A stretch of DNA of 64,000 nt, taken from the NCBI GenBank assembly GCA_015178975.1, contig WHVD01000008.1, positions 1,302,001 to 1,366,000 on the forward strand, written 5' to 3'. Origin of the DNA: Hysterangium stoloniferum. Taxonomy: Eukaryota > Basidiomycota > Agaricomycetes > Hysterangiales > Hysterangiaceae. Positions 1 through 64,000 of the stretch are shown piece after piece. The translations under genes and the position numbers were made by a program. Within the stretch, counting starts at the first letter, position 1. The number at the start of each line of letters is the position of its first letter. The notes beneath the pieces are model-generated. The model saw only the letters and a list, made by a program, of their open reading frames with translations. It was not told the DNA's origin and did no database searches.

Positions 1-568
1 AATTCTGTTAGGAACTGTGTCTTTCAGGCCTCCACAATTGCATTCTACCCATATTATTGCTCAGCATCCCAATATTGGTACAGTACCCCCAATGGCAGCA
101 TTTCTGACAGTGGTGTCCTGACAACTCATTCCACCACTAAGCAATTTTCTTTTTAGTCACTCCATCCTGTCTCCACTCCAACAGCATTCCACTACTTTTG
201 TATCATGTTGCCACATCATTTGCTACTTCAGATCCTTTACTATTTATGCTTTCCTCATATTCCATTCTCCTGATCCTCCATTCTGTTTCCTTATATTGTA
301 ATTCCATTTTCAGCCCTCTGCATTCTATTCTACTTACTATAAATCCCCACCCTATATGCTACTCTCCTCAGTATCAACTAAGAATATCTCCTAATCCTTA
401 TACATACTCTCTCATTAGGAGTCTGCACAATACCACTGGCCAGTCTGTGGCTCATGTCCCTTCAACCCTTAGCCCTGAACCACCAGATTACAGCTGAGTG
501 TTGATTGCTCTCCTTTATGTACTCCCTGTTTTTCAAAATACTGGAGCACCTGACAGTTTTGTGTGAGG
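1..568. other. No gene recognised
   Basis: AT-rich sequence with only short open frames that resemble nothing I know. It borders an LTR-like relic and is probably decayed transposon DNA. Confidence 0.4.
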
Positions 569-735
569 TGTTAAGATCTAAGCAGGGGGAAAGGGGGGCT
601 CTATGCCAGAGGGCTGACAATAGAGAATGTACTAGTCAGGAGGTCCAACTCTATAAAATGGGTGGAGCTTGGCTTCAACTTATGTGTTGTACCCTCATAC
701 AAACTGTTAAGGTGCTCCAGTGTTTCAGACAGAGT
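569..735 (-). repeat. LTR relic (gypsy type), minus orientation
   Basis: Starts on the plus strand with TGTTAAGATCTAA, the reverse complement of the LTR terminus seen at 42121-42133 (ending AGATCTTAACA). On the minus strand it contains a segment (CACATAAGTTGAAGCCAAG, about 664-686) that also occurs near the end of the full-length chromovirus LTRs (CACATAAGCTGAAGCCAAG near 32370 and 39318). A second shorter piece with the same first bases lies at 1936-2015. The far boundary is not clear. Confidence 0.45.
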
Positions 736-1935
736 GGATAGTATGATAAGAATGAAAGACAACACTTAGCTCACTTGACTGGAGGGCCAAAGTGCTAAGA
801 GTCATGGGTAAGAAGTCATGGCTTGCCATGAGGGTATTAGGGAGGGAGTAAGGTGACTGAAGACTAAATGGGGGTAATCTAAGTCAATGTTAGAACTGAA
901 GAGTAGTAGCATACATGTTAGGAACTTTATACAAAGGTGTACTGGATGAGCGGAGGTCTGATCAAGGAAGCAAGAAGTAGTGATGGTCAAAGGAAGCATG
1001 GGAAGGAGTAGGGATCAAACTGGAACTAAATACAATGTAACAAAAGTATTCTAAAAGGTATGAGGTGGAAAATAATGTTTATATGTAGAACAGGTAACCA
1101 GAGAGCATTGGGACAGGAAGATGAAAAGGGAAAACCATAGTGAACCAAGTGTTCGGATGCTGTGTGTGAGAGGTACGGCAAAATATACTCAGGAAATATA
1201 GTCTGGATGAGCTCATACTATATTTCCATTATTATTTCTACTTTCTCTCTATTTTATTATACACTTATAATTAGTTTGATAACCTATGTATGCGGTACAT
1301 CGACTCTTATGGGCACATACACACCAGACTTATATATTCTAGCGCCCATAGTTAGAACTCAGACACTTTTACCCTGCAACCACGACTTACCCAGACACCA
1401 GTTAGTGTCCTGTAAGTTGTGATTGGGGTATCATCTCGACCGTCACAGATGGGCTTTGACTATCTATGCAATCAGAGTTTCAAACTATACTAGTTGAAAC
1501 TCCACCTTTATCTCAATCCACGCGGACTACATCCATGCTACTCTGTTATTTGACTCTCTCATTATTCTCTTCTACACTTGAGCAGTCACTCAGAATCATA
1601 CTTCACAGTCGATTCTCCTTATTTGTTTTAGCTCTCTATTCTACTTTAAATAGCTATTTCACTCAACCGTATTGAACTAAACAGTCAATACGTGTTTGGT
1701 CCATATTAGACTTAGATAGTCAATACATCTTCGTGTCATACCTAAACAGTCAATATTCTTCGTATATAGAACGTTTAGAACTTCCACCACTCTTCACACT
1801 GTGGGTGGTGACACCATGGTCAGGGGTACTGATATGGGATACTGGAGGGTGGGGAGAGTAAAACAAGGTTGCAGGAGGCCGAATGACTGGGATCCTAACG
1901 TGAGAAGCCAAGTTCCACTTGCTTTAGTAACCAGA
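736..1935. other. No gene recognised
   Basis: AT-rich sequence without a convincing coding region or repeat boundary. It lies between two pieces of the same LTR-like sequence (569-735 and 1936-2015), so it may be the remains of a retrotransposon interior, but no gag or pol motif could be read. Confidence 0.35.
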
Positions 1936-2015
1936 TGTTAAGATCTAACAAGGAGGGCAAAAGAGGCTCTATGTCAGAGGCTGACAATTGAGACCATACT
2001 AGTTGGGCTGTCATT
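1936..2015 (-). repeat. Short LTR-like relic
   Basis: About 80 bp matching 569-650 with substitutions and small gaps: both begin TGTTAAGATCTAA and continue through a shared CTCTATG..CAGAG segment and a GACAAT..GAGA segment. Both copies read the same way. Confidence 0.45.
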
Positions 2016-2048
2016 TCAAGGTCTACACTGATTACTGCACCTTAAAGT

Positions 2049-2600
2049 ATGTATGTCCAATCCCAATGGGAACTGTCTTGGTGGCAGTTGAAGTGGTCAA
2101 TGTTCCTGGTAGACTTTGACTTTGATATTCAATATGTGCAACGAGAGGATAATTCCGTAGCTGATGCCCTCTCACACATACCTACTGCTGAACCCAAAGC
2201 CATGTTAGCAGCATCTGCTATGGCATACACCCAGTCTCCATGACATATCCCCACTTATGGTGTGCTCAGTATTGGTTCTAATCCCACATTCCTTGGATAT
2301 ATCAAAAGGGCTATACCAGTTATGAGTTTTGCAAGCAACTCACTACTAATATCAAGGCCGGCAGTATCAAGGGGGCACGCATCGAGAACCATCTCCTCGC
2401 CTTGTCTCAAGACCTCAAAGTACGCGAAGCCTTATATCACCTTGCGCATGACACCTTGCGCCATTTTGGGTTCGACAAGAGCTATGCTACAGTGCGTGGC
2501 TCCTACTACTGGCCGAACTATGCCCAGAGACCTCAAACTTACATTCCATCTTGAACCGAATGCCAACGTAACAAAGATCAGATGTCAAAACCAACAGGAC
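2049..2600 (+). pseudogene. Ty3/gypsy pol relic: RNase H end and integrase zinc-binding region
   Basis: The frame at 2049-2243 ends with QYVQREDNSVADALSHIP, the usual end of a Ty3/gypsy RNase H region. At about 2381-2600, in another frame, an integrase H2C2 zinc-binding segment can be read: LAHDTLRHFGFDKSYATVRG, then YYWPN, with histidines followed by a pair expected to be CxxC. The first cysteine of that pair is replaced by TGA and the second is in TECQRNK. Frame breaks and the stop show it is dead. No LTR could be paired with it with confidence. Confidence 0.75.
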
Positions 2601-4022
2601 CATTACAGCCCTCGCACTGACAAAACATCAGACATCTATTAGGCGAGCTAACTGCCAGTGGTACTTTTTTTTTGAAAAGTATATCTCACCTGTATTGTTG
2701 ATTGGATATAGATTGTTTTCAAGGTTGATGTATGCACAGAACAGGTGATCGGACATCTGATACGCTGTTTTCATGATTTGAGAATATCTAGTGAATAGGG
2801 AACATTTATCTGTTATTTCGAGTAGATTCTCGTAGACTACCTCAATATAGAGTAAGCTATCGTATTGGCTAACGGACTTCGGAATGTGTAGGGTGTCTAG
2901 CAGAGTCTAGCGAGCACTCATAGACTACCTTAGATGATATATACGGCATATTTACCGACATCCCCATTTCATCATAATGGCATATTCTTTATACAATGTT
3001 GTCGCGTTGTATTACACACATCTCCTGGTAAGCAAACCTGCGTCCACCCTGCCCTTCAATGAGCACAAATGATCACTTTTCGCTCCCAACACATTTTGGT
3101 ACGTGATCTGGTAAATCATCTCACATTTTGTCTGGGTTAGTGCGCCTAATAGGTGTTCAGGAACGTTCATTGCCCCGTATAATTGAGCGGCTAAGAAATG
3201 TTAACAAGATAAGTGACGTTCCTGAGAATCATACGATAAATACATTTCATTTTCCTATTTTGCAATTAATAAATACACATGTGGTTGTATCTACTACTAA
3301 AGATTGCAAGGCCTAGCTAGGGCGGGGGTACTACATCTTCTCAAGTTCTCGTGCCTGTATAGTTATTTTGGGTTATGAGTATTGATTGGGTAGAGTGTGC
3401 CGTATTTGCAATACTTGCATGAGTCACAGTTGGTTTAATTGGTTAAGCCAGCTCCCGGCGTGGAAGTGAATTGCAAAGATATCCGCATGTGACTACCCGA
3501 GAGCCCGCCGCGCCGTACAACACTAAACTCTACTTCCCATCAATCGAAAAGCTATGGATAGTTCTACAATTCTCACAGGAACCCTTCTGAGCTGAGGCCT
3601 TACCGCATGGTGAAGCTTACGGCACAGTTTTGCTTACAATAATATACAATATGTAGTTAAAATCGATAGCTACTAGTAGTGCAATAGTTATCTATTATAT
3701 TACCGGAAAAAAAAGTGCGAGTAACAAATTAAACTGCGTCGTACTATTTTTTATTCTATACGGTGGCCCAACCAACTTGGTATTAATTAGCTAAGACGGA
3801 TTAATCAGCCGCCTTCAAAAGCTTTACCATAAGATGGTGTCACAAGACTTTTGACAACGATCGCATGGGTCCGCTTAACATGAGACTATCTCACCAAGAC
3901 TTCCATGCAAACTTCGATCACGAGTACACCTTCAACCGCCGTAGACTTGAGAAATGCACCTCCTGTACTTTTTTTTTAAAACGTGTCGGCAACTCAACTG
4001 AATTAAGACATTTTAGGACACC
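2601..4022. other. Intergenic, no gene seen
   Basis: AT-rich DNA with stops in all frames. A short D-arm-like stretch near 3436-3460 was considered as a tRNA and rejected. The last few hundred bases should hold the promoter of the hexosaminidase gene. Confidence 0.5.
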
Positions 4023-4030
4023 ATATAAAA
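4023..4030 (+). promoter_or_regulatory. TATA-like box of the GH20 gene
   Basis: ATATAAAA, 56 nt upstream of the chosen ATG at 4086. The spacing leaves room for a short 5' leader. Supported by position only. Confidence 0.4.
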
Positions 4031-4085
4031 CGTTTTGGCAATCTCGGCCACCCGAACCACCACCCACGCCTTTATTCGCTTGAGG

Positions 4086-6391
4086 ATGGTTTCGTGTCTG
4101 CCAGTGGTGCTCCTTGTGCTTGCATGCTCTTGCCAACTTGTGGTAGGCCTTTGGCCGATGCCATCTAATTTGACAGTGGGATCTACTGCTTTAAAGCTTT
4201 CTTCTGGGTTCCGCGTTGTCGTAAATGTCAAGAATGCACCCTCCGACCTCCAGAGCGCGGTGACAAGGACCAAGGCATTCCTGCGAAAGGATAAGCTACA
4301 GAGGCTTGTTGTGGGGCGCGGCGCTAGCGACACTCAAAAGGTCCAAGCAGCGAAAAGTCTCCCCAGTTTGACCATTTCTATCACGGGAAAACGGGCGGTT
4401 CAGAGCATCTCCAAAGAAGCTATGCTTCCTTTGGAGGATCGAAGCGAGGCGTATTCGTTAACCGTGCCGTCTGATGGGTCCAGCGCAGTTCTTACAGCAG
4501 AGTCGACTTTGGGCCTTTTCCGAGGTCTGCTCAATTATTTCACATGTTTTTTTTTAGTTGAATAACTAATCGTGAACTAGGCTTGACCACCTTTACTCAA
4601 CTTTGGTATCAGTTCCAAAACACCATCTATACTGTCCAGGCTCCTATCGAAATCACAAATGATTCCCCGGCATTCCCTTATCGCGGCTTCATGCTTGACA
4701 CCGCTCGTAACTTGTGAGTCATGTAGTCTTTGTTCACCGAATTCATCTTTTGATGTTGTTTATCCAGCTTCCCGGTTGCCGACATCAAACGTACTCTTGA
4801 CGCTATGAGCTGGGTCAAGGTTGTTTAATTATTTTATCTCACTTTAATAAAAGAGTCTAACAACGAATTAAATTAGCTCAATAATTTCCATTGGCACGTC
4901 GTAAGTCAATTGTTGTCGTAAAAGTTTACAACAGTTACTCACCTCGCATCTTTTTAAGACTGACGGTCAATCTTGGCCATTGCACGTCGATGCTGCCCCA
5001 GAGCTTTCCGCCGCTGGGGCATATTCCTCAGAGGAAACTTTCTCCAAGTCAGATATCCAAGATATCATTACTTATGCTGGTGAAGTGAGTAAACGAAGTC
5101 AGGAGACCTGCCTTTCGAACCACTTACTCATCTGTGTCAAATAGCGGGGCATCGATGTCCTCGTCGTGAGTCTCATGTACAACATCCTTCTTAACAGAGC
5201 TTGAATTACTACAGGAAATTGACACTCCCGGTCACACGGGCTCAATTGTTCACTCACACCCCGACCTGGTAGCCTGTTCGGTGTTCTCTCCCTGGACGAA
5301 ATTTGCAAACGGTGAGCTGCTCTGCAGGCCTCTGAAGTGTCACGTCTTCCTAATAAATATTCTACGGCCAGAACCCCCTTCAGGGCAAATAAGACTCGCA
5401 GACCCCAAAGCTATCGACTTAGCATCGTCGATTTTTGCGTCGGTTGCCAAGGACTTCCCATCCAAGTACATTTCTACCGGCGGAGACGAGCTTAACACTG
5501 CATGTTACATGAGTGATAATGCGACTGTGGCGCAATTGACTGCTAAGGGACAAACATTGGAACAAGCATTAGATACGTTCACTCAAGGAACGCATGGCGC
5601 ACTTCACAAGGCAGGGAAGACGGCAGTCGTATGGGAAGAAATGGTCCTTAATCATAATGTTACATTAACCAACGACACCATCGCTATGTATGGGCTCATT
5701 GCTTTTATTTTTGTGCTTATTTTTTATTTATTTTTATTTTTCCAGGGTTTGGATATCTGCGGACAGCGTAGCCGCTGCCATTAATAAGGGGTTCCGTATT
5801 ATCCACGCTTCTTCAGATTTTCTTTACTTGGTGAGGTTTCATTAAGCTTTCCAAGACAATAATATAATAAGCCCCTTTAGGACTGCGGGGGTGGTCAATG
5901 GGTTGGCGCAGATATCGGTAATAGTTGGTGCGACCCTTTCAAGTCATGGCAAAAGGTAAGTTCTTTTAAATTCTCGCTATAAAAGTTCGCTTCATTGTTC
6001 GGGCCTCCTATCAGGTATATTCTTTCGATCCCATGGCCAATCTCTCCTCTAGTCAAGGCGAGTTTGTAATGGGCGGTGAGTTTCGCATCTTCGAACCCCT
6101 TCCTTTTGCGATCCTTAACTCGAAAAATTCATTCAAGGCGAAACACTCCTATGGACTGAGCAATCCGATTCATCGAACTTGGACCCTATCGCGTGGCCTC
6201 GTGCTGCTGCCGCCGCCGAGGTATTCTGGACGGGTCCTAACCTTCCTGACGGCACTCCCCGTAATGGGTCGGAAGCTATGGTCCGATTGCACGATATGAG
6301 GTACCGATTTGTGCAGCGCGGCGTCAAAGCGATTGCTCTTCAACCTCAGTGGTGTGCCATCAGACCCGGAATTTGCGACTTGAATGCATAA
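4086..6391 (+). CDS. Secreted beta-N-acetylhexosaminidase, GH20 (12 exons, 560 aa)
   Basis: Hydrolyses terminal N-acetylhexosamine from chitooligosaccharides and glycans, probably outside the cell or in the wall. Exons read from sequence: 4086-4524, 4581-4713, 4768-4819, 4877-4900, 4959-5084, 5145-5165, 5215-5311, 5372-5687, 5746-5830, 5881-5955, 6015-6075, 6138-6391. All introns are GT-AG and the sum is 1683 nt, in frame. The ATG at 4086 gives a signal peptide (MVSCLPVVLLVLACSCQLVV). After an N-terminal domain the GH20 barrel runs from FPYRGFMLDTARNF through NNFHWHVTDGQSWPL and EIDTPGH to the catalytic Asp-Glu pair in STGGDE (residues 336-337). The C-terminal part has WTEQSD, WPRAAAAAEVFW and ends near RPGICDLNA. 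Length and motif order fit fungal enzymes of this family. Exon 4 (24 nt) and exon 6 (21 nt) are very small. No break seen. Confidence 0.95.
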
Positions 6392-7189
6392 GTTTCTTTA
6401 TATATATGTTTCTTTATATAGGGTCTATATCTATACTTGTTATGTGGTAACGAGCTGCGACGTATAACCTGGCCAATGTGGCCGACCAACTGAGTGAGAA
6501 ATAGCAAAAAATTAATTACATTTTACATAATGCATGATACAGAATTTGAACTTTTGGCGTTGTGTCATCTTGGCATGTTGAAAGACATTATTTTTATGTC
6601 TTGGCCAGTTAAAAAAAAAAGCCTCCGACTCAGAGAATATTTTCCCTCCCTAGATCAAGGTCAGACCATGGCATTTCGTGGAAATCTTGTACACCATACT
6701 AGTATATGCCGCAATCTGACACCGCCGTAGATCATGTCTGACGGAAGCGTATTGCCAGCTGACTGAGCGCGCCGAAGAACAACACCACAACCCAATAAGT
6801 ACGGAAAGCGGCTTTTTTAGTTTCATAGAGTAGTGTCAATAGTACGTAGGAAAAGGAAAAATATTTTGCTTCTCACATCGTACCATATGAGTTGGGCAGC
6901 CTCTGTCACAAGGATTGCGAAAAGGGCGATTTTTTTACATTGTCTGGTTTTCCTTCCTGTGTTTTGTAATCTGCTAGCCCATGGCTATAATGGTCCCTAG
7001 TGTAATATTGGGTCATCTTTCTCCAGTCTTCGTTCACCCCTTTCCGGTCATCTGCCAAATAATTTTCCTCCCAACAGAGTCACAGTCAAGCAGTATATGT
7101 TCCGTGGACTCCATGCATTCACATCTCTCAACAGGACGTCTATCTAGTTTGCTGCGAATAGTTCCTTAAAATATTGTAATCAACAAGTC
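6392..7189. other. Intergenic, 3' flank of GH20 gene
   Basis: No gene recognised. The first bases presumably hold the 3' UTR. Open frames here are short and unlike any known protein. Confidence 0.4.
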
Positions 7190-7530
7190 ACCCACTAATG
7201 AAGCTGCTCGGAAACTTGTCCTAAAGGCGCAAATGATATTCTTATTAAGGCAGCCTCGTGCTCATTGCCGACGACATTCTCGAGCCTGAATCGAGGCGGA
7301 AGAGACTTTGTTCTTGCCACCATACACCTTGCTGTCGAACGAAAACATTCACTCTTTACTTTGCCTTTCCTAGGCTTCCACACTATTTTTTTCCTGTAAG
7401 AGGGATAATCACCCCATTGTACTCTAACTAAACACTCTGTTCATAGACAAAACACCTACGGATGTCGCTGAGAGTAACGCTGGGTAACTACTATAACGAC
7501 TATGCCTTTGATACCCGACCAAAAGTCAAG
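7190..7530. repeat. Decayed copy of the 5' region of the 8814 gene
   Basis: Aligns by eye over about 340 bp with 8468-8830. Shared landmarks in order are a GAAGCTGCT segment, GCCGACGAC, CATACACCTT, a CATTCACTCTTTACTTTGCC segment, AGGCTTCCACACT, CTGTAAGAGG, TGTCGCTGAG or CGTCGCTGAG, and finally ACGACTATGCCT, which in the live gene is the start codon context. After a few codons the similarity ends. Confidence 0.7.
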
Positions 7531-7944
7531 TCATACCAGGTGTTTGATGTATTAAGAGACACGTACAGCCATCACTCTCTCTGGAAATGAGTGGTTGATC
7601 CTATTTGGGTGTAGAACAGCACGTTGATGCCCCGTGAAATTGACCCTTGTGATGTATTTTCTACTTTTGCGCAGGACTCCCCTGTACACCAGCTGGAGGT
7701 TGGTGTCAAAAATGACAGTACAAATTTTCTTTGGCCATTGGCGATGACCACGACCACCTCATTCCCTGGTAAGACCCTGGAATAGAATGTATTCTCCACG
7801 TCTTATTGGTCCCATACATGAAACACCTTGAGGTGCTTCCTTTGGATAGTTTTTTTTTATTTAGGAATAGTTGTTAATCCGAGCTCACGACGACGTCCAG
7901 TGCGTAGTCCGGAGCCCTTACTGCGTGATTTTGTTAACCTTTCC

Positions 7945-8190
7945 CAGACAATGATATACCTATCCTTTTTGAAATTACGGTGAATTATCGGCGCGGATAT
8001 CGCATGGTGCGAGCCTTTCAAGCAATGGCTTTTTTTTCAAATTTGAGTGCATACCTTTCAATTCTCATTATAAAATATCGTTTCATTGTCGGTCTCCTAT
8101 TATATATACTCTTTCTATCCTTTGGGCAATTATCTCTTTTCTAGGAAAAGCAGGTTTGTTTTGGGGGTTGAGTTTCGCATATCTGTGGAT
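7945..8190 (+). pseudogene. Decayed duplicate of GH20 exons 10-11
   Basis: Aligns with 5851-6090 of the hexosaminidase gene: the AGACAAT start, GGCGCGGATATCG, GCGAGCCTTTCAAGCAATGG, the intron TTCATTGT..TCCTAT, TCTTTC, GGCAAT and GTTGAGTTTCGCAT. Several indels and substitutions destroy the reading frame, and the intron ends are lost. Together with 7190-7530 and 8468-8830 it shows that GH20 3' end, spacer and next gene start were once duplicated as a unit. Confidence 0.75.
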
Positions 8191-8467
8191 TACAAAGCTG
8201 CTCTTAGCAATTGTGTGTTTGCGAAGTAGATATAATTATACCTGAGGAATCGGGTCTATATGCTACAGACAATTGGTTTATTAATCTGGACCTCAAGACC
8301 AGGTATCAAACACTACGAGCATTCTATATTATTTCCCCTTTTTTATTGGAAGCTTCACGGTAGTTTCACTAGTCAACGCTTTTGAGGCTAGCAACGGTCC
8401 TGTGGTATGTATATACGGGCGCTTACCTGGTAATTGATAATCGTGAGAATGAATTCCTTTTTACACA

Positions 8468-8813
8468 ACAGTCATCCACTAAGGGAAGCTGCTTTCGAAG
8501 TCCGAAAGGCGTAAATTATTGCTTCCTATACCCTGTTGGGGTAGCCTCGTGGTCGGTGCCGACGACGTCCTCGAGCCTCGAGGCGGGTAGGCGGTCTCAT
8601 AGGAGAAGTAAGCTTTGCTCTTGTCACCATACACCTTATTGTTCAACTAACACATTCACTCTTTACTTTGCCATTCTTAGGCTTCCACACTCTTTTTTTT
8701 CTGTAAGAGGACAGTCACCCTTTTGTACTTCAATTAAAGATTTTTAATAGCAAAATTCTTACGAACGTCGCTGAGGGTAGTGCTGGATAGCTGCTGAATG
8801 CGCCGTGACGACT
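8468..8813 (+). promoter_or_regulatory. 5' flank of the 809-aa protein gene
   Basis: Immediate upstream region of the ATG at 8814, with a pyrimidine-rich run near 8690-8701. A decayed copy lies at 7190-7530. Individual promoter elements cannot be assigned. Confidence 0.35.
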
Positions 8814-11296
8814 ATGCCTCTGATACCAAATTACATATCTCGGTTTAGAACGCAGTCCCAGTCTACAGCAGCAACTTCAAATACAAGCCAATCCGGCTCA
8901 CATTCCACAGCGACAACTCTCGATCCACCTACACCCGTACCAGGGCCTACGCCCCTTGGACCCGATCGTCTGTCTACTGACGAACCAGCTGCCGGAGCGA
9001 CTTTGAAACCGATAGACGAACTTGTTCGTAAACTCCACCCGGATTTGAATGCTCTAATTAGTGAGATAGAAGCTCAACCTGCGGAAGCTTCGGGACTGCG
9101 TCCTCCAAGGCGCAAAAGTCGGTCAGCTGGTCAGCTGACTGCTAAAAAGCCCGAGCCTGTCGTTGACAACGACAAGCCGGGCGATAGACATGATTCACAA
9201 ACAGGCGAAAGTGCCGGCGCACCTGCATCGCCACGGTCACCTTTTCTTTCACGCATTCTCTCAACGCCAATTCTCGGAGGTCTGAGGTCTTCATCTCCTG
9301 CCAGTGACAACAACGATTCGAAAGCAGCCGAATCTGACCCTCACTGGTCAACTTTCGGTCGTCGACGTCTGCGTATGCCTCAAGTTGGCGAATTTGGGTC
9401 TTTGCGCCGTCGCGAATCCGGCTCAAGAAGTCCCAACTCCAAATCTTCCAACCGCCGCTTCCCGCGATCTTCAGCTTCTTTCTCAACCACCCGTCCGTTA
9501 TCTGAAGCCCAGACGGCGCCTTCAAGTACTGGTTCACAGCCATCTCAAGCAGATTCACCCATAGGGACATTATCCTCGTCAGGTTCCAAATCGTATTCCC
9601 AAAATTCCCACCTTACCCGCCCCCGACATACTCTGGGATTCCCCGAACCCATCCCAGACGACGGCGGACCAAGCACACCAACGCGGTCACCGTTATCGAT
9701 GTCCTCGCCTTCTCCAGACGGTGTTATCCATGCGGATGCCTCCCCGCAACCGACACACCCATTCCTTGATGACTCGCCCAATACGTTCGGTCGCCGCCCT
9801 ACGCCCAAACGCCCCGCTATAACCGCAGACAGTCGACAGGAAGTTTTCTTTACTCCTTCTCGAACCTCAACACCTCCCCCGCCAGAACGTCTCTATAGAC
9901 CAGAACCACCAGATACGTATCCCCCCCGGTCCCGCAAACGAACCCTGGACAACTTTGGTTCGGTCAGCTTTCCAAGTTTCCATATAGGTGCCGCCACGAG
10001 CTCCCCGTCCAGGACTCGGGCGGAAGACATATTTTTGGAGCCTGGAAACGAGGCTTCCCGGCGTATTAGTGCAGATTGGAGTGCAACAGAGGCTCTTATC
10101 AAGGATAATAATAGCACAGAAAGTTGGCCTGCCACCGTAAGCAGGGAGATGGTCAGATTATCTTTGGGTAGCCGGGATGGCAGGAACAACGCTGCGGGCT
10201 CTGTGGGAACAGTGGGTTCTATTTCGGAAACAGAAGAGACGGGTGCATTGCAAGCATCGGACAACAAGAATCCGACTCTTTTTGGTAGTGTTGGACAGGA
10301 CCGCCGTCTGTTCCTTCGCGCTGCGCGAAGAAAGACAGCTCCTAGCATTGCTGCAGCTCTCGCCTCGGCGTCTCAGCAGTCTAACCCTACCCAACCTCTA
10401 ATACCTGCCTCATCGGAGGCCTCGGTTAGTAAAATTAAAATTGGGACCCGTAGCGGAAGTCTGATTCCGCGCGTCTCTTTTACGCGGCCATCTCCTATCA
10501 CTACATCTGGGAGTCGGATGGGCACTTTATCAGATCCTGGGCCAAGCCCACCTGATCGCGGATTGGATGATAATGTATCGGCGAGTATTGGGAAGCGTAA
10601 AATGAACGAATCGGAAGATGAGCTGCCGATGGCTCAGATCGGAACAAAGTCGATACTTCTCACCAGGAATGAGTGTATGTTTTCTCTCGGTTGCAACTTT
10701 TTTCTAAAGCTTATTGATAACTTACAGCGTCAAACCGTCCGTCAGACGCATCGCATGCGCCCTCATCCTTCCGACAACCAAAACGCATACGTCTCTCCAC
10801 ACCTCCGCATGACCAATCATTACGCTCCATATCGCCTCATCAGACCCCTCCAGGTTCCCCCATTTCACGACCACCATCTTCCTTCCGTACATCGCCCAAT
10901 GTTAATCCTCGTTCATCCTCCCAGTCGTCCATTCCCTTTCGAGCGATTATATCCCCGAAACCGCCCTCGATTGATCGCCGCAGTGTCTATCATATGCGAG
11001 ATCCGGACCTACCTCCTCCTCAACGACAAAGTTCACAGTGGACAGGCGGTGCTCGTAAACTCGGGGAGGATGGTAGGAGAATGTTTCCATTGCAGGGCTG
11101 GGCGTTTATTGTTGGATTTTTATTTTTCCCTCTGTGGTGGCTAGCGGCCATTTTACCTGTCAGATTGGGGTGGGGTCGCCGGGTCGGGAGTCAAGATGGG
11201 AAGGGAGTTTGGACAGAGGAGGAATTGGCATTGCGGGAGACGCTAGAGTACGATGGTGAGGATGCTGCTTATATTATCACGTTGCCAATGTATTGA
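8814..11296 (+). CDS. Low-complexity Ser/Pro-rich protein with a C-terminal membrane segment (809 aa)
   Basis: Function not recognised. Two exons, 8814-10674 and 10728-11296, joined by a 53-nt GT-AG intron, total 2430 nt in frame. I chose the ATG at 8814 (MPLIPNYISRFRTQ) because the open frame upstream contains no ATG. The first 700 residues are rich in Ser, Pro, Arg and Thr with many SP and TP pairs and short basic patches such as FGRRRLRMP, typical of a disordered, phosphorylatable protein. One short helical-looking part is PIDELVRKLHPDLNALISEI. Near the C-terminus LQGWAFIVGFLFFPLWWLAA is a single transmembrane segment, followed by a basic loop and an acidic tail (WTEEELALRETLEYDGED). The layout suggests a long cytosolic region anchored by a near-terminal helix; this is inference. 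Confidence 0.85.
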
Positions 11297-12920
11297 AGAT
11301 TTATTTCTATGCAGTCGCATATGCCTGGCGAAAACGATGCCGAATCATGAGTTTTCTCGGGTTATTCGTTTACGTGCCTATCATAGTTCTGCTTGCCGTC
11401 TTTGTACCGCGGACATGACGTCTTTACTCCTCTCCCTTTCCACGGCCCTGTATCCTAGCTGCTCGTGTATCTATCGCTTCGCCTTATTCTTCGGACCATT
11501 TGTTAGCGCTTGCACCTACGTGCCTCCGAATCTATACCCTACCCACTGCCACTCATTATCTAGCATCCCTGTTGACACCCATCATATTCCTGCTGTCTTT
11601 GTGAACTTTTCGAACGTCATCCATGTCAGACTCTTTTTTCTCAAATTATGTTGTCGTCTTCCCAAGTTGCAAAGTTTATAATGGTTGTAGGCAGAAATAA
11701 ACGATTTGTTGCACTCCTTGATTTCCCCTATACTTCTCCCCTATACTTCACAACTCACCCCAAATTCTGATCATGTCGTTATGGGGTACTCACACAGATG
11801 AAAGTAAAAATTCGTAGTGTGCGTTGAATATTATTCAATGGTATATGCAACTTTTAGAATTATCTTTAGGAAGTTTATATAAGAACGGGCTTTACACTAG
11901 CTTGAGCCGGGGTCCAGGGCCGGATTTCCCGGAAGATCCGAAAGTTTTGACTAACATCCAAAAAATCGGTCTTGAATTGGTATAAACAAATATAAAAAAT
12001 AGCTAAAAAATCCAGTCTTTTATCTTTCCACTGAAAGGAAAGTATATAGTAAGAGGTTGAAGTTGAGAGGTTACCTAAGGTTGCGCTCTCGATGATATGG
12101 CTATATATATAGGTCGTACATCAACCCCTATACATTTGAGTTGTATTTGCAGACGTTTCAGTTTAAATTGATTGACGTTATAGTGCCCCCATATCGTAAT
12201 ATAATACGACCTAGAACGTAACATTTCTGAAGGTTTTCACTTACATCTGTTGTTAGCTGTGCCATTTGCCATGAATTTGTCAGAACTTCAATAGGTCCCC
12301 GGAGTGGAAAACCTCCACTTACAAGACGCACGATCAGGCATTGTGATTTTGTTAATTAGATATATTGATCCCTCTATCAAAAATGGACCACTTTCTCCGA
12401 ACATCAGCATTTCCAATTATTTCCATTATAGAACATAACCGAATTAAGTTTTCTTAATAGGGAACATTTTCTACAACGGAGTTTGAAGGCCTCAGTAATA
12501 CCCAGTGATTAATTAAGCTTCGGCTCATTAAGGATTGAGGAATCTATATGCTGAATTGCTTCTTAGAAATGGCCAAACAACAACTGAATTTTGATGACGA
12601 ACAAATCTCCATTTCACTTTGCTTATTTTATTCAAGTTCAATCACGCCGCACGTCACCCAGCCTTGAAATTCTGTCTTAAGGGTTTAACAAATTCCGTGT
12701 TTCACGCGTATGTAGTACTATAATACGTATAATTGACACGAACTTCTAGATCTCTTACTCATTGACATCACGCACTCTGAAGGCCACTCCGGCAGTTGAT
12801 TGCGTATTATCTAAATAGATAGTAAATATCTAATCGTTATAGCATCTAATTAAGGGTAGATAATGCTAATGTAAACGTCGAACCAAAGCTGCCCCTAGAC
12901 ACCGCTATAGGGTAATTCTA
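11297..12920. other. Intergenic, AT-rich
   Basis: The 3' flank of the 809-aa gene followed by AT-rich DNA dense in stops. No RNA gene, transposon motif or convincing ORF was found. Confidence 0.45.
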
Positions 12921-13346
12921 CAAGGAGATCCCGGCTGCCTAGTGGTCCGTAATTCTTGGTATCGTCCTTTTTTAGGTCGCCGCAGTGGATGCGATACAGG
13001 ATCTAATCAACCATCTATCTGGGGTATGGGGGAAGCGGCGTTCACCGCAGTATAGGTCGCTATGATCATTTGGCGCGTGACGCATTCAAAAGACAAATAC
13101 GTCAGTGCCACTGACTTATTTGAAGCGATAAGATTTTGCGTTTCGCCGTGCCAGAACCCTCGGACTTACACGCAGATATCCGACATTGAAATCGCCATCA
13201 CCACAGCATCGGAGTAGGGATACGCATATTATGACATGCTTGGGTTATTGATGGCAGTGCGAAACTATGTGTCATACCCACCTTGGCTTCGGTCGCAGCT
13301 TGACCATAAGTGAAGCAAGTTGGCAGCAGATCAGAGGGCAGACACC
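12921..13346 (+). promoter_or_regulatory. Promoter-side block shared by the BBE-like genes (copy A)
   Basis: Matches the upstream regions of the other BBE-like loci (about 22928-23264, 46198-46558 and 59600-59959). Shared landmarks are AAGGAGAT.CCGGC, CTTTTTTAG, the GTCGCCGCAGTG segment, TTGCCATCA or CGCCATCA, and a short purine-rich leader before ACACCATGCTTCGCTCAGTG. In copies B, C and E a TTATAA-type box (23225-23232 in B) lies about 35-40 nt before the ATG; in copy A it reads CCATAAG. Confidence 0.55.
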
Positions 13347-15490
13347 ATGCTTCGCTCAGTGCTCCAATTGTTAGCGTTTCCTTTACCTTTGTCCTTGATA
13401 CTTTCATCAGTTTCTGGGAAGTCCACATCCCAATGCTTCACACAACCTGGTGACCCACGCTTCCCAACGACAGCAGAGCTTGCCAGTTTCAATGCGACAA
13501 TAGACGGTCGCTTGATGAATGTCGTACCCTCAGTGAAATTTTGTGAGTCAATTGGTGGATGTTCTGACGCTCAGTGGTCCGATGGAAATTTCAAAAATGA
13601 TATTATCGGTGCATTGCTTCAAGTACGTCTGTCCAAACTGGAATAATGTTCTGCTATTCTATTATCCTGTTGGAGCTGACATATTTTTGTAGTATAATTG
13701 GGAACAGGTAATACAGTTTTACCACCAAGTAAAGTAGCGATATTGATCATCCGTTAGGATTATACTTCTACTCCCCCCTCGCTTTGCTTGCGTAATGGTA
13801 CCGTTTGTGGGCAGGGGAATGTACCAATACTTGGTGTGAATGCAACTACTGTAGAACATATTCAGGTAATATATGGCGTTTTCCCTTCTTGATCACATGC
13901 TTAAATCTCACTGTCAAGGCTGCCGTGCGATTCGGAAACTTTCATAACTTGAAAATTGTTATCAAAGCCTCTGGCCATGATTACTTGGGTCGTTCCACAG
14001 GGAAAAATTCCTTCCTCATATGGACGCGTCATCTCTTGAATGTGACTTTTCACGATTCGTTCACAGTTGGTGGCGTCGATCAAGGGAGTGCTGTCACAGC
14101 TGGGAGTGGCGTTGGATTGACCACCTTATACGCGCTCACAAAAGAACAGGGGAAAATCTACGTGGGTGGCATAGCTGCCTCGGTCGTTCCCTCTGGCGGA
14201 TACGTCCAAGGTGCTGGTCACTCTGCCCTGGGTCCGACATTTGGTCTCGCCGCCGACAATGTTTTACGTACGTCATATTTCCTTGGGTGTAACAGACAAC
14301 TAACCCTCTCTCACAGAGTTCGAAATAGTAATTGCAAACGGCACTTTATTGACCGTCAACTCGGTTTCTAATCCCGATCGTGAATTATTTCATTTCACAC
14401 GCAACGTGTCTCTAATACACTATACTTTCAGTTTTTTGGGCCTTACGTGGTGGAGGCGCCGGTAGCTGGGGAGTCATAGTTAGCACGACATTCCGCACAT
14501 TCCCCACCTTCAACGCTGCCTATCACATGGCCAACATTATGGTCAATAATACGGATCAAGTCGCCCAGTTGACCACATTTCACGCGAAACACATCTTCGA
14601 CTGGGACACCCTTCACCCCGGCCAATATTTTTTCTGGATTGCAACTCCACCCACCTTCTCCTTGTCTATTGTTTCCATCTTCCCGAACACTACTATTTCC
14701 GCAGCGACGTCGGCTCTCACGCCATTTCTGAACGGTCTCACATCACTTGGTTTCAATGCCAATATCACATCTGGGATGTTCCTCATTAACGATATATTTG
14801 GCGCGGCGACGACTGACGATGGAGGTACATTAGGGATCCTCGGATCCAGGCTCTTGCCCTCATCGACCTACAAAAATCATGCCACTCAGATCGGTCAAGT
14901 CACTAAGCAATTGTTTGACGATGGTGTCGAAAGGTAAGCAACGTCTGATTACATGTAGATATGTCTCTAATGTACTATTGTGCAGTGTGCTAGTGCATTT
15001 GGTCGCTGGAGGTTTGTCCCTCTCAGCCTATGATACAATTCCCTCGTGACAAATTTTGATTCGACCCTCAGGACAGGTGTCCAAGAATGCCGATATTGAC
15101 TCTGCAGTTACCCCCAAGTGGCGAACAGCCAAGACCCATGTAAGGGACTGATACATCTTCAGATTTACATTAGATCAAGTAACGTTTCCCTAGGTTGTTG
15201 TCTCTCGGGGCTGGAATGAGTCAACCAGCCCTAGTGAGGTTGAAGCTATTCGTGAAGTCATGACGAACACGCACGTCCCCCTTCTTGCAGCATTAGCTGG
15301 CCCTGACGGTGGAGCTTATTCGAATGAGGCTGACGTCCGCGAGCCTAATTTCCAGACAACATTTTTCGGACCCAACTATGGTCGCCTCAGCCAGATCAAG
15401 AATGCCTACGATCCGGATGCGATGTTTATTGTACCAGCCGGAGTTGGATCGGAGAATTTCGATGTCGATACGTTGTGTAGAGTAGATTAA
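13347..15490 (+). CDS. BBE-like FAD-linked oxidase, copy A (9 exons, 567 aa)
   Basis: Secreted flavoprotein of the FAD_binding_4 plus BBE family, closest in style to fungal isoamyl alcohol or hydroxynicotine oxidases; the substrate is unknown. Exons: 13347-13622, 13693-13707, 13758-13865, 13919-14267, 14317-14379, 14432-14933, 14986-15011, 15072-15139, 15194-15490, total 1704 nt in frame. A signal peptide (MLRSVLQLLAFPLPLSL) is followed by paired cysteines. The flavin-binding domain has KASGHDYLGRS with the probable FAD-linking His153, VTAGSGVGLTTLY and SGGYVQGAGHSALGP. Later come LRGGGAGSWGVI and the BBE tail FGPNYGRLSQI, YDPDAMF and GVGSENFD. The Cys used for a second flavin bond in plant BBE is absent (GKIYVGG), so one covalent bond is likely. 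Exon 2 codes only for YNWEQ. Many N-glycosylation sequons fit secretion. Confidence 0.93.
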
Positions 15491-16080
15491 AGTATTGGAA
15501 GGATTTGGGAATTTTGCGAGGTGGAGTATTTATTGGAAGCGTCATGATCACCTGATACAACATATATATAAATGGGGAGCTTTGAAACTTAAAAAGCCAT
15601 TCTTGACGCTTTATCTAGTAAGTTTTACCGGTTCCAGCTCTGAGCCGTAAGCCGGGCTGAGCACGGCCCAAGGCCTGGCCTTGATGGTTCTCTTTCGTGC
15701 TGTTCTTAGACTGTATAACTTTCCGTTTGTCGGAGTGAGATGTGTTATAAATAAATACAACAGACCTTATGTAACCCAAGGACGTGGTGATTTCCAACAC
15801 CAGCGACCTGATACTTGTAATCCCTGGTCGACCCAAATCCCAGAAAAGTCAATATCTCTTCCATGGCATAACTCCTTGAAAATAGGCCAAAAGGTAACCC
15901 ACCTCCTCCTTGACATCTGCATTTTTCTTTTGTTGATCTTTATTTCCACAATTAGAAATTAGAAGTTCCTTTCTCTCCATTTTATTTTTTTCATACTAAT
16001 AACTTGGTTGGTGAATTCTTGAGATTTGTGGAAACATTTATGTAATCAGATGCCTGCTTCATTTCGTAGCAATATGATTG
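15491..16080 (+). repeat. 3' flanking block of BBE-like copy A
   Basis: Resembles the DNA after copies B (25419-25775) and C (48710-49155): a GGGAATTTTGCGAGGTGGAGT segment just after the stop, GATACAACATATATA, a GC-rich CCAGCTCTGAGCCGT..GCC segment, and ACCTTATGT..ACCCAAGGA. The part from about 15897 also matches 57418-57600 upstream of pseudogene D, so the ancestral unit carried a second oxidase locus downstream. Confidence 0.7.
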
Positions 16081-16990
16081 AGAGTGCAACCTCAGATAAC
16101 CTCTTGTTGGAAATGATAATGCAACCCTCTTCTCCTAGGGACAGTTCACCTGTTCCCTCTTTTTGAATGAAAATGCTAATTGTGAACCATGCTTTTGGAG
16201 GCTACTGAATGATCTTACCAATGGAGGATAACCCAAAACTTTAAAATTTATTTATTCACTAAAGTATATATATTTATATTGTTTGTTGTAGAATTAATAT
16301 TTAATCAAATTCAGTCCATCAGGTGATACTCTGGAGAATGAGGAAATATTAATATTTATCTTGTATCTGACAAAAGTTAGCCAAACAAACATATATAGAT
16401 TATCCTTTTGGGGATGAATTCCACAACATGGATTGGTTGGCCAGATAGTTCTGGTTAACCTTCTAAACCAAATAAATTTAAATTATATGAACTATATGTG
16501 AAAGTTCACATGTATACAAGAGAATGCATCTCATCCCAAAGATTAAGTCATAACCCAGATAATCTTGTTTAACCATGACATTTGTGCATATTTTAAAAGA
16601 GCATACAAGTCTTAAAGATGAAATTTTGGAGTAATGAAATATAAATTCCTAAAACATGTAGTCATAGCCAGAGGAAATAGTCTTACTTGAAAATATGAGG
16701 GCTTTTCCATAAAATTTTGTATATTCAATGAATTGTGACTATCCTCCAATGTACACCTAAACTAGCACCAAACTAACTGACACATTGATTGAGACACAAG
16801 TACTTCTATTACAAGTCTATTAAACCCTTGTAAATTATGTATTACAATAAGTAAAACTCATAATATTTTTAATATGTGGTATAGAGCCATGATTTTGGGC
16901 AAGTGTGGCTCCACCAACTGAAAATGCTGGTATGGACCTGTTTTTGCTGAGATGGCACTTTGAACATACATGTATGGTCCCCTTCACTGC
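16081..16990. other. AT-rich transposon-like debris
   Basis: No gene. The stretch at about 16655-16765 is the reverse complement of 63035-63125 (shared ATTCAATGAATTGTGACTAT and TCCATA..ATTTTGTATA), which follows a Tc1 relic; it is probably a transposon end or a shared target repeat. Confidence 0.45.
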
Positions 16991-16999
16991 CTCTTCTGC

Positions 17000-17592
17000 A
17001 CTTCAGTGTCAGGGATTGATATAATATCAGATGAAGAGCATAGCAAGAAAGCCTAGGGTCAAGTGCCGTGTCAGAACTTATTCCAGAACTATTGGAAAGT
17101 CACTGGAAATTTGGAAACTATCAGATAGACATCGGCTTCAGCTTATGTGCTGCACCTCTACACAATTGCTCAGAAGTCCTTAATTTCAAAGGTGAGACTT
17201 ATGCTGGAAGATATGGATATTCAGAGTTCTGAAGAGTTCTGAATATCGAGTGTACAGAAAGATGGAAGAGGGAATAAGAAACTAAGTCGATATCAGATCT
17301 AAAGTAAAGTACAAATTCGTGGAAACTAATATAAGTATTCTCATTATTGTACTACAAAATAAGACCACAATAAGATGGAAATGGAAGTATTCTGAAATGG
17401 GAATACAATAAGATGAATTGGGGAGACAATATTCTGAAATGGGAATATAATAAGCAAACGAGTGAATACTTGTCAACAGACAAATTATCAAATGCAGAAC
17501 AAGGGAAGAATACGGAAGATACAGTAACTATGATGTTCCGTAGTTGGAAGTTGGAAGTTGGATATTGAAACATCCAGGAACAGGTCATAACA
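17000..17592 (-). repeat. LTR relic of a chromovirus, minus orientation
   Basis: Read on the minus strand the LTR starts TGTTATGACC at 17592, identical to the first ten bases of the chromovirus LTR at 38655. It is preceded by a purine tract (GGGGGGTAC, plus-strand 17593-17601) as expected for a polypurine tract. The CTTCAGCTTATGTGCTGCAC segment (about 17131-17150) is the reverse complement of part of the 39310 region. The outer end is not resolved. Confidence 0.55.
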
Positions 17593-17720
17593 GTACCCCC
17601 CTGTTAGGCCGAAGTCCCATAGAGGTGATTAGGTACTGAGTGATTGAAGTGATGGCTGATCGTTATGTGTCATGAAATTTACACAATTCTGGAAGTGAGA
17701 GTTTCAGCTGCTGGTCTGAG

Positions 17721-17727
17721 TATAAAA
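17721..17727 (+). promoter_or_regulatory. TATA-like box of antisense retroelement gene
   Basis: TATAAAA 50 nt before the ATG at 17777. The other copies have a TATA-like sequence at a comparable place (38532-38538 before 38481 in the full-length chromovirus). Confidence 0.45.
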
Positions 17728-17776
17728 ACTTCCAAATATTCAAATTAATGATTTTGTTTCTTTAACCACAACTTGC

Positions 17777-19830
17777 ATGTCGATTCGTCAACCATTGTTT
17801 ATCACTACCCTGGAAGATTCAGACGCCAAAATTTCTGTGCTCCAAAAAATGTCAAAGGTCGAAGAACTTCAATGAAAACAACAGAGGATGGAGGAGATGA
17901 AGTGACAACAAGAGGAGAAGGAAAAGGTGTTGATGTGGGAATTGAAGGAGGTGGAAGAGGTGGAAAAGTGTGAGTTGGAGCGGGTGAAGGTGGAAAAGGA
18001 GACATGGATGCAGAAAATGGTGGAGGATCGGAAGAAGAAGGATGAGGTGGAGAAAAAGCAGTGGGAGTCTGAGGTGGCAGAAAAGAGAGTGAAGGAGATA
18101 AGGGAGGGAAAGGTAAGTTAAAACAACAATTTTCCGGGTTTCATCTGATAACAATTGAACACAGTGAAAAGCTGTGGAGGTGGAGGTAAAGAGAGAGGCT
18201 GGGCCTTTGAGTCCCAAAGTAAGTGATTTTGTAAAAGGTCAGAAGTTGACTACTGTGGCTCAAAAAACTGTCCCAATGTTTTCTCATTTTTGAAAGGTTG
18301 GGTTGGCATGGATTACTGACATAAGCAGAGAATCTAAGTAAATTATCAAAGGTACTATAGGATCATGGCTTGAAGGTAAGCCTTGGTTCATGTGATTTGA
18401 ATCAAAACCCATTGAATAATAAATAAAACAAAACAGCTACTCATTGGGACAGTTTTTTGACTATGATTATTTTACTTTCTAGTACTTTGTATGCCCCCTT
18501 TTTCCTTTATAACTGCCCTGATCCTTCTAGGCATACTTTCTATTAGATATTGGCAGACTTCTGGTTGGATTGCATTCCACTCCTCCACCACTCTCTCCCA
18601 CAATTCATGTATTCCCTTGGATGATGTGTTATATTTTTGGAGTTGGCATTTGAGGTATTTCCAAAGATGTTCTATAGGGTTAAGATCAGGGGATTGGGGA
18701 GGCCAGGGTAGTACTTGAATTTCCTTGTCCTCAAACCATTTTGTGGCCTGCTGAGATGTTTCCTACCCTATTCCAACCCATACAACCCCATACCATGAGG
18801 TTATTTCCTCCTCCATGTTTGACTGTTGGTGTTGTAGTCCTGTCAGACACTGGTTCTCCTCTTTGTTTCCATACATATGACTTTCCATCTGACCTAATCC
18901 TGTTAATCTTTGTCTCATCTGACCATAACACCCTCTTCCAGTCCTCCACATTCCAATTTTCATGATATTGGGCAAATTTGAGCCACTTCTGACAATGAAT
19001 GGCTTTGAGAAATGGTCACTTTTGCTTTGTTGCAGAGTAAAATCCATTCTCCTTCAGTATATTTCTGACTGTTTGGGGAGTGACAGGGTTGGAGATGATA
19101 GAATCAATGAATTGGGTAGCCTGAACTGCATTATCAAGCTGTCCAGAGCTAATTTGATGGATTATTGACTGTTTGTCACAACCAGAAAGCTTGGAAGGAC
19201 GACCCCCAGGATTGTTCTCCTTGTTCCCATCCACTTCCCTACTAATTCTATTCACAGTACTCTTGCCTAGACCAGTTCTTTCCTGGATTTGGCAATAGGA
19301 ATAGCCTTCATTGAGGAGAGGGACAATAGAAGAGCATTGAGCAATAGAAATAGATCTCATGATGGTGGTAAGAAGTCAGGATGTAGTTGAACCACTTTAA
19401 ACCTGTCAAACAAATACAAATAAAGTCATGTGACATGTTTATTGTCCCACAGCCTCCCTCTGCCTGGTACTGGTCTATAACAGTAGGAACACAGGTCAAA
19501 AAGGGTCAAAAAACTGTCCCAATGAGTAGCTGTATTGTTTTATTTATTATTTAATGGGTTTTGATTCAAATCATGTGAACCAAGGCTTACCTTTAAGCCA
19601 TGATCCTATAGTACCTTTGATAATTTACTTAGATTTTCTGCTTATATCAGTGGTCCATACTAAACTAATCTTTCAAAAATGAGAAAACATTGGGACAGTT
19701 TTTTGAGCCACTGTAATTTCCGAAACAGAAACAAAAGGTCAAAGCTCCGGAACGGATGGAAGTTGTCCACAACAGTCTGTGTTATCGATGTTCAATTCAG
19801 AATTTGACTTGTAATTCAAGTAGGAGTTTA
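17777..19830 (+). pseudogene. Antisense chromovirus gene (coiled coil plus Cys cluster), third copy, split by Tc1
   Basis: Lies opposite to a minus-strand chromovirus relic, 184 bp inside its LTR. Exon 1 (17777-18112) starts MSIRQPLFITTLEDSDAK and runs into a Glu/Lys-rich coiled coil ending VKEIREGK, with two in-frame TGA codons where CGA would restore Arg. An intron begins GTAAGT at 18113 and exon 2 ends at about 18220 in a segment reading GPLSPK, like the copies in the chromoviruses. A Tc1 element is inserted at TA (18251). Beyond it, at 19716-19830, the next exon resumes with similarity to exon 3 of the full-length copy, including a CYRCSIQNLTC motif aligned with CNWCMKQGRTC. Pol is missing beyond it. 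Confidence 0.6.
18253..19713 (-). mobile_element. Tc1/mariner transposon with long terminal inverted repeats
   Basis: Complete element of 1461 bp flanked by TA on both sides. The ends (CTGTGGCTCAAAAAACTGTC on the left; the same with CAGTGG on the right) start inverted repeats of about 210 bp (18253-18465 and 19500-19713). The minus strand encodes a broken transposase: an N-terminal HTH region (MRSISIAQCSSIVPLLNEGY, GLGKSTVNRIS, GGRPSKLS), then SNPVTPQTVRNILKENGFYS, and in other frames VLWSDETKINRI, VKHGGGNNLMVWG. Frameshifts make it non-autonomous. It was inserted into the antisense gene of the older retroelement relic. Confidence 0.85.
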
Positions 19831-19849
19831 GAGTGGAAAATGTATTAGA

Positions 19850-20364
19850 TTACTGGGGGGAATCTAAGCTGATTTTCTGACTGGATTGTATGTACAACCT
19901 TTGCCAGTTTAAATAGACCGTGGAGTGAATGTCATACCAAATCCAATAATGATGAAACAAAATGAGCAAAACATAAAACGGGAATAGTAAACACCAAATT
20001 TGGTGTTAGGAACAGGATGGAATGGAGTGGAGTCCAAATAGTGACAAATCATAAACCATAACGGGAAATGGAGTGGGAGTGGAGTCCGAATCGTGACAGG
20101 TCATTTGACTAAAATGGGAACGGGGCTCTGTTAGAGAGGTGAAGCGGGGTCCGGTGACTGACACATGGGACAAGGTCGGACATAGACAGGGACGGGGTCC
20201 AGTGAGTATTCCGGTGACTGAAACACAACATAATGTAGTTGAATGTAGACAAATCTGATGTACAGAGTTCAGTGGGAATTCCGGTAAACTGACAATGGGT
20301 GCATATAGGGCGCAGGTGCGTATAAGTTAGTGCCCGGAGTCCGGCAGGATTTCTGGTCATAACA
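19850..20364 (-). repeat. LTR-like relic, minus orientation
   Basis: Minus-strand start TGTTATGACC at 20364, as for the chromovirus LTR, but the body shows repeated GTGGAGTCC.A segments also seen near 42820 and 45075. No partner LTR was identified. Confidence 0.4.
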
Positions 20365-20367
20365 ATA

Positions 20368-21240
20368 CAGTGGCTCAAAAAATTATTCCAATGTTTTGTT
20401 GTTTTGAAAAGATTGACTCAGAATATAAATACCAGACATCAGACAATTCATAAGAAATGACCCAATATAGTACAGCATCTTATCTTGAATTTGACACTCT
20501 ACTTATGTAATTTCAATCAATATTGGTGGAATAATAAATAGCACAAAATAATCATTTATTGGAATTATTTTTGACTCTCTATTATTTTGACAGAAAAGCT
20601 ACTATTTCAATAAAAATATAAATCTAAACCACTTGTGAGAATAATAAATATATCTTGTGACTTCATTTATGCACATCTGTTTGACATGCTGACAGTTAGT
20701 TCAACCACTTCTTAGTCTTTACCACTACCATGCAAGCTATTTCTGCTACTCATTGCTTTACTATTGCATATATATCTCTCCTCTTTAAGAGAGATATTCC
20801 TACACTCAAATCCAGACTAAAACTAGTTCAGGAAGGGCTACAATCAGCAGGATCAAGGCTGAAGTGCTTGCAGATAAAGAAAACAACCTAGCTGGCTATT
20901 CTTTAAAGTTTACTACCACCCATGACAAATGGCCAATTGTCCATTAAATTAGCTCTGGATTGACAATGGTGTTGTTCAAGCTACCCAATTCATTAACTCT
21001 GACATCTCCAACTCTATCACTCCTCAAACAGTCAGGAATATACTCAGGGAAAATGGTTTTTACTCTGCAACAAAAAAAGAAAGTACTCATGTTGAAGAAG
21101 ACTCATTGTCAGAAGTAACTTGAGTTTACTCAGTACCATGAAAACTGGGCTGTGGAGGACTTCAAAAAGGTGTTAGGCCTTCCAAATACTTCTGGAAACC
21201 TGGAGAAAGTGATGAATATAGTGTACACCTACTAAACTCT
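20368..21240 (+). pseudogene. Tc1/mariner relic
   Basis: Begins after TA with CAGTGGCTCAAAAAATTATTCC, similar to the terminus of the 18253 element. The plus strand keeps fragments of a Tc1 transposase: MQAISATHCFTIAYISLLF, then at about 20975 VVQATQFINSDISNSITPQT and VRNILRENGFYSATKKEST. Stops and deletions abound. Its 3' end truncates the dioxygenase pseudogene next door. Confidence 0.7.
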
Positions 21241-21256
21241 AACAATGATTAAAAGA

Positions 21257-22060
21257 CTATTTAACGACAGCTGCATACCCTGAACTCCAGATGGTGTCGC
21301 CACCAACCTCAGGTGTGGTGATAAGTTTCAGGGATGTAACACTCGGGGGCTGGATTTTGTAAGATACATCATTGTGGAAGAGTTCGATCTTGGAAATTGT
21401 AGTTGGGTCAGGTCGCTTGCTAGCTGTATCGGAATATACAACTGCGGGATATGCTTGTTGGATTACACTTTTAGGCGAAAAGGGCACATACGTGAACTTC
21501 TTCGAGGCCCGGTTCTCGTGGAATCCCACTAGAAGCATGTTTATGCAGAGGGTAGAAGTATCGTGCCAATTCAAGTTGTTAGTGGATGCTGATTGTCTGG
21601 TCACGGAAAACTTCACAGAGGAAATCAACTTTTGCTAGTAGACTAAATAAGAACAACATATAGACAACACGGCGTTCTGCCACTAGTAGTGCACTAATGT
21701 ACGTTAGATAAATCGAACATATGATTCTGAACAGGAGCGCACAGTTCATCCTTTTGGGTATCCGATAATTGTCTCAAATTGAGTCCTAAAATTTCAGAGC
21801 CGATAGCTGGTATAAGATGTTTCACTTTTTTTGAGCAGCCGAAAAAAGAACTTTCTTATCGGGGTTGGCCTGTAGTCCACGATGCGGAATGGGCTGTTCT
21901 TGTAAAGGTTCCCAGTCTAATTTGGGGAAGGCACAAGAGTGTTAATGGTCAGCCCAGTAAAAGAATATCACGAGTGTAACTAACGTTATATTTGGCATAC
22001 TGGTATGTATCATCATCATCTCCCTCTGCAGCCGGACTATCGGATGGAACTAGCACAACC
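21257..22060 (-). pseudogene. TauD/Jlp1-like 2-oxoglutarate dioxygenase, broken
   Basis: The 3' part (21257-21628, minus strand) reads ELFHNDVSYKIQPPSVTSLK followed by TTPEVGGDTIWSSGYAA, the classic HxD and threonine/glycine region of fungal TauD-type sulfonate or taurine dioxygenases. Upstream on the same strand fragments in different frames give YAKYNVSYTRDI, FRIVDYRPTPIRKF and HLIPAIGSEILGLNLRQLSD, the N-terminal part of the same family. Frameshifts and stops separate the pieces. The C-terminal half, with the distal His, is missing where a Tc1 relic begins at about 21240. A short transposon lies directly upstream. Confidence 0.7.
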
Positions 22061-22076
22061 GCTATTGAGTGCAGTG

Positions 22077-22395
22077 TTGTAATCTGCAAGCCTGGGAAAT
22101 CACAGTACGAGGACTCTCGACTGTTGGAGCGTAGCCACTTAGAGTAGAGCGGTGTAAAACTAAACCAGTGATATAACTAGGCTTCCAGATGAGGTTCTAC
22201 TCTCATCTGCAACAAACTATATACTAGTATACATGGTCTGTGCAGTGGTCTGTGCATAAACCTTAAGAAAGGTATGCCGGACTACAGAACCTTAGACTAA
22301 ATATAACTATCACATGACACGAACCGGTCTGAAGTATACAATCACAAGACAAGTTATGATATTATACTTATGGTATGTTATCATAATCTAATATG
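22077..22395. mobile_element. Short (319-bp) repeat element, copy 1
   Basis: Similar over its length to 60146-60461, which interrupts exon 1 of oxidase copy E. Shared segments include CTGCAAGCCTGGG, AGAGCGGTGTA, TATAACTAGGCTTCCAG, AACTATATACTA, CTATCAC and the closing TATGATATTATACTTAT-type palindrome. It is bordered by CAGTG (up to TGCAGTG) on both sides, as expected for a target duplication. It could be a solo LTR or a non-autonomous unit; no ORF. Confidence 0.65.
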
Positions 22396-22423
22396 CAGTG
22401 CATAGCGTGGTGGGGGGCTCGTT

Positions 22424-23264
22424 CTCTGGGTCAGAGGAAGATGCGGGCAATTAGGGACGTGGGCCGAGCGAAAATAGAGACAGTTCATCCTGATACGTCT
22501 CAGTGAAATCACGCTTCACCGAAGTTGATATTCTGGTTCTTGACCTGTTGTACAAGTTCATCCTGTGACAGGTTGAAAAAGCGTCTACGTCAACGCTAGT
22601 AGGTTGGGTGCACTTGCTGTCTCTATTATACTCATGCATCTCAAAAGCCATTACACGTCGTACCTTCGGTATTCCTAAACCAGAATCCGACACTATTCTC
22701 CAATTGCTTTTCAGGAAAATTAGCGAAAATACACCTGTTCCTCTAGACAGTAATCGGTGTAATTCTGGTACCCCATGATCACACTTTTTCCAGAGATTTT
22801 TCGGGTTGTTTTTGGGAGTCCGCCGTCTTTGCAACGAAGATAAATTGATCGTTTCCGTATCAATCGAGTGAGGGTGCCAGACACAACACCCTTCCACGGG
22901 GAACCAATGGTGCTAGAAACCGCAGCAAGATAATTCTAGAAGGAGATTCCGGCTGTCTAGTTGTGTGCATTTAATAGCATCATGCTTTTTTAGTCGCCGC
23001 AGTGAAGGCGGTGCCGGACTTTCAACTGTATGGGGTAAGCCACATCTTTCAAATTGTATTGAAACGTCACGGTGTCACTGGTGTCAGTTAATAATTTATA
23101 GAGCGGTAAAGTTTTGAACCTTTTAAATGTAAGATATTGGAATTGCCATCAGCACGGCGTTGGAGTAGCTATACGCACATCATGGGTAATTGAATGCAGT
23201 GTCCCAACGGACCCCAGCTAGAAATTATAAGAGCAAGTTGGCAACAGATCACAGGACAGACACC
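22424..23264. repeat. Upstream block of BBE-like copy B
   Basis: Nearly the same sequence occurs before copy E (59090-59959) and, from about 22735 on, before copy C (45985-46558). It includes a 148-codon minus-strand open frame (22451-22897) that is only partly kept in the other copies and is not recognised as a protein family. The last 60 bases contain the TTATAA-type box (23225-23232) and leader. Confidence 0.7.
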
Positions 23265-25418
23265 ATGCTTCGCTCAGTGCTCCAATTGTTAGCGTTTCCT
23301 TTGCCTTTGTCCTTGACAATTTCATCAGTTTCTGGGAGGTCCACATCCCAATGCTTCACACAACCTGGTGACCTACACTTCCCAACGGCAGCAGAGCTTA
23401 CCAGATTCAATGCAACAATAGACGGTCGCTTGATGAATGTTGTACCCTCAGTGAAATTTTGTCAGTCAATTGGTGGATGTTCTGAGGCTCAGTGGATCGA
23501 TGGGAATTTCAGAAATGATATTATCGGTGCGTTGCTTCAAGTACGTCTGTCCAAACTGGAATAATGTTCTGCTATTCGATTATCCTGTTGGAGCTGACAT
23601 ATTTTTGTAGTATAATTGGGAACAGGTAATACTGTTTTGACCACCAAACAATATCACAAGTAGCGATATTGATCATCCGTTAGGATTATACTTCTACTCC
23701 CCCCTCGCTTTGCTTGCGCAATGGTACCGTTTGTGGACAGGGGAATGTACCAATACTTGGTGTGAATGCCACTACTGTACAACATATTCAGGTAATATAT
23801 GCCCTTATTCCTTTTGACCACATGCTTATATCCCACTTTCAAGGCTGCCGTGCGATTCGCAAAATTTCATAACTTGAAAATTGTTATCAAAGCCTCCGGT
23901 CATGATTACTTGGGTCGTTCCACCGCGAAAAATTCCTTCCTCATATGGACGCGTCATCTCTTGAATGTGACTTTTCACGATTCGTTCATAGTGGGTGACG
24001 TCGATCAAGGGAGTGCTGTCACAGCTGGGAGTGGCGTTGGATTATCCACCTTATACGCGCTCACAAAAGAACAGGGAAAAATCTACGTGGGTGGCTCGGC
24101 TGCCTCGGTCGTTGCCTCTGGCGGATACGTCCAAGGTGCTGGTCACTCTATCTTGTCTCCGACATTTGGTCTCGCCGCCGATAATGCTTTGCGTCCGTCA
24201 TATTTCCTTGGGTGTAACAGACAACTAACCCTCTCTCCCAGAGTTCGAGATAGTAATTGCAAACGGCACTTTATTGACCGTCAACTCGGTTTCTAATCCC
24301 GATCGTGAATTATTTCATTTCACGGCGTAACGTGTCTCTAATACAGTATACCTTTAGTTTTTTGGGCCTTACGTGGTGGAGGCGCCGGTAGCTGGGGAGT
24401 CATAGTTAGCACAACATTCCGCACATTCCCCACCTTCAACGCTGTCTATCACGTGGCCAACATTATGGTCAATAATACGGATCAAGTCGCCCAGTTGACC
24501 ACACTTCACGCGAAACACATCTTCGACTGGGACACCCTTCACCCCGGCCAATATTTTGTCTGGATTGCGACTCCACCCACCTTCGCCTTGTCTATTACTT
24601 CCATCTTCCCGAACACTACTATTTCCTTAGCAACATCGGCTCTCGCGCCGTTCCTGAACGGTATTACGTCACTTGGTTTCAATGCTAATATCACATCCGG
24701 GATGTTACTCGTTAACGATTTATTCAGCGAGGTGACGACTGACGGTGGAGGTACATTAGGGATCCTCGGATCCAGGCTCTTGCCCTCATCGACCTACAAA
24801 AATCATGTCACTCAGATCGGTCAAGTCACTAAGCAATTGTTTGACGATGGTGCCGAAGGGTAAGGAACGTCTGATTACATGTGGGTAGGTCTCTAATGTA
24901 CTATTGTGCAGTGTGCTAGTGCACTTGGTCGCTGGAGGTTTGTCCCTCTCAGCCTATGATACAATTCCCTTGTGACAAATTTCGATTCGACCCTCAGGAC
25001 AGGTGTCCAAGAATGCCGATATTGACTCTGCAGTTACCCCCAAGTGGCGAACAGCCAAGACCCATGTAAGGGACTGATGCATCTTCAGATTTACATTAGA
25101 TATCAAGTAACGTTTCCCTAGGTTATTGTCCTGCAAGGCTGGAATGAGTCAACCAGCCCTAGTGAGGTTGAAGCTATTCGTGAAGTCGTGACGAACACGC
25201 GCGTCCCCCTTCTTTCAGCATTAGCTGGGCCTGACGGTGGAGCTTATTCGAATGAGGCTGACGTCCGGGAGCCTAATTTCCAGACAACATTCTTCGGACC
25301 CAACTATGGTCGCCTCAGCCAAATCAAGAAAGCCTACGATCCGGACGCGATGTTTATCGTACCAACCGGAGTTGGATCGGAGAATTTCGACGTCGATACG
25401 TTGTGTAGAGTAGATTAA
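23265..25418 (+). CDS. BBE-like FAD-linked oxidase, copy B (9 exons, 567 aa)
   Basis: Paralogue of copy A with the same exon pattern: 23265-23540, 23611-23625, 23684-23791, 23844-24192, 24242-24304, 24358-24859, 24912-24937, 24998-25065, 25122-25418, total 1704 nt in frame. Every exon has exactly the length found in A. The signal peptide, FAD-linking His in KASGHDYLGRS, GSGVGLSTLY, GGGAGSWGVI and the BBE tail (FGPNYGRLSQIKKAYDPDAM) are present. Intron 4 starts GTCCGT rather than GTACGT, still a legal donor. Differences from A are scattered, mostly conservative substitutions such as PSGG to ASGG and NDIFGA to NDLFSE. A functional, probably secreted enzyme is likely; substrate unknown. Confidence 0.93.
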
Positions 25419-25775
25419 AATATTGAAGGGATTTGGGAATTTTGCGAGGTGGAGTATTTATTGAAAGCGTCATATCACCTGATACAACATATATATACAT
25501 GATGGGGAGCTTTGAAACTTAAAAGGCCATTCTTGGCGCCTTATCTAGTAAGTTTTACTGGCTCCAGCTCTGAGCCGTGAGCCGGGCCAAGCTGGGCCAT
25601 GCTCAACGGCCCAAGGCCTGGCTCTTGATGGTTTTCTTGTTGAGCGTTTCGTGCTGTTCCTAAACCGTATTTGTGGGAGTGAGATGCATTATAAACAAAT
25701 ACAAACAGACCTTATGTAACCCAAGGATGCAGTGATTGCCAACAGCAGTGACCCAAACCCCCTGATCCTTGTAAT
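25419..25775 (+). repeat. 3' flanking block of BBE-like copy B
   Basis: Matches 15491-15830 and 48710-49080, then stops abruptly after CTTGTAATCC, where retroelement DNA begins. This marks the left edge of the large transposon nest. Confidence 0.65.
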
Positions 25776-28260
25776 CCTATTACAGGATCTAAAGGACACC
25801 AAAATTTATGCTCAAGCAAGATCTGCCTTTAAACAATCATGAGAAGTACCCATCTTTGTTACCTGCTATAAAACCAAAACCAGAATTCACTTGGATGGAC
25901 TCTTGGGCCTCAGACTTCGACAACACTAACATCACCATTGAATGTGTCATCACGTACTGGAGCCATACACTCAAGAAAGCTGAATGTAATTACTCAGCCA
26001 CAGAATGTGAAGCATTAGCAGCCAAGGAGGGGCTGGTTCATTTCCAACCATTTATAGAAGGTGAACACATACTCCTCATCACAGATCACACAGCCTTGCA
26101 ATGGGCCAGGTCATATGAGAACACTAATCATATACTGGCCACATGGGGGGCAGTATATGCTGCATACCCTGGTTTAGAAATCTTACATTGTACAGGATGA
26201 CTCCACAGTAATGTGGATCCTCTATCCAGACTCACCCAAATACCTGACTTTGTGAGTCCCATCAGGAATGACCTACAGTCAATAGCATGGAGCTCTCTCA
26301 ACAAGGATACTAATGAGAGACTGTAAGCCTGGCACCCCAGGCATACCAGTGGACCTTTAGCTACTTATGTAATCATCCTGTTTTTCTCTGCTGCCCAGCC
26401 ATGTATCCTGTTTGTTAGTTCATCGAGCAATACACCGTGGTCCTATCAACCCGTGCAACCCGGACCCAGTGAGCCTATTTGACGAAAGGCTTCCACTTTT
26501 TTTTTTGATACCGACTTCTTTGCTTCATCGTGCCGTACTTCACTGTATTGGACTCCCGGACTTCTGGTGCATCCTCTGTCCCCCCAGCTCCATTTTATAC
26601 CCTGAAATCCTTGACCCTTCACATCCATCCATGGTTTCCAGTTCTTAATTCCTGCCCACTGCACCTACCTTTTCGAACCTTGACATCCGGAATTGGAGAT
26701 CAATATTCATCCCACTCGCTGCCACTCGTCGATGCAGGATCACCGCGACTTTTGCTGCCACCATCCAGTGTCAACTCCCCTTGTTGTTGAACACCAGACA
26801 CCTCAAGATATCATCCCCATATCACTATCACTGCCTTGTCATCCCACTGTTTAAGCACCCATCCTGTACATCAACGCATTTGACTCCCACGTAGCATGGA
26901 TCCCATAATGCCGTCTCTCCTATTCATCGCCATCACTGTTTCCGCTACCACACCCCTGTTTAGTCATGTGTCCTGTATGCCACCGCAGCCTTGCATATTG
27001 CCAGTACCCGGAATCAGCATCAGTAACCATTTAGTCCTTGGACACATTGAGGTGTTGGAGACCAATTGTCCCTGCATCACCCTCCAGCATTCCGATCCTG
27101 TTATGCACACTATCATCTTCAACTCGTGATTGGACCCTAATTCCTGGAATTATATGTTTGGACAAGTTGAAGTCCAGTTTTGGATTTCTCTTAATTGTTT
27201 TGTTTTTTCCCATCGGTATCAGATTCTGTCACCAGTTTTATCCTTGGAAGCAGACCCATCACAGACACTGCCGAACTTAGATGCCACAATTGCTGAAGAT
27301 AACTCTACTCTCATGTGAGGTAAATTGGGGTTGTGGATAAGTTTTTGTTTGGGGAGGAGTGTAAGCCTGGCACCCCAGGCATACCAGTGGACCTTTAGCT
27401 ACTTATGTAATCATCCTGTTTTTCTCTGCTGCCCAGCCATGTATCCTGTTCGTTAGTTCATCAAGCAATCTTGTTCTGTGACCACTACCTGCCTCTGGGG
27501 TTGGATCCCCCATGCTTGTGGTAAAAGGACAGAGAGGTGGATGACAGTGAACAGGCTTTGGGAGCCTCTGAATTCACTGCTCTGTCAAAGTTGGCAGCCT
27601 TCAGCTGCACACCAGTGTCACCTGTGGACCATCACTGGCACCTCCTAAACCATGACTGCAGCCTGGCAGCAGTCTTTTCTTCCTACCCACCCCTGACTCC
27701 AGCATTCACTTATGCACTAGCAATGCAAGACTTCAGTGTGCCTGCAGCCATCGTCGATGCCTGTTAGCAGGATCTCAGGTTCTTCCTGGGGCTTTGGCCC
27801 AAATGGCATGTGCTGTTCACTGGGCAAGTTCAGCACTAAGGTTGATCACATGGTGCAGCAAGGAGCACTTCCATCTGCAGACATACCTCTCAGACCTTTT
27901 GAGGTCATCTTAATGGATCTAATAACTGGGCTATCCTCCTCTGGGGAAAATTCTCATTCTCCAATTTTCATTGTGGTTGATAAACTAATGTGGTTTGTTA
28001 TCTGCGAATCTACTTCCTTGGAGGAGATGATCCTGTAGTCACTAGAGAATTGTCTGATAGCCCAATGGCTGATCAGTGGGTTCTTGAACTAGAGAACCAC
28101 CAACAAATGGCTAGGGACTCAATCACATGAGCTCAGGAAACCCAGGCTCACAGCTATAACAAGAAACAGAGACTGGTAGAAGAAATAGTGGAAGGAGACC
28201 ATGTCTTGGTTAATCCCCACTCCCTTGAACTAATTGAAGCCAAAGGCACATAGTTGAATA
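25776..28260 (+). pseudogene. Ty3/gypsy pol relic, interrupted
   Basis: RNase H region at 25808-26300 (ECVITYWSHTLKKAECNYSA, then LLITDHTALQW and HSNVDPLSRLTQ). A 1.15-kb element with terminal direct repeats interrupts it (26322-27469). Pol resumes with a linker at 27470-27870 and integrase core remnants at 27880-28035 (LRPFEVILMDLITGLSS, IFIVVDKLMWFV). Near 28100-28250 an integrase C-terminal piece reads DSIT.AQETQAHSYNKKQRL and EGDHVLVNPHSLELIEAKG. Stops and frame changes throughout. This lineage differs from the chromoviruses further right. Confidence 0.7.
26322..27469. mobile_element. TRIM-like element with 110-bp terminal direct repeats
   Basis: Direct repeats at 26322-26431 and 27360-27469 are almost identical, both starting TGTAAGCCTGGCACCCCAGG. 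The base run before the right repeat is GGGGAGGAG, a good polypurine tract. The 928-bp interior has no recognisable gag or pol. No target duplication was seen, so a deletion derivative of a larger element is equally possible. Confidence 0.55.
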
Positions 28261-29504
28261 AAAGTGAATACTGATTTAATTGACAAAACTCCTACATACA
28301 GATTAATTTGAATTTGAATCTCCTTTCTCAAGCTACACTACTTAACTCAAGTAAAAAGAGTTTACAAGTATGCTAAATGTAATAATACATTACAGATCTG
28401 CTTGAGAAGATCTCACCAGAATCGAACACATCTGAACTCCACCCTGCCAATGCAATCACAGTTATGGCAGCCATCTCCACCACCCCTAGCCTCCTCTTCA
28501 CATATGGTGGTGCATTCTTCATCTCGACCTCCTCTTATTGCCTGCATTGTGACAGACCCTGTTGATCACATCAAGCCTATCATTGGACAAGGCAAAAGCT
28601 TATGGACACTGGGTCTCCACCATATGTAAGTTGAAGCCAAGCTCCACTACAGTTATAGAGTTGTAATGTATTCAGGGGTTTCTCTTAGATAGCTCAATAT
28701 ATGCTATGTATAGTGTCACAGAGCTTCAACAATAAAACAAGCAAAGGTCCAGTAATTTAAATACTGATAGATTAATGAGCTGCACTATTAAGCTTAAACA
28801 ACTCAAATCAATGCTTATTTTGATTATTGAAAGGTTCAATAGAACAATATATGACTCTTTTAGCAAATAAAAGAACTATTCCTTGAGAATAAGGGCTATG
28901 TAGAAGCTGAGTATATGTGCAGTAACATAGCAGAGACTTGATATAAAGCTTCGGATTCTTGTATCTTATTTGTAACTATTAATAGATATTTAACAAGGTG
29001 CTAAATAATTTATTAATAGAGAAAATAATTTGTATTGAATTTCTTGTGTGCTTGTACTTGATTAATTCACTAGCTTAAGGGATGGGCCTTGAATAATCTA
29101 GTATTGGCAGGAATTTCAGTAAGGATACTTATTTTAGGTTTACTATGTATTTAGAAGCCCAAAGGTAGCTGTGAGGCTGGGGAAAACTTAGATGATTACT
29201 AAGTTCAAAAGTGCTGACAAAGATTCAAGATTCTGCAAGTGTAGGTGCTTGCAGTTAGTGTATCAGACTAAGGCTATTATTGTCCTTAGGATGATTAGAT
29301 AAGCTTCTGAGCTGTGCAGTAAAATATGTGTGAGATAGATGATTTTATTGGAAACTTGGCCCTCCTTATATACATTTTGATAACTATTTATTTAACTATT
29401 TATTTATTTTATGAGGTCATTATTTAGGTCATAATGACCTCATATTCTACTTATTTTTTACCCTTTATTTATCATGTGATTCCCCTCTCTGAGACAAGGG
29501 TTCC
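28261..29504. other. AT-rich, LTR-like debris
   Basis: No gene. A segment at 28626-28650 (GTAAGTTGAAGCCAAGCTCC) resembles part of the chromovirus LTRs, so part of the stretch may be an old plus-strand LTR. Confidence 0.35.
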
Positions 29505-30063
29505 AACCTTTGGCTTGAACACATTTTATTCACAATTATTCAAAAATCACCATTCCTCTCACCTGTCTTACCTGAAAAGATGCCCCTTGGAATTTTGCCA
29601 AGGAATGCTGAATGGCATTCTGTGATTTAAAAAGTGCATTCATGTCTGCTCCAATTTTGTCACACTGGAAACCTGACATCCAAATCATAGTGGAAACTGA
29701 TGCCTTGGATTATGTGCTTGCTGCTATTTTGTCCATTCTGGGCACTGATGGAGAGGTCCACCCAGTTGCCTTTTTGTCTCAGACATTCTCAGCTCCCAAG
29801 CTCAATTATGATGTTCACGACAAGGAACTACTGGCAACTTTTGAAGCATCTAAGACATGGTGACATTATCTAGAAGGATCTGGAATCCCAATAGATGTAT
29901 GTAACTACTGACCACAAGAATTTGGTCTATTTTTCCACCACCAAACTATTGACCCACCAGCAAGCCCAATGGTCTGAATACCTGTCCACCTTTAATATGG
30001 TAATCTGATTCCATCTTGGCTGCCTTGGCAGGAAACCCAATGCTATGACTACATGATGGGACA
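29505..30063 (+). pseudogene. Outer chromovirus RT end and RNase H
   Basis: Parallel to 35335-35880 of the inner element: SAPILSHWKPDIQIIVETDA, FLSQTFSAPKLNYDVHDKEL, then in another frame [15 protein letters not shown]. Stops and frame changes. It breaks off at GGGACA, where the solo LTR begins. Confidence 0.7.
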
Positions 30064-31448
30064 TGTTTTGTATTTCTAGGTTTTTCTCAATTTTTAACCA
30101 ATCTCCCCTAACAAATCACTAAAAACAAGTTTAAATGTATTTATATTGTGACAGAATTATTGTACAATAGTCTCCTGAAATTAACCTGAATTATTACAAT
30201 TTATTTCATATTTTTATCATTTATTTTGGGAGAACTATCAAATTTCTACTGTTTATTCAATATTGTCACATTTTGTGACAATTGTCACAAACACGAAACG
30301 GCTGAATAATGATAATGTCACACATGGAAACACTGTGACACACGCGGGGAAATTATGTAATCAGTGCACGCACATGAGAATCATCTTTGAGACGTGTGAG
30401 AATATTACATTAGCATATATGCTACCATGGAAAGTAGTAGAAACTCCTGGAATATTCCAGCAGATTCCAGGTAAAATAGCTAAAAATAGGTAAAACAAGT
30501 AGCTAGAACATTCTCCCATGTCTCAGATTTTACTGTATATAAGGAGCTCTGCTCCACCACTGAAATATAACTCAATTTAACTACATTTATCAGCCACATC
30601 AGTGTGCCACTGCATCAGCAGTTATATTCCACCCCTAGTTGGGCTGTTGGACAAATATATACAAACACTTAGTCACCTCTAGTTGAGCTGCTGACCTAAG
30701 CTAACTCAAGATCCCTTGTCACCTCTAGTTGAGCTTCTGACATAATAATCCTACCCCCTTGTCACCTCTAGTTGAGCTTCTGACAAACAATCTTGTTCCC
30801 TTTTGCCACCTCTTAGTTGAGTAGCTGGCTATCCTTTATTACTTATCCACCTCTAGTTGAGTTATTGGTTATCAATTAAAGTAATAAATATTTTAGGTTA
30901 TATTGAGATTAGGAATACATTTCTAATTTCTGCCCGGTTTTTGGCATAAATAAATACTGAGAATATTCTTGCAAGATCCTTAAGACTACATTAAGATCCT
31001 GATAAGTTAGTATCACAGTAGACCCTGTAGGTTGGTGTAAATAAAGCATATATTAGCCAAATAGTGTTTTATTCTATATCTAATCTTTTGACCTGTTTAT
31101 AAATATTTTTGCTGTTTGATAAATAGTATAAAATATATATAAACTAGCTAGAATCAAAGTCGAATCTAGTTTCAGAATCAGTGAATTGTTATTCATATTT
31201 TAGTACTTGTTTTCACAGAAAAAGAACAGCTTGCAAAAGCAGCTCTCAAAACCTTCTTTGTGAAGTAGGGTGCATATATTCAAGTAAACTCTTGACTTCA
31301 GGGGTTCTAAATCTATTCAGGCTGCCACTGATTAATATCAAATACTTAAATTATTTTACCTTGCAGTGAATTGAGTATTTGCACATTTTGATAGAGCACT
31401 GGACTCCTTTTTCAGAAGATAGTATTAAAATAAGGCTAATACATCACA
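30064..31448. mobile_element. Putative 1385-bp solo LTR
   Basis: Inserted into the outer chromovirus: the flanks rejoin to give a sequence colinear with the inner copy. It starts TGTTTTGTATTTC and ends CATCACA, with the 5-bp duplication GGACA on both sides (30059-30063 and 31449-31453). A TATATAAGG box at about 30535 is followed by six 44-bp repeats. No coding motif. Confidence 0.65.
30630..30870 (+). repeat. Tandem 44-bp repeat, about six units
   Basis: Units share CACCTCTAGTTGAGCT.CTGAC, starting near 30630, 30674, 30719, 30762, 30805 and 30847. Spacers differ. They lie just downstream of the TATA-like box of the putative solo LTR. Confidence 0.75.
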
Positions 31449-31706
31449 GGACATCTACACCACAGTGAATCTGCATAATTTTAAGCCTATTTTTTCATCT
31501 GAACAACTTTCCACATCAATCCAGGCTACTTACCTTATACATCCAGTCTTGCAAAGTGTTATTCACATGGATACCAAGAAATTACATTAAGATATATTAT
31601 CAGCAATCCCATTAGATCCCATTAACAAAGCACACCTCAAAAACCCAACAAATCCTGACCAGCCCCAATGGTCACTTGACCCACAAGGTTTCATAAGGCT
31701 TGATGA
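31449..31706 (+). pseudogene. Outer chromovirus pol fragment (spacer before integrase)
   Basis: Colinear with 35905-36145 of the inner element ([22 protein letters not shown] and related segments), with CpG sites changed to TG or CA. Cut by the inner element after GATGA. Confidence 0.7.
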
Positions 31707-32444
31707 TGTTACAACTGTGTCGCAACCCTATCGGTCCCCGAGGTTATCGCCACTTATCGACGATTCAAGTTACTACTCAAGTTACCACATTGGAAACCAT
31801 TGGCCCCCGAAGCTGACATACACTTTCGCGATGATCAAACTCCGTTTACGCCCATGTCAAAATATACTCATACTATCCGGTTAAACTTTTGATACATCCC
31901 TTTTATTATCATGATCCGTTCTATCCTATGTTTCACATGTCTATCTATATTTGTAGTCCTCGAACTATTTCCTTTTTCCCTAATTCCGCTCTCAGATATC
32001 TCTTTGGCCCCTGAACTAATCATAAACTTCCCGTTCCTAGTCAAGCTTATTGTTAATACCATTTTCTGCCTTTCTCCCTGTTAGTATTTTCTAGATGCCT
32101 GTTACTTGTATATGAGTCCACTGTAGTTGTAGTTACTAGGCAATCAGAATATCGACTCAGAATACCCTCATAAGTCTGTAACAGTCTCATACTAAGGATC
32201 CCCTCATCTGCCTTCACGTGCGCTCGCCCACTCCCGGCCCCGACCCCTTGGCCCGACACTCGACTTGTCCTTCGGTCCCGATCGGTATCTCACCAAAAGG
32301 AACTCTTTAGGATTAGTCTTTGCCCATCTGAAATTTAAGGACACACTACGGATATTTGTGAGGGTGTAGCACATAAGCTGAAGCCAAGTCCTTCCGATCG
32401 GTCCCTGTTGGCCACCGACATTAGTCAGTTTTCAGTTCTTAACA
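31707..32444 (+). repeat. 5' LTR of the chromovirus
   Basis: 738 bp, similar throughout to 38655-39394, with scattered transitions such as TCGCAACC against TCACAACC. It starts TGTTACAACT and ends TTCTTAACA. Confidence 0.9.
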
Positions 32445-32482
32445 GTATATTCTGATTTCACACTCACATTTTCCGTTTAATC

Positions 32483-33783
32483 ATGCCTCCGAGAAAAAAA
32501 GATGCCAAGCCAAGCGGCAAAGCAGAATCTTCCACTCTCAAGTCTCCTTTCCTGTATACAGCCCAAGCTACTCAGAGAACCCCGGTACCAGAAACCTCCG
32601 AAGAATCTCGCTTTTGGAGATTACTGGCAATGCTGAAGAAGTAACTGAAGCAACCAAACCTGAAGCAACTGAAGAGGTTAACAACCAACCAGCTCTGGAA
32701 CACAAACCCGAGGATGGCGACCAACCTCAGACTAGTGGTTCCAAGAAGTCCACGAAAAAGAAACTGGCTCTCGACCCTGAAGAGACATGGGAATTGTTCT
32801 CAGGTACCCTAGGATCCCTTAACGAATTCCTTAGAAGCAATATCAAGGAAAAGGAACCTGGGCAAACCCGAGTTAACAAACCCGAACCATTCACTGGCTC
32901 AAACCCGAAGAAATTGCCGACATTTCTTATGCAATGTCGATTCAACTTTCGGGACCGCCCGGCTGCATTCGCAACGGATGACCGAAAGGTAAACTTCACA
33001 CTCTCATACCTTAAGGATTCCACAGCAGCCTGGTTTGAACCCGCATTCTCTGGCCTCACCTCCGAAGACCCTGATTGGCTTCACGATTGGGATGCCTTTG
33101 TTGAGGAACTCGAAACCAACTTCGGTCCCTACGACCAAACCGGCGATGCTGAAACTGCGCTTTCTAATCTCAAAATGAAAGACACCCAGCGCATCACCGA
33201 TTACATCGTCCAGTTCAACAACCTCGCCGCGCATTGCGACTGGGGCGATTCAGCCCTCCATTACCAGTTTTACTCTGGCCTCCTGTCTCGCCTCAAAGAC
33301 GAAGTTTCCAAAGGAGAGACTGGCAAACCGAAGACCCTCCCTCTCATGCATCTGAAAGCCCAAAATGCAGATGCCCAATACTGGGAACGACATTCGGAAA
33401 TTAGTCACAAAAACCCCTCGGACAAGAAATCATCGGAACAATAAGAACGCCGACAAGTCTGGTAATCAAAACACCAACAACAGTGGCAACTCGACCTCCA
33501 ATAAGAAGTCCGAAACAAAGGGTCTAACGACAAAAAAGGCAAGGGCACACAGTCAAATAAGTCTCAAGATAAAGACAAACCTGACTTAACTGGCAAACTC
33601 GGCTCCGATGGCAAGCTCCTACCACAGGAAAAGCAACACTGAATGGACAACAACCTTTGCTTGTTGTGCACAGATCCCGGACACTGAGTCACCACATGCC
33701 CAAAAGCCACCAAAGCCCGATCGGCCAATATAGCCACGACCTCACAACCAGCTAAGCCGGCTGCCGAGTCGAAAAAAGATTAA
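32483..33783 (+). pseudogene. Chromovirus gag
   Basis: Likely start MPPRKKDAKPSGKAESS at 32483. A frameshift near 32610 moves to the frame of 32614-33444, which holds the capsid-like domain (LPTFLMQCRFNFRDR, YLKDSTAAWFEP, FVEELETNFG). A further change of frame leads to a zinc knuckle at about 33650-33705 (CLLCTDPGH.VTTC), where the expected Arg or Trp codon is TGA (33685). Another TGA lies at 33640. Confidence 0.8.
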
Positions 33784-36700
33784 ACAACTCTCTGGATTCC
33801 ATGCAGTTGGAGAGTTGCATTGAATCTCCTCGCACACCAGAAAATTGTCACCTTAACGCATCTGCCCTGTATGATCCTAATTCCTTGTTCATAAATCTTA
33901 CTTCAGAACCCCTCGGGAGTCTCACTTTTTGAGCTCTCATAGATTCAGGTTCAACCCATTGTTTTATAGATACAAGTTTTTCCCAAAAAATTCAGTTAAA
34001 AACCTATGCAATAGATCCGATTCTGCTCCGACTCTTTGATGGTACCTCAAACTCTGTAATCTTGCAAGCCTGCGAACTCCGACTTCGGTTCCCATGTGGA
34101 ACCTTTCAGACAGTTACATTTTTTGTAACACAGTTGGACCCGAGCTGCTCCGTGGTTCTAGGACATAACTGGCTCACCCGCTACAATCCATTGATTGATT
34201 GGGTATTGAGCAGTATCCATTTCCGAACCCCATCTACACCCGATACGACTGGTCCGTTTCTGCCTGTTTCAGAAAATATGGCCTCTACGGCACCTCCAGC
34301 CCCTGTGGCAAATCCGAGCTCTCCGCCGCCTGTCTCTCTAATAACACCACAGCTTTTATGAGAGCTATCAAGTTGGACGGCTCCCGAGCATTTACAGTCA
34401 ATCTTAAAGTTGACGAAGTCACTGGTCACTTTGCATCCCCGGTGACTGAACCGATCGCTTTGCATCCCCAGTGACCGAACTGATCGCAGATTTGGAAGGT
34501 GTTCCAGAAAAATACCATGAATTTGCAGATGTCTTCAGTAAACAAAAAGCCGATCGACTCGCCCCTCACAGGCCTTACGATTTAAAAATTGATATTGAAG
34601 ATGGTTCACATCCACCCCTAGGCCCAGTTTATCCTCTCTTGCAGTCTGAACTATCAGCTATCCGAGAGTTCTTGGACAAACATCTGGCTATAGGTTTTAT
34701 CCGACCCTCAAAGTCTCCTTATGGAGCCCCTGTCCTATTCATTTGAAAAAAAGACGGTTCCCTTCAGCTTTGCGTTGACTTTCGAGGACTAAATGTGATT
34801 ACTCGAAAAGATAAGTACCCGTTACCACTAATCTCCGATTTACTCAATGCCCCTCGGAAGGCCTGAATCTATACAAAGATAGACCTCAAGCACGCCTATC
34901 ATTTGGTTCAGATCGCCGAAGGCGATGAATGGAAAACGGCTTTTTGCACTCGCTATGGCTCCTTCAAATGGTTAGTGATGCCTTTCGGCCTCACCAACGC
35001 TCCGTCGGTCTTTCAACGTTTTATCAATGACATCTTTTCCGACCTTCTCAACATCTTTGTCATTGTGTACTTAGACGACATCCTCATATTCTCCAAAGAC
35101 CCTACACTTCATGATGAACACGTCCGTGAAGTTCTCCGAAGACTCCAAAAACATGGTCTTTTTGCGAATGGTAAAAAATGTTCTTTTGATGTTGACACAG
35201 TTGAATACTTAGGGTTTATGATGGGACCTGACAGTCTCCGCATGGACGACTCTAAAATTCAAGTCATTCAAGATTGGCTGGAACCCTGAAAGGTTAAAGA
35301 TATTCAGTCCTTTTTAGGCTTTGCCAATTTTTATCGTCGTTTCATTCACAACTACTCAAAATTACTGTTCCGCTCACTCATCTTACTTGCAAAGACGCCC
35401 TGTGGAATTTCTCCAAAGAATGCCGAATGGCATTCCAGGAATTGAAAAGTGCATTTACATCTGCCCCTATTTTGTCACACTGGAAGCCCAACATTCAACT
35501 CATTGTGGAAACTGATGCCTCAGACTATGCGCTTGCTGCGATATTGTCCATTCTGGACACCGATGGTGAAGTACACCCAGTAGCCTTTCTGTCTCATACG
35601 TTTTCGGTGCCCGAACCCAACTATGATGTTCATGATAAGAACTACTTGCAATATTTGAAGCGTTCAAGACATGGCGACATTATTTGGAGGGATCGGCCCA
35701 CCCGATAGATGTTATTACTGACCACAAAAATTTAGTTTACTTTTCAACCACGAAACTTCTCACCTGTCGACAAGCTCGTTGGTCTGAATACCTCTCTGCT
35801 TTCAACATGGTAATTCGCTTCCGTCCCAGCCACCTTGGTGGAAAACCCAATGCTATGACTAGACGATGGGACGTCTATCCTAAAGAGGGGAGTAGCGACT
35901 ATGCCACAGTTAATCCGCATAATTTCAAGCCTATGTTTTCATCGGAACAACTGTCTGTGTCTATCCGAGCCACTTACCTCATTCATCCAGTCTTGCGAAG
36001 TGTTATCCTTATGGATACCGAAAAGTTACATCAAGATATACTATCGGCAATTCCATTAGACCCAGTCACCAAAGCACACCTCGATAACCTGTCCAACCCC
36101 GATCAACCCCGATGGTCATTAGACTCACAAGGTTTCATTAGAGTTGACAATCACATTTATGTACCGGATTCCGACACCCTTTGGCTGCGAATCCTACAAC
36201 ATAAGCATGACCACCCAATCTCGGGACATTTCGGCCTCAATAAGACCCTCTCACTCATTAGAAGAGAATATACATGGCCCGGCATCCGAGATTTTGTTAA
36301 GCACTATTGTAAATCTTGTACTATGTGTTTATGCTCTAAATCACAGTGACACAAAACATATGGCCTACTCAAACAATTACCGATACTGGAAAAACCTTGG
36401 AACTCAATTTCTATGGATTTCATCAAGCACCTACCACTGTACAGTTAGCCGAATTATTCGTCACCCACGTATTTTCCAAGCATGGCGTTCCATCGCATGT
36501 CACATCTGATCGCGGATCCGAGTTTGTCTCTCACTTTTTTAGGTCACTCAGAAAAGCACTAGACATGAAATTACATTTCACTTCGGGATATCACCCAGAA
36601 GGTGACGGCCAAACCGAACACATGAATCAAACTTTGGAACAGTACATCCATGTCTATTGTAACTACCAACAAGACAATTGGAAATCACTACTACTGCTAG

Positions 36701-37407
36701 CTGAATTCGCATATAACAATGCACTGAACGCCACTACTGGCATTTCACCTTTCTTTGCAAACAAAGGCTACAACCCCAACATCACAATCCACCCGGAACG
36801 CGATCTCGCATCTGCCCGTGCTCAAGACTTTGTTACAAACCTTGACGAGCTACATCAAGAACTTCGTAAAACTATTGCAATGGCTCAAGAATGATACTAA
36901 TGGTCTGCGGATAAGAACCGACTTCCGCCTCCTGATTTCAAGATCAGAGACCAAGTATTCGTTAAAGCCAAGTTTTTCTGAACTACTAGACCCTCTAAGA
37001 AGCTCTCTGAAAAATATTTAGGTCCTTTTGAAGTTATAGCACAAGCCGGCACGCTTTCATGGACACTTCGGCTCCCTGACAACATGTGTGCAGTGCACCC
37101 AGTATTTCATGTATCCATGTTAGAACCTTGTGTTGCTAGCAGTATACCGGATCGCATACAACTACCACCTCCACCTGTGATCATTGATGGAGAACCCGAA
37201 TTCGAGATATCAGAGATCCTAGACTCAAAAATTGATAATCGCTGACGCTCATGCAAATTACTTTATTTGGTTAAATGGGCTGGCTATGAAGGTACAGATG
37301 AAGAAACTTCATGGATCCTAGCTACAGAGCTCGGTAATGCCTCGGAAATCGTTTTAGGGTTTCACCAAGCCTATCCGAATAAACCCGGTCCTCTAAATTC
37401 TTTATAA
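33784..37407 (+). pseudogene. Chromovirus pol (protease, RT, RNase H, integrase, chromodomain)
   Basis: Protease active site at about 33940 (ALIDSGSTHCFID). RT at 34530-35290 with [42 protein letters not shown] and the catalytic [12 protein letters not shown]. RNase H from 35480 (IVETDASDYALAAIL) after a frameshift near 35355. Integrase: [12 protein letters not shown] and [13 protein letters not shown], then the core with TSDRGSEFVS and GYHPEGDGQTEHMNQ. The chromodomain at 37255-37400 reads LLYLVKWAGYEGTDEETSW. In-frame TGA codons at 33930, 34744, 34864, 35287, 36347, 36892, 36979 and 37243 mostly stand where Arg is expected. About 87 bp of the integrase core, with the first catalytic Asp, are missing near 36435 relative to the outer copy. 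Confidence 0.88.
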
Positions 37408-37495
37408 GTCTCTCATGCAGTATCTGACCTTTTCCCGACTATGCCTGATGTTTTCACGCTTTGTTTGTTTTTGTTTTAAAATCATTATATTTTTA

Positions 37496-38481
37496 CTACC
37501 TAAAGGTTTCCTCCACAACCTCTCCTTCCTCCCCGGCTTCTGAACCTCCTCCCTTACCGACAGCCACTGATACTGCTCCACCGACCTTTTCCGATACCCC
37601 AATCTCGTGCCCAACCCCATCGCAACTCGAGACTTCTAAATACTGCTCAAGTTGACCTCCAAGGGACTGGATAATGCTGGTCTGCTTCTCCAGCTCGATG
37701 CCCAAAAGTCACAACTGTTCGGTCATGAGCCCTTGTTGTCGCAGTGTCTCGAATAGGAACCTTGTCATCTCCGAGAAGTAAGTCCGCATAAGGTGGTTTT
37801 GCTCTTCCAGAGCATCGGCCTGTCACTCCTGGAACGATCTGTCGGCCCCCGGGAAGACACATCCAAGCTTCTGATCGGCACACTCTTGACAAGTGCAGCC
37901 CCGACCATTGGCCCGAGGATGGCAAGTTCGACCCTGTTTCATGCACCAGTTGCACTTAGGGTCATTTTCAGGCCCCGCCTTTGGGGCTGCTTTTGTTTCT
38001 AAATAAAATAAAAAAATTATTAGAAAAGTTTTTATTTAGGAAACCAAACCCACCTTGGGGCTCAACGGCCCCAGTGCATCCTCCTCGTCCTCCTCTTCGT
38101 CATCAGACTCCGAAGGCGTCGCAGCCTTGTGCTGAAAAAAATATATATATAAGTCAGCAGGGTTCGCAAAAGATACCAAAGCTTTCCCTCCCACTTCTTC
38201 TTTGCCACCTCCTCTCATGCCCAATCGGCCTCCTGCTGCTTTTTCTTCGCAAGTACTGCATCCCAGTGCTTGCACGCAGCCTCCTCTGCTGCCAGCTTTT
38301 TCTCCTTGGCCTTGATGGCCGCCAACTCCTCTCTCTCCTTCCACTCCTCCTCTTCACACGCCTTCCGTTTTCCCTCGAGTATGCGATGACGTTCCTGCAC
38401 GTTAGCTGGTCCACTTGGGACCGACATAGGGGTGACCGTTAACCAAACCGGGAAGGGTTTCGACCCCGAACCTATGGTCAT
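37496..38481 (-). pseudogene. Antisense gene in chromovirus: coiled coil plus Zn2Cys6-like cluster
   Basis: Runs opposite to gag-pol, from 173 bp inside the 3' LTR back to just past the pol stop. A TATA-like box (38532-38538) precedes the ATG at 38481. Exon 1 codes for a short N-terminus and an Ala/Glu/Lys-rich coiled coil (EREELAAIKAKEKKLAAEEA). Exon 2 (38050-38131) is acidic and ends GPLSPKV. A 51-nt intron (37999-38049) precedes exon 3 (37496-37998). Exon 3 carries cysteines spaced CX2CX6CX10CX2CX6C (CNWC, RTC, CTCQEC, LGC), the spacing of a fungal Zn(II)2Cys6 DNA-binding cluster. A second helix-rich region follows (LEEQNHLMRTYFSEMTRFLF). Three in-frame TGA codons and an unclear first-intron donor suggest a recently dead copy. 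Function unknown; a regulatory or DNA-binding role is inference. Confidence 0.72.
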
Positions 38482-38531
38482 GGTGGTGGAGGGAAGAGAA
38501 GTGGAAATTCAAGTGGCAGGACCCCTCGAAT

Positions 38532-38538
38532 TTTTATA
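38532..38538 (-). promoter_or_regulatory. TATA-like box of antisense gene
   Basis: TATAAAA on the minus strand, about 50 nt before the ATG at 38481, between that ATG and the 3' LTR. Confidence 0.45.
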
Positions 38539-38654
38539 TGTAATTTTTGCCAAGTCACATGATGTTTTGACACACCCAACCGTACCCAACGAGCTTTTAC
38601 GTATGGGATCTAAATTTTCGGCCTCCTTGGGATTTTGGCCAAAAGGGGAGATAC

Positions 38655-39394
38655 TGTTATGACCGTGTCACAACCCTATCGGTCCCCAAGGTTATTGCCA
38701 CTTATTGACGATTCAAGTTACTACTCAAGTTACCACATCGGAAACCATCGGCTCCCGAAGCTGATGTATGCTTTTGCGATGATCAAATTCCGTTTACACC
38801 CACATCAAAATATACTTGTACTATCTGGTTAAACTTTTGATACGTCCCTTTTATTATCATGATCCATTCTATCCTATGTTTCACATATGTCTATCTATAT
38901 TTGTAGTCCTCGAACTATTTCCTTTTTCCATAATTCTGCTCTCGGATATCTCTTCGGCCCCTGAACTAATCATAAACTTCCCGTTCCTAGTCAAGCTTAT
39001 TGTTAATACCATTTTCCGCCTTTCTCCCTGTTAGTATTTTCTAGACGCCTGTTACTTGTATATGAGCCCGCTGTAGTTGTAGTTACTAGGCAATCAGAAT
39101 ATCGACTCAGAATACCCTCATAAGTCTGTAACAGTCTCATACTAAGGATCCCCTCATCCGCCTTCGCATGCACTCGCCCACTCCTGGCCCTGACCCCTTG
39201 GCCCAACACTCGACTTGTCCTTCGGTCCCGATCGGTATCTTACTGAAAGGAACTCTTTAGGATTAGTCTTTGCCCATCTGAAATTTAAGGACACACTATG
39301 GATATTTGTGAGGGTGCAGCACATAAGCTGAAGCCAAGTCCTTCCGATCGGTCCCTGTCGGCCACCAACATTAGTCAGTTTTCAGTTCTTAACA
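38655..39394 (+). repeat. 3' LTR of the chromovirus
   Basis: 740 bp, starts TGTTATGACC and ends TTCTTAACA, preceded by a purine tract. It is followed by the target duplication GATGA and then by the continuation of the outer element. Confidence 0.9.
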
Positions 39395-39399
39395 GATGA

Positions 39400-40699
39400 C
39401 TGCATTTATGTCCTGGACTCTGACACTCTCTGACTTAGAGTTCTGCAACATAATCACAACCACCAAATCTCGGGACATTTTGGACTCAATAAGACTCTTG
39501 TGCTCATTCACAGAGAATATACATGGCCTGGACTCTGAGATTTCACTAAGCATTATTGTAAATCTTGCACAACCTGCTTATGCTCCAAATCCCAGCATCA
39601 CAAACTGCATGGCCTACTCAAACAACTACCGATACCAGAAAAGCCATAGAACTCCATATCAATGGATTTCATCAAACACCTACTGGCATCCAAAGGCTAT
39701 ACTGCAATCCTGGTTGTTGTGGATTGGCTTTCCAAGCAAAGTATTTTCATTCCCACATATGACACAATAACATCCATACAGTTGGCAGAACTATTTGTCA
39801 CTCATCTATCTTCCAAGCACAGAATCCCATCACATGTCACATCCAATCACGGATCTGAGTTTGTCTCCATTTCTTTCGGTCCCTCAGAAAAGCACTTGAC
39901 ATGAAACTTCATTTCACCTCTGGATATCACCTGGAAGGCAACAGACACACTGAGTGCACAAATCAAACATTGGAACAATACATTCACATCTATTGTAATT
40001 ATCAACAAGACAATTGGACATCACTACTACTGCTTGCCGAATTCACATATAACAATGCCCTGAATGCCACTACTGGCATTTTGCCTTTCTTTGAAAATCA
40101 CAGAATGTGATCTCGCATCTGCCCATGCAAATCTTGATGAGCTTCACCAGGAACTCCAAAAAAACATTGCATCAGCTCAAGAATGGTATCAACATTCTGC
40201 AGACAAAAATCAGCTTCTGCCTCCTGACTACAAGATTGGCGACTGAGTCTTCATGAAAGCTGAGTTTTTCCAAACTACTAGACCATCTAAAGAGCTTGCT
40301 GAAAAGTTTTTAGGACCTTTTGAGATTATAGCACAAGCTGGAACAGTGTCATATACCCTTTGGCTTCCTGACAACATGTGAGCAGTACACCCAGTTTTCC
40401 ACATTTCCATGTTAGAACTACATGTTTCTAACACTATACTGGACTGCATACAACCTCCTCCACCACCTATTACCATTGACAGAGTACCCAAGTTTGAAGT
40501 ATCAGAAATCCTTGATTCAAAAATTGACAATCACAGATGTACTTGCAAACTACTCTACTTGGTTATATGGACTGGTTATGAAGGCACAGATGAAGAAACT
40601 TCATGGATCCTTGTCACAGAACTTGGAAATGCCTCAGAATTGGTTATAGATTTTCATCATGCATATCTGAACACACTTGGGCCATTAAGCTCCTTTTAA
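39400..40699 (+). pseudogene. Outer chromovirus integrase and chromodomain
   Basis: Continues exactly where 31706 stops. H2C2 region near 39440-39590, then a core fragment that keeps the segment missing from the inner copy (GYTAILVVVDWLSKQSIFIP, with the first catalytic Asp). It continues SNHGSEFVS, HTECTNQTLEQYIHIYCNYQ and LLLAEFTYNNALNATTG. The chromodomain near 40545-40690 reads LLYLVIWTGYEGTDEETSW. Frameshifts and stops break it; the changes from the inner copy are mostly CG to TG or CA. Confidence 0.8.
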
Positions 40700-40825
40700 A
40701 AATAAAAACCCCTCAGACCCCCATCCATTTCCAATTTTTTGTACTTTTCAAGTCATTGTTCTCACTTATGTTTTCCGACATTGTCTGAGTAAAACCAAAT
40801 GATTATTTCAATACCCAATAACTAA

Positions 40826-41641
40826 TCATAACATCTCAACTCCCCCTTCAATCTCCTGCACCTCAGCCTCCACTCTACCCTGAGAACCATCAGCCCCTGA
40901 CACATCCTCTGATTCCCAGACCTCCAAGCCCCACTCTCGAGATGTCATTTCTAAGTATGTCTGGAATTGGGCCCTCACATGACCCATCCTCTCAGATCCC
41001 ATGGACCTCTGATAACAGTAGTTGGTGCTCCTCTTCCTGCACCAGCATGGACACCTTTCACAGGCAGTTCTGTTCCTCCAGAGCCTCGGTAAGCCACTCG
41101 ATGAGGGCATTGGTGACTCCATTGGACCCCAGCCACATGCTAATTTGGAAGAAGTGCACTTGTAACAAGTATGCCCCACCCCTTTGGTTTGTGGCATGGT
41201 TGCTTGCATGCGACACACCAATTGCACTTGGGAATGTTTTTAAACCCCATTTCGAGTGTCTGCTTGTATTTCTGTCAAAATGTTAGTCAACAGAAGACCA
41301 ACCAACTCCATACACACCTTTGAGCTAGGAGAGCCCACCTCATCCTCTTCACCTTACACTGGTAGCTGTTAGAAGCTTCGGAAACCTGAGTCAAACAAAT
41401 CACTCACCTTCCATCCTTCCCTCTTTTTCTTCAACCTCTCAACTTCTGCTGCTGCCTCCCTTGCCTTCTGCTCAGCCTCTTCGACCTCAGCAACCCTCAG
41501 TACCTCTGCCACCACCCATTCTTCCTTCTCACACAGCAACCAGTGCTGTTCCATCCATCATTGCATTTCCTCAAGTCCCAGAATTCCACTGGAACCCACA
41601 TCAGTTTTCTTTTGGAATGTAGGTGTGGGTTTAGGAGCCAT
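40826..41641 (-). pseudogene. Antisense gene of the outer chromovirus
   Basis: Same place and orientation as 37496-38481: the ATG at 41641 (MAPKPTPTFQKKTDVG) is 187 bp inside the 3' LTR. Exon 1 (41408-41641) is a Glu/Ala-rich coiled coil (EQKAREAAAEVERLKKKREG) ending at a GTGAGT donor, with one TGA where Arg would fit. The distal exon, in changing frames, shows PKCNWCVACKQPC and then TCYKCTSSKLACGWG, matching the cysteine pattern of the inner copy. Several frameshifts. Confidence 0.62.
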
Positions 41642-41828
41642 TGGGGGGGTGGAAATGGTAATAAAGAGAAATAGAAAAGTGTTTTTTTCTCTTATGTACA
41701 TATAATTCTTGATTAAACTGCCAGGTCACCTGACACTTTGACACATACCCAGGTTACCAACTAATTTTGATATATATGTAAAAGCACTTTTTCGGCCTCC
41801 TTGGGAACTCAGCCAAATGGAGAGGTAC

Positions 41829-42133
41829 TGTTACAACCTGTGCTTGGGGAGGACCTCCAAGTCACCTAACATTGCCCCACATTCTCGGATACTCATCAGA
41901 TACTGAACTTCCTTTTTAAGCCATCTTCTTGTGTCCCAAATAGTACATCTGTATGTTCCAAATATGTCATGTCTTTTCATCCCAATATGTATTCTCCAAA
42001 CCTTGGAAACTTGTACCTGTCATATTCCTGATTAAGTAACAGCCTTGTTCTGTTTTCAGTAGTCAATTAATTTATTCCCATCATTGGCCCTCCAACTAGA
42101 GCATTCTCCCTCCTCCAGGCTTAGATCTTAACA
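41829..42133 (+). repeat. 3' LTR of the outer chromovirus
   Basis: Follows a purine tract (AATGGAGAGGTAC), starts TGTTACAACC and ends TCTTAACA, 305 bp. The body differs from the inner LTR, so the two belong to related but distinct families. The end abuts a copia-like LTR at 42134. Confidence 0.6.
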
Positions 42134-44141
42134 TAGCAGAAGACCCTCACAACCATGCAGGGAGCTCTATTTGCATGTAGCCAAGTGCTATATAAACTAA
42201 AAGAACAATGGAATACTAGAAAGGGAAGACAATGGGAACAGTGGAAATGCTAAAATATGTAATAAGGGGAATAATGGATAAACAAACAAAGGGAACTTGG
42301 AAGAGTGACATAAGCTTGGATGATGCTTGAAATCTAACACCCCCCCATGAGTTCATACAAGTGAGAAAAGGGAATTACCAAATATAATCACAAATACATC
42401 CTCCTCAAAATAAGAAAATATCTGTATGCACCCCCACAAATCATACAAGGATTAAAATACTCCTTCACTTTTGGAATCACTGTCACTATTTGTGAAGTGT
42501 CAGGCTCATGGGTGGGTCTCTGAGGGAAACCCATGGAAGTTCTGGGGAAGGACTTGGCTTCAGCTTATGTGCTGTGCCCTCACAAGACCACATTGTCCAA
42601 CTTCAGACAGGAGCAGACAGGAAACCCATGGGTTCTGAGAATACACTGAGGCAGATACTAAGTCAAAGCTAAGTTGATTTTCTGATCAGATTGTAAGTAC
42701 AGGTAGTAGCTAGTAGATTATTTATCCAGAGATACAAAAGAACATAACAGGCATACAATAAGACAATAAACCAGATGTCAAATGGGCAAGGATGGATTGG
42801 GAACAAGGGGTCTGGGATGTCTGGGTGGAGTCCAGTGGCTAGTTTGTGTGATATAGAGTCAAATACCTATAGGATGGGTTCTGGGTCCTGGCAGGTTATC
42901 CAGTCCTAATACTATTGCTCATAATAGCCAATGCAGCACCAAAGTTTTTATGCTTGTTTGTTTCTTCTCCTTCTCCTTTAAGTAGGCCAATCTCTCTGGA
43001 CACTCTGACTTGTAGTGCCCAGTCCCATCACACCAGAAACACATATGATCCAAAGGCACAGCCTTCACATTGCTGCCTTCAAAACATCATCCATCACCAT
43101 GGGAGCTGGAAACAATCATTGCCTCTTCCTTGGCCTCACCTTGACATCAGTATGCTTTCCAGATTCCTGATGGGCTTCCTCATTAAGAAGGTGAGTAATG
43201 ACATGATCCAGTGTCAGCAACTCTGTTGCAGTAGCATCAAAGTTAATTATGACTGCATCATAAACTGTCAGAAGTCCCATAATCAGTGCGAGAGTTACAT
43301 ATATCTTGCTCCAAACTCTCAATCCCAGCTTTCTGCAATCTGAAGGACAATCCCTTCACCATTCCAATCCATGTCTGCATTGACAAATCTGTTGTTTTCT
43401 TCATTGTCAAGAATTTGCAGCATAGTGTGAGACTAGTAGCAAAACCAGCAGCATGGTGAACACACTCCAATGTCAACCAAATTTCCCTTGGATCCTGAGA
43501 GTGCATCTGCAATGGCTGCCCATCATTGACTAGCAATATCATTTCTGCCTGAGCCTCTTCCATTTTATCTTGATCTCCGGCTTTCAACTCATCATCACTA
43601 GCTGACTTCCCCTGCTCTGGCACTGGTGCCACAACATTAACCACTCTCCAAAGTTTCCTTCTGATTAAATAGGCTTCCATTCTTACAGCCCATTCTGCAT
43701 AGTTTGTGTCATTGAGGCATGGGAAATGGATGGTCATAGTTTCAGACATTGGGAATAAAATGTGTAGATATCTTCTTCAGTTCTTCAAATTTTAGTCGAA
43801 ATCAAAGTTCTCTTGGGCCTCTACAGCTTGAAGGTGCTACAACCATTAAGACCAAGCAAGTTGGAATGTCATGAAGGAGAATGGAGGGTATGCAGTGCAA
43901 TTGTGTTGAAATATGTGTGTCTCTATCACATACTCAGGTAGCAGAAGACCCTTGCAATTGCACAGGGAACTCTATTCACATGTAGCCACACATATAAACT
44001 AGAAGAACAATAGAATACTAGAAAGGGAAGACAATGGGAACAGTGGAAATGCTAAAATATGCAATAAGGGGAACAATGGATAAATGAACAAAGGGAACTT
44101 GGAAGAGTGACATGAGCTTGGATGATACTCAAAATCTAACA
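42134..44141 (-). mobile_element. Copia-like element remnant (gag only), minus strand
   Basis: Direct repeats at 42134-42339 and 43939-44141 (about 205 bp, about 90% identical by eye) start on the minus strand with TGTTAGATTT and share CTAGAAAGGGAAGACAATGG. Between them lie a copia-type gag on the minus strand and a second LTR-like stretch at about 42480-42905. Pol is absent. No target duplication was seen. Confidence 0.6.
43116..43749 (-). pseudogene. Copia-type gag polyprotein (UBN2 type), partial
   Basis: The minus-strand ORF starting at 43749 reads MSETMTIHFPCLNDTNYAEW, then RMEAYLIRRKLWRVV, PREIWLTLECVH and LSMQTWIGMVKGLSFRLQKA. This is the N-terminal retrotransposon gag of Ty1/copia elements, whose usual features are a WxxWxxxM-like start and an LxxLF-type helix set. 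A frame change near 43260 continues in the 43116-43322 frame (NFDATATELLTLDHVITHLL). The zinc knuckle and pol are missing. Confidence 0.7.
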
Positions 44142-45238
44142 CCTGGAGTTCCATGGAGTTCTGGACATTGAGCAGGCACAATGAGCAAAGAAGTAGGTTA
44201 GACTAATCAAAGACTAATTTGAGATACAAACTGGGGAGGTAAGTACATGACTATGTATCACAACTATCACAAAACATCAAAACATACAAGATCAATTTTG
44301 ATAACTCTTTGACTCAACTTCAACAAACCTTTGACTCAACAAACATTCCACTTTATTCGACAACTTTGACTAATCTTCAACTTGTCTCATTTCAATGTCA
44401 TGAATAATTTCATTCTTAAGTCAAAAAATAATCATAGGTAAATGATGAAAGGCATAAAAGGACAATGATAAGAGCAAGGGAAGTCAGTTGGAAAATCTCA
44501 ACCTCATCTGTATATTAGTAATTGTATCAATAATCTGAGTCTCATATAATCATAACACTTTGACATTTTATGTATCTGTGAGCCTTTGCATCTGGTATTT
44601 GCTTCTCACTTCATCAACAGGACAAATTTATACTTCATTGAATAATGCTTCTCAACTCAATTTAATAGAATATTATTTGATTAGTATTTGACTTTATTGA
44701 GAAACATCTGATTCATGTCACTATGGAAGACTATAGTTGTTCCAATTATTGTATTACAAATCTGAAAGCATAATAAAACACATTTGGAAATGTTTCCAAT
44801 CAAGCATATAATAATAAGTCAGATAAATGAGGAACAAGAATGGGGGAATCAGGGAATAAGGGCAGGAACAATAAACAATAAACAAACAAATGAACATTTG
44901 TCAATCACTCAATTACTAAATGTGAGATGAAGGAATCAAGTCAGAATATCCATGGGATATCTGATATTATCCATAAATGGATTACTGAAGCATCTATAGG
45001 AACACTGGGAGTCCAGCCAGAGTCCAGGTTGGAAAATGACCAAGGACACTTGGAGATGCTAGCTGGGAAAGGGTGGAGTCCAATGGGTTCCAGGCCATAT
45101 CATAAAATGTCTAGTTATGAGCAGAATATCTAACTGGGGACTGAGGTTAAGGGTACTTGAGAGATGAGGGTCAGGTTCCAGTGGATTCCTGATATTGTAT
45201 CTGGAAAATACTCTGTGGAGTTCCTGGGAATAGATCTT
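44142..45238. other. AT-rich transposon debris
   Basis: No gene. The part at 45000-45200 has GTGGAGTCCAATGG-type segments like 19990-20360 and 42780-42900, so it is probably an LTR relic. Confidence 0.4.
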
Positions 45239-45610
45239 CACAATTGACAACGCTGTTCAAGCTACCCAATTCATTAATTCTGCCATCTCCAACTCTGTCA
45301 CTCCCCAAACAGTCAGGAATATACTCAAGAAAAATGGGTTTTACTCTGCAACAAAAAAAGAAAGTACCCATGTTGAAGAAGACTCATTGTCAGAAGTGAC
45401 TTGAGTTTACTCAGTCAGTACCATGAAAACTGGACTGTGGGGGACTTCAAAAATGTGTTGTGGACAGATGAGACTAATATTAACCAAATTGGCTCTGATG
45501 GAAAGGTATATGTTTGGAAAGAACAAGGGAAGCCAATATCTAACTAAACAATAACACCAACTGTCAAGCATGGAGCAGGAAATAATCTCCCCTCCTGTGA
45601 TAGCACTTGG
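45239..45610 (+). pseudogene. Tc1/mariner relic
   Basis: Fragments of the same transposase as at 20980: AVQATQFINSAISNSVTPQT, VRNILKKNGFYSATKKEST, then VLWTDETNINQIGSDGKVYV. Stops and deletions. Both ends are missing. Confidence 0.7.
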
Positions 45611-45984
45611 CAAAACTAAAGATCAAATGTACATATAAGAAGCTAGTAGATTTTGTAACACTTGACTTTATGGGGCCTATCATCCATAGGGGGCAATACA
45701 AGTATATGCATACCATCTACAGTAGTTTGGGTATCCTTGAAAATGGATAGAATTTCAGATTGCCACAAATTATTTCTGGAACATGACTTGAGGCATGTGA
45801 AAGTCTGATATAAGTTGAATAGACTTCTTTGCTTGTGAGAGCATCCAATACTGTATGAAAGCATCTACTTCTATTGTTACACTGCCATTGATAAAATATA
45901 ATAATGTTGATCATACATACTTTGAGAGGGTAGCTCCACTGTGTTGAAACTGCTCTCTCACCTTCTGATTTGAAGCATTGGTGG
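45611..45984. other. No gene recognised
   Basis: AT-rich spacer between a Tc1 relic and the upstream block of oxidase copy C. Confidence 0.4.
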
Positions 45985-46558
45985 CTGCGAAATATATAAA
46001 AAATTGCGACCTGTCTCTGGAAAATAATCAGTGTAATTCTGGTGCCCCATGATCACACTTTTGCCACAAAGATTTTTCGGGTTGTTTTTGGGAGTCCGCC
46101 GTCTTTGCAACGAAGATAAATTGATCCTGTCCGTATCAATCGAGTGAGGGTGCCAGACACGACACCCTTTCACGGGGAACCAAAGGTGCTAGAAACCAAT
46201 TCTACAAGGAGATTCCGGCCGTCTAGTGGTGTGCATTTAATAGCATCGTGCTTTTTTAGGTCGCCGCAGTGAAGGCGGTGCCGGACTTCTTTCAACTGTA
46301 TGGGGTAAGCCACATCTTTCAAATTGTATTGAAACGTCACGTCACTGGTGTCATTTAGTAATTTAGAGCGGTAAGGTTTTGCATTTCACTAAACCTTTGA
46401 ATGTGAGATATTGGAATTGCCATCAGCACGGTGTTGGAGTAGCTATACCCACATCGTGGGTAATTGAATGCAGTGCGGTGTTATATGCGGTGTCCTAACG
46501 GACCCCAGCTAGAAGTTATAAGTGAAGCAAGCTTTCAACAGATCAAAGGTCAATCACC
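45985..46558 (+). promoter_or_regulatory. Promoter-side block of BBE-like copy C
   Basis: Matches 22735-23264 and 59405-59959. It contains a TTATAAG box (46516-46522) about 40 nt before the ATG. Confidence 0.55.
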
Positions 46559-48709
46559 ATGCTTCGCTCAGTGCTCCAATTGTTAGCGTTTCCCTTACCT
46601 TTGTCCTCGATACTTTCATTAGTTTCCGGGAGGTCGACATCCCAATGCTTCACGCAACCTGGGGACCCACGCTTCCCAACGGCAGCAGAGCTTGCCAGCT
46701 TCAATGCGTCAATTAACGGTCGCTTGATGAACGTTGTGCCTTCAGCAAATTTTTGTCAATCCCTTGGTGGATGTTCTGACGCTCAGTGGACCGATGGAAA
46801 TTTCAGAAATGATATTATCGGTGCGATGCTTCAGGTAAGTCTTCCCAAACAGGAATGCTGTTCTACTATTCGAGTACCCTGTTAGAGCTGACATATTTTT
46901 TTAGTATAATTGGGAACAAGTAATACTGTTCTGACTACCAAATAATATCACGAGTAGCGATATTGATCATCCGTTAGGATTATACTTCTACTCCCCCATC
47001 GCTTTGCTTGCGCAATGGTACCGTTTGCGGACAGGGGAATGTACCAATTCTTGGTGTGAATGCCACTACTGTAGAACATATTCAGGTAATATATGCCCTT
47101 GTTCCTTCTTAATCACATGTTTATATCCCACTGTCAAGGCTGCCGTACGATTCGCAAAATTTCATAACCTGAAAGTTGCTATCAAAGCCTCCGGCCATGA
47201 TTTGTTGGGCCGTTCCACCGCGAAAAATTCTTTTCTCATATGGACGCGCCATCTCTTGAATGTGATTTTTCACGATTCGTTCACAGTTGGTGGCGTCGAT
47301 CAAGGGAGTGCTGTCACAGCTGGGAGTGGCGTTGGATTGCATACCTTATACACACTCACAAAAGAACAGGGAAAGATTTACGTGGGTGGCACGGCTTTCT
47401 CGGTCGTTGCCTCTGGCGGATACGTCCAAGGTGCTGGTCACTCTGCCTTGTCCCCAACATTCGGTCTCGCCGCCGACAATGCTTTGCGTAGGTCATATTT
47501 CCTTTAGCTTAACAGCCAACTAACCGTCTCTCAGAGTTCGAGATAGTAATTGCGAACGGCACTTTATTGACCGTCAACTCGGTTTCTAATCCCGATCGTG
47601 AATTATTTCTTTTCACGTCGTAACGTATCTCTAATACACTATGCTTTCAGTTTTTTGGGCCTTACGTGGTGGAGGCGCCGGTAGCTGGGGAGTCATAGTT
47701 AGCACGACATTCCGCACATTCCCCACCTTCAACGCTGTCTATCACGTGGCCAACATTATGGTCAATAATACGGATCAAGTCGCCCAGTTGACCACATTTC
47801 ACGCGAAACACATCTTCGACTGGGACACCCTTCACCCCGGCCAATATTTTTTCTGGATTGCGACTCCACCCACCTTCTCCTTGGCTATTACTTCCCTCTT
47901 CCCGAACACTACTATTTCCGCAGTGACAGCGGCTCTCGCGCCATTCCTGAACGGTATCACGTCACTTGGTTTCAATGTCAATATCACATCTGGGGTGTTA
48001 CCTGTTAACGATATATTGGCCGGGGCGACCACTGACGCTGGAGGTACATTACGTATCATCGGATCCAGGCTCTTGCCCTCATCGACCTACAAAACTCATG
48101 CCACTCAGATCGGTGAAGTCACTAAGCAATTATTTGACGATGGTGCCGCAGGGTAAGGAACGTCTGAGTACACGTGGATAGGTGTCTAATGTACTACTGT
48201 GCAGTGTGCTAGCGCATTTGGTCGCTGGAGGTTTGTCCCTCTCAGCCTATGCTACAATAACCTCCTGACAAATTTTGATTCAACTCTCAGGACAGGTGTC
48301 CAAGAATGCCCATATTGACTCTGCAGTTACCCCCAAGTGGCGAACAGCCAAGACCCATGTAAGGGACTGATAGATCTTCAGATTTACATTAGATCAAGTA
48401 ACGTTTCCTTAGATTATTATCGTTCAGGGCTGGAATGAGTCCATCAGCCCTAGTGAGGTTGAAGCTATTCGCGAAGTCTTGACGAATACGCACGTTCCCC
48501 TTCTTGCAACATTAGCTGGCCCTGACGGTGGAGCTTATTCGAATGAGGCTGACGTCCGGGAGCCTAATTTCCAGACAACATTTTTCGGACCCAACTATGG
48601 TCGTCTCAGCCAGATCAAGAAAGCCTACGATCCAGACGCGATGTTTATCGTACCAGCCGGAGTTGGATCGGAGAATTTCGACGTCGATACGTTGTGTAGA
48701 GTAGATTAA
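46559..48709 (+). CDS. BBE-like FAD-linked oxidase, copy C (9 exons, 567 aa)
   Basis: Same architecture as copies A and B: exons 46559-46834, 46905-46919, 46978-47085, 47139-47487, 47535-47597, 47651-48152, 48205-48230, 48291-48358, 48413-48709, total 1704 nt in frame with no internal stop. The signal peptide, KASGHDLLGRS (Tyr to Leu after the FAD-linking His-Asp), GSGVGLHTLY, SGGYVQGAGHSALSP, GGGAGSWGVI and the BBE tail are kept. Relative to A and B this copy differs in the ND-I-A region (NDILAGATTDAGG) and at THTLYTLT. The 15-nt exon 2 (YNWEQ) is preserved. Intact and probably functional; substrate unknown. Confidence 0.93.
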
Positions 48710-49150
48710 AATATTGGAGGGATTTGGGAATTTTGCGAGGTGGAGTATTTATTTGAAGCGTCATGATCACCTGATAAAACATATATATAACTGGGCAGCT
48801 TTGATAAAAAGCCATTCTTGGCGCCTTCTCTAGTGTTTTACTGGCTCCAGCTCTGAGCCGTGAGCCGGCCGGGCCGTCCTCAACGGCCCAAGGCCTGGTT
48901 CTTGATTGTTCTCTTGTTGAACATTTTGTGGTGTTGTTCCTAGACCGTATAACTTTCCGTTTGTCGGAGTGAGATGTAAAGACTAAACAAATTCAAATAG
49001 ACCTTATGTGACCCAAGGACGCGGTGATTTCCAACCACAGCGACCCGTTAATGCTTGTAATCCCTCGCCGACCCAAATCCCAGAAAAGTCGATATCTCTT
49101 CCATGGAATGACTCTATTAGAATAAGCCAAAAAGTAACCCACTTCCTCCT
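48710..49150 (+). repeat. 3' flanking block of BBE-like copy C
   Basis: Matches the flanks of A and B up to ACTTCCTCCT, then breaks. The continuation (TGACATCTGCATTTTT) resumes at 57423, after the Plavaka element. Confidence 0.75.
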
Positions 49151-49180
49151 TGACAAAATTTGGACCAACGTAAAACATCA

Positions 49181-49428
49181 GGAAAACGGGGATGGGCGCT
49201 AATGTGTACAGTACCGTCTAGACCAACAAGGTCTTGTACAGACAGTATAGACAGTCCACGTAGTACGCGAATATCGGCTACCAGCTCAGGTATGCCTAGC
49301 GGGCACCTCCATAGACATTAGGAAAATGGAGATGGGCGCTAATGTGTACAGTACCGTCTAGACCGACAAGGTCTTGTACAGACAGTATAGACAGTCCACG
49401 TAGTACGCGAATATCGGCTACCAGCTCA
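49181..49428. repeat. Subterminal 140-bp direct repeat, 1.8 units
   Basis: Unit 1 starts at 49181 and unit 2 at 49321 (GGAAAA.GG.GATGGGCGCT). They are nearly identical for 108 bases up to GGCTACCAGCTCA. The TATAGACAGTCCACGTAGTACGCGA segment has weaker echoes at the other end (GTACGCGA, TATAGAC near 57113-57140), as expected for transposase-binding subterminal sites. Confidence 0.75.
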
Positions 49429-49678
49429 ATACGCTTAGTGGGGCATAGCCGTATGCTAGTAGCTAGTCCAGACAGTCTTGGATAGTCTAAGTAGTACTAT
49501 GATGTATATGCAGTACAGTACAGTACATTTATTGTAACAATAGGTAGTACTTAATCACTCCCCATGGTTAAAAGCGGGTAGTCAGAAAAACTACTAATCA
49601 GCTCATACTACACTAAGTAGTATAGTACTCTGCCAAACCTGTGCCTTCAAGAAAACCCTTTCACCCTGATCCCAGCTT

Positions 49679-50434
49679 ATGTCAAACTTCATAATTCCTA
49701 TCCCTCACTGGCAGGCTTGTGACCCAACTTCCGGGTCATGGGGACTTTTTCAAGAAGTAAGCAATATTATTATGTAATCAGGTACATGCTAATTACTCCT
49801 CAGATGCAAAATAAAACAGATCTGGCAGACTCAAAGCAGACTCTTGGACTTGGATTTTCTGGAGATGGATATATTCTTTCTGCTTATAGAAAAGATGGAA
49901 TTGGTATGTTTATATGATGCTCTAATATAAACAAGGGATTAAGACTTCATTTTTATAGATGTTCTTACCTTAGAGTCTGAACTGTATCACCCAATGGGTT
50001 CTGGCAAGCCACCTGATAATTCTAAGAGGCCCCCCTATGTCCTGCTGCTTGATCTCCCTTGTGATGTGGAAAAAGATACTTTGTATAAAGCATTTGGGAA
50101 ATATGGGAAAGTTATCTCCTTGAAGGTGAATTATAATTCCCAGGTACAGGACAATTTGATTCAAATATAATTGTTTTCATTCTGAGTGATATAATAGGTT
50201 GATTTATTGTATGGACATATGATTGTATCTTCAGAGGCTATGGCTCAGGACTGTGTGAAGTACATACATGGACAGGTTTGTCACCAATTCATCTGCCACC
50301 TGCATCCAACTGAATGGCACATATAGAGCCTGAGACCTGGTGGTGGAAGAATAAAAATAAAAATACTAGACTCTTATGAGTTTTTTGGACACAATGGAAT
50401 GCATAAAGTCATATACATTAACAAAACCTACTAA
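49679..50434 (+). CDS. RRM-like protein inside the Plavaka element (5 exons, 182 aa)
   Basis: Exons 49679-49756, 49804-49903, 49959-50143, 50198-50275, 50327-50434, all with GT-AG introns of 47-55 nt, total 549 nt in frame. Residues about 85-160 form one RNA-recognition motif: PYVLLLDLP as strand 1 (RNP2 position), EKDTLYKAFGKYGKVISLKV as helix 1 and strand 2, YGHMIVSSEAMAQDCVKYIHGQ-type strand 3 and helix 2 (RNP1 position lacks the usual aromatics), then GGGRIKIKIL as strand 4. The first 80 residues and the last 20 are not recognised. The gene converges on the transposase gene (318 bp between stops). It may be captured host sequence or a regular element gene. The last intron is a prediction: without it the protein ends at 50326. 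Confidence 0.6.
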
Positions 50435-50752
50435 AGTGACCAGATAGCTCTAACCAATAAAGCATTGGATTACTATCACAGTCCACTTATCAAGGGAGCA
50501 TACTCTAGAATGCTGAAGGTGTTAGCATGCAAGCTCTAATATAAGAGAAGGGAGTTCTAATTGATATTTGAACTGAAGACTTGTAGCATACAAAGACAAG
50601 GATTTGTATTAAAAATAAAGTCAAGGTAAAAAACAGAACAAAGGGAGCAGAATGGATGAAAAGGATGAGAGGGATCATCAATGGAAGATGGATGTTTGAA
50701 AGGATCAAGCAACTTGGCATAGTAAACATGATGAGAATGGAAAACCAGTTAA

Positions 50753-53700
50753 TCAAAATAGAGTCTGATATGTTAATTGGTTATGAAAAGAATTCACAAA
50801 AAATCTATCGTGCTTATCAAGACAAGTGTGTTCATCAAAATTAAGAGGAGGCAAGGTCTTTGATTTGGGAAATCTTGGAACTAAGGAGCATGGCTGCACA
50901 ATCCAGTTCAAAGGAATTACACCTCCCTCCTTCTGGTTATTCTTGTTAACAAGTTGCTTTACTTCATACATATCAATATATTTGACTGTCTCTGCTTTAG
51001 GCTTTGAGAACCATTCAACATAGGCCAAAGGTTCATATTTTTCATTCTGGCCAGTAATTAGCTTGTTTGTCATGGGGTCATGTGCTGCTCTGAAGATAAG
51101 TTTCAAATGTCCAATTCGAAGACCTATAATTGAATTGAATTCATTAAATAGTATTATAAGATGTTTTGATAACTCAATGACTTACCATTCATGCCATTTT
51201 GTTGGGTCCCTATGTCACTCTGCTCATCAATGACAACAGTATCAAAACATGGTATAGAGCTTTTGGAAGTCTTTAGTCTGGCAAGCACCCCACATCGTTC
51301 ATTAGAACCATTGTATACTCCAACTATTGGTAGTTCAATGGACACTCTACTCCAGATAGCTAATGTATTCCAGTGTTCAGGTAGGTGAAATGTTAAGGCA
51401 TTTTGATTTAGCTGTCGAGTTGTAATGTCTTTATTTTTGAGTCTGATAAGATACTTCTTCAACTCCATTTCAAATTGTGGTATAGAATAATCATCAGTAA
51501 CCTTTTGAATAGGCACTTGTGAAAAAGGTGGCCGTTTAGCAATGGCATGAGATGATTTAGTTTGTAGTGCATGGAGTTTTGGCTTGAACCTTACAACACT
51601 CAGTTGATTACTTTGTGGTAACCTTTCTTCCTCACTCTCAGCTAGATTGACATTGATTTCACAAATTTCCTCATTTGATGTGTCTGAACTAGTTTGCAGT
51701 AGGTTTCCTGTCCAATCATTATTTAGCCACCGAAGATACAAACTGTGCTGTTGAATTTTGTCCTGTCTGGTGAGCCAAGTGATCATTTGAGTTATATAGT
51801 CTTTGTGATTTGTGTGCTCAAATGCTGACTTGACAAGGTCAATGTGATACCGTTCAGAAATCTCTGTACTATAATTATTAGTAGCACCAACCCAGCGTAT
51901 GTGTTCTGGATAGTGCTTCCGACAATGTTTCTTTGGAATAGCCCAATGATCATCACCTCTTTTCAAGGTACGACCACCCTCTGTGACAAATGCTTCTCGA
52001 TGTAAATCATAGATCTCATCAAATTCTGTAAGCCTTTGCAAGTCTGCCTCTGTGAGATGTGTCCACTGAGCAGTGAAAATAAAGTCCAATTCAGCCCTGA
52101 CAGCTTGAACAATTTCATTGCTTGTAGCACCATAAATTGCAGGAAGAAAAGATCTTTCAAGATCTTTCCATTCCCGTCCTGACCATTGTGAAATTTTTGA
52201 TATTCCTGAGCTAAAGTGCCTGTACCCATGCTCCTTTGGTAGCCGACGGAAGCGTTTGTCAAGTTCAAAATCACCAATGATGTTCCTACACCATTTAGCT
52301 GTGTGATCATAGAAAGCTTTATGCAATCCATGCAAAACATCATTGCAGATAACTTTACAAATATCTGTGTGTGGGAGATCTTCCCAGAATGGATACTCCA
52401 CCCCACTTAATTGAGCTTCCTTAGCTGCAGTAATAAAAGTCCATGTATCAGCATTGACCCCAACATGCCTACGAACTGTACATATCTTCTCCAAAATACT
52501 ATGAGCTGTCCGTGGTGAGCAAATATGAAGTTCTCCTAAGTTCTTGGTTTCAGCAAGGCAGGTTGTACATGAGTTTTTCCCAAGACATGCAATTAGTGTT
52601 TGCTCTTCTTTATCAGCCAAATACAGTACAAGGAATATTTGGTGTTCTCGTAAAAGTCCTTTGGGATCTGGGATCCAAACAGGAATTTTTCCTGCATGTC
52701 TCAGTGGCTCCACAACTATTTTCATGCATGTGTGAAAAAGGCATGCTTGCAACCTTCCTGGAAATTGATTGTCTTTTGTTTTTGTGGGAAATTCAGTTTT
52801 GCCAAATTTGCAAACTGGGATAAATCCCACAAGCATGAAAGCAAGCTTGCTTGGTTGATTTCGAACAGTTGAATCTATATGCCCACTAGAAGCATAAATT
52901 GGATGAACTTTGCCATCACCAGAAAAGTTTGTTACATGTGTGGCATCAGATGCCAAAATAGCAGGAAGTACTGTAACACCTGGTGGTACCTTTGTTTGCA
53001 GTTCCAGCCAGGCATCTCCAGTGTAGATATCACCATAAACACGACCAGCATCAGATAGCTCTTCATTTGAGTACCAAAGGATAGGTTCATAATTCATAGC
53101 ATCCTCAAATGCTGGATTCTGTTCCAGGTAACTCAAACATTCAACTAGATCACGATAGTATAAAATCTGTGGTTCATTGGGAGCTTCAGGTAAAACCACC
53201 TCCTTTGAATGCCATTCTGGACCTGCTTGCAAAAATTCATCAATACGTTTCCACATCTCTTGAGCTGTCTTGAAACTTGGCTGGTGTTCCATTTCACTGA
53301 TCTGACAAGTAGGTTAGTACTGAATCAATATAACAAGCAACTAATATACCCATTTAGTTTTTAAAAAGGCATCAATCTCAGCATTTGAAATTCCACAAGT
53401 TCCAAGCCATTCAACCAGACTCCACTCAGCCTCATCTGCAAATGGGAATGCAGGTAAATCGGGGGTGGTGGTTGTTCGATGAAGCTTTTGGAAAACAGTC
53501 TCACAAGTACCATGGACTGTGGATGCATCTGGAAATGGTCTTGCCTCAAATATATCCATACCTTTAGTGTTGGAAGTAGAACTCTGTCTAATAGGAGGTA
53601 GTTCATTTGGATAGAGTTCAACAGAAGGCTCTTGTGGTAGTTCCAAATGGAAGGTATTGACATCCTTGTCCTGAATATCTATGTCCATGAACTTGTTTGG

Positions 53701-53976
53701 TGAGTAGAAACGAGGCCTTTTAGCTGGGCCGTTGTCTGGTGTCTTTGGACTATCATGAGGTACATTAAACTGTCTCTGCTCTATCTCTGATGAGTTTGGG
53801 TCAGAATTCGATCTAGCTTTGATTAACAGAAGGGATGCATAATATTTCTCCTGTTGCTGTTTGTACAGTTCACCACATGCTTTTGATTGAGCATAATGAC
53901 CCTTCAGTCTTGCAAAAAAACTGCTGCAAAATTTACATAGCTGAGTTGCATTTGTTGTGGGCATCTTTGGGGCCAT
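50753..53976 (-). CDS. Plavaka transposase (3 exons, 1037 aa)
   Basis: Exons on the minus strand: 53976-53350, 53301-51186, 51123-50753, total 3114 nt in frame without stops. I use the ATG at 53976 (MAPKMP); the frame extends upstream but the zinc finger follows directly (LCKFCSSFFARLKGHYAQSK, a C2H2-type finger). A low-complexity linker leads to the family core: ILASDATHVTNFSGDGKVHP, SKLAFMLVGFIPVCKFGK, GVEYPFWEDLPHTDICKVI, GLHKAFYDHTAKWC, GISKISQWSGREWKDLERSF, then NNYSTEISERYHIDLVKSAF. The C-terminal part has HLKLIFRAAHD, LAYVEWFSKP and a final FFVNSF segment. This order is typical of basidiomycete Plavaka elements. The protein looks complete, so the element may be active or recently so. 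Confidence 0.88.
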
Positions 53977-53999
53977 TATGCTAAAGATGTTGTGGATGC

Positions 54000-55040
54000 C
54001 TTGAGAAAGTGTCAGCACCAAGAAAAGAGGGGGAGAGGGAGAGAAATAAGCCAAATAAATCTAAAATAATCTAAAAAGTGAAAAAGGTTATGAATAAATT
54101 TCAACAGTATAAAAGTACCATAAATGCACCTGAGATGGTTATATGCCCTTCAGGCAGTGTATTAGAGCACAGGAAATTGCAGGAAGCAGGCAAACTCTGA
54201 CTGCAAATGCATTTTTCAATTATCAAGAGTAAAATGTAAATTAAATTAAATACAGAATACAACACACCTTTTATGTGGCCTTCAGAGCTTATAAATATTG
54301 CAAAGAGAAGCCTCCTACAATGTAGGGAAGGAGAGAGAACAGACAAAAAGAGAGGTAAAGGGAGAGAAACAAGGCAAATCTAAAATAGTTCCAAACAGCA
54401 AAAAGAAAAAGTGTAAATAATTTTCCAATAGCATAAAGGCATTAAAAGAAGGTACCTAAAACTGTTATATAGCCTTACAGCAGTGTATTTCCAGAGTAAG
54501 AGCACAAATATCACTGGGGACAGACAAATTCTTCCTTCAAATGAATTTTTTTAATCATTAAAAAATGAAAGTAAATTAAATTAAATACATACAGGATCCA
54601 ATACCCCCTTTATATGGTCTTCAGAGCCGTAAAGAGGAGCCCCCTATACTGTGGGGAGGAGAAGGCCTGGGGAGGGAGAAGAAACAGACAAAGAGGAGAC
54701 AGAGGGAGAGACACAAAGCAAATAAGTCTAAAATAGTTCCAAAAAGCAAAAGAAAAACAAATGAACAACTTATAACAGAATAAGGGCACTAAAAATGCAC
54801 CTGAAACTGCTCTATATCCTTTGGGCAGTGTATTCCCAGATTTAGAGCACAAAAAATCCACGAAGAGGTCAATTCTGACTGAAAATGAATTATTAATTAT
54901 TAAAACGGAAAATTAAATAGAATTAAATAGAGGATCTCACACACCTTTATGTGAGCCTTTAGGGCTCAGAAATATTGCTAATATAACCCCCCTATAATGT
55001 GGGGAGGAGAGGGCTCAGGGTGGGAGAGGTGGCAGGAGAG
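54000..55040. repeat. Tandem repeat of about 330 bp, three units, between divergent genes
   Basis: Landmarks recur in order: AGGGAGAGA.A, AAATCTAAAATA, CAGTGTATT (at 54155, 54481 and 54826, giving periods of 326 and 345), AGAGCACA, AAATTAAAT.AAATA and CCTTTATATGG-like segments. Units are diverged by many indels. The array occupies most of the 1.28 kb between the start codons of the transposase (53976) and the 55259 gene. Confidence 0.75.
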
Positions 55041-55258
55041 AAGGATAGCGGCCTTGAGGCATCCTGCAGGCTTCCCAAGAGTGTGGGAAGTCCTTACATA
55101 AGTTTTCCCCATATTACACTCGACACCACATCCATTCAGGAACATATCAATCCATCGCTCATACTATCAATCTGATCACTATATATACTCTTAGCCCCTT
55201 TGATAAGGTAAGTATCATAATATCTAATATCTTTTCTGACTCAAAAATCTCTTTTAGT

Positions 55259-56250
55259 ATGAATTTCAGTACAAGTACAAATTTCGACTTCGCTCCATTT
55301 CCTGGGATTCCTGAAGATTTTGACCAGCTTGAAATCCATCCAGATATTATAGACAATGGTAACATAAATGCAGACACTGACAACTGTGCAGAGCAGGTGT
55401 TCAGTGAAAGCTATGGTGGTGCCTGCAACTCGAATGGATTCATAGCACCAGCGGGTAGTGCAGGCACAGCAGAATTCTATCAGGCACAATCCCGGATCAC
55501 ATCACAGCCTGTCAGGGCTTACACAGAAAACCCTGGACCATTGCTACCTATGCGCCAATACTTACAAGAAAATGGAGTGAATAATAGAAGGGATAATCAG
55601 GTGCGCAATTATATTTTTAGTTTTTTTATTTTTAGTACTAATTATTGTGTCATTTCCTACAGGCCCCCACTTTCCCTGTTTTGCCTGGGCTCGAAAATTC
55701 ACCACCTATTAATCCTACTGGTAGTGCTTCACAGCCACAAAAGAACAGTGGACATGCATTGGTATCATCTCTCCGTGCACGAAGGGACATCCAGCCCAGG
55801 CAGCAAAGAGTTCCCACGGCACGTCCTGCTCCTTATACTATACCGCTGGTTCACAGGGCACATTCCCTAGATGTCTCTGCACTGCCCACATTGACCAACC
55901 GCCCACACTACCTCAAGGTACCTGCACGCACATCAACCAAGCACACACAACCTCCCCACCTACAGGCACACGCTGCCCCATCCATTACAAATACACAAAC
56001 ACATATCCACACATCCCCATCCCCTACTTCAACCTCTTTGGTGACCGATCGTGAAGATTTCCAAAAAGAGTCCAAGACACTTCAGTGGGATGGCCGTACA
56101 TTTGCATCTGGTGATCGAGAGGCTAAAGCAGTGATTGGTGCAGCTGACGCTCTTTTTAAACTGTCACTACTGACGAAATATATGTTTCCGGAGGTTCACA
56201 ACAATATATTACAAAAGCAGCTAGTGATGCTTGGTTTACCGGCCAGCTAA
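55259..56250 (+). CDS. Uncharacterised gene in the Plavaka element (frameshift near its end)
   Basis: Exon 1 55259-55600 and exon 2 from 55663 are joined in frame over a 62-nt GT-AG intron (310 codons counting the stop at 56248). The first half is low-complexity and Pro/Thr/His-rich (NFDFAPFPGIPEDFDQLEIH, later LVHRAHSLDV). The last part looks folded: GAADALFKLSLLTKYMFPE. The similarity of style continues in another frame right after about 56205 (DAWFTGQLNIKREVVIPLD) and, beyond a probable intron, at 56353-56510 (CRNARSHRNTLAKGVRDDII, then NVIQTLSSNAVFIYEK). That suggests a one-base frameshift and a longer original protein. It resembles the unnamed companion proteins (DUF6532 style) common beside such transposons, but I cannot confirm this. 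Confidence 0.5.
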
Positions 56251-56510
56251 ACATCAAAAGAGAAGTCGTGATTCCTTTGGATAGTAATATTATAAGCTAT
56301 GTAATATTCTCATTCTTATTTTTTTTATTATCTCACACAGTCCTTTGTAGCTTTGTAGAAATGCTCGTAGTCACCGCAACACCCTTGCAAAAGGAGTCAG
56401 GGATGACATCATTGGAACATTCAATCTGCATGAGCATAAGGAGCTCAATGTCCGTCTTAATGTCATTCAAACATTGTCCTCCAATGCCGTTTTTATTTAT
56501 GAAAAGGTAA

Positions 56511-56940
56511 GACTTACAAATGAAGGACGGCAGAAGTTATCACCTCAAGGTGTAAGTTTTTACTACGCCATCTCCAACTCTCAATATCCCATCTCTGACT
56601 CCCAATACACCAGCTGCGACTCTTGATATCCCATCTCAGACTCTCTGGAATCTGCCAGAACCCCATCTCCCACTCTGACTCAGACACTACATCCATTGGT
56701 ACCTCAGGCTCTACCTCCGCTCTCAAAGCGCCTCTTGGACTCATTTTTTTTCTCTTTTCTTCACTTCATATCATTCTGGCATTTTGAATCAATTTTTTTG
56801 TTTTACTGCCTGATAGTCATAATAATCATGTTCTGTTTGATAAAAAATATATCTGCTCTGATCAACGGTCTCAAATTGATTGATATTATTATATTATTAT
56901 ATTATTATATTATTATATTATATAATTTATATTGTTAAAT
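56511..56940. other. Spacer with AT microsatellite
   Basis: No gene seen beyond the possible end of the previous one. A TTATTA-type run lies at 56884-56930. Confidence 0.45.
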
Positions 56941-56994
56941 AATTTACTATATTATATTAGGATAATCATGCACACCACACATATTATCGCGTGC

Positions 56995-57066
56995 TGCTTA
57001 TACCACGCGTACTGCTTATACCACGCGTACTGCTTATACCACGTGTACTGCTTATACCGCGCATAC
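56995..57066. repeat. Subterminal 18-bp tandem repeat, four units
   Basis: TGCTTATACCACGCGTAC repeated four times with changes in the last two units. It lies about 350 bp from the right end of the transposon, a usual place for transposase-binding sites. Confidence 0.8.
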
Positions 57067-57417
57067 CTAATATTTGGTCTATGTTGTCTAGTACACTCTC
57101 AGACTGGACCTAAAGTACGCGAGGTCTGAGTGGTATAGACACTCCAGGACTGTACATACCATATTTTCGACTTTCCTGATGAACGAAAACAGCAGGTGTC
57201 GGAACTCAGTCGCTGCCTAGTGAGCTATATAACACGACCAACTATCTTTCTAAACTAACCTGTCCCATACATATATGCGTGCATATGAATGAAAAGCGCT
57301 CATACGATGAAAATGTGCAAGTGGTCTAGTCCGATATACGATCTGGTAGTGTTGCCACGTTTAGGGCCTGACAAGGTAATGCGGCTACATTTGAGGCAAC
57401 GTCACCATTTTTTGTCA

Positions 57418-57600
57418 CTCCTTGACATCTGCATTTTTTTTATTGATCTTTCTCATCCGTCACTGCCAAAATTAGAAATTAGAAGTTTCCAAAATAACGG
57501 CCCTCCTTTCTCTCCATTTTATTTTTTTTCACACTAATAACTTGGTCGGTGAATTCTTGGGACTCGTGGGAACATACATGTAACCAGGCGGCCGCTTCAT
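57418..57600. repeat. Flank of the oxidase array resumed after the transposon
   Basis: Matches 15897-16080 downstream of copy A: TCCTTGACATCTGCATTTTT, ATTAGAAATTAGAAGTTTCC-like, CTTTCTCTCCATTTTATTTT, ACTAATAACTTGGT and GTGAATTCTTG. It precedes pseudogene D. Confidence 0.75.
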
Positions 57601-58005
57601 TCGCGCCCGTCATTTCCATCAAAATTGGTTTCCTTACTAGTACAAACGTCAAAGTACCCAACAAATTTACTTCTTAATGATGCAGTCAGAAGGTTGACCA
57701 TTTAAATCGCCTGGAAATCTTATGTGACTACAATACTCCTCCGCAGCCGCAGTATTTAATATGACATGGATACTACCCGCTGGAGAGATCCGTGATTTTT
57801 TTCAACTTCATGCATTGCTCATTCTTCGAAGGATTTATTGGGAGGAGTGCGTTCACATCTTGGCCTGGCCTAATGACCGTACAATGTAATGCCTGAACGG
57901 ATGTGCTTGATCCCGTAACATCCACTTCTTACCATCTATATCCAAGAATCCCGTTTAAAATTGCTGGAGGAGGTGTATTATTATTACCTGTATTTCGCAC
58001 AGAAC

Positions 58006-59085
58006 ATGCTTTCACTTTCAGCGTGCACGACGGTGCTTCACGCTATACTCGTAGGAACCGTCCTCAGCTCTCCAATTTGTCGCAGTCAACCAGGAGATGC
58101 CGCATTTCCTGACCAGATCCAGCAGTTCAATTCTTCCATTGGTGGTCGTCTTGTTCCTGTAATTCCTACCGGCAGGTTCTGCCAGAACATGGGAGGACGC
58201 ACGGACGATTAGTGGAATGACGCTGCTTTCCGGGAGGCCATTCCAGGATCCATGTTGTGCTCGTTTACTCATTTCTTGAGAATTTAATTGTTTTTATCTC
58301 GAAAATATCAGCCAAATTGGGAACAGGTGCTCTAGCCAGCACACGCCTATACCACCTCTTATCTATGTTTTATGATCGGATTTTGACTCAAATCCTCCCT
58401 CTATATGCTACCGAAACACAACCTATTGCGGCCAAGGATCGGTTCCTATCCTGGGAATTAATGCTAATTTCGTCGCAGACATCCAGGTATATGATCTCTC
58501 TCAACAAGTTACCAACCGTCGACTTGACTATTTTCCAGGGAGGCGTGCGTTTGGCCCACAAATATAACCTGCGCATTGCCATCAAAGGCTCCGGACACGA
58601 CTATCTCGGACGCACCACTGCAAAAAATTCCCTATTATTCTGAACACATAACTAAGAATATCACGTTCCACTATTCATTCAAAATTGGCGGGAAAGATCT
58701 CGGTAGCTCTGTCACCTTCGGCAGTGGCGTTCATTTGGATACTTTGTACCAAGCAGCCAAGGCTCGCGGAAAGATTTTCGTTGGTGCCAATGTTAGGTCC
58801 GTTGTGACAGCTGGGGGGTATCTCCAAGGAGGCGGTCATTCGGTTTTATCTCCGCGTTTTGGATTGGTTCCGACAACGCTTTAGGTATCTTCACAATATT
58901 ATCTCACTTTTTTTTGAGTGGTTCTAGTGCGATCTTACAGAATTCCAAGTTGTTATTGCCAACGGAAGCCTCATCACCGCCTCCGAAGCTGAGCATCCAG
59001 ATCGTACGCATCTCAACACGTTACCTACATACTATTTTTCATATTTCTGCTAATATTTTCAGTTTTCTGGGCCATACGGAACTCA
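58006..59085 (+). pseudogene. BBE-like oxidase pseudogene D (diverged paralogue, 3' truncated)
   Basis: Starts MLSLSACTTVLHAILVGTV, a signal peptide, then SQPGDAAFP and GRLVPVIPTGRFCQNMGG. The CAG of the conserved DAQW motif is TAG (58210). The later exons are recognisable: PNWEQ at 58310, GGVRLAHKYNLRIAIKGSGH with DYLGRTTAKNS at 58540-58640, FGSGVHLDTLYQAAKARGKI with GGYLQGGGHSVLSP at 58710-58860, and FQVVIANGSLITA at 58940. A second stop, a frameshift after AKNSLLF and another after SPRFGL are visible. Sequence similarity ends in the exon-6 start (VFWAI), where the upstream block of copy E begins. It is clearly more distant from A-C than they are from each other. Confidence 0.85.
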
Positions 59086-59089
59086 TGCT

Positions 59090-59959
59090 CCGGGTCAGAG
59101 GAAAATACGGGCGATTGGGCACGTGGGCCGAGCGAAAGTAGAGACAGTTCATCCTGGTACGTCTCGGTGAAAATCACGCTTCACCGAAGTTGATATTCTG
59201 GTTCTTGACCAGTTGTACGAGTTCATCCCGTGACAGGTTGAAAAAGCGTCTACGTCAACGCTAGTAGGTTGGGTGCACTTGCTGTCTCTATTATACTCAT
59301 GCATCTCAAAAGCCATTACACGGCGTATCGTCGGTGTTCCTAAACCAGAATCCGACACAATTCTCCAATTGCTTTTCAGGCAAATTAGCGAAAATCCGCC
59401 TGTTCCTCTAGACAGCAATCGGTGTAATTCTGGTGCCCCATGATCACACTTTTTCCACAGAGATTTTTCGGGGTGTTTTTGTGAGTCCGCCGTCTTTGCA
59501 ACGAAGATAAATTGATCCTGTCCGTATCAATCGAGTGAGGGTGCCAGACACGACACCCTTTCACGGGGAACCAATGGTGCTAGAAACCGCAGCAAGATAA
59601 TTCTAGAAGGAGATTCCGGCTGTCTAGTTGTGTGCATTTAATAGCATCATGCTTTTTTAGGTCGTCGCAGTGAAGGCGGTGCCGGACTTCTTTCAACTGT
59701 ATGGGATCAGCCACATCTTTCAAATTGTATTGAAACGTCACGGTGTCACGGTGTCAGTTAATAATTTAGAGGCGGTAAAGTTCTGCATTTCGCTAAACCT
59801 TTGAATGTAAGATATTGGAATTGCCATCAGCACGGCGTTGGAGTAGCTATACGCACATCATGGGTAATTAAATGCAGTGCGGTGTTATATGCGGTGTCCC
59901 AACGGACCCTAGCTTGAAATTATAAGAGCAAGTTGGCAACAGATCAGAAGACAGACACT
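59090..59959 (+). repeat. Upstream block of BBE-like copy E
   Basis: Corresponds base for base, with few changes, to 22424-23264 before copy B. The junction with pseudogene D falls at CTCCGGGTCAGAGG (compare CTCTGGGTCAGAGG at 22424). It ends with ATTATAAG and the leader. Confidence 0.7.
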
Positions 59960-62436
59960 ATGCTTCGCTCAGTGCTCCAATTGTTAGCGTTTCCTTTACC
60001 TTTGTCCTTGATACTTTCATCAGTTTCTGGGATGTCCACATCCCAATGCTTCACGCAACCTGGTGACCCAGGGCCACGCTTCCCAACGACATCAGAGCTT
60101 GCCAGTTTCAATGCGACAATAGACGGTCGCTTGATGAATGTCGTATTAGAGTAAACTGCAAGCCTGGGGAGCAAGTTGAATGACTCTCTATGTAGGGCAG
60201 AGAATGCGACTTAGATAGAGCGGTGTAGAGATAAACCGATGCTATAACTAGGCTTCCAGTTGAGGTTTCTACTCCTCAACTGGGGCTAACTATATACTAT
60301 ATTACATGGTTAGTGCATGGGTCTGTGCTCACAAGGAACTCGGAACTCCGTCACTAAACTAATAATACTATCACGGAAGTCCATGAACCGGCGATAACCT
60401 AAGCAGTCACAATACAAGGTATGAGGTCATACTAATAGATGATACCTCATATTCCAACATGTCGTACCCTCAGTGAAATTGTATCAGTCAATTGGTGGAT
60501 GTTCTGAGGCTCATTGGACCGATGGAAATTTTAGAAATGATATTATCGGTGCGGTGCTTCAAGTACGTCTGTCCAAACTGGAACAATGTTCTGCTATTCG
60601 ATTATCCTGTTGGAGCTGACATATTTTTTAGTATAATTGGGAACAGTTAATACTGTTTTGACTACCAAATAATATCATGAGTAGCGATATTGATCATCCG
60701 TTAGGATTATACTTCTACTCCCCCATCGCTTTGCTTGCGCAATGGTACCGTTTGTGGACAGGGGAATGTACCAATTCTTGGTGTGAATGCCACTACTGTA
60801 GAACATATTCAGGTAATATATGCCCTTATTCCTTCTTGACCACATGCTTATATCCCACTGTCAAGGCTGCCGTGCGATTAGCAAAATTTCATAACCTGAA
60901 AATTGTTATCAAAGCCTCCGGTCATGATTACTTGGGTCGTTCCACCGCGAAAAATTCCTTCCTCATATAGACGCGCCATCTCTTGAATGTGACTTTTCAC
61001 GATTCGTTCACAGTTGGTGACGTCGATCAAGGGAGTGCTGTCACAGCTGGGAGTGGCGTTGGATTGGCCACCTTATACGCGCTCACAAAAGAACAGGGAA
61101 AAATCTACGTGGGTGGCACGGCTGCCTCGATCGTTGCCTCTGGCGGATACGTCCAAGGTGCTGGTCACTCTATCTTGTCTCCGACATTCGGTCTCGCCGC
61201 CGACAATGCTTTGCGTACGTCATATTTCCTTAGGTGCAACAAATAACAAACCCTCTCTCACAGAGTTCGAGATAGTAACTGCGAACGGCACTTTATTGAC
61301 CGTCAACTCGGTTTCTAATCCCGATCGTGAATTATTTCATTTCACGTCTTAACGTATCTCTAATACACTATACTTTCAGTTTTTTGGGCCTTACGTGGTG
61401 GAGGCGCCGGTAGCTGGGGAGTCATAGTTAGCACGACATTCCGCACATTCCCCACCTTCAACGGTGTCTATCACGTGGCCAACATTATGGTCAATAATAC
61501 GGATCAAGTCGCCCAGTTGACCACAATTCATGCGAAACACATCTTCGACTGGGACACCCTTCACCCCGGCCAATATTTTTTCTAGATTGCGACTCCACCC
61601 ACCTTCTCCTTGTCTATTACTTCCATCTTCCCGAACACTACTATTTCCACAGCGACATCGGCTCTCACGCCATTCCTGAACGGTATTACGTCACTTGGTT
61701 TCAATGCCAATATCACATCCGGGATGTTACTCGTTAACGATTTATTCGGCGCGGTGACGACTGACGGTGGAGGTACATTAGCTACCCTCGGATCTAGACT
61801 CTTGTCCTCATCGACCTACAAAAATCATGCCACTGAGATCGGTCAAGTAATTAAGCAATTGTTTGACAATGGTGCCGCAGGGTAAGGGATGATTACATGT
61901 GGATAGGTGTCTAATGTACTATTGTGCAGTGTACTAGCGCATTTGGTCGCTGGAGGTTTGTCCCTCTCAGCCTATGATACAACAACCTCCTGACAAATTT
62001 TGATTCGACTCTCAGGACAGGTGTCCAAGAATGCCCATATTGACTCTGCAGTTACCCCCAAGTGGCGAACAGCCAAGACCCATGTAAGGGACTGATAGAT
62101 CTTCAGATTTCCATTAGATATCAAGTAACGTTTCCCTAGGTTATTGTCCTGCAAGGCTGGAATGAGTCAACCAGCCCTAGTGAGGTTGAAGCTATTCGTG
62201 AAGTCGTGACGAACACGCGCGTCCCCCTTCTTGCAGCATTAGCTGGCCCTGACGGTGGAGCTTATTCGAATGAGGCTGACGTCCGCGAGCCTAATTTCCA
62301 GACAACATTTTTCGGACCCAACTATGGTCGCCTCAGCCAGATCAAGAAAGCCTGCGATCCAGACGCGATGTTTCTCGTTCCAGCCGGAGTTGGATCGGAG
62401 AATTTCGACGTCGATACGTTGTGTAGAGTAGATTAA
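59960..62436 (+). pseudogene. BBE-like oxidase pseudogene E
   Basis: Same nine-exon order as A-C, starting MLRSVLQLLAFPLPLSLILS. Exon 1 has an extra six bases (GDPGPRF), then is split by a 316-bp insertion (60146-60461). Exon 4 has TAG for the Trp of FLIWTRH at 60968; exon 6 has TAG for Trp in the YFFWIATPP motif at 61583. Exon 9 has Cys for Tyr in the AYDPD motif. Intron ends are otherwise kept and the rest is nearly as well conserved as in the live copies, so inactivation is recent. Closest to copy B in its upstream block. Confidence 0.9.
60146..60461. mobile_element. Short repeat element, copy 2, in exon 1 of copy E
   Basis: 316 bp, related to 22077-22395. The target bases TCGTA (or up to ATGTCGTA) are present on both sides; removing one copy and the insert gives the normal exon sequence of copies A-C. 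On the minus strand the element runs from TGTTGGAATATGAGG to TTACTCTAA, similar to fungal copia-type LTR starts, so a solo LTR is the best guess. Confidence 0.75.
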
Positions 62437-62529
62437 AATATTGGGGAGATTCGGGAATTTTGCGAGGTGGAGTGTTTGTTGGAAGCGTCATCATTACCTG
62501 ATACAACATATATATAAATGGGGAGCTTG

Positions 62530-63115
62530 AAAACTGGACTGTGGAGGACTTCAAAAGGGTGTTGTGGACAGATGAGATTAAGATGAACTGAATTGAATCT
62601 GATGAAAAGGTGTATGTTTGGAAAGAATGGGGGGAACCAATATCTGACTGAACAACAACACCAACTATCAAGTATGGAGGAGGAAATAATCTCATGGTAT
62701 GGGGCTCTATGGGGTGGAATGGTGTGGGAAAGTTTGTAGAGGTTCAGGAAACAATGGATGCTGGTCAGTCAGTATGTGGTGATTTTGGGGGATGGAGTGG
62801 TAGAAAGCTTTGAAATGCTAGAAATGGAGGAGGGCAAACATTATTTTCAACAGGACAATGATCCAAAACATACTGTACATCTAGGAAGGCCAAACAGTGG
62901 TTTGAAGACTGTGACATTCAAGTACTATCCTGGCCTGCCCAGTCCCCTGATTGAACACCTCAAGCATGACCTGCAACAATGTAGCTTTTATGGTGGTAGG
63001 ATAGGCTAAGGAGTGGTTGAACCAACTGTTAACATGGAGGATAGTCACAATTCATTGAATATACAAAATTCTATGGAAAAGTCCTCATATTTTAAGTGAG
63101 ACTATTTCCTCTGGC
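62530..63115 (+). pseudogene. Tc1/mariner relic (catalytic half)
   Basis: VLWTDEIKMN, KVYVWKEWGEPISD, IKYGGGNNLMVWGSMGWNGV and HYFQQDNDPKHT, the catalytic-region motifs of Tc1 transposases, then a C-terminal AKEWLN piece, with stops and frame changes. The tail at 63035-63115 matches the reverse complement of 16655-16765. Confidence 0.8.
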
Positions 63116-63120
63116 TATGA

Positions 63121-64000
63121 CTACAGTGGAGGAGCCAGTAGTTGGGGTGTCATAATCAGTGCCACCATCTGCACCTATCTGACATTTCCAGCAGTGGTGC
63201 ACAACCCTGTACTCACATTGAATTCCTCTGATGCAGCTGCAGATCTTGCCTGTTTACATGCCTCTCACATATTCAACTGGGACAATGAGAAGATCAGATA
63301 CTACTTCTCTTTCATCCAGAATCTGCCTTCAGTATTCATATAGGGAATGAGCTCTCTTTGGCTGAATGCCTCAGAGGCTGGTGTTAATGTGTCTCTCACA
63401 CCTTTTCTAGATAAAGCAGTTTTGTGGCAACAAAGGTCAGCATCAGTTTATCAAGTAATTTGGTAAACAACCAAATAAGAACTTCAGATCAAGCTGAAAT
63501 AAATACTGCCCAGGGATCACGATTAATTCCTGTGCAAATATCTCAAAGTGACTCATCACTTGTTTGAGATGCTTATAAACAGTTATTTGATGCTGGTGCC
63601 TTTAAGTATGATCATCTATTAACTTGCAAGCCATTCATTTTAGTAAATGCTATTGGAAAGCATATTAGGCCAGATGGTTGTGGGAGGTGAGTATCCCTCA
63701 TAACATTGTGGCAGCTCACACTCACTTCCAATAATGGTCATAGTCTCAGAAAATGTGCATATTGACTCAGCCGTACACCCCAAATGGCATACTGCTAAAG
63801 CACATATCTGTGTCTAATGTTATTCTTCTCTTGTAGTTCTTGTTCTCTGATTCTGAACTACCATATTATATCTAGATAACACTCTCAACAGGTTGGAATT
63901 ATGACACAACTCCCACCAAAGTCAAAAGGTTCCAGCAAGACATTACTAAGGTCCAAGTTCTGATTTTAGATAAGTTAGCAGGTGGACTGGGCAGTGGATC
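63121..64000 (+). pseudogene. BBE-like oxidase pseudogene F (5' truncated, runs off the window)
   Basis: Starts inside the equivalent of exon 6: SGGASSWGVIISATI (compare AGSWGVIVSTTF), then HASHIFNWDNEKIRYYFSFI (compare HAKHIFDWDTLHPGQYFFWI) and NASEAGVNVSLTPFL. After a broken middle it resumes at about 63760 with NVHIDSAVHPKWHTAKAH (compare NADIDSAVTPKWRTAKTH), and at 63890 with GWNYDTTP. Stops and deletions are frequent and CpG is rare. The continuation lies outside the window. Confidence 0.8.

Follow-up and report, generated by a model that had tools for sequence, protein, structure and literature searches.

What does a retrotransposon gain from a gene on the strand opposite to its own gag-pol, and is such a reading frame a gene at all? 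This question is raised by a chromovirus of the basidiomycete Hysterangium stoloniferum that lies in a 64,000-nucleotide stretch of DNA (positions 1302001-1366000 of its contig, in a 111-Mb genome), the whole of which we refer to as the window. The element is bounded by a 5' LTR at 31707..32444 and a 3' LTR at 38655..39394 (both on the plus strand), which are 93.5% identical, and a 5-bp target duplication, GATGA, precedes the former and follows the latter. Its gag lies at 32614..33444 (+; Retrotrans_gag, PF03732), its pol is broken, and the chromodomain end of pol at 37246..37407 (+) closes with the sense stop at 37405-37407; a polypurine tract was recognized by eye at 38641..38653 (+). This inner element, assigned to family A, is nested in an older element of family B, of which the 3' portion (pol through the edge of the LTR) spans approximately 39403-41830, and a third relic, at 17777-19830, represents family C. 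When the chromodomain pieces were compared with PF00385, a fetched family C copy (L068) scored above the curated cut-off, and the broken pieces of family A (E 7e-4) and family B scored below it. The integrase piece of pol, named by eye, had no Pfam match. On the evidence of PF00385 in family C and PF03732 in family A, the host element is a chromovirus, i.e., a Ty3/gypsy element with a C-terminal chromodomain.

The initial annotation had placed an intron-containing antisense gene between the chromodomain and the 3' LTR, and its coordinates held. The gene runs on the minus strand from an ATG at 38481 to a stop at 37498-37496, opposite to the chromodomain frame; the 3' LTR of the window copy starts at 38655, 174 nt away from this ATG, and the sense stop lies 88 bp before the antisense stop. 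This placement, antisense and between the pol stop and the 3' LTR, is the geometry called aORF-3R. At least 600 bp of adjoining pol accompanied the gene in 35 of 40 family A copies, and the gene is placed in the same way in copies of families B and C (L065, L066, and L068). Three exons make up approximately 294 codons. Exon 1 (38182..38481, -; 300 nt) begins with the N-terminal peptide MTIGSGSKPFPV, contains a charged, coiled-coil-like stretch, and ends in EGK; intron 1 occupies 38132..38181 (-); exon 2 (38054..38131, -) encodes an acidic stretch and ends in SPK; intron 2 (37999..38053, -) reads GTGGGT...TAG; and exon 3 (37496..37998, -) encodes a six-cysteine cluster of the form CX2CX6CX10CX2CX6C (37859..37954, -), followed by a heptad-like stretch and an acidic tail.

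We then examined this plan in 40 copies, namely, the window copy and 39 fetched ones (40 scored of 286 first-look candidates), all recovered by searching with the antisense gene itself. The ATG was present in every copy, as were the YAG acceptor of intron 1 and the donor of intron 2, while the GTRAGT donor of intron 1 and the acceptor of intron 2 were each found in 39 of 40. The one missing intron-1 donor is that of the window copy, which also carries a TGA in exon 1 and a one-base loss near the start of exon 3 together with TGA codons. The copy on which the gene was first noticed has thus lost its 5' splice site and its frame and is dead. Translation was counted in the 37 copies that could be spliced by motif, the window copy, L046 (which has a GTGAGT donor), and L047 being left out for motif mismatch. 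Six of these read through from the start codon to the usual end (288-294 aa), and two more were open through the cluster and the heptad-like stretch, with altered tails. An exon-3 protein search (602 candidates, 150 scored) returned approximately 69 places without a stop, as counted by eye. One divergent exon 3, at G000:C203:26101-26472, has 83% identity and an open frame of 196 aa.

The gene was also examined in a younger subfamily, whose six fetched copies are 97.3-99.85% identical over 1.3 kb. Five of them carry an uninterrupted gene of 292 codons, and the sixth stops after 209. Because these copies were chosen for looking alike and open, five of six is not a rate; it does mean that recently multiplied elements carried the gene intact. 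Both exon joints are spanned by the NCBI gene models P0001 and P0003, and both introns were found at the expected places in the DNA behind P0003. Annotated fragments of the gene are few and carry the label "hypothetical protein."

To more quantitatively assess the reading frame, we analyzed dN/dS pooled over copy pairs. The true frame gave 0.223, with a range of 0.188-0.273 over 30 resamplings of codons, a bootstrap that covers sites and not phylogeny, the copy pairs being non-independent. By part, the values were 0.217 for exon 1, 0.347 for exon 2, and 0.208 for exon 3. In contrast, the two shifted antisense frames gave 1.037 and 0.995, and the three sense frames gave 1.062, 0.322, and 1.215, every one of them with stops in all 40 copies. 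The low value of 0.322 is a mirror of the true frame, since the third positions of that sense frame face the third positions of the true one. Noncoding flank and LTR read as codons gave 0.588, 0.698, and 0.776, so that the neutral baseline of this measure can fall below 1; even this baseline of 0.59-0.78 is still well above the 0.22 of the true frame. For comparison, the 3' end of pol (289 codons, comprising the integrase part named by eye and the chromodomain) gave 0.211 in the 35 of 40 copies in which it was analyzed, and the constraint on the antisense gene is therefore about that on the 3' end of pol (0.223 vs. 0.211).

The pattern of substitutions and gaps points the same way. Per-site diversity at the first, second, and third codon positions was 0.082, 0.083, and 0.185. 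For transversions, the corresponding values were 0.014, 0.010, and 0.036, compared to 0.052 and 0.024 for the introns and 0.050 for the upstream region. Relative to one copy, 38 gaps fell in the exons (885 bp) and 170 in the two introns (approximately 100 bp). The antisense gene is thus protein-coding and under purifying selection, and the conserved frame proposed at the outset is confirmed. The same frame controls rule out a chance or shadow ORF, a possibility that the initial annotation had itself raised.

At least one stop interrupted the true frame in 30 of 40 copies (49 stops in all), and 44 of the 49 are TGA at columns where Arg is the commonest residue, a pattern expected from CpG decay after insertion. 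CpG observed/expected averaged 0.77 over the gene in the 40 copies and reached 1.07 in the recent copy L073 (gene plus flank). The cysteines of the cluster were retained in 40, 39, 40, 40, 40, and 39 of the 40 copies, in order, and a stop fell inside the cluster in 7 of 40.

The initial annotation had also counted the gene in three independent copies. It is indeed the same gene in three families, but these are not independent inventions: one ancestral gene accounts for them. The family B gene, in the older outer element (40826..41641, -), is frameshifted. In the family C relic, exon 1, intron 1, exon 2, and the start of intron 2 occupy 17777..18250 (+), and the end of intron 2 with a truncated exon 3 follows at 19716..19830 (+). 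Between these two parts, and hence inside intron 2 of the relic, lies a Tc1/mariner-like element (18251-19715) whose arms are 93% complementary and which has TA on both sides; most of 40 scored candidates match it, many at 92-98% identity. Families B and C share the three-exon plan of family A, the SPK|K joint between exons 2 and 3, and the basic end of exon 1. Three copies of each were fetched, and none is open throughout, exon 3 of L068 being open.

The cysteine cluster, which had been claimed for all three copies, has its full spacing in family A, whereas the relic at 17777-19830 keeps only the first half-cluster, CYRCSIQNLTC (CX2CX6C). More of the family C cluster is visible in L068 and L069. 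The spacing CX2CX6CX10CX2CX6C is common to families A and C, the C version being pieced together from the window relic and L068, which has tyrosine in place of the first cluster cysteine. In single comparisons, the A and C clusters aligned without gaps at 37% identity (E 8e-5), and with another copy at 32% (E 6e-4); families A and B aligned at 45% (E 7e-7) from the end of the cluster into the region that follows. Since exon joints and cluster spacing are shared, the genes of A, B, and C descend from one gene. The chromodomain ends of the three families are far more alike than their antisense proteins. We also observed that P0006, a protein of H. stoloniferum, is 58% identical to family C exon 3 over 64% of its length, and it probably represents a further subfamily of the antisense gene, as judged from this similarity.

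What kind of protein, then, does the gene encode? At its N terminus, the product of approximately 294 aa is charged and coiled-coil-like; the cluster, a heptad-like stretch directly behind it, and an acidic tail follow, and basic runs lie at the exon joints (KKKREGKRKA and SPKKQK). Nuclear signals, coiled coil, heptad-like stretch, and acidic domain were all judged by eye. Zn2Cys6 clusters (PF00172) have the spacing range CX2CX6CX(5-16)CX2CX(6-8)C, and in Gal4, a heptad-like stretch follows the cysteine cluster. Compared with Gal4-type factors, the Hysterangium protein is alike in cysteine spacing, which falls within that range, in the position of the heptad-like stretch, in its basic runs, and in its acidic tail. 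It differs in being carried by a retrotransposon and in that the Pfam profile Zn_clus (PF00172) does not match it. When run on the whole genome, Zn_clus picked out other loci above its cut-off and gave a signal at 1 of 150 exon-3 places, with a subthreshold E of 1.0. That sole place is the divergent C203 copy (26101-26472).

Selection is also no tighter on the cluster than elsewhere in the protein, its dN/dS (38 codons) being 0.268 vs. 0.217 for exon 1 and 0.208 for exon 3. A predicted model of 54 residues from 3 sequences had a pLDDT of 61.5 and placed two short helices over the CxxC pairs; this low-confidence model had no PDB match below E 7. By sequence, there was likewise no match in the PDB, none to TRP28 (PF04195) at E 10 or less, and, in the protein and Pfam searches, no similarity to a named protein. 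Because Zn_clus fails, the cluster is not more tightly constrained, and the fold is of low confidence, we do not place the protein in PF00172 and, going by its cysteine spacing, describe it as zinc-cluster-like. The Zn2Cys6-like cluster of the initial annotation therefore survives in its spacing but not in its profile.

On the promoter side, a TATA-like box (38531..38540, -) was found as a motif match in 39 of 40 copies, and 37 of those 39 have it 58 nt upstream of the ATG. The E-box-like motif CATGTGA (38555..38561, -) was present in all 40 family A copies. In family B, the order of the motifs is as in A, and CAGGTGA occurs in three of four copies. Thus, an E-box-like CATGTGA or CAGGTGA lies upstream of the TATA-like box in both families (38555-38561; L065, L066, and 41700-41760), and it may be a site for a host bHLH protein. 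Beside the polypurine tract lies a conserved block, GGCCRAAATCCCAAGGAGGCCGAAAA (38615..38640, -), which is a candidate half-site repeat. The block, as GGCCGAAATCCCAAGGAGGCCGAAAA, was found in 36 of 40 family A copies with CpG-type variants (C/T and G/A), and the exact repeat GGCCGAA-N10-GGCCGAA was found in 11 of 40, the window copy not among them. The polypurine-side block is similar in family B and partial in family C, whose promoter side carries GGCCGAAGTCCCATAGAGG and TATAAAAA. All of these promoter-side elements are motif matches and do not in themselves indicate transcription or binding.

We next considered whether this gene has relatives. Six homologous proteins were found among approximately 5.8 billion, all from H. 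stoloniferum, by a search that needs shared 5-residue words and of which one run scored the 7986 candidates sharing most words. No intact homolog in another species was found by this protein search, which is weak for masked repeats, and no Botrytis protein was among the matches. Absence outside Hysterangium is not implied, since the method depends on shared words, one run was limited to the best 7986 candidates, and repeats are often masked before annotation. Searches of the open-access literature listed no paper with a description of this antisense gene, and the word "antisense" does not occur in PMC3248453 or PMC6317226. No homolog turned up when IMG/VR was scanned with P0001.

The Hysterangium gene resembles several known systems. 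The element Boty of Botrytis cinerea and its gene brtn were reportedly described by Zhao et al. 2011. According to the passages on it in PMC7264820 and PMC8365987, brtn is antisense and lies in the interval from pol to the 3' LTR, and a passage of PMC4227169 gives a Boty-like gag-pol a CHROMO domain. An antisense gene of this kind was therefore already known from a fungal chromodomain element, and the earlier statement that there is no named fungal counterpart was wrong in view of what PMC7264820 says of Boty. As far as these passages go, the likeness lies in a fungal LTR element with a CHROMO gag-pol and an extra antisense gene between pol and the 3' LTR; the difference lies in the ascomycete host, and the comparison is one of descriptions.

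In plants, the sections on antisense aORFs in PMC7264820 and PMC11963269 list Grande gene23, RIRE2, Retand TRP28, and PvRetro13, report a promoter of its own and a nuclear protein for the Grande aORF, and mention a regulatory role proposed for such frames. In Retand, antisense ORFs with TRP28 occur in 97% of clusters and are compared with HBZ in the corresponding part of PMC11963269. As described there, Retand differs in belonging to a nonchromovirus lineage and in having an aORF with TRP28 (PF04195), which was not found in the Hysterangium gene. The word "intron" is absent from the plant-aORF review PMC7264820, whereas the Hysterangium gene has two. The antisense genes HBZ of HTLV-1 and APH-2 of HTLV-2 give nuclear proteins that are important in the virus life cycle (passage in PMC11963269), and the HTLV-1 antisense promoter sits in the 3' LTR (passage in PMC7264820). 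On these descriptions, they are alike in being antisense genes for a nuclear protein (here putative) with an antisense promoter by the 3' LTR (here motifs). HBZ and APH-2 differ in being deltaretroviral and are not known to have a zinc cluster, and no homology is claimed.

How the introns could persist through retrotransposition follows from an established logic of intron survival on an antisense strand: reverse transcription copies the sense transcript, and in that transcript these sequences do not read as introns. As to function, the reading that we favor, with slightly more confidence than doubt, is that this spliced antisense chromovirus gene encodes a nuclear, dimeric DNA-binding protein that tunes the expression or silencing of its own family. 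From the TATA-like promoter adjoining the 3' LTR, a spliced antisense mRNA would be transcribed, and its product, once in the nucleus, would act on the LTR/promoter region of the element itself, in the way that HBZ acts in HTLV-1 and as proposed for plant antisense aORFs. Here, regulation, transcription, nuclear entry, and binding of zinc and DNA are what we infer. Because selection here matches that on the 3' end of pol, few descendants seem to have come from elements whose protein did not work, an argument against a merely passive passenger. The divergence of the protein between families, much greater than that of the chromodomain, counts against a regulator, since a plain DNA-binding factor need not diverge so. 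HBZ has a spliced form and is a bZIP-type protein with a leucine zipper. A more specific version, which we put forward only tentatively, is an HBZ-like spliced zinc-cluster factor that would bind, as dimers, the GGCCGAA repeats beside the polypurine tract, so that each family might switch or protect its own LTR, and the protein and its site would change in step from one family to the next.

Several other roles were weighed against regulation of the own family. The strongest, because of the CpG decay of old copies, is an anti-silencing factor, one that would bind copies of its own family and block or reverse methylation or RNA-directed silencing, much as VANC does for the VANDAL elements of Arabidopsis. 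The 44 of 49 stops that are TGA at Arg columns and the mean CpG ratio of 0.77 vs. 1.07 in L073 are consistent with it, and the fast divergence between families would fit an arms race; given that no similarity to a named protein was found, we consider it rather unlikely. Somewhat less probable again is a cofactor of integration or nuclear import that would travel with the cDNA or Gag and help entry or target choice beside the chromodomain. Splicing, together with a separate TATA-like box, would put such a protein outside the Gag-Pol program. In its favor are a constraint as strict as that on the 3' end of pol, the basic runs at the exon joints, and the linking of plant aORF proteins with nuclear entry of the preintegration complex in a passage of PMC7264820. 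That retrotransposon antisense transcripts may act as RNA is noted in the same source (part of PMC7264820), and the functional product could in principle be the antisense RNA, as a dsRNA trigger or an antisense regulator; the codon-position pattern, the dN/dS of 0.22, and the depletion of indels in exons need selection at the protein level, which makes this very improbable. The weakest proposal, a captured host gene carried passively (some LTR elements pick up host genes, according to a passage of PMC7264820) or a chance shadow of a sense ORF, is scarcely credible in the face of purifying selection, exon joints common to three families, sense-frame stops in 40 of 40 copies, and intact recent copies, host-gene capture being possible as the gene's origin.

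As far as searches of the open-access literature show, the basidiomycete host, the two introns with joints conserved over three families, and the six-cysteine cluster are new, as is a measured strength of selection that matches the 3' end of pol. In the parts of that literature on which we draw, antisense genes of LTR elements have so far come from plants, deltaretroviruses, and one ascomycete. Here, a basidiomycete chromovirus lineage carries one that is old, spliced, strictly selected, and intact in recent copies. A retrotransposon can accordingly harbor introns on its antisense strand, where splicing of the genomic RNA does not reach them, and a small, defined protein with a candidate binding site nearby offers a system for asking what antisense proteins do.

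The window contains further features. A copia-type gag ORF (PF14223) lies at 43258-43749 (-), close to a pair of repeats (42190-42341 and 43992-44143) that are 93% identical, and a long open Plavaka transposase ORF lies at 51154-53292 (-; PF18759, E 9.5e-83). Three similar oxidase-like ORFs, FAD-type by eye, are located at 13805-15668, 23799-25598, and 47004-47507, and the DNA just behind the first two is duplicated approximately 9.9 kb apart, at 90-98% identity.
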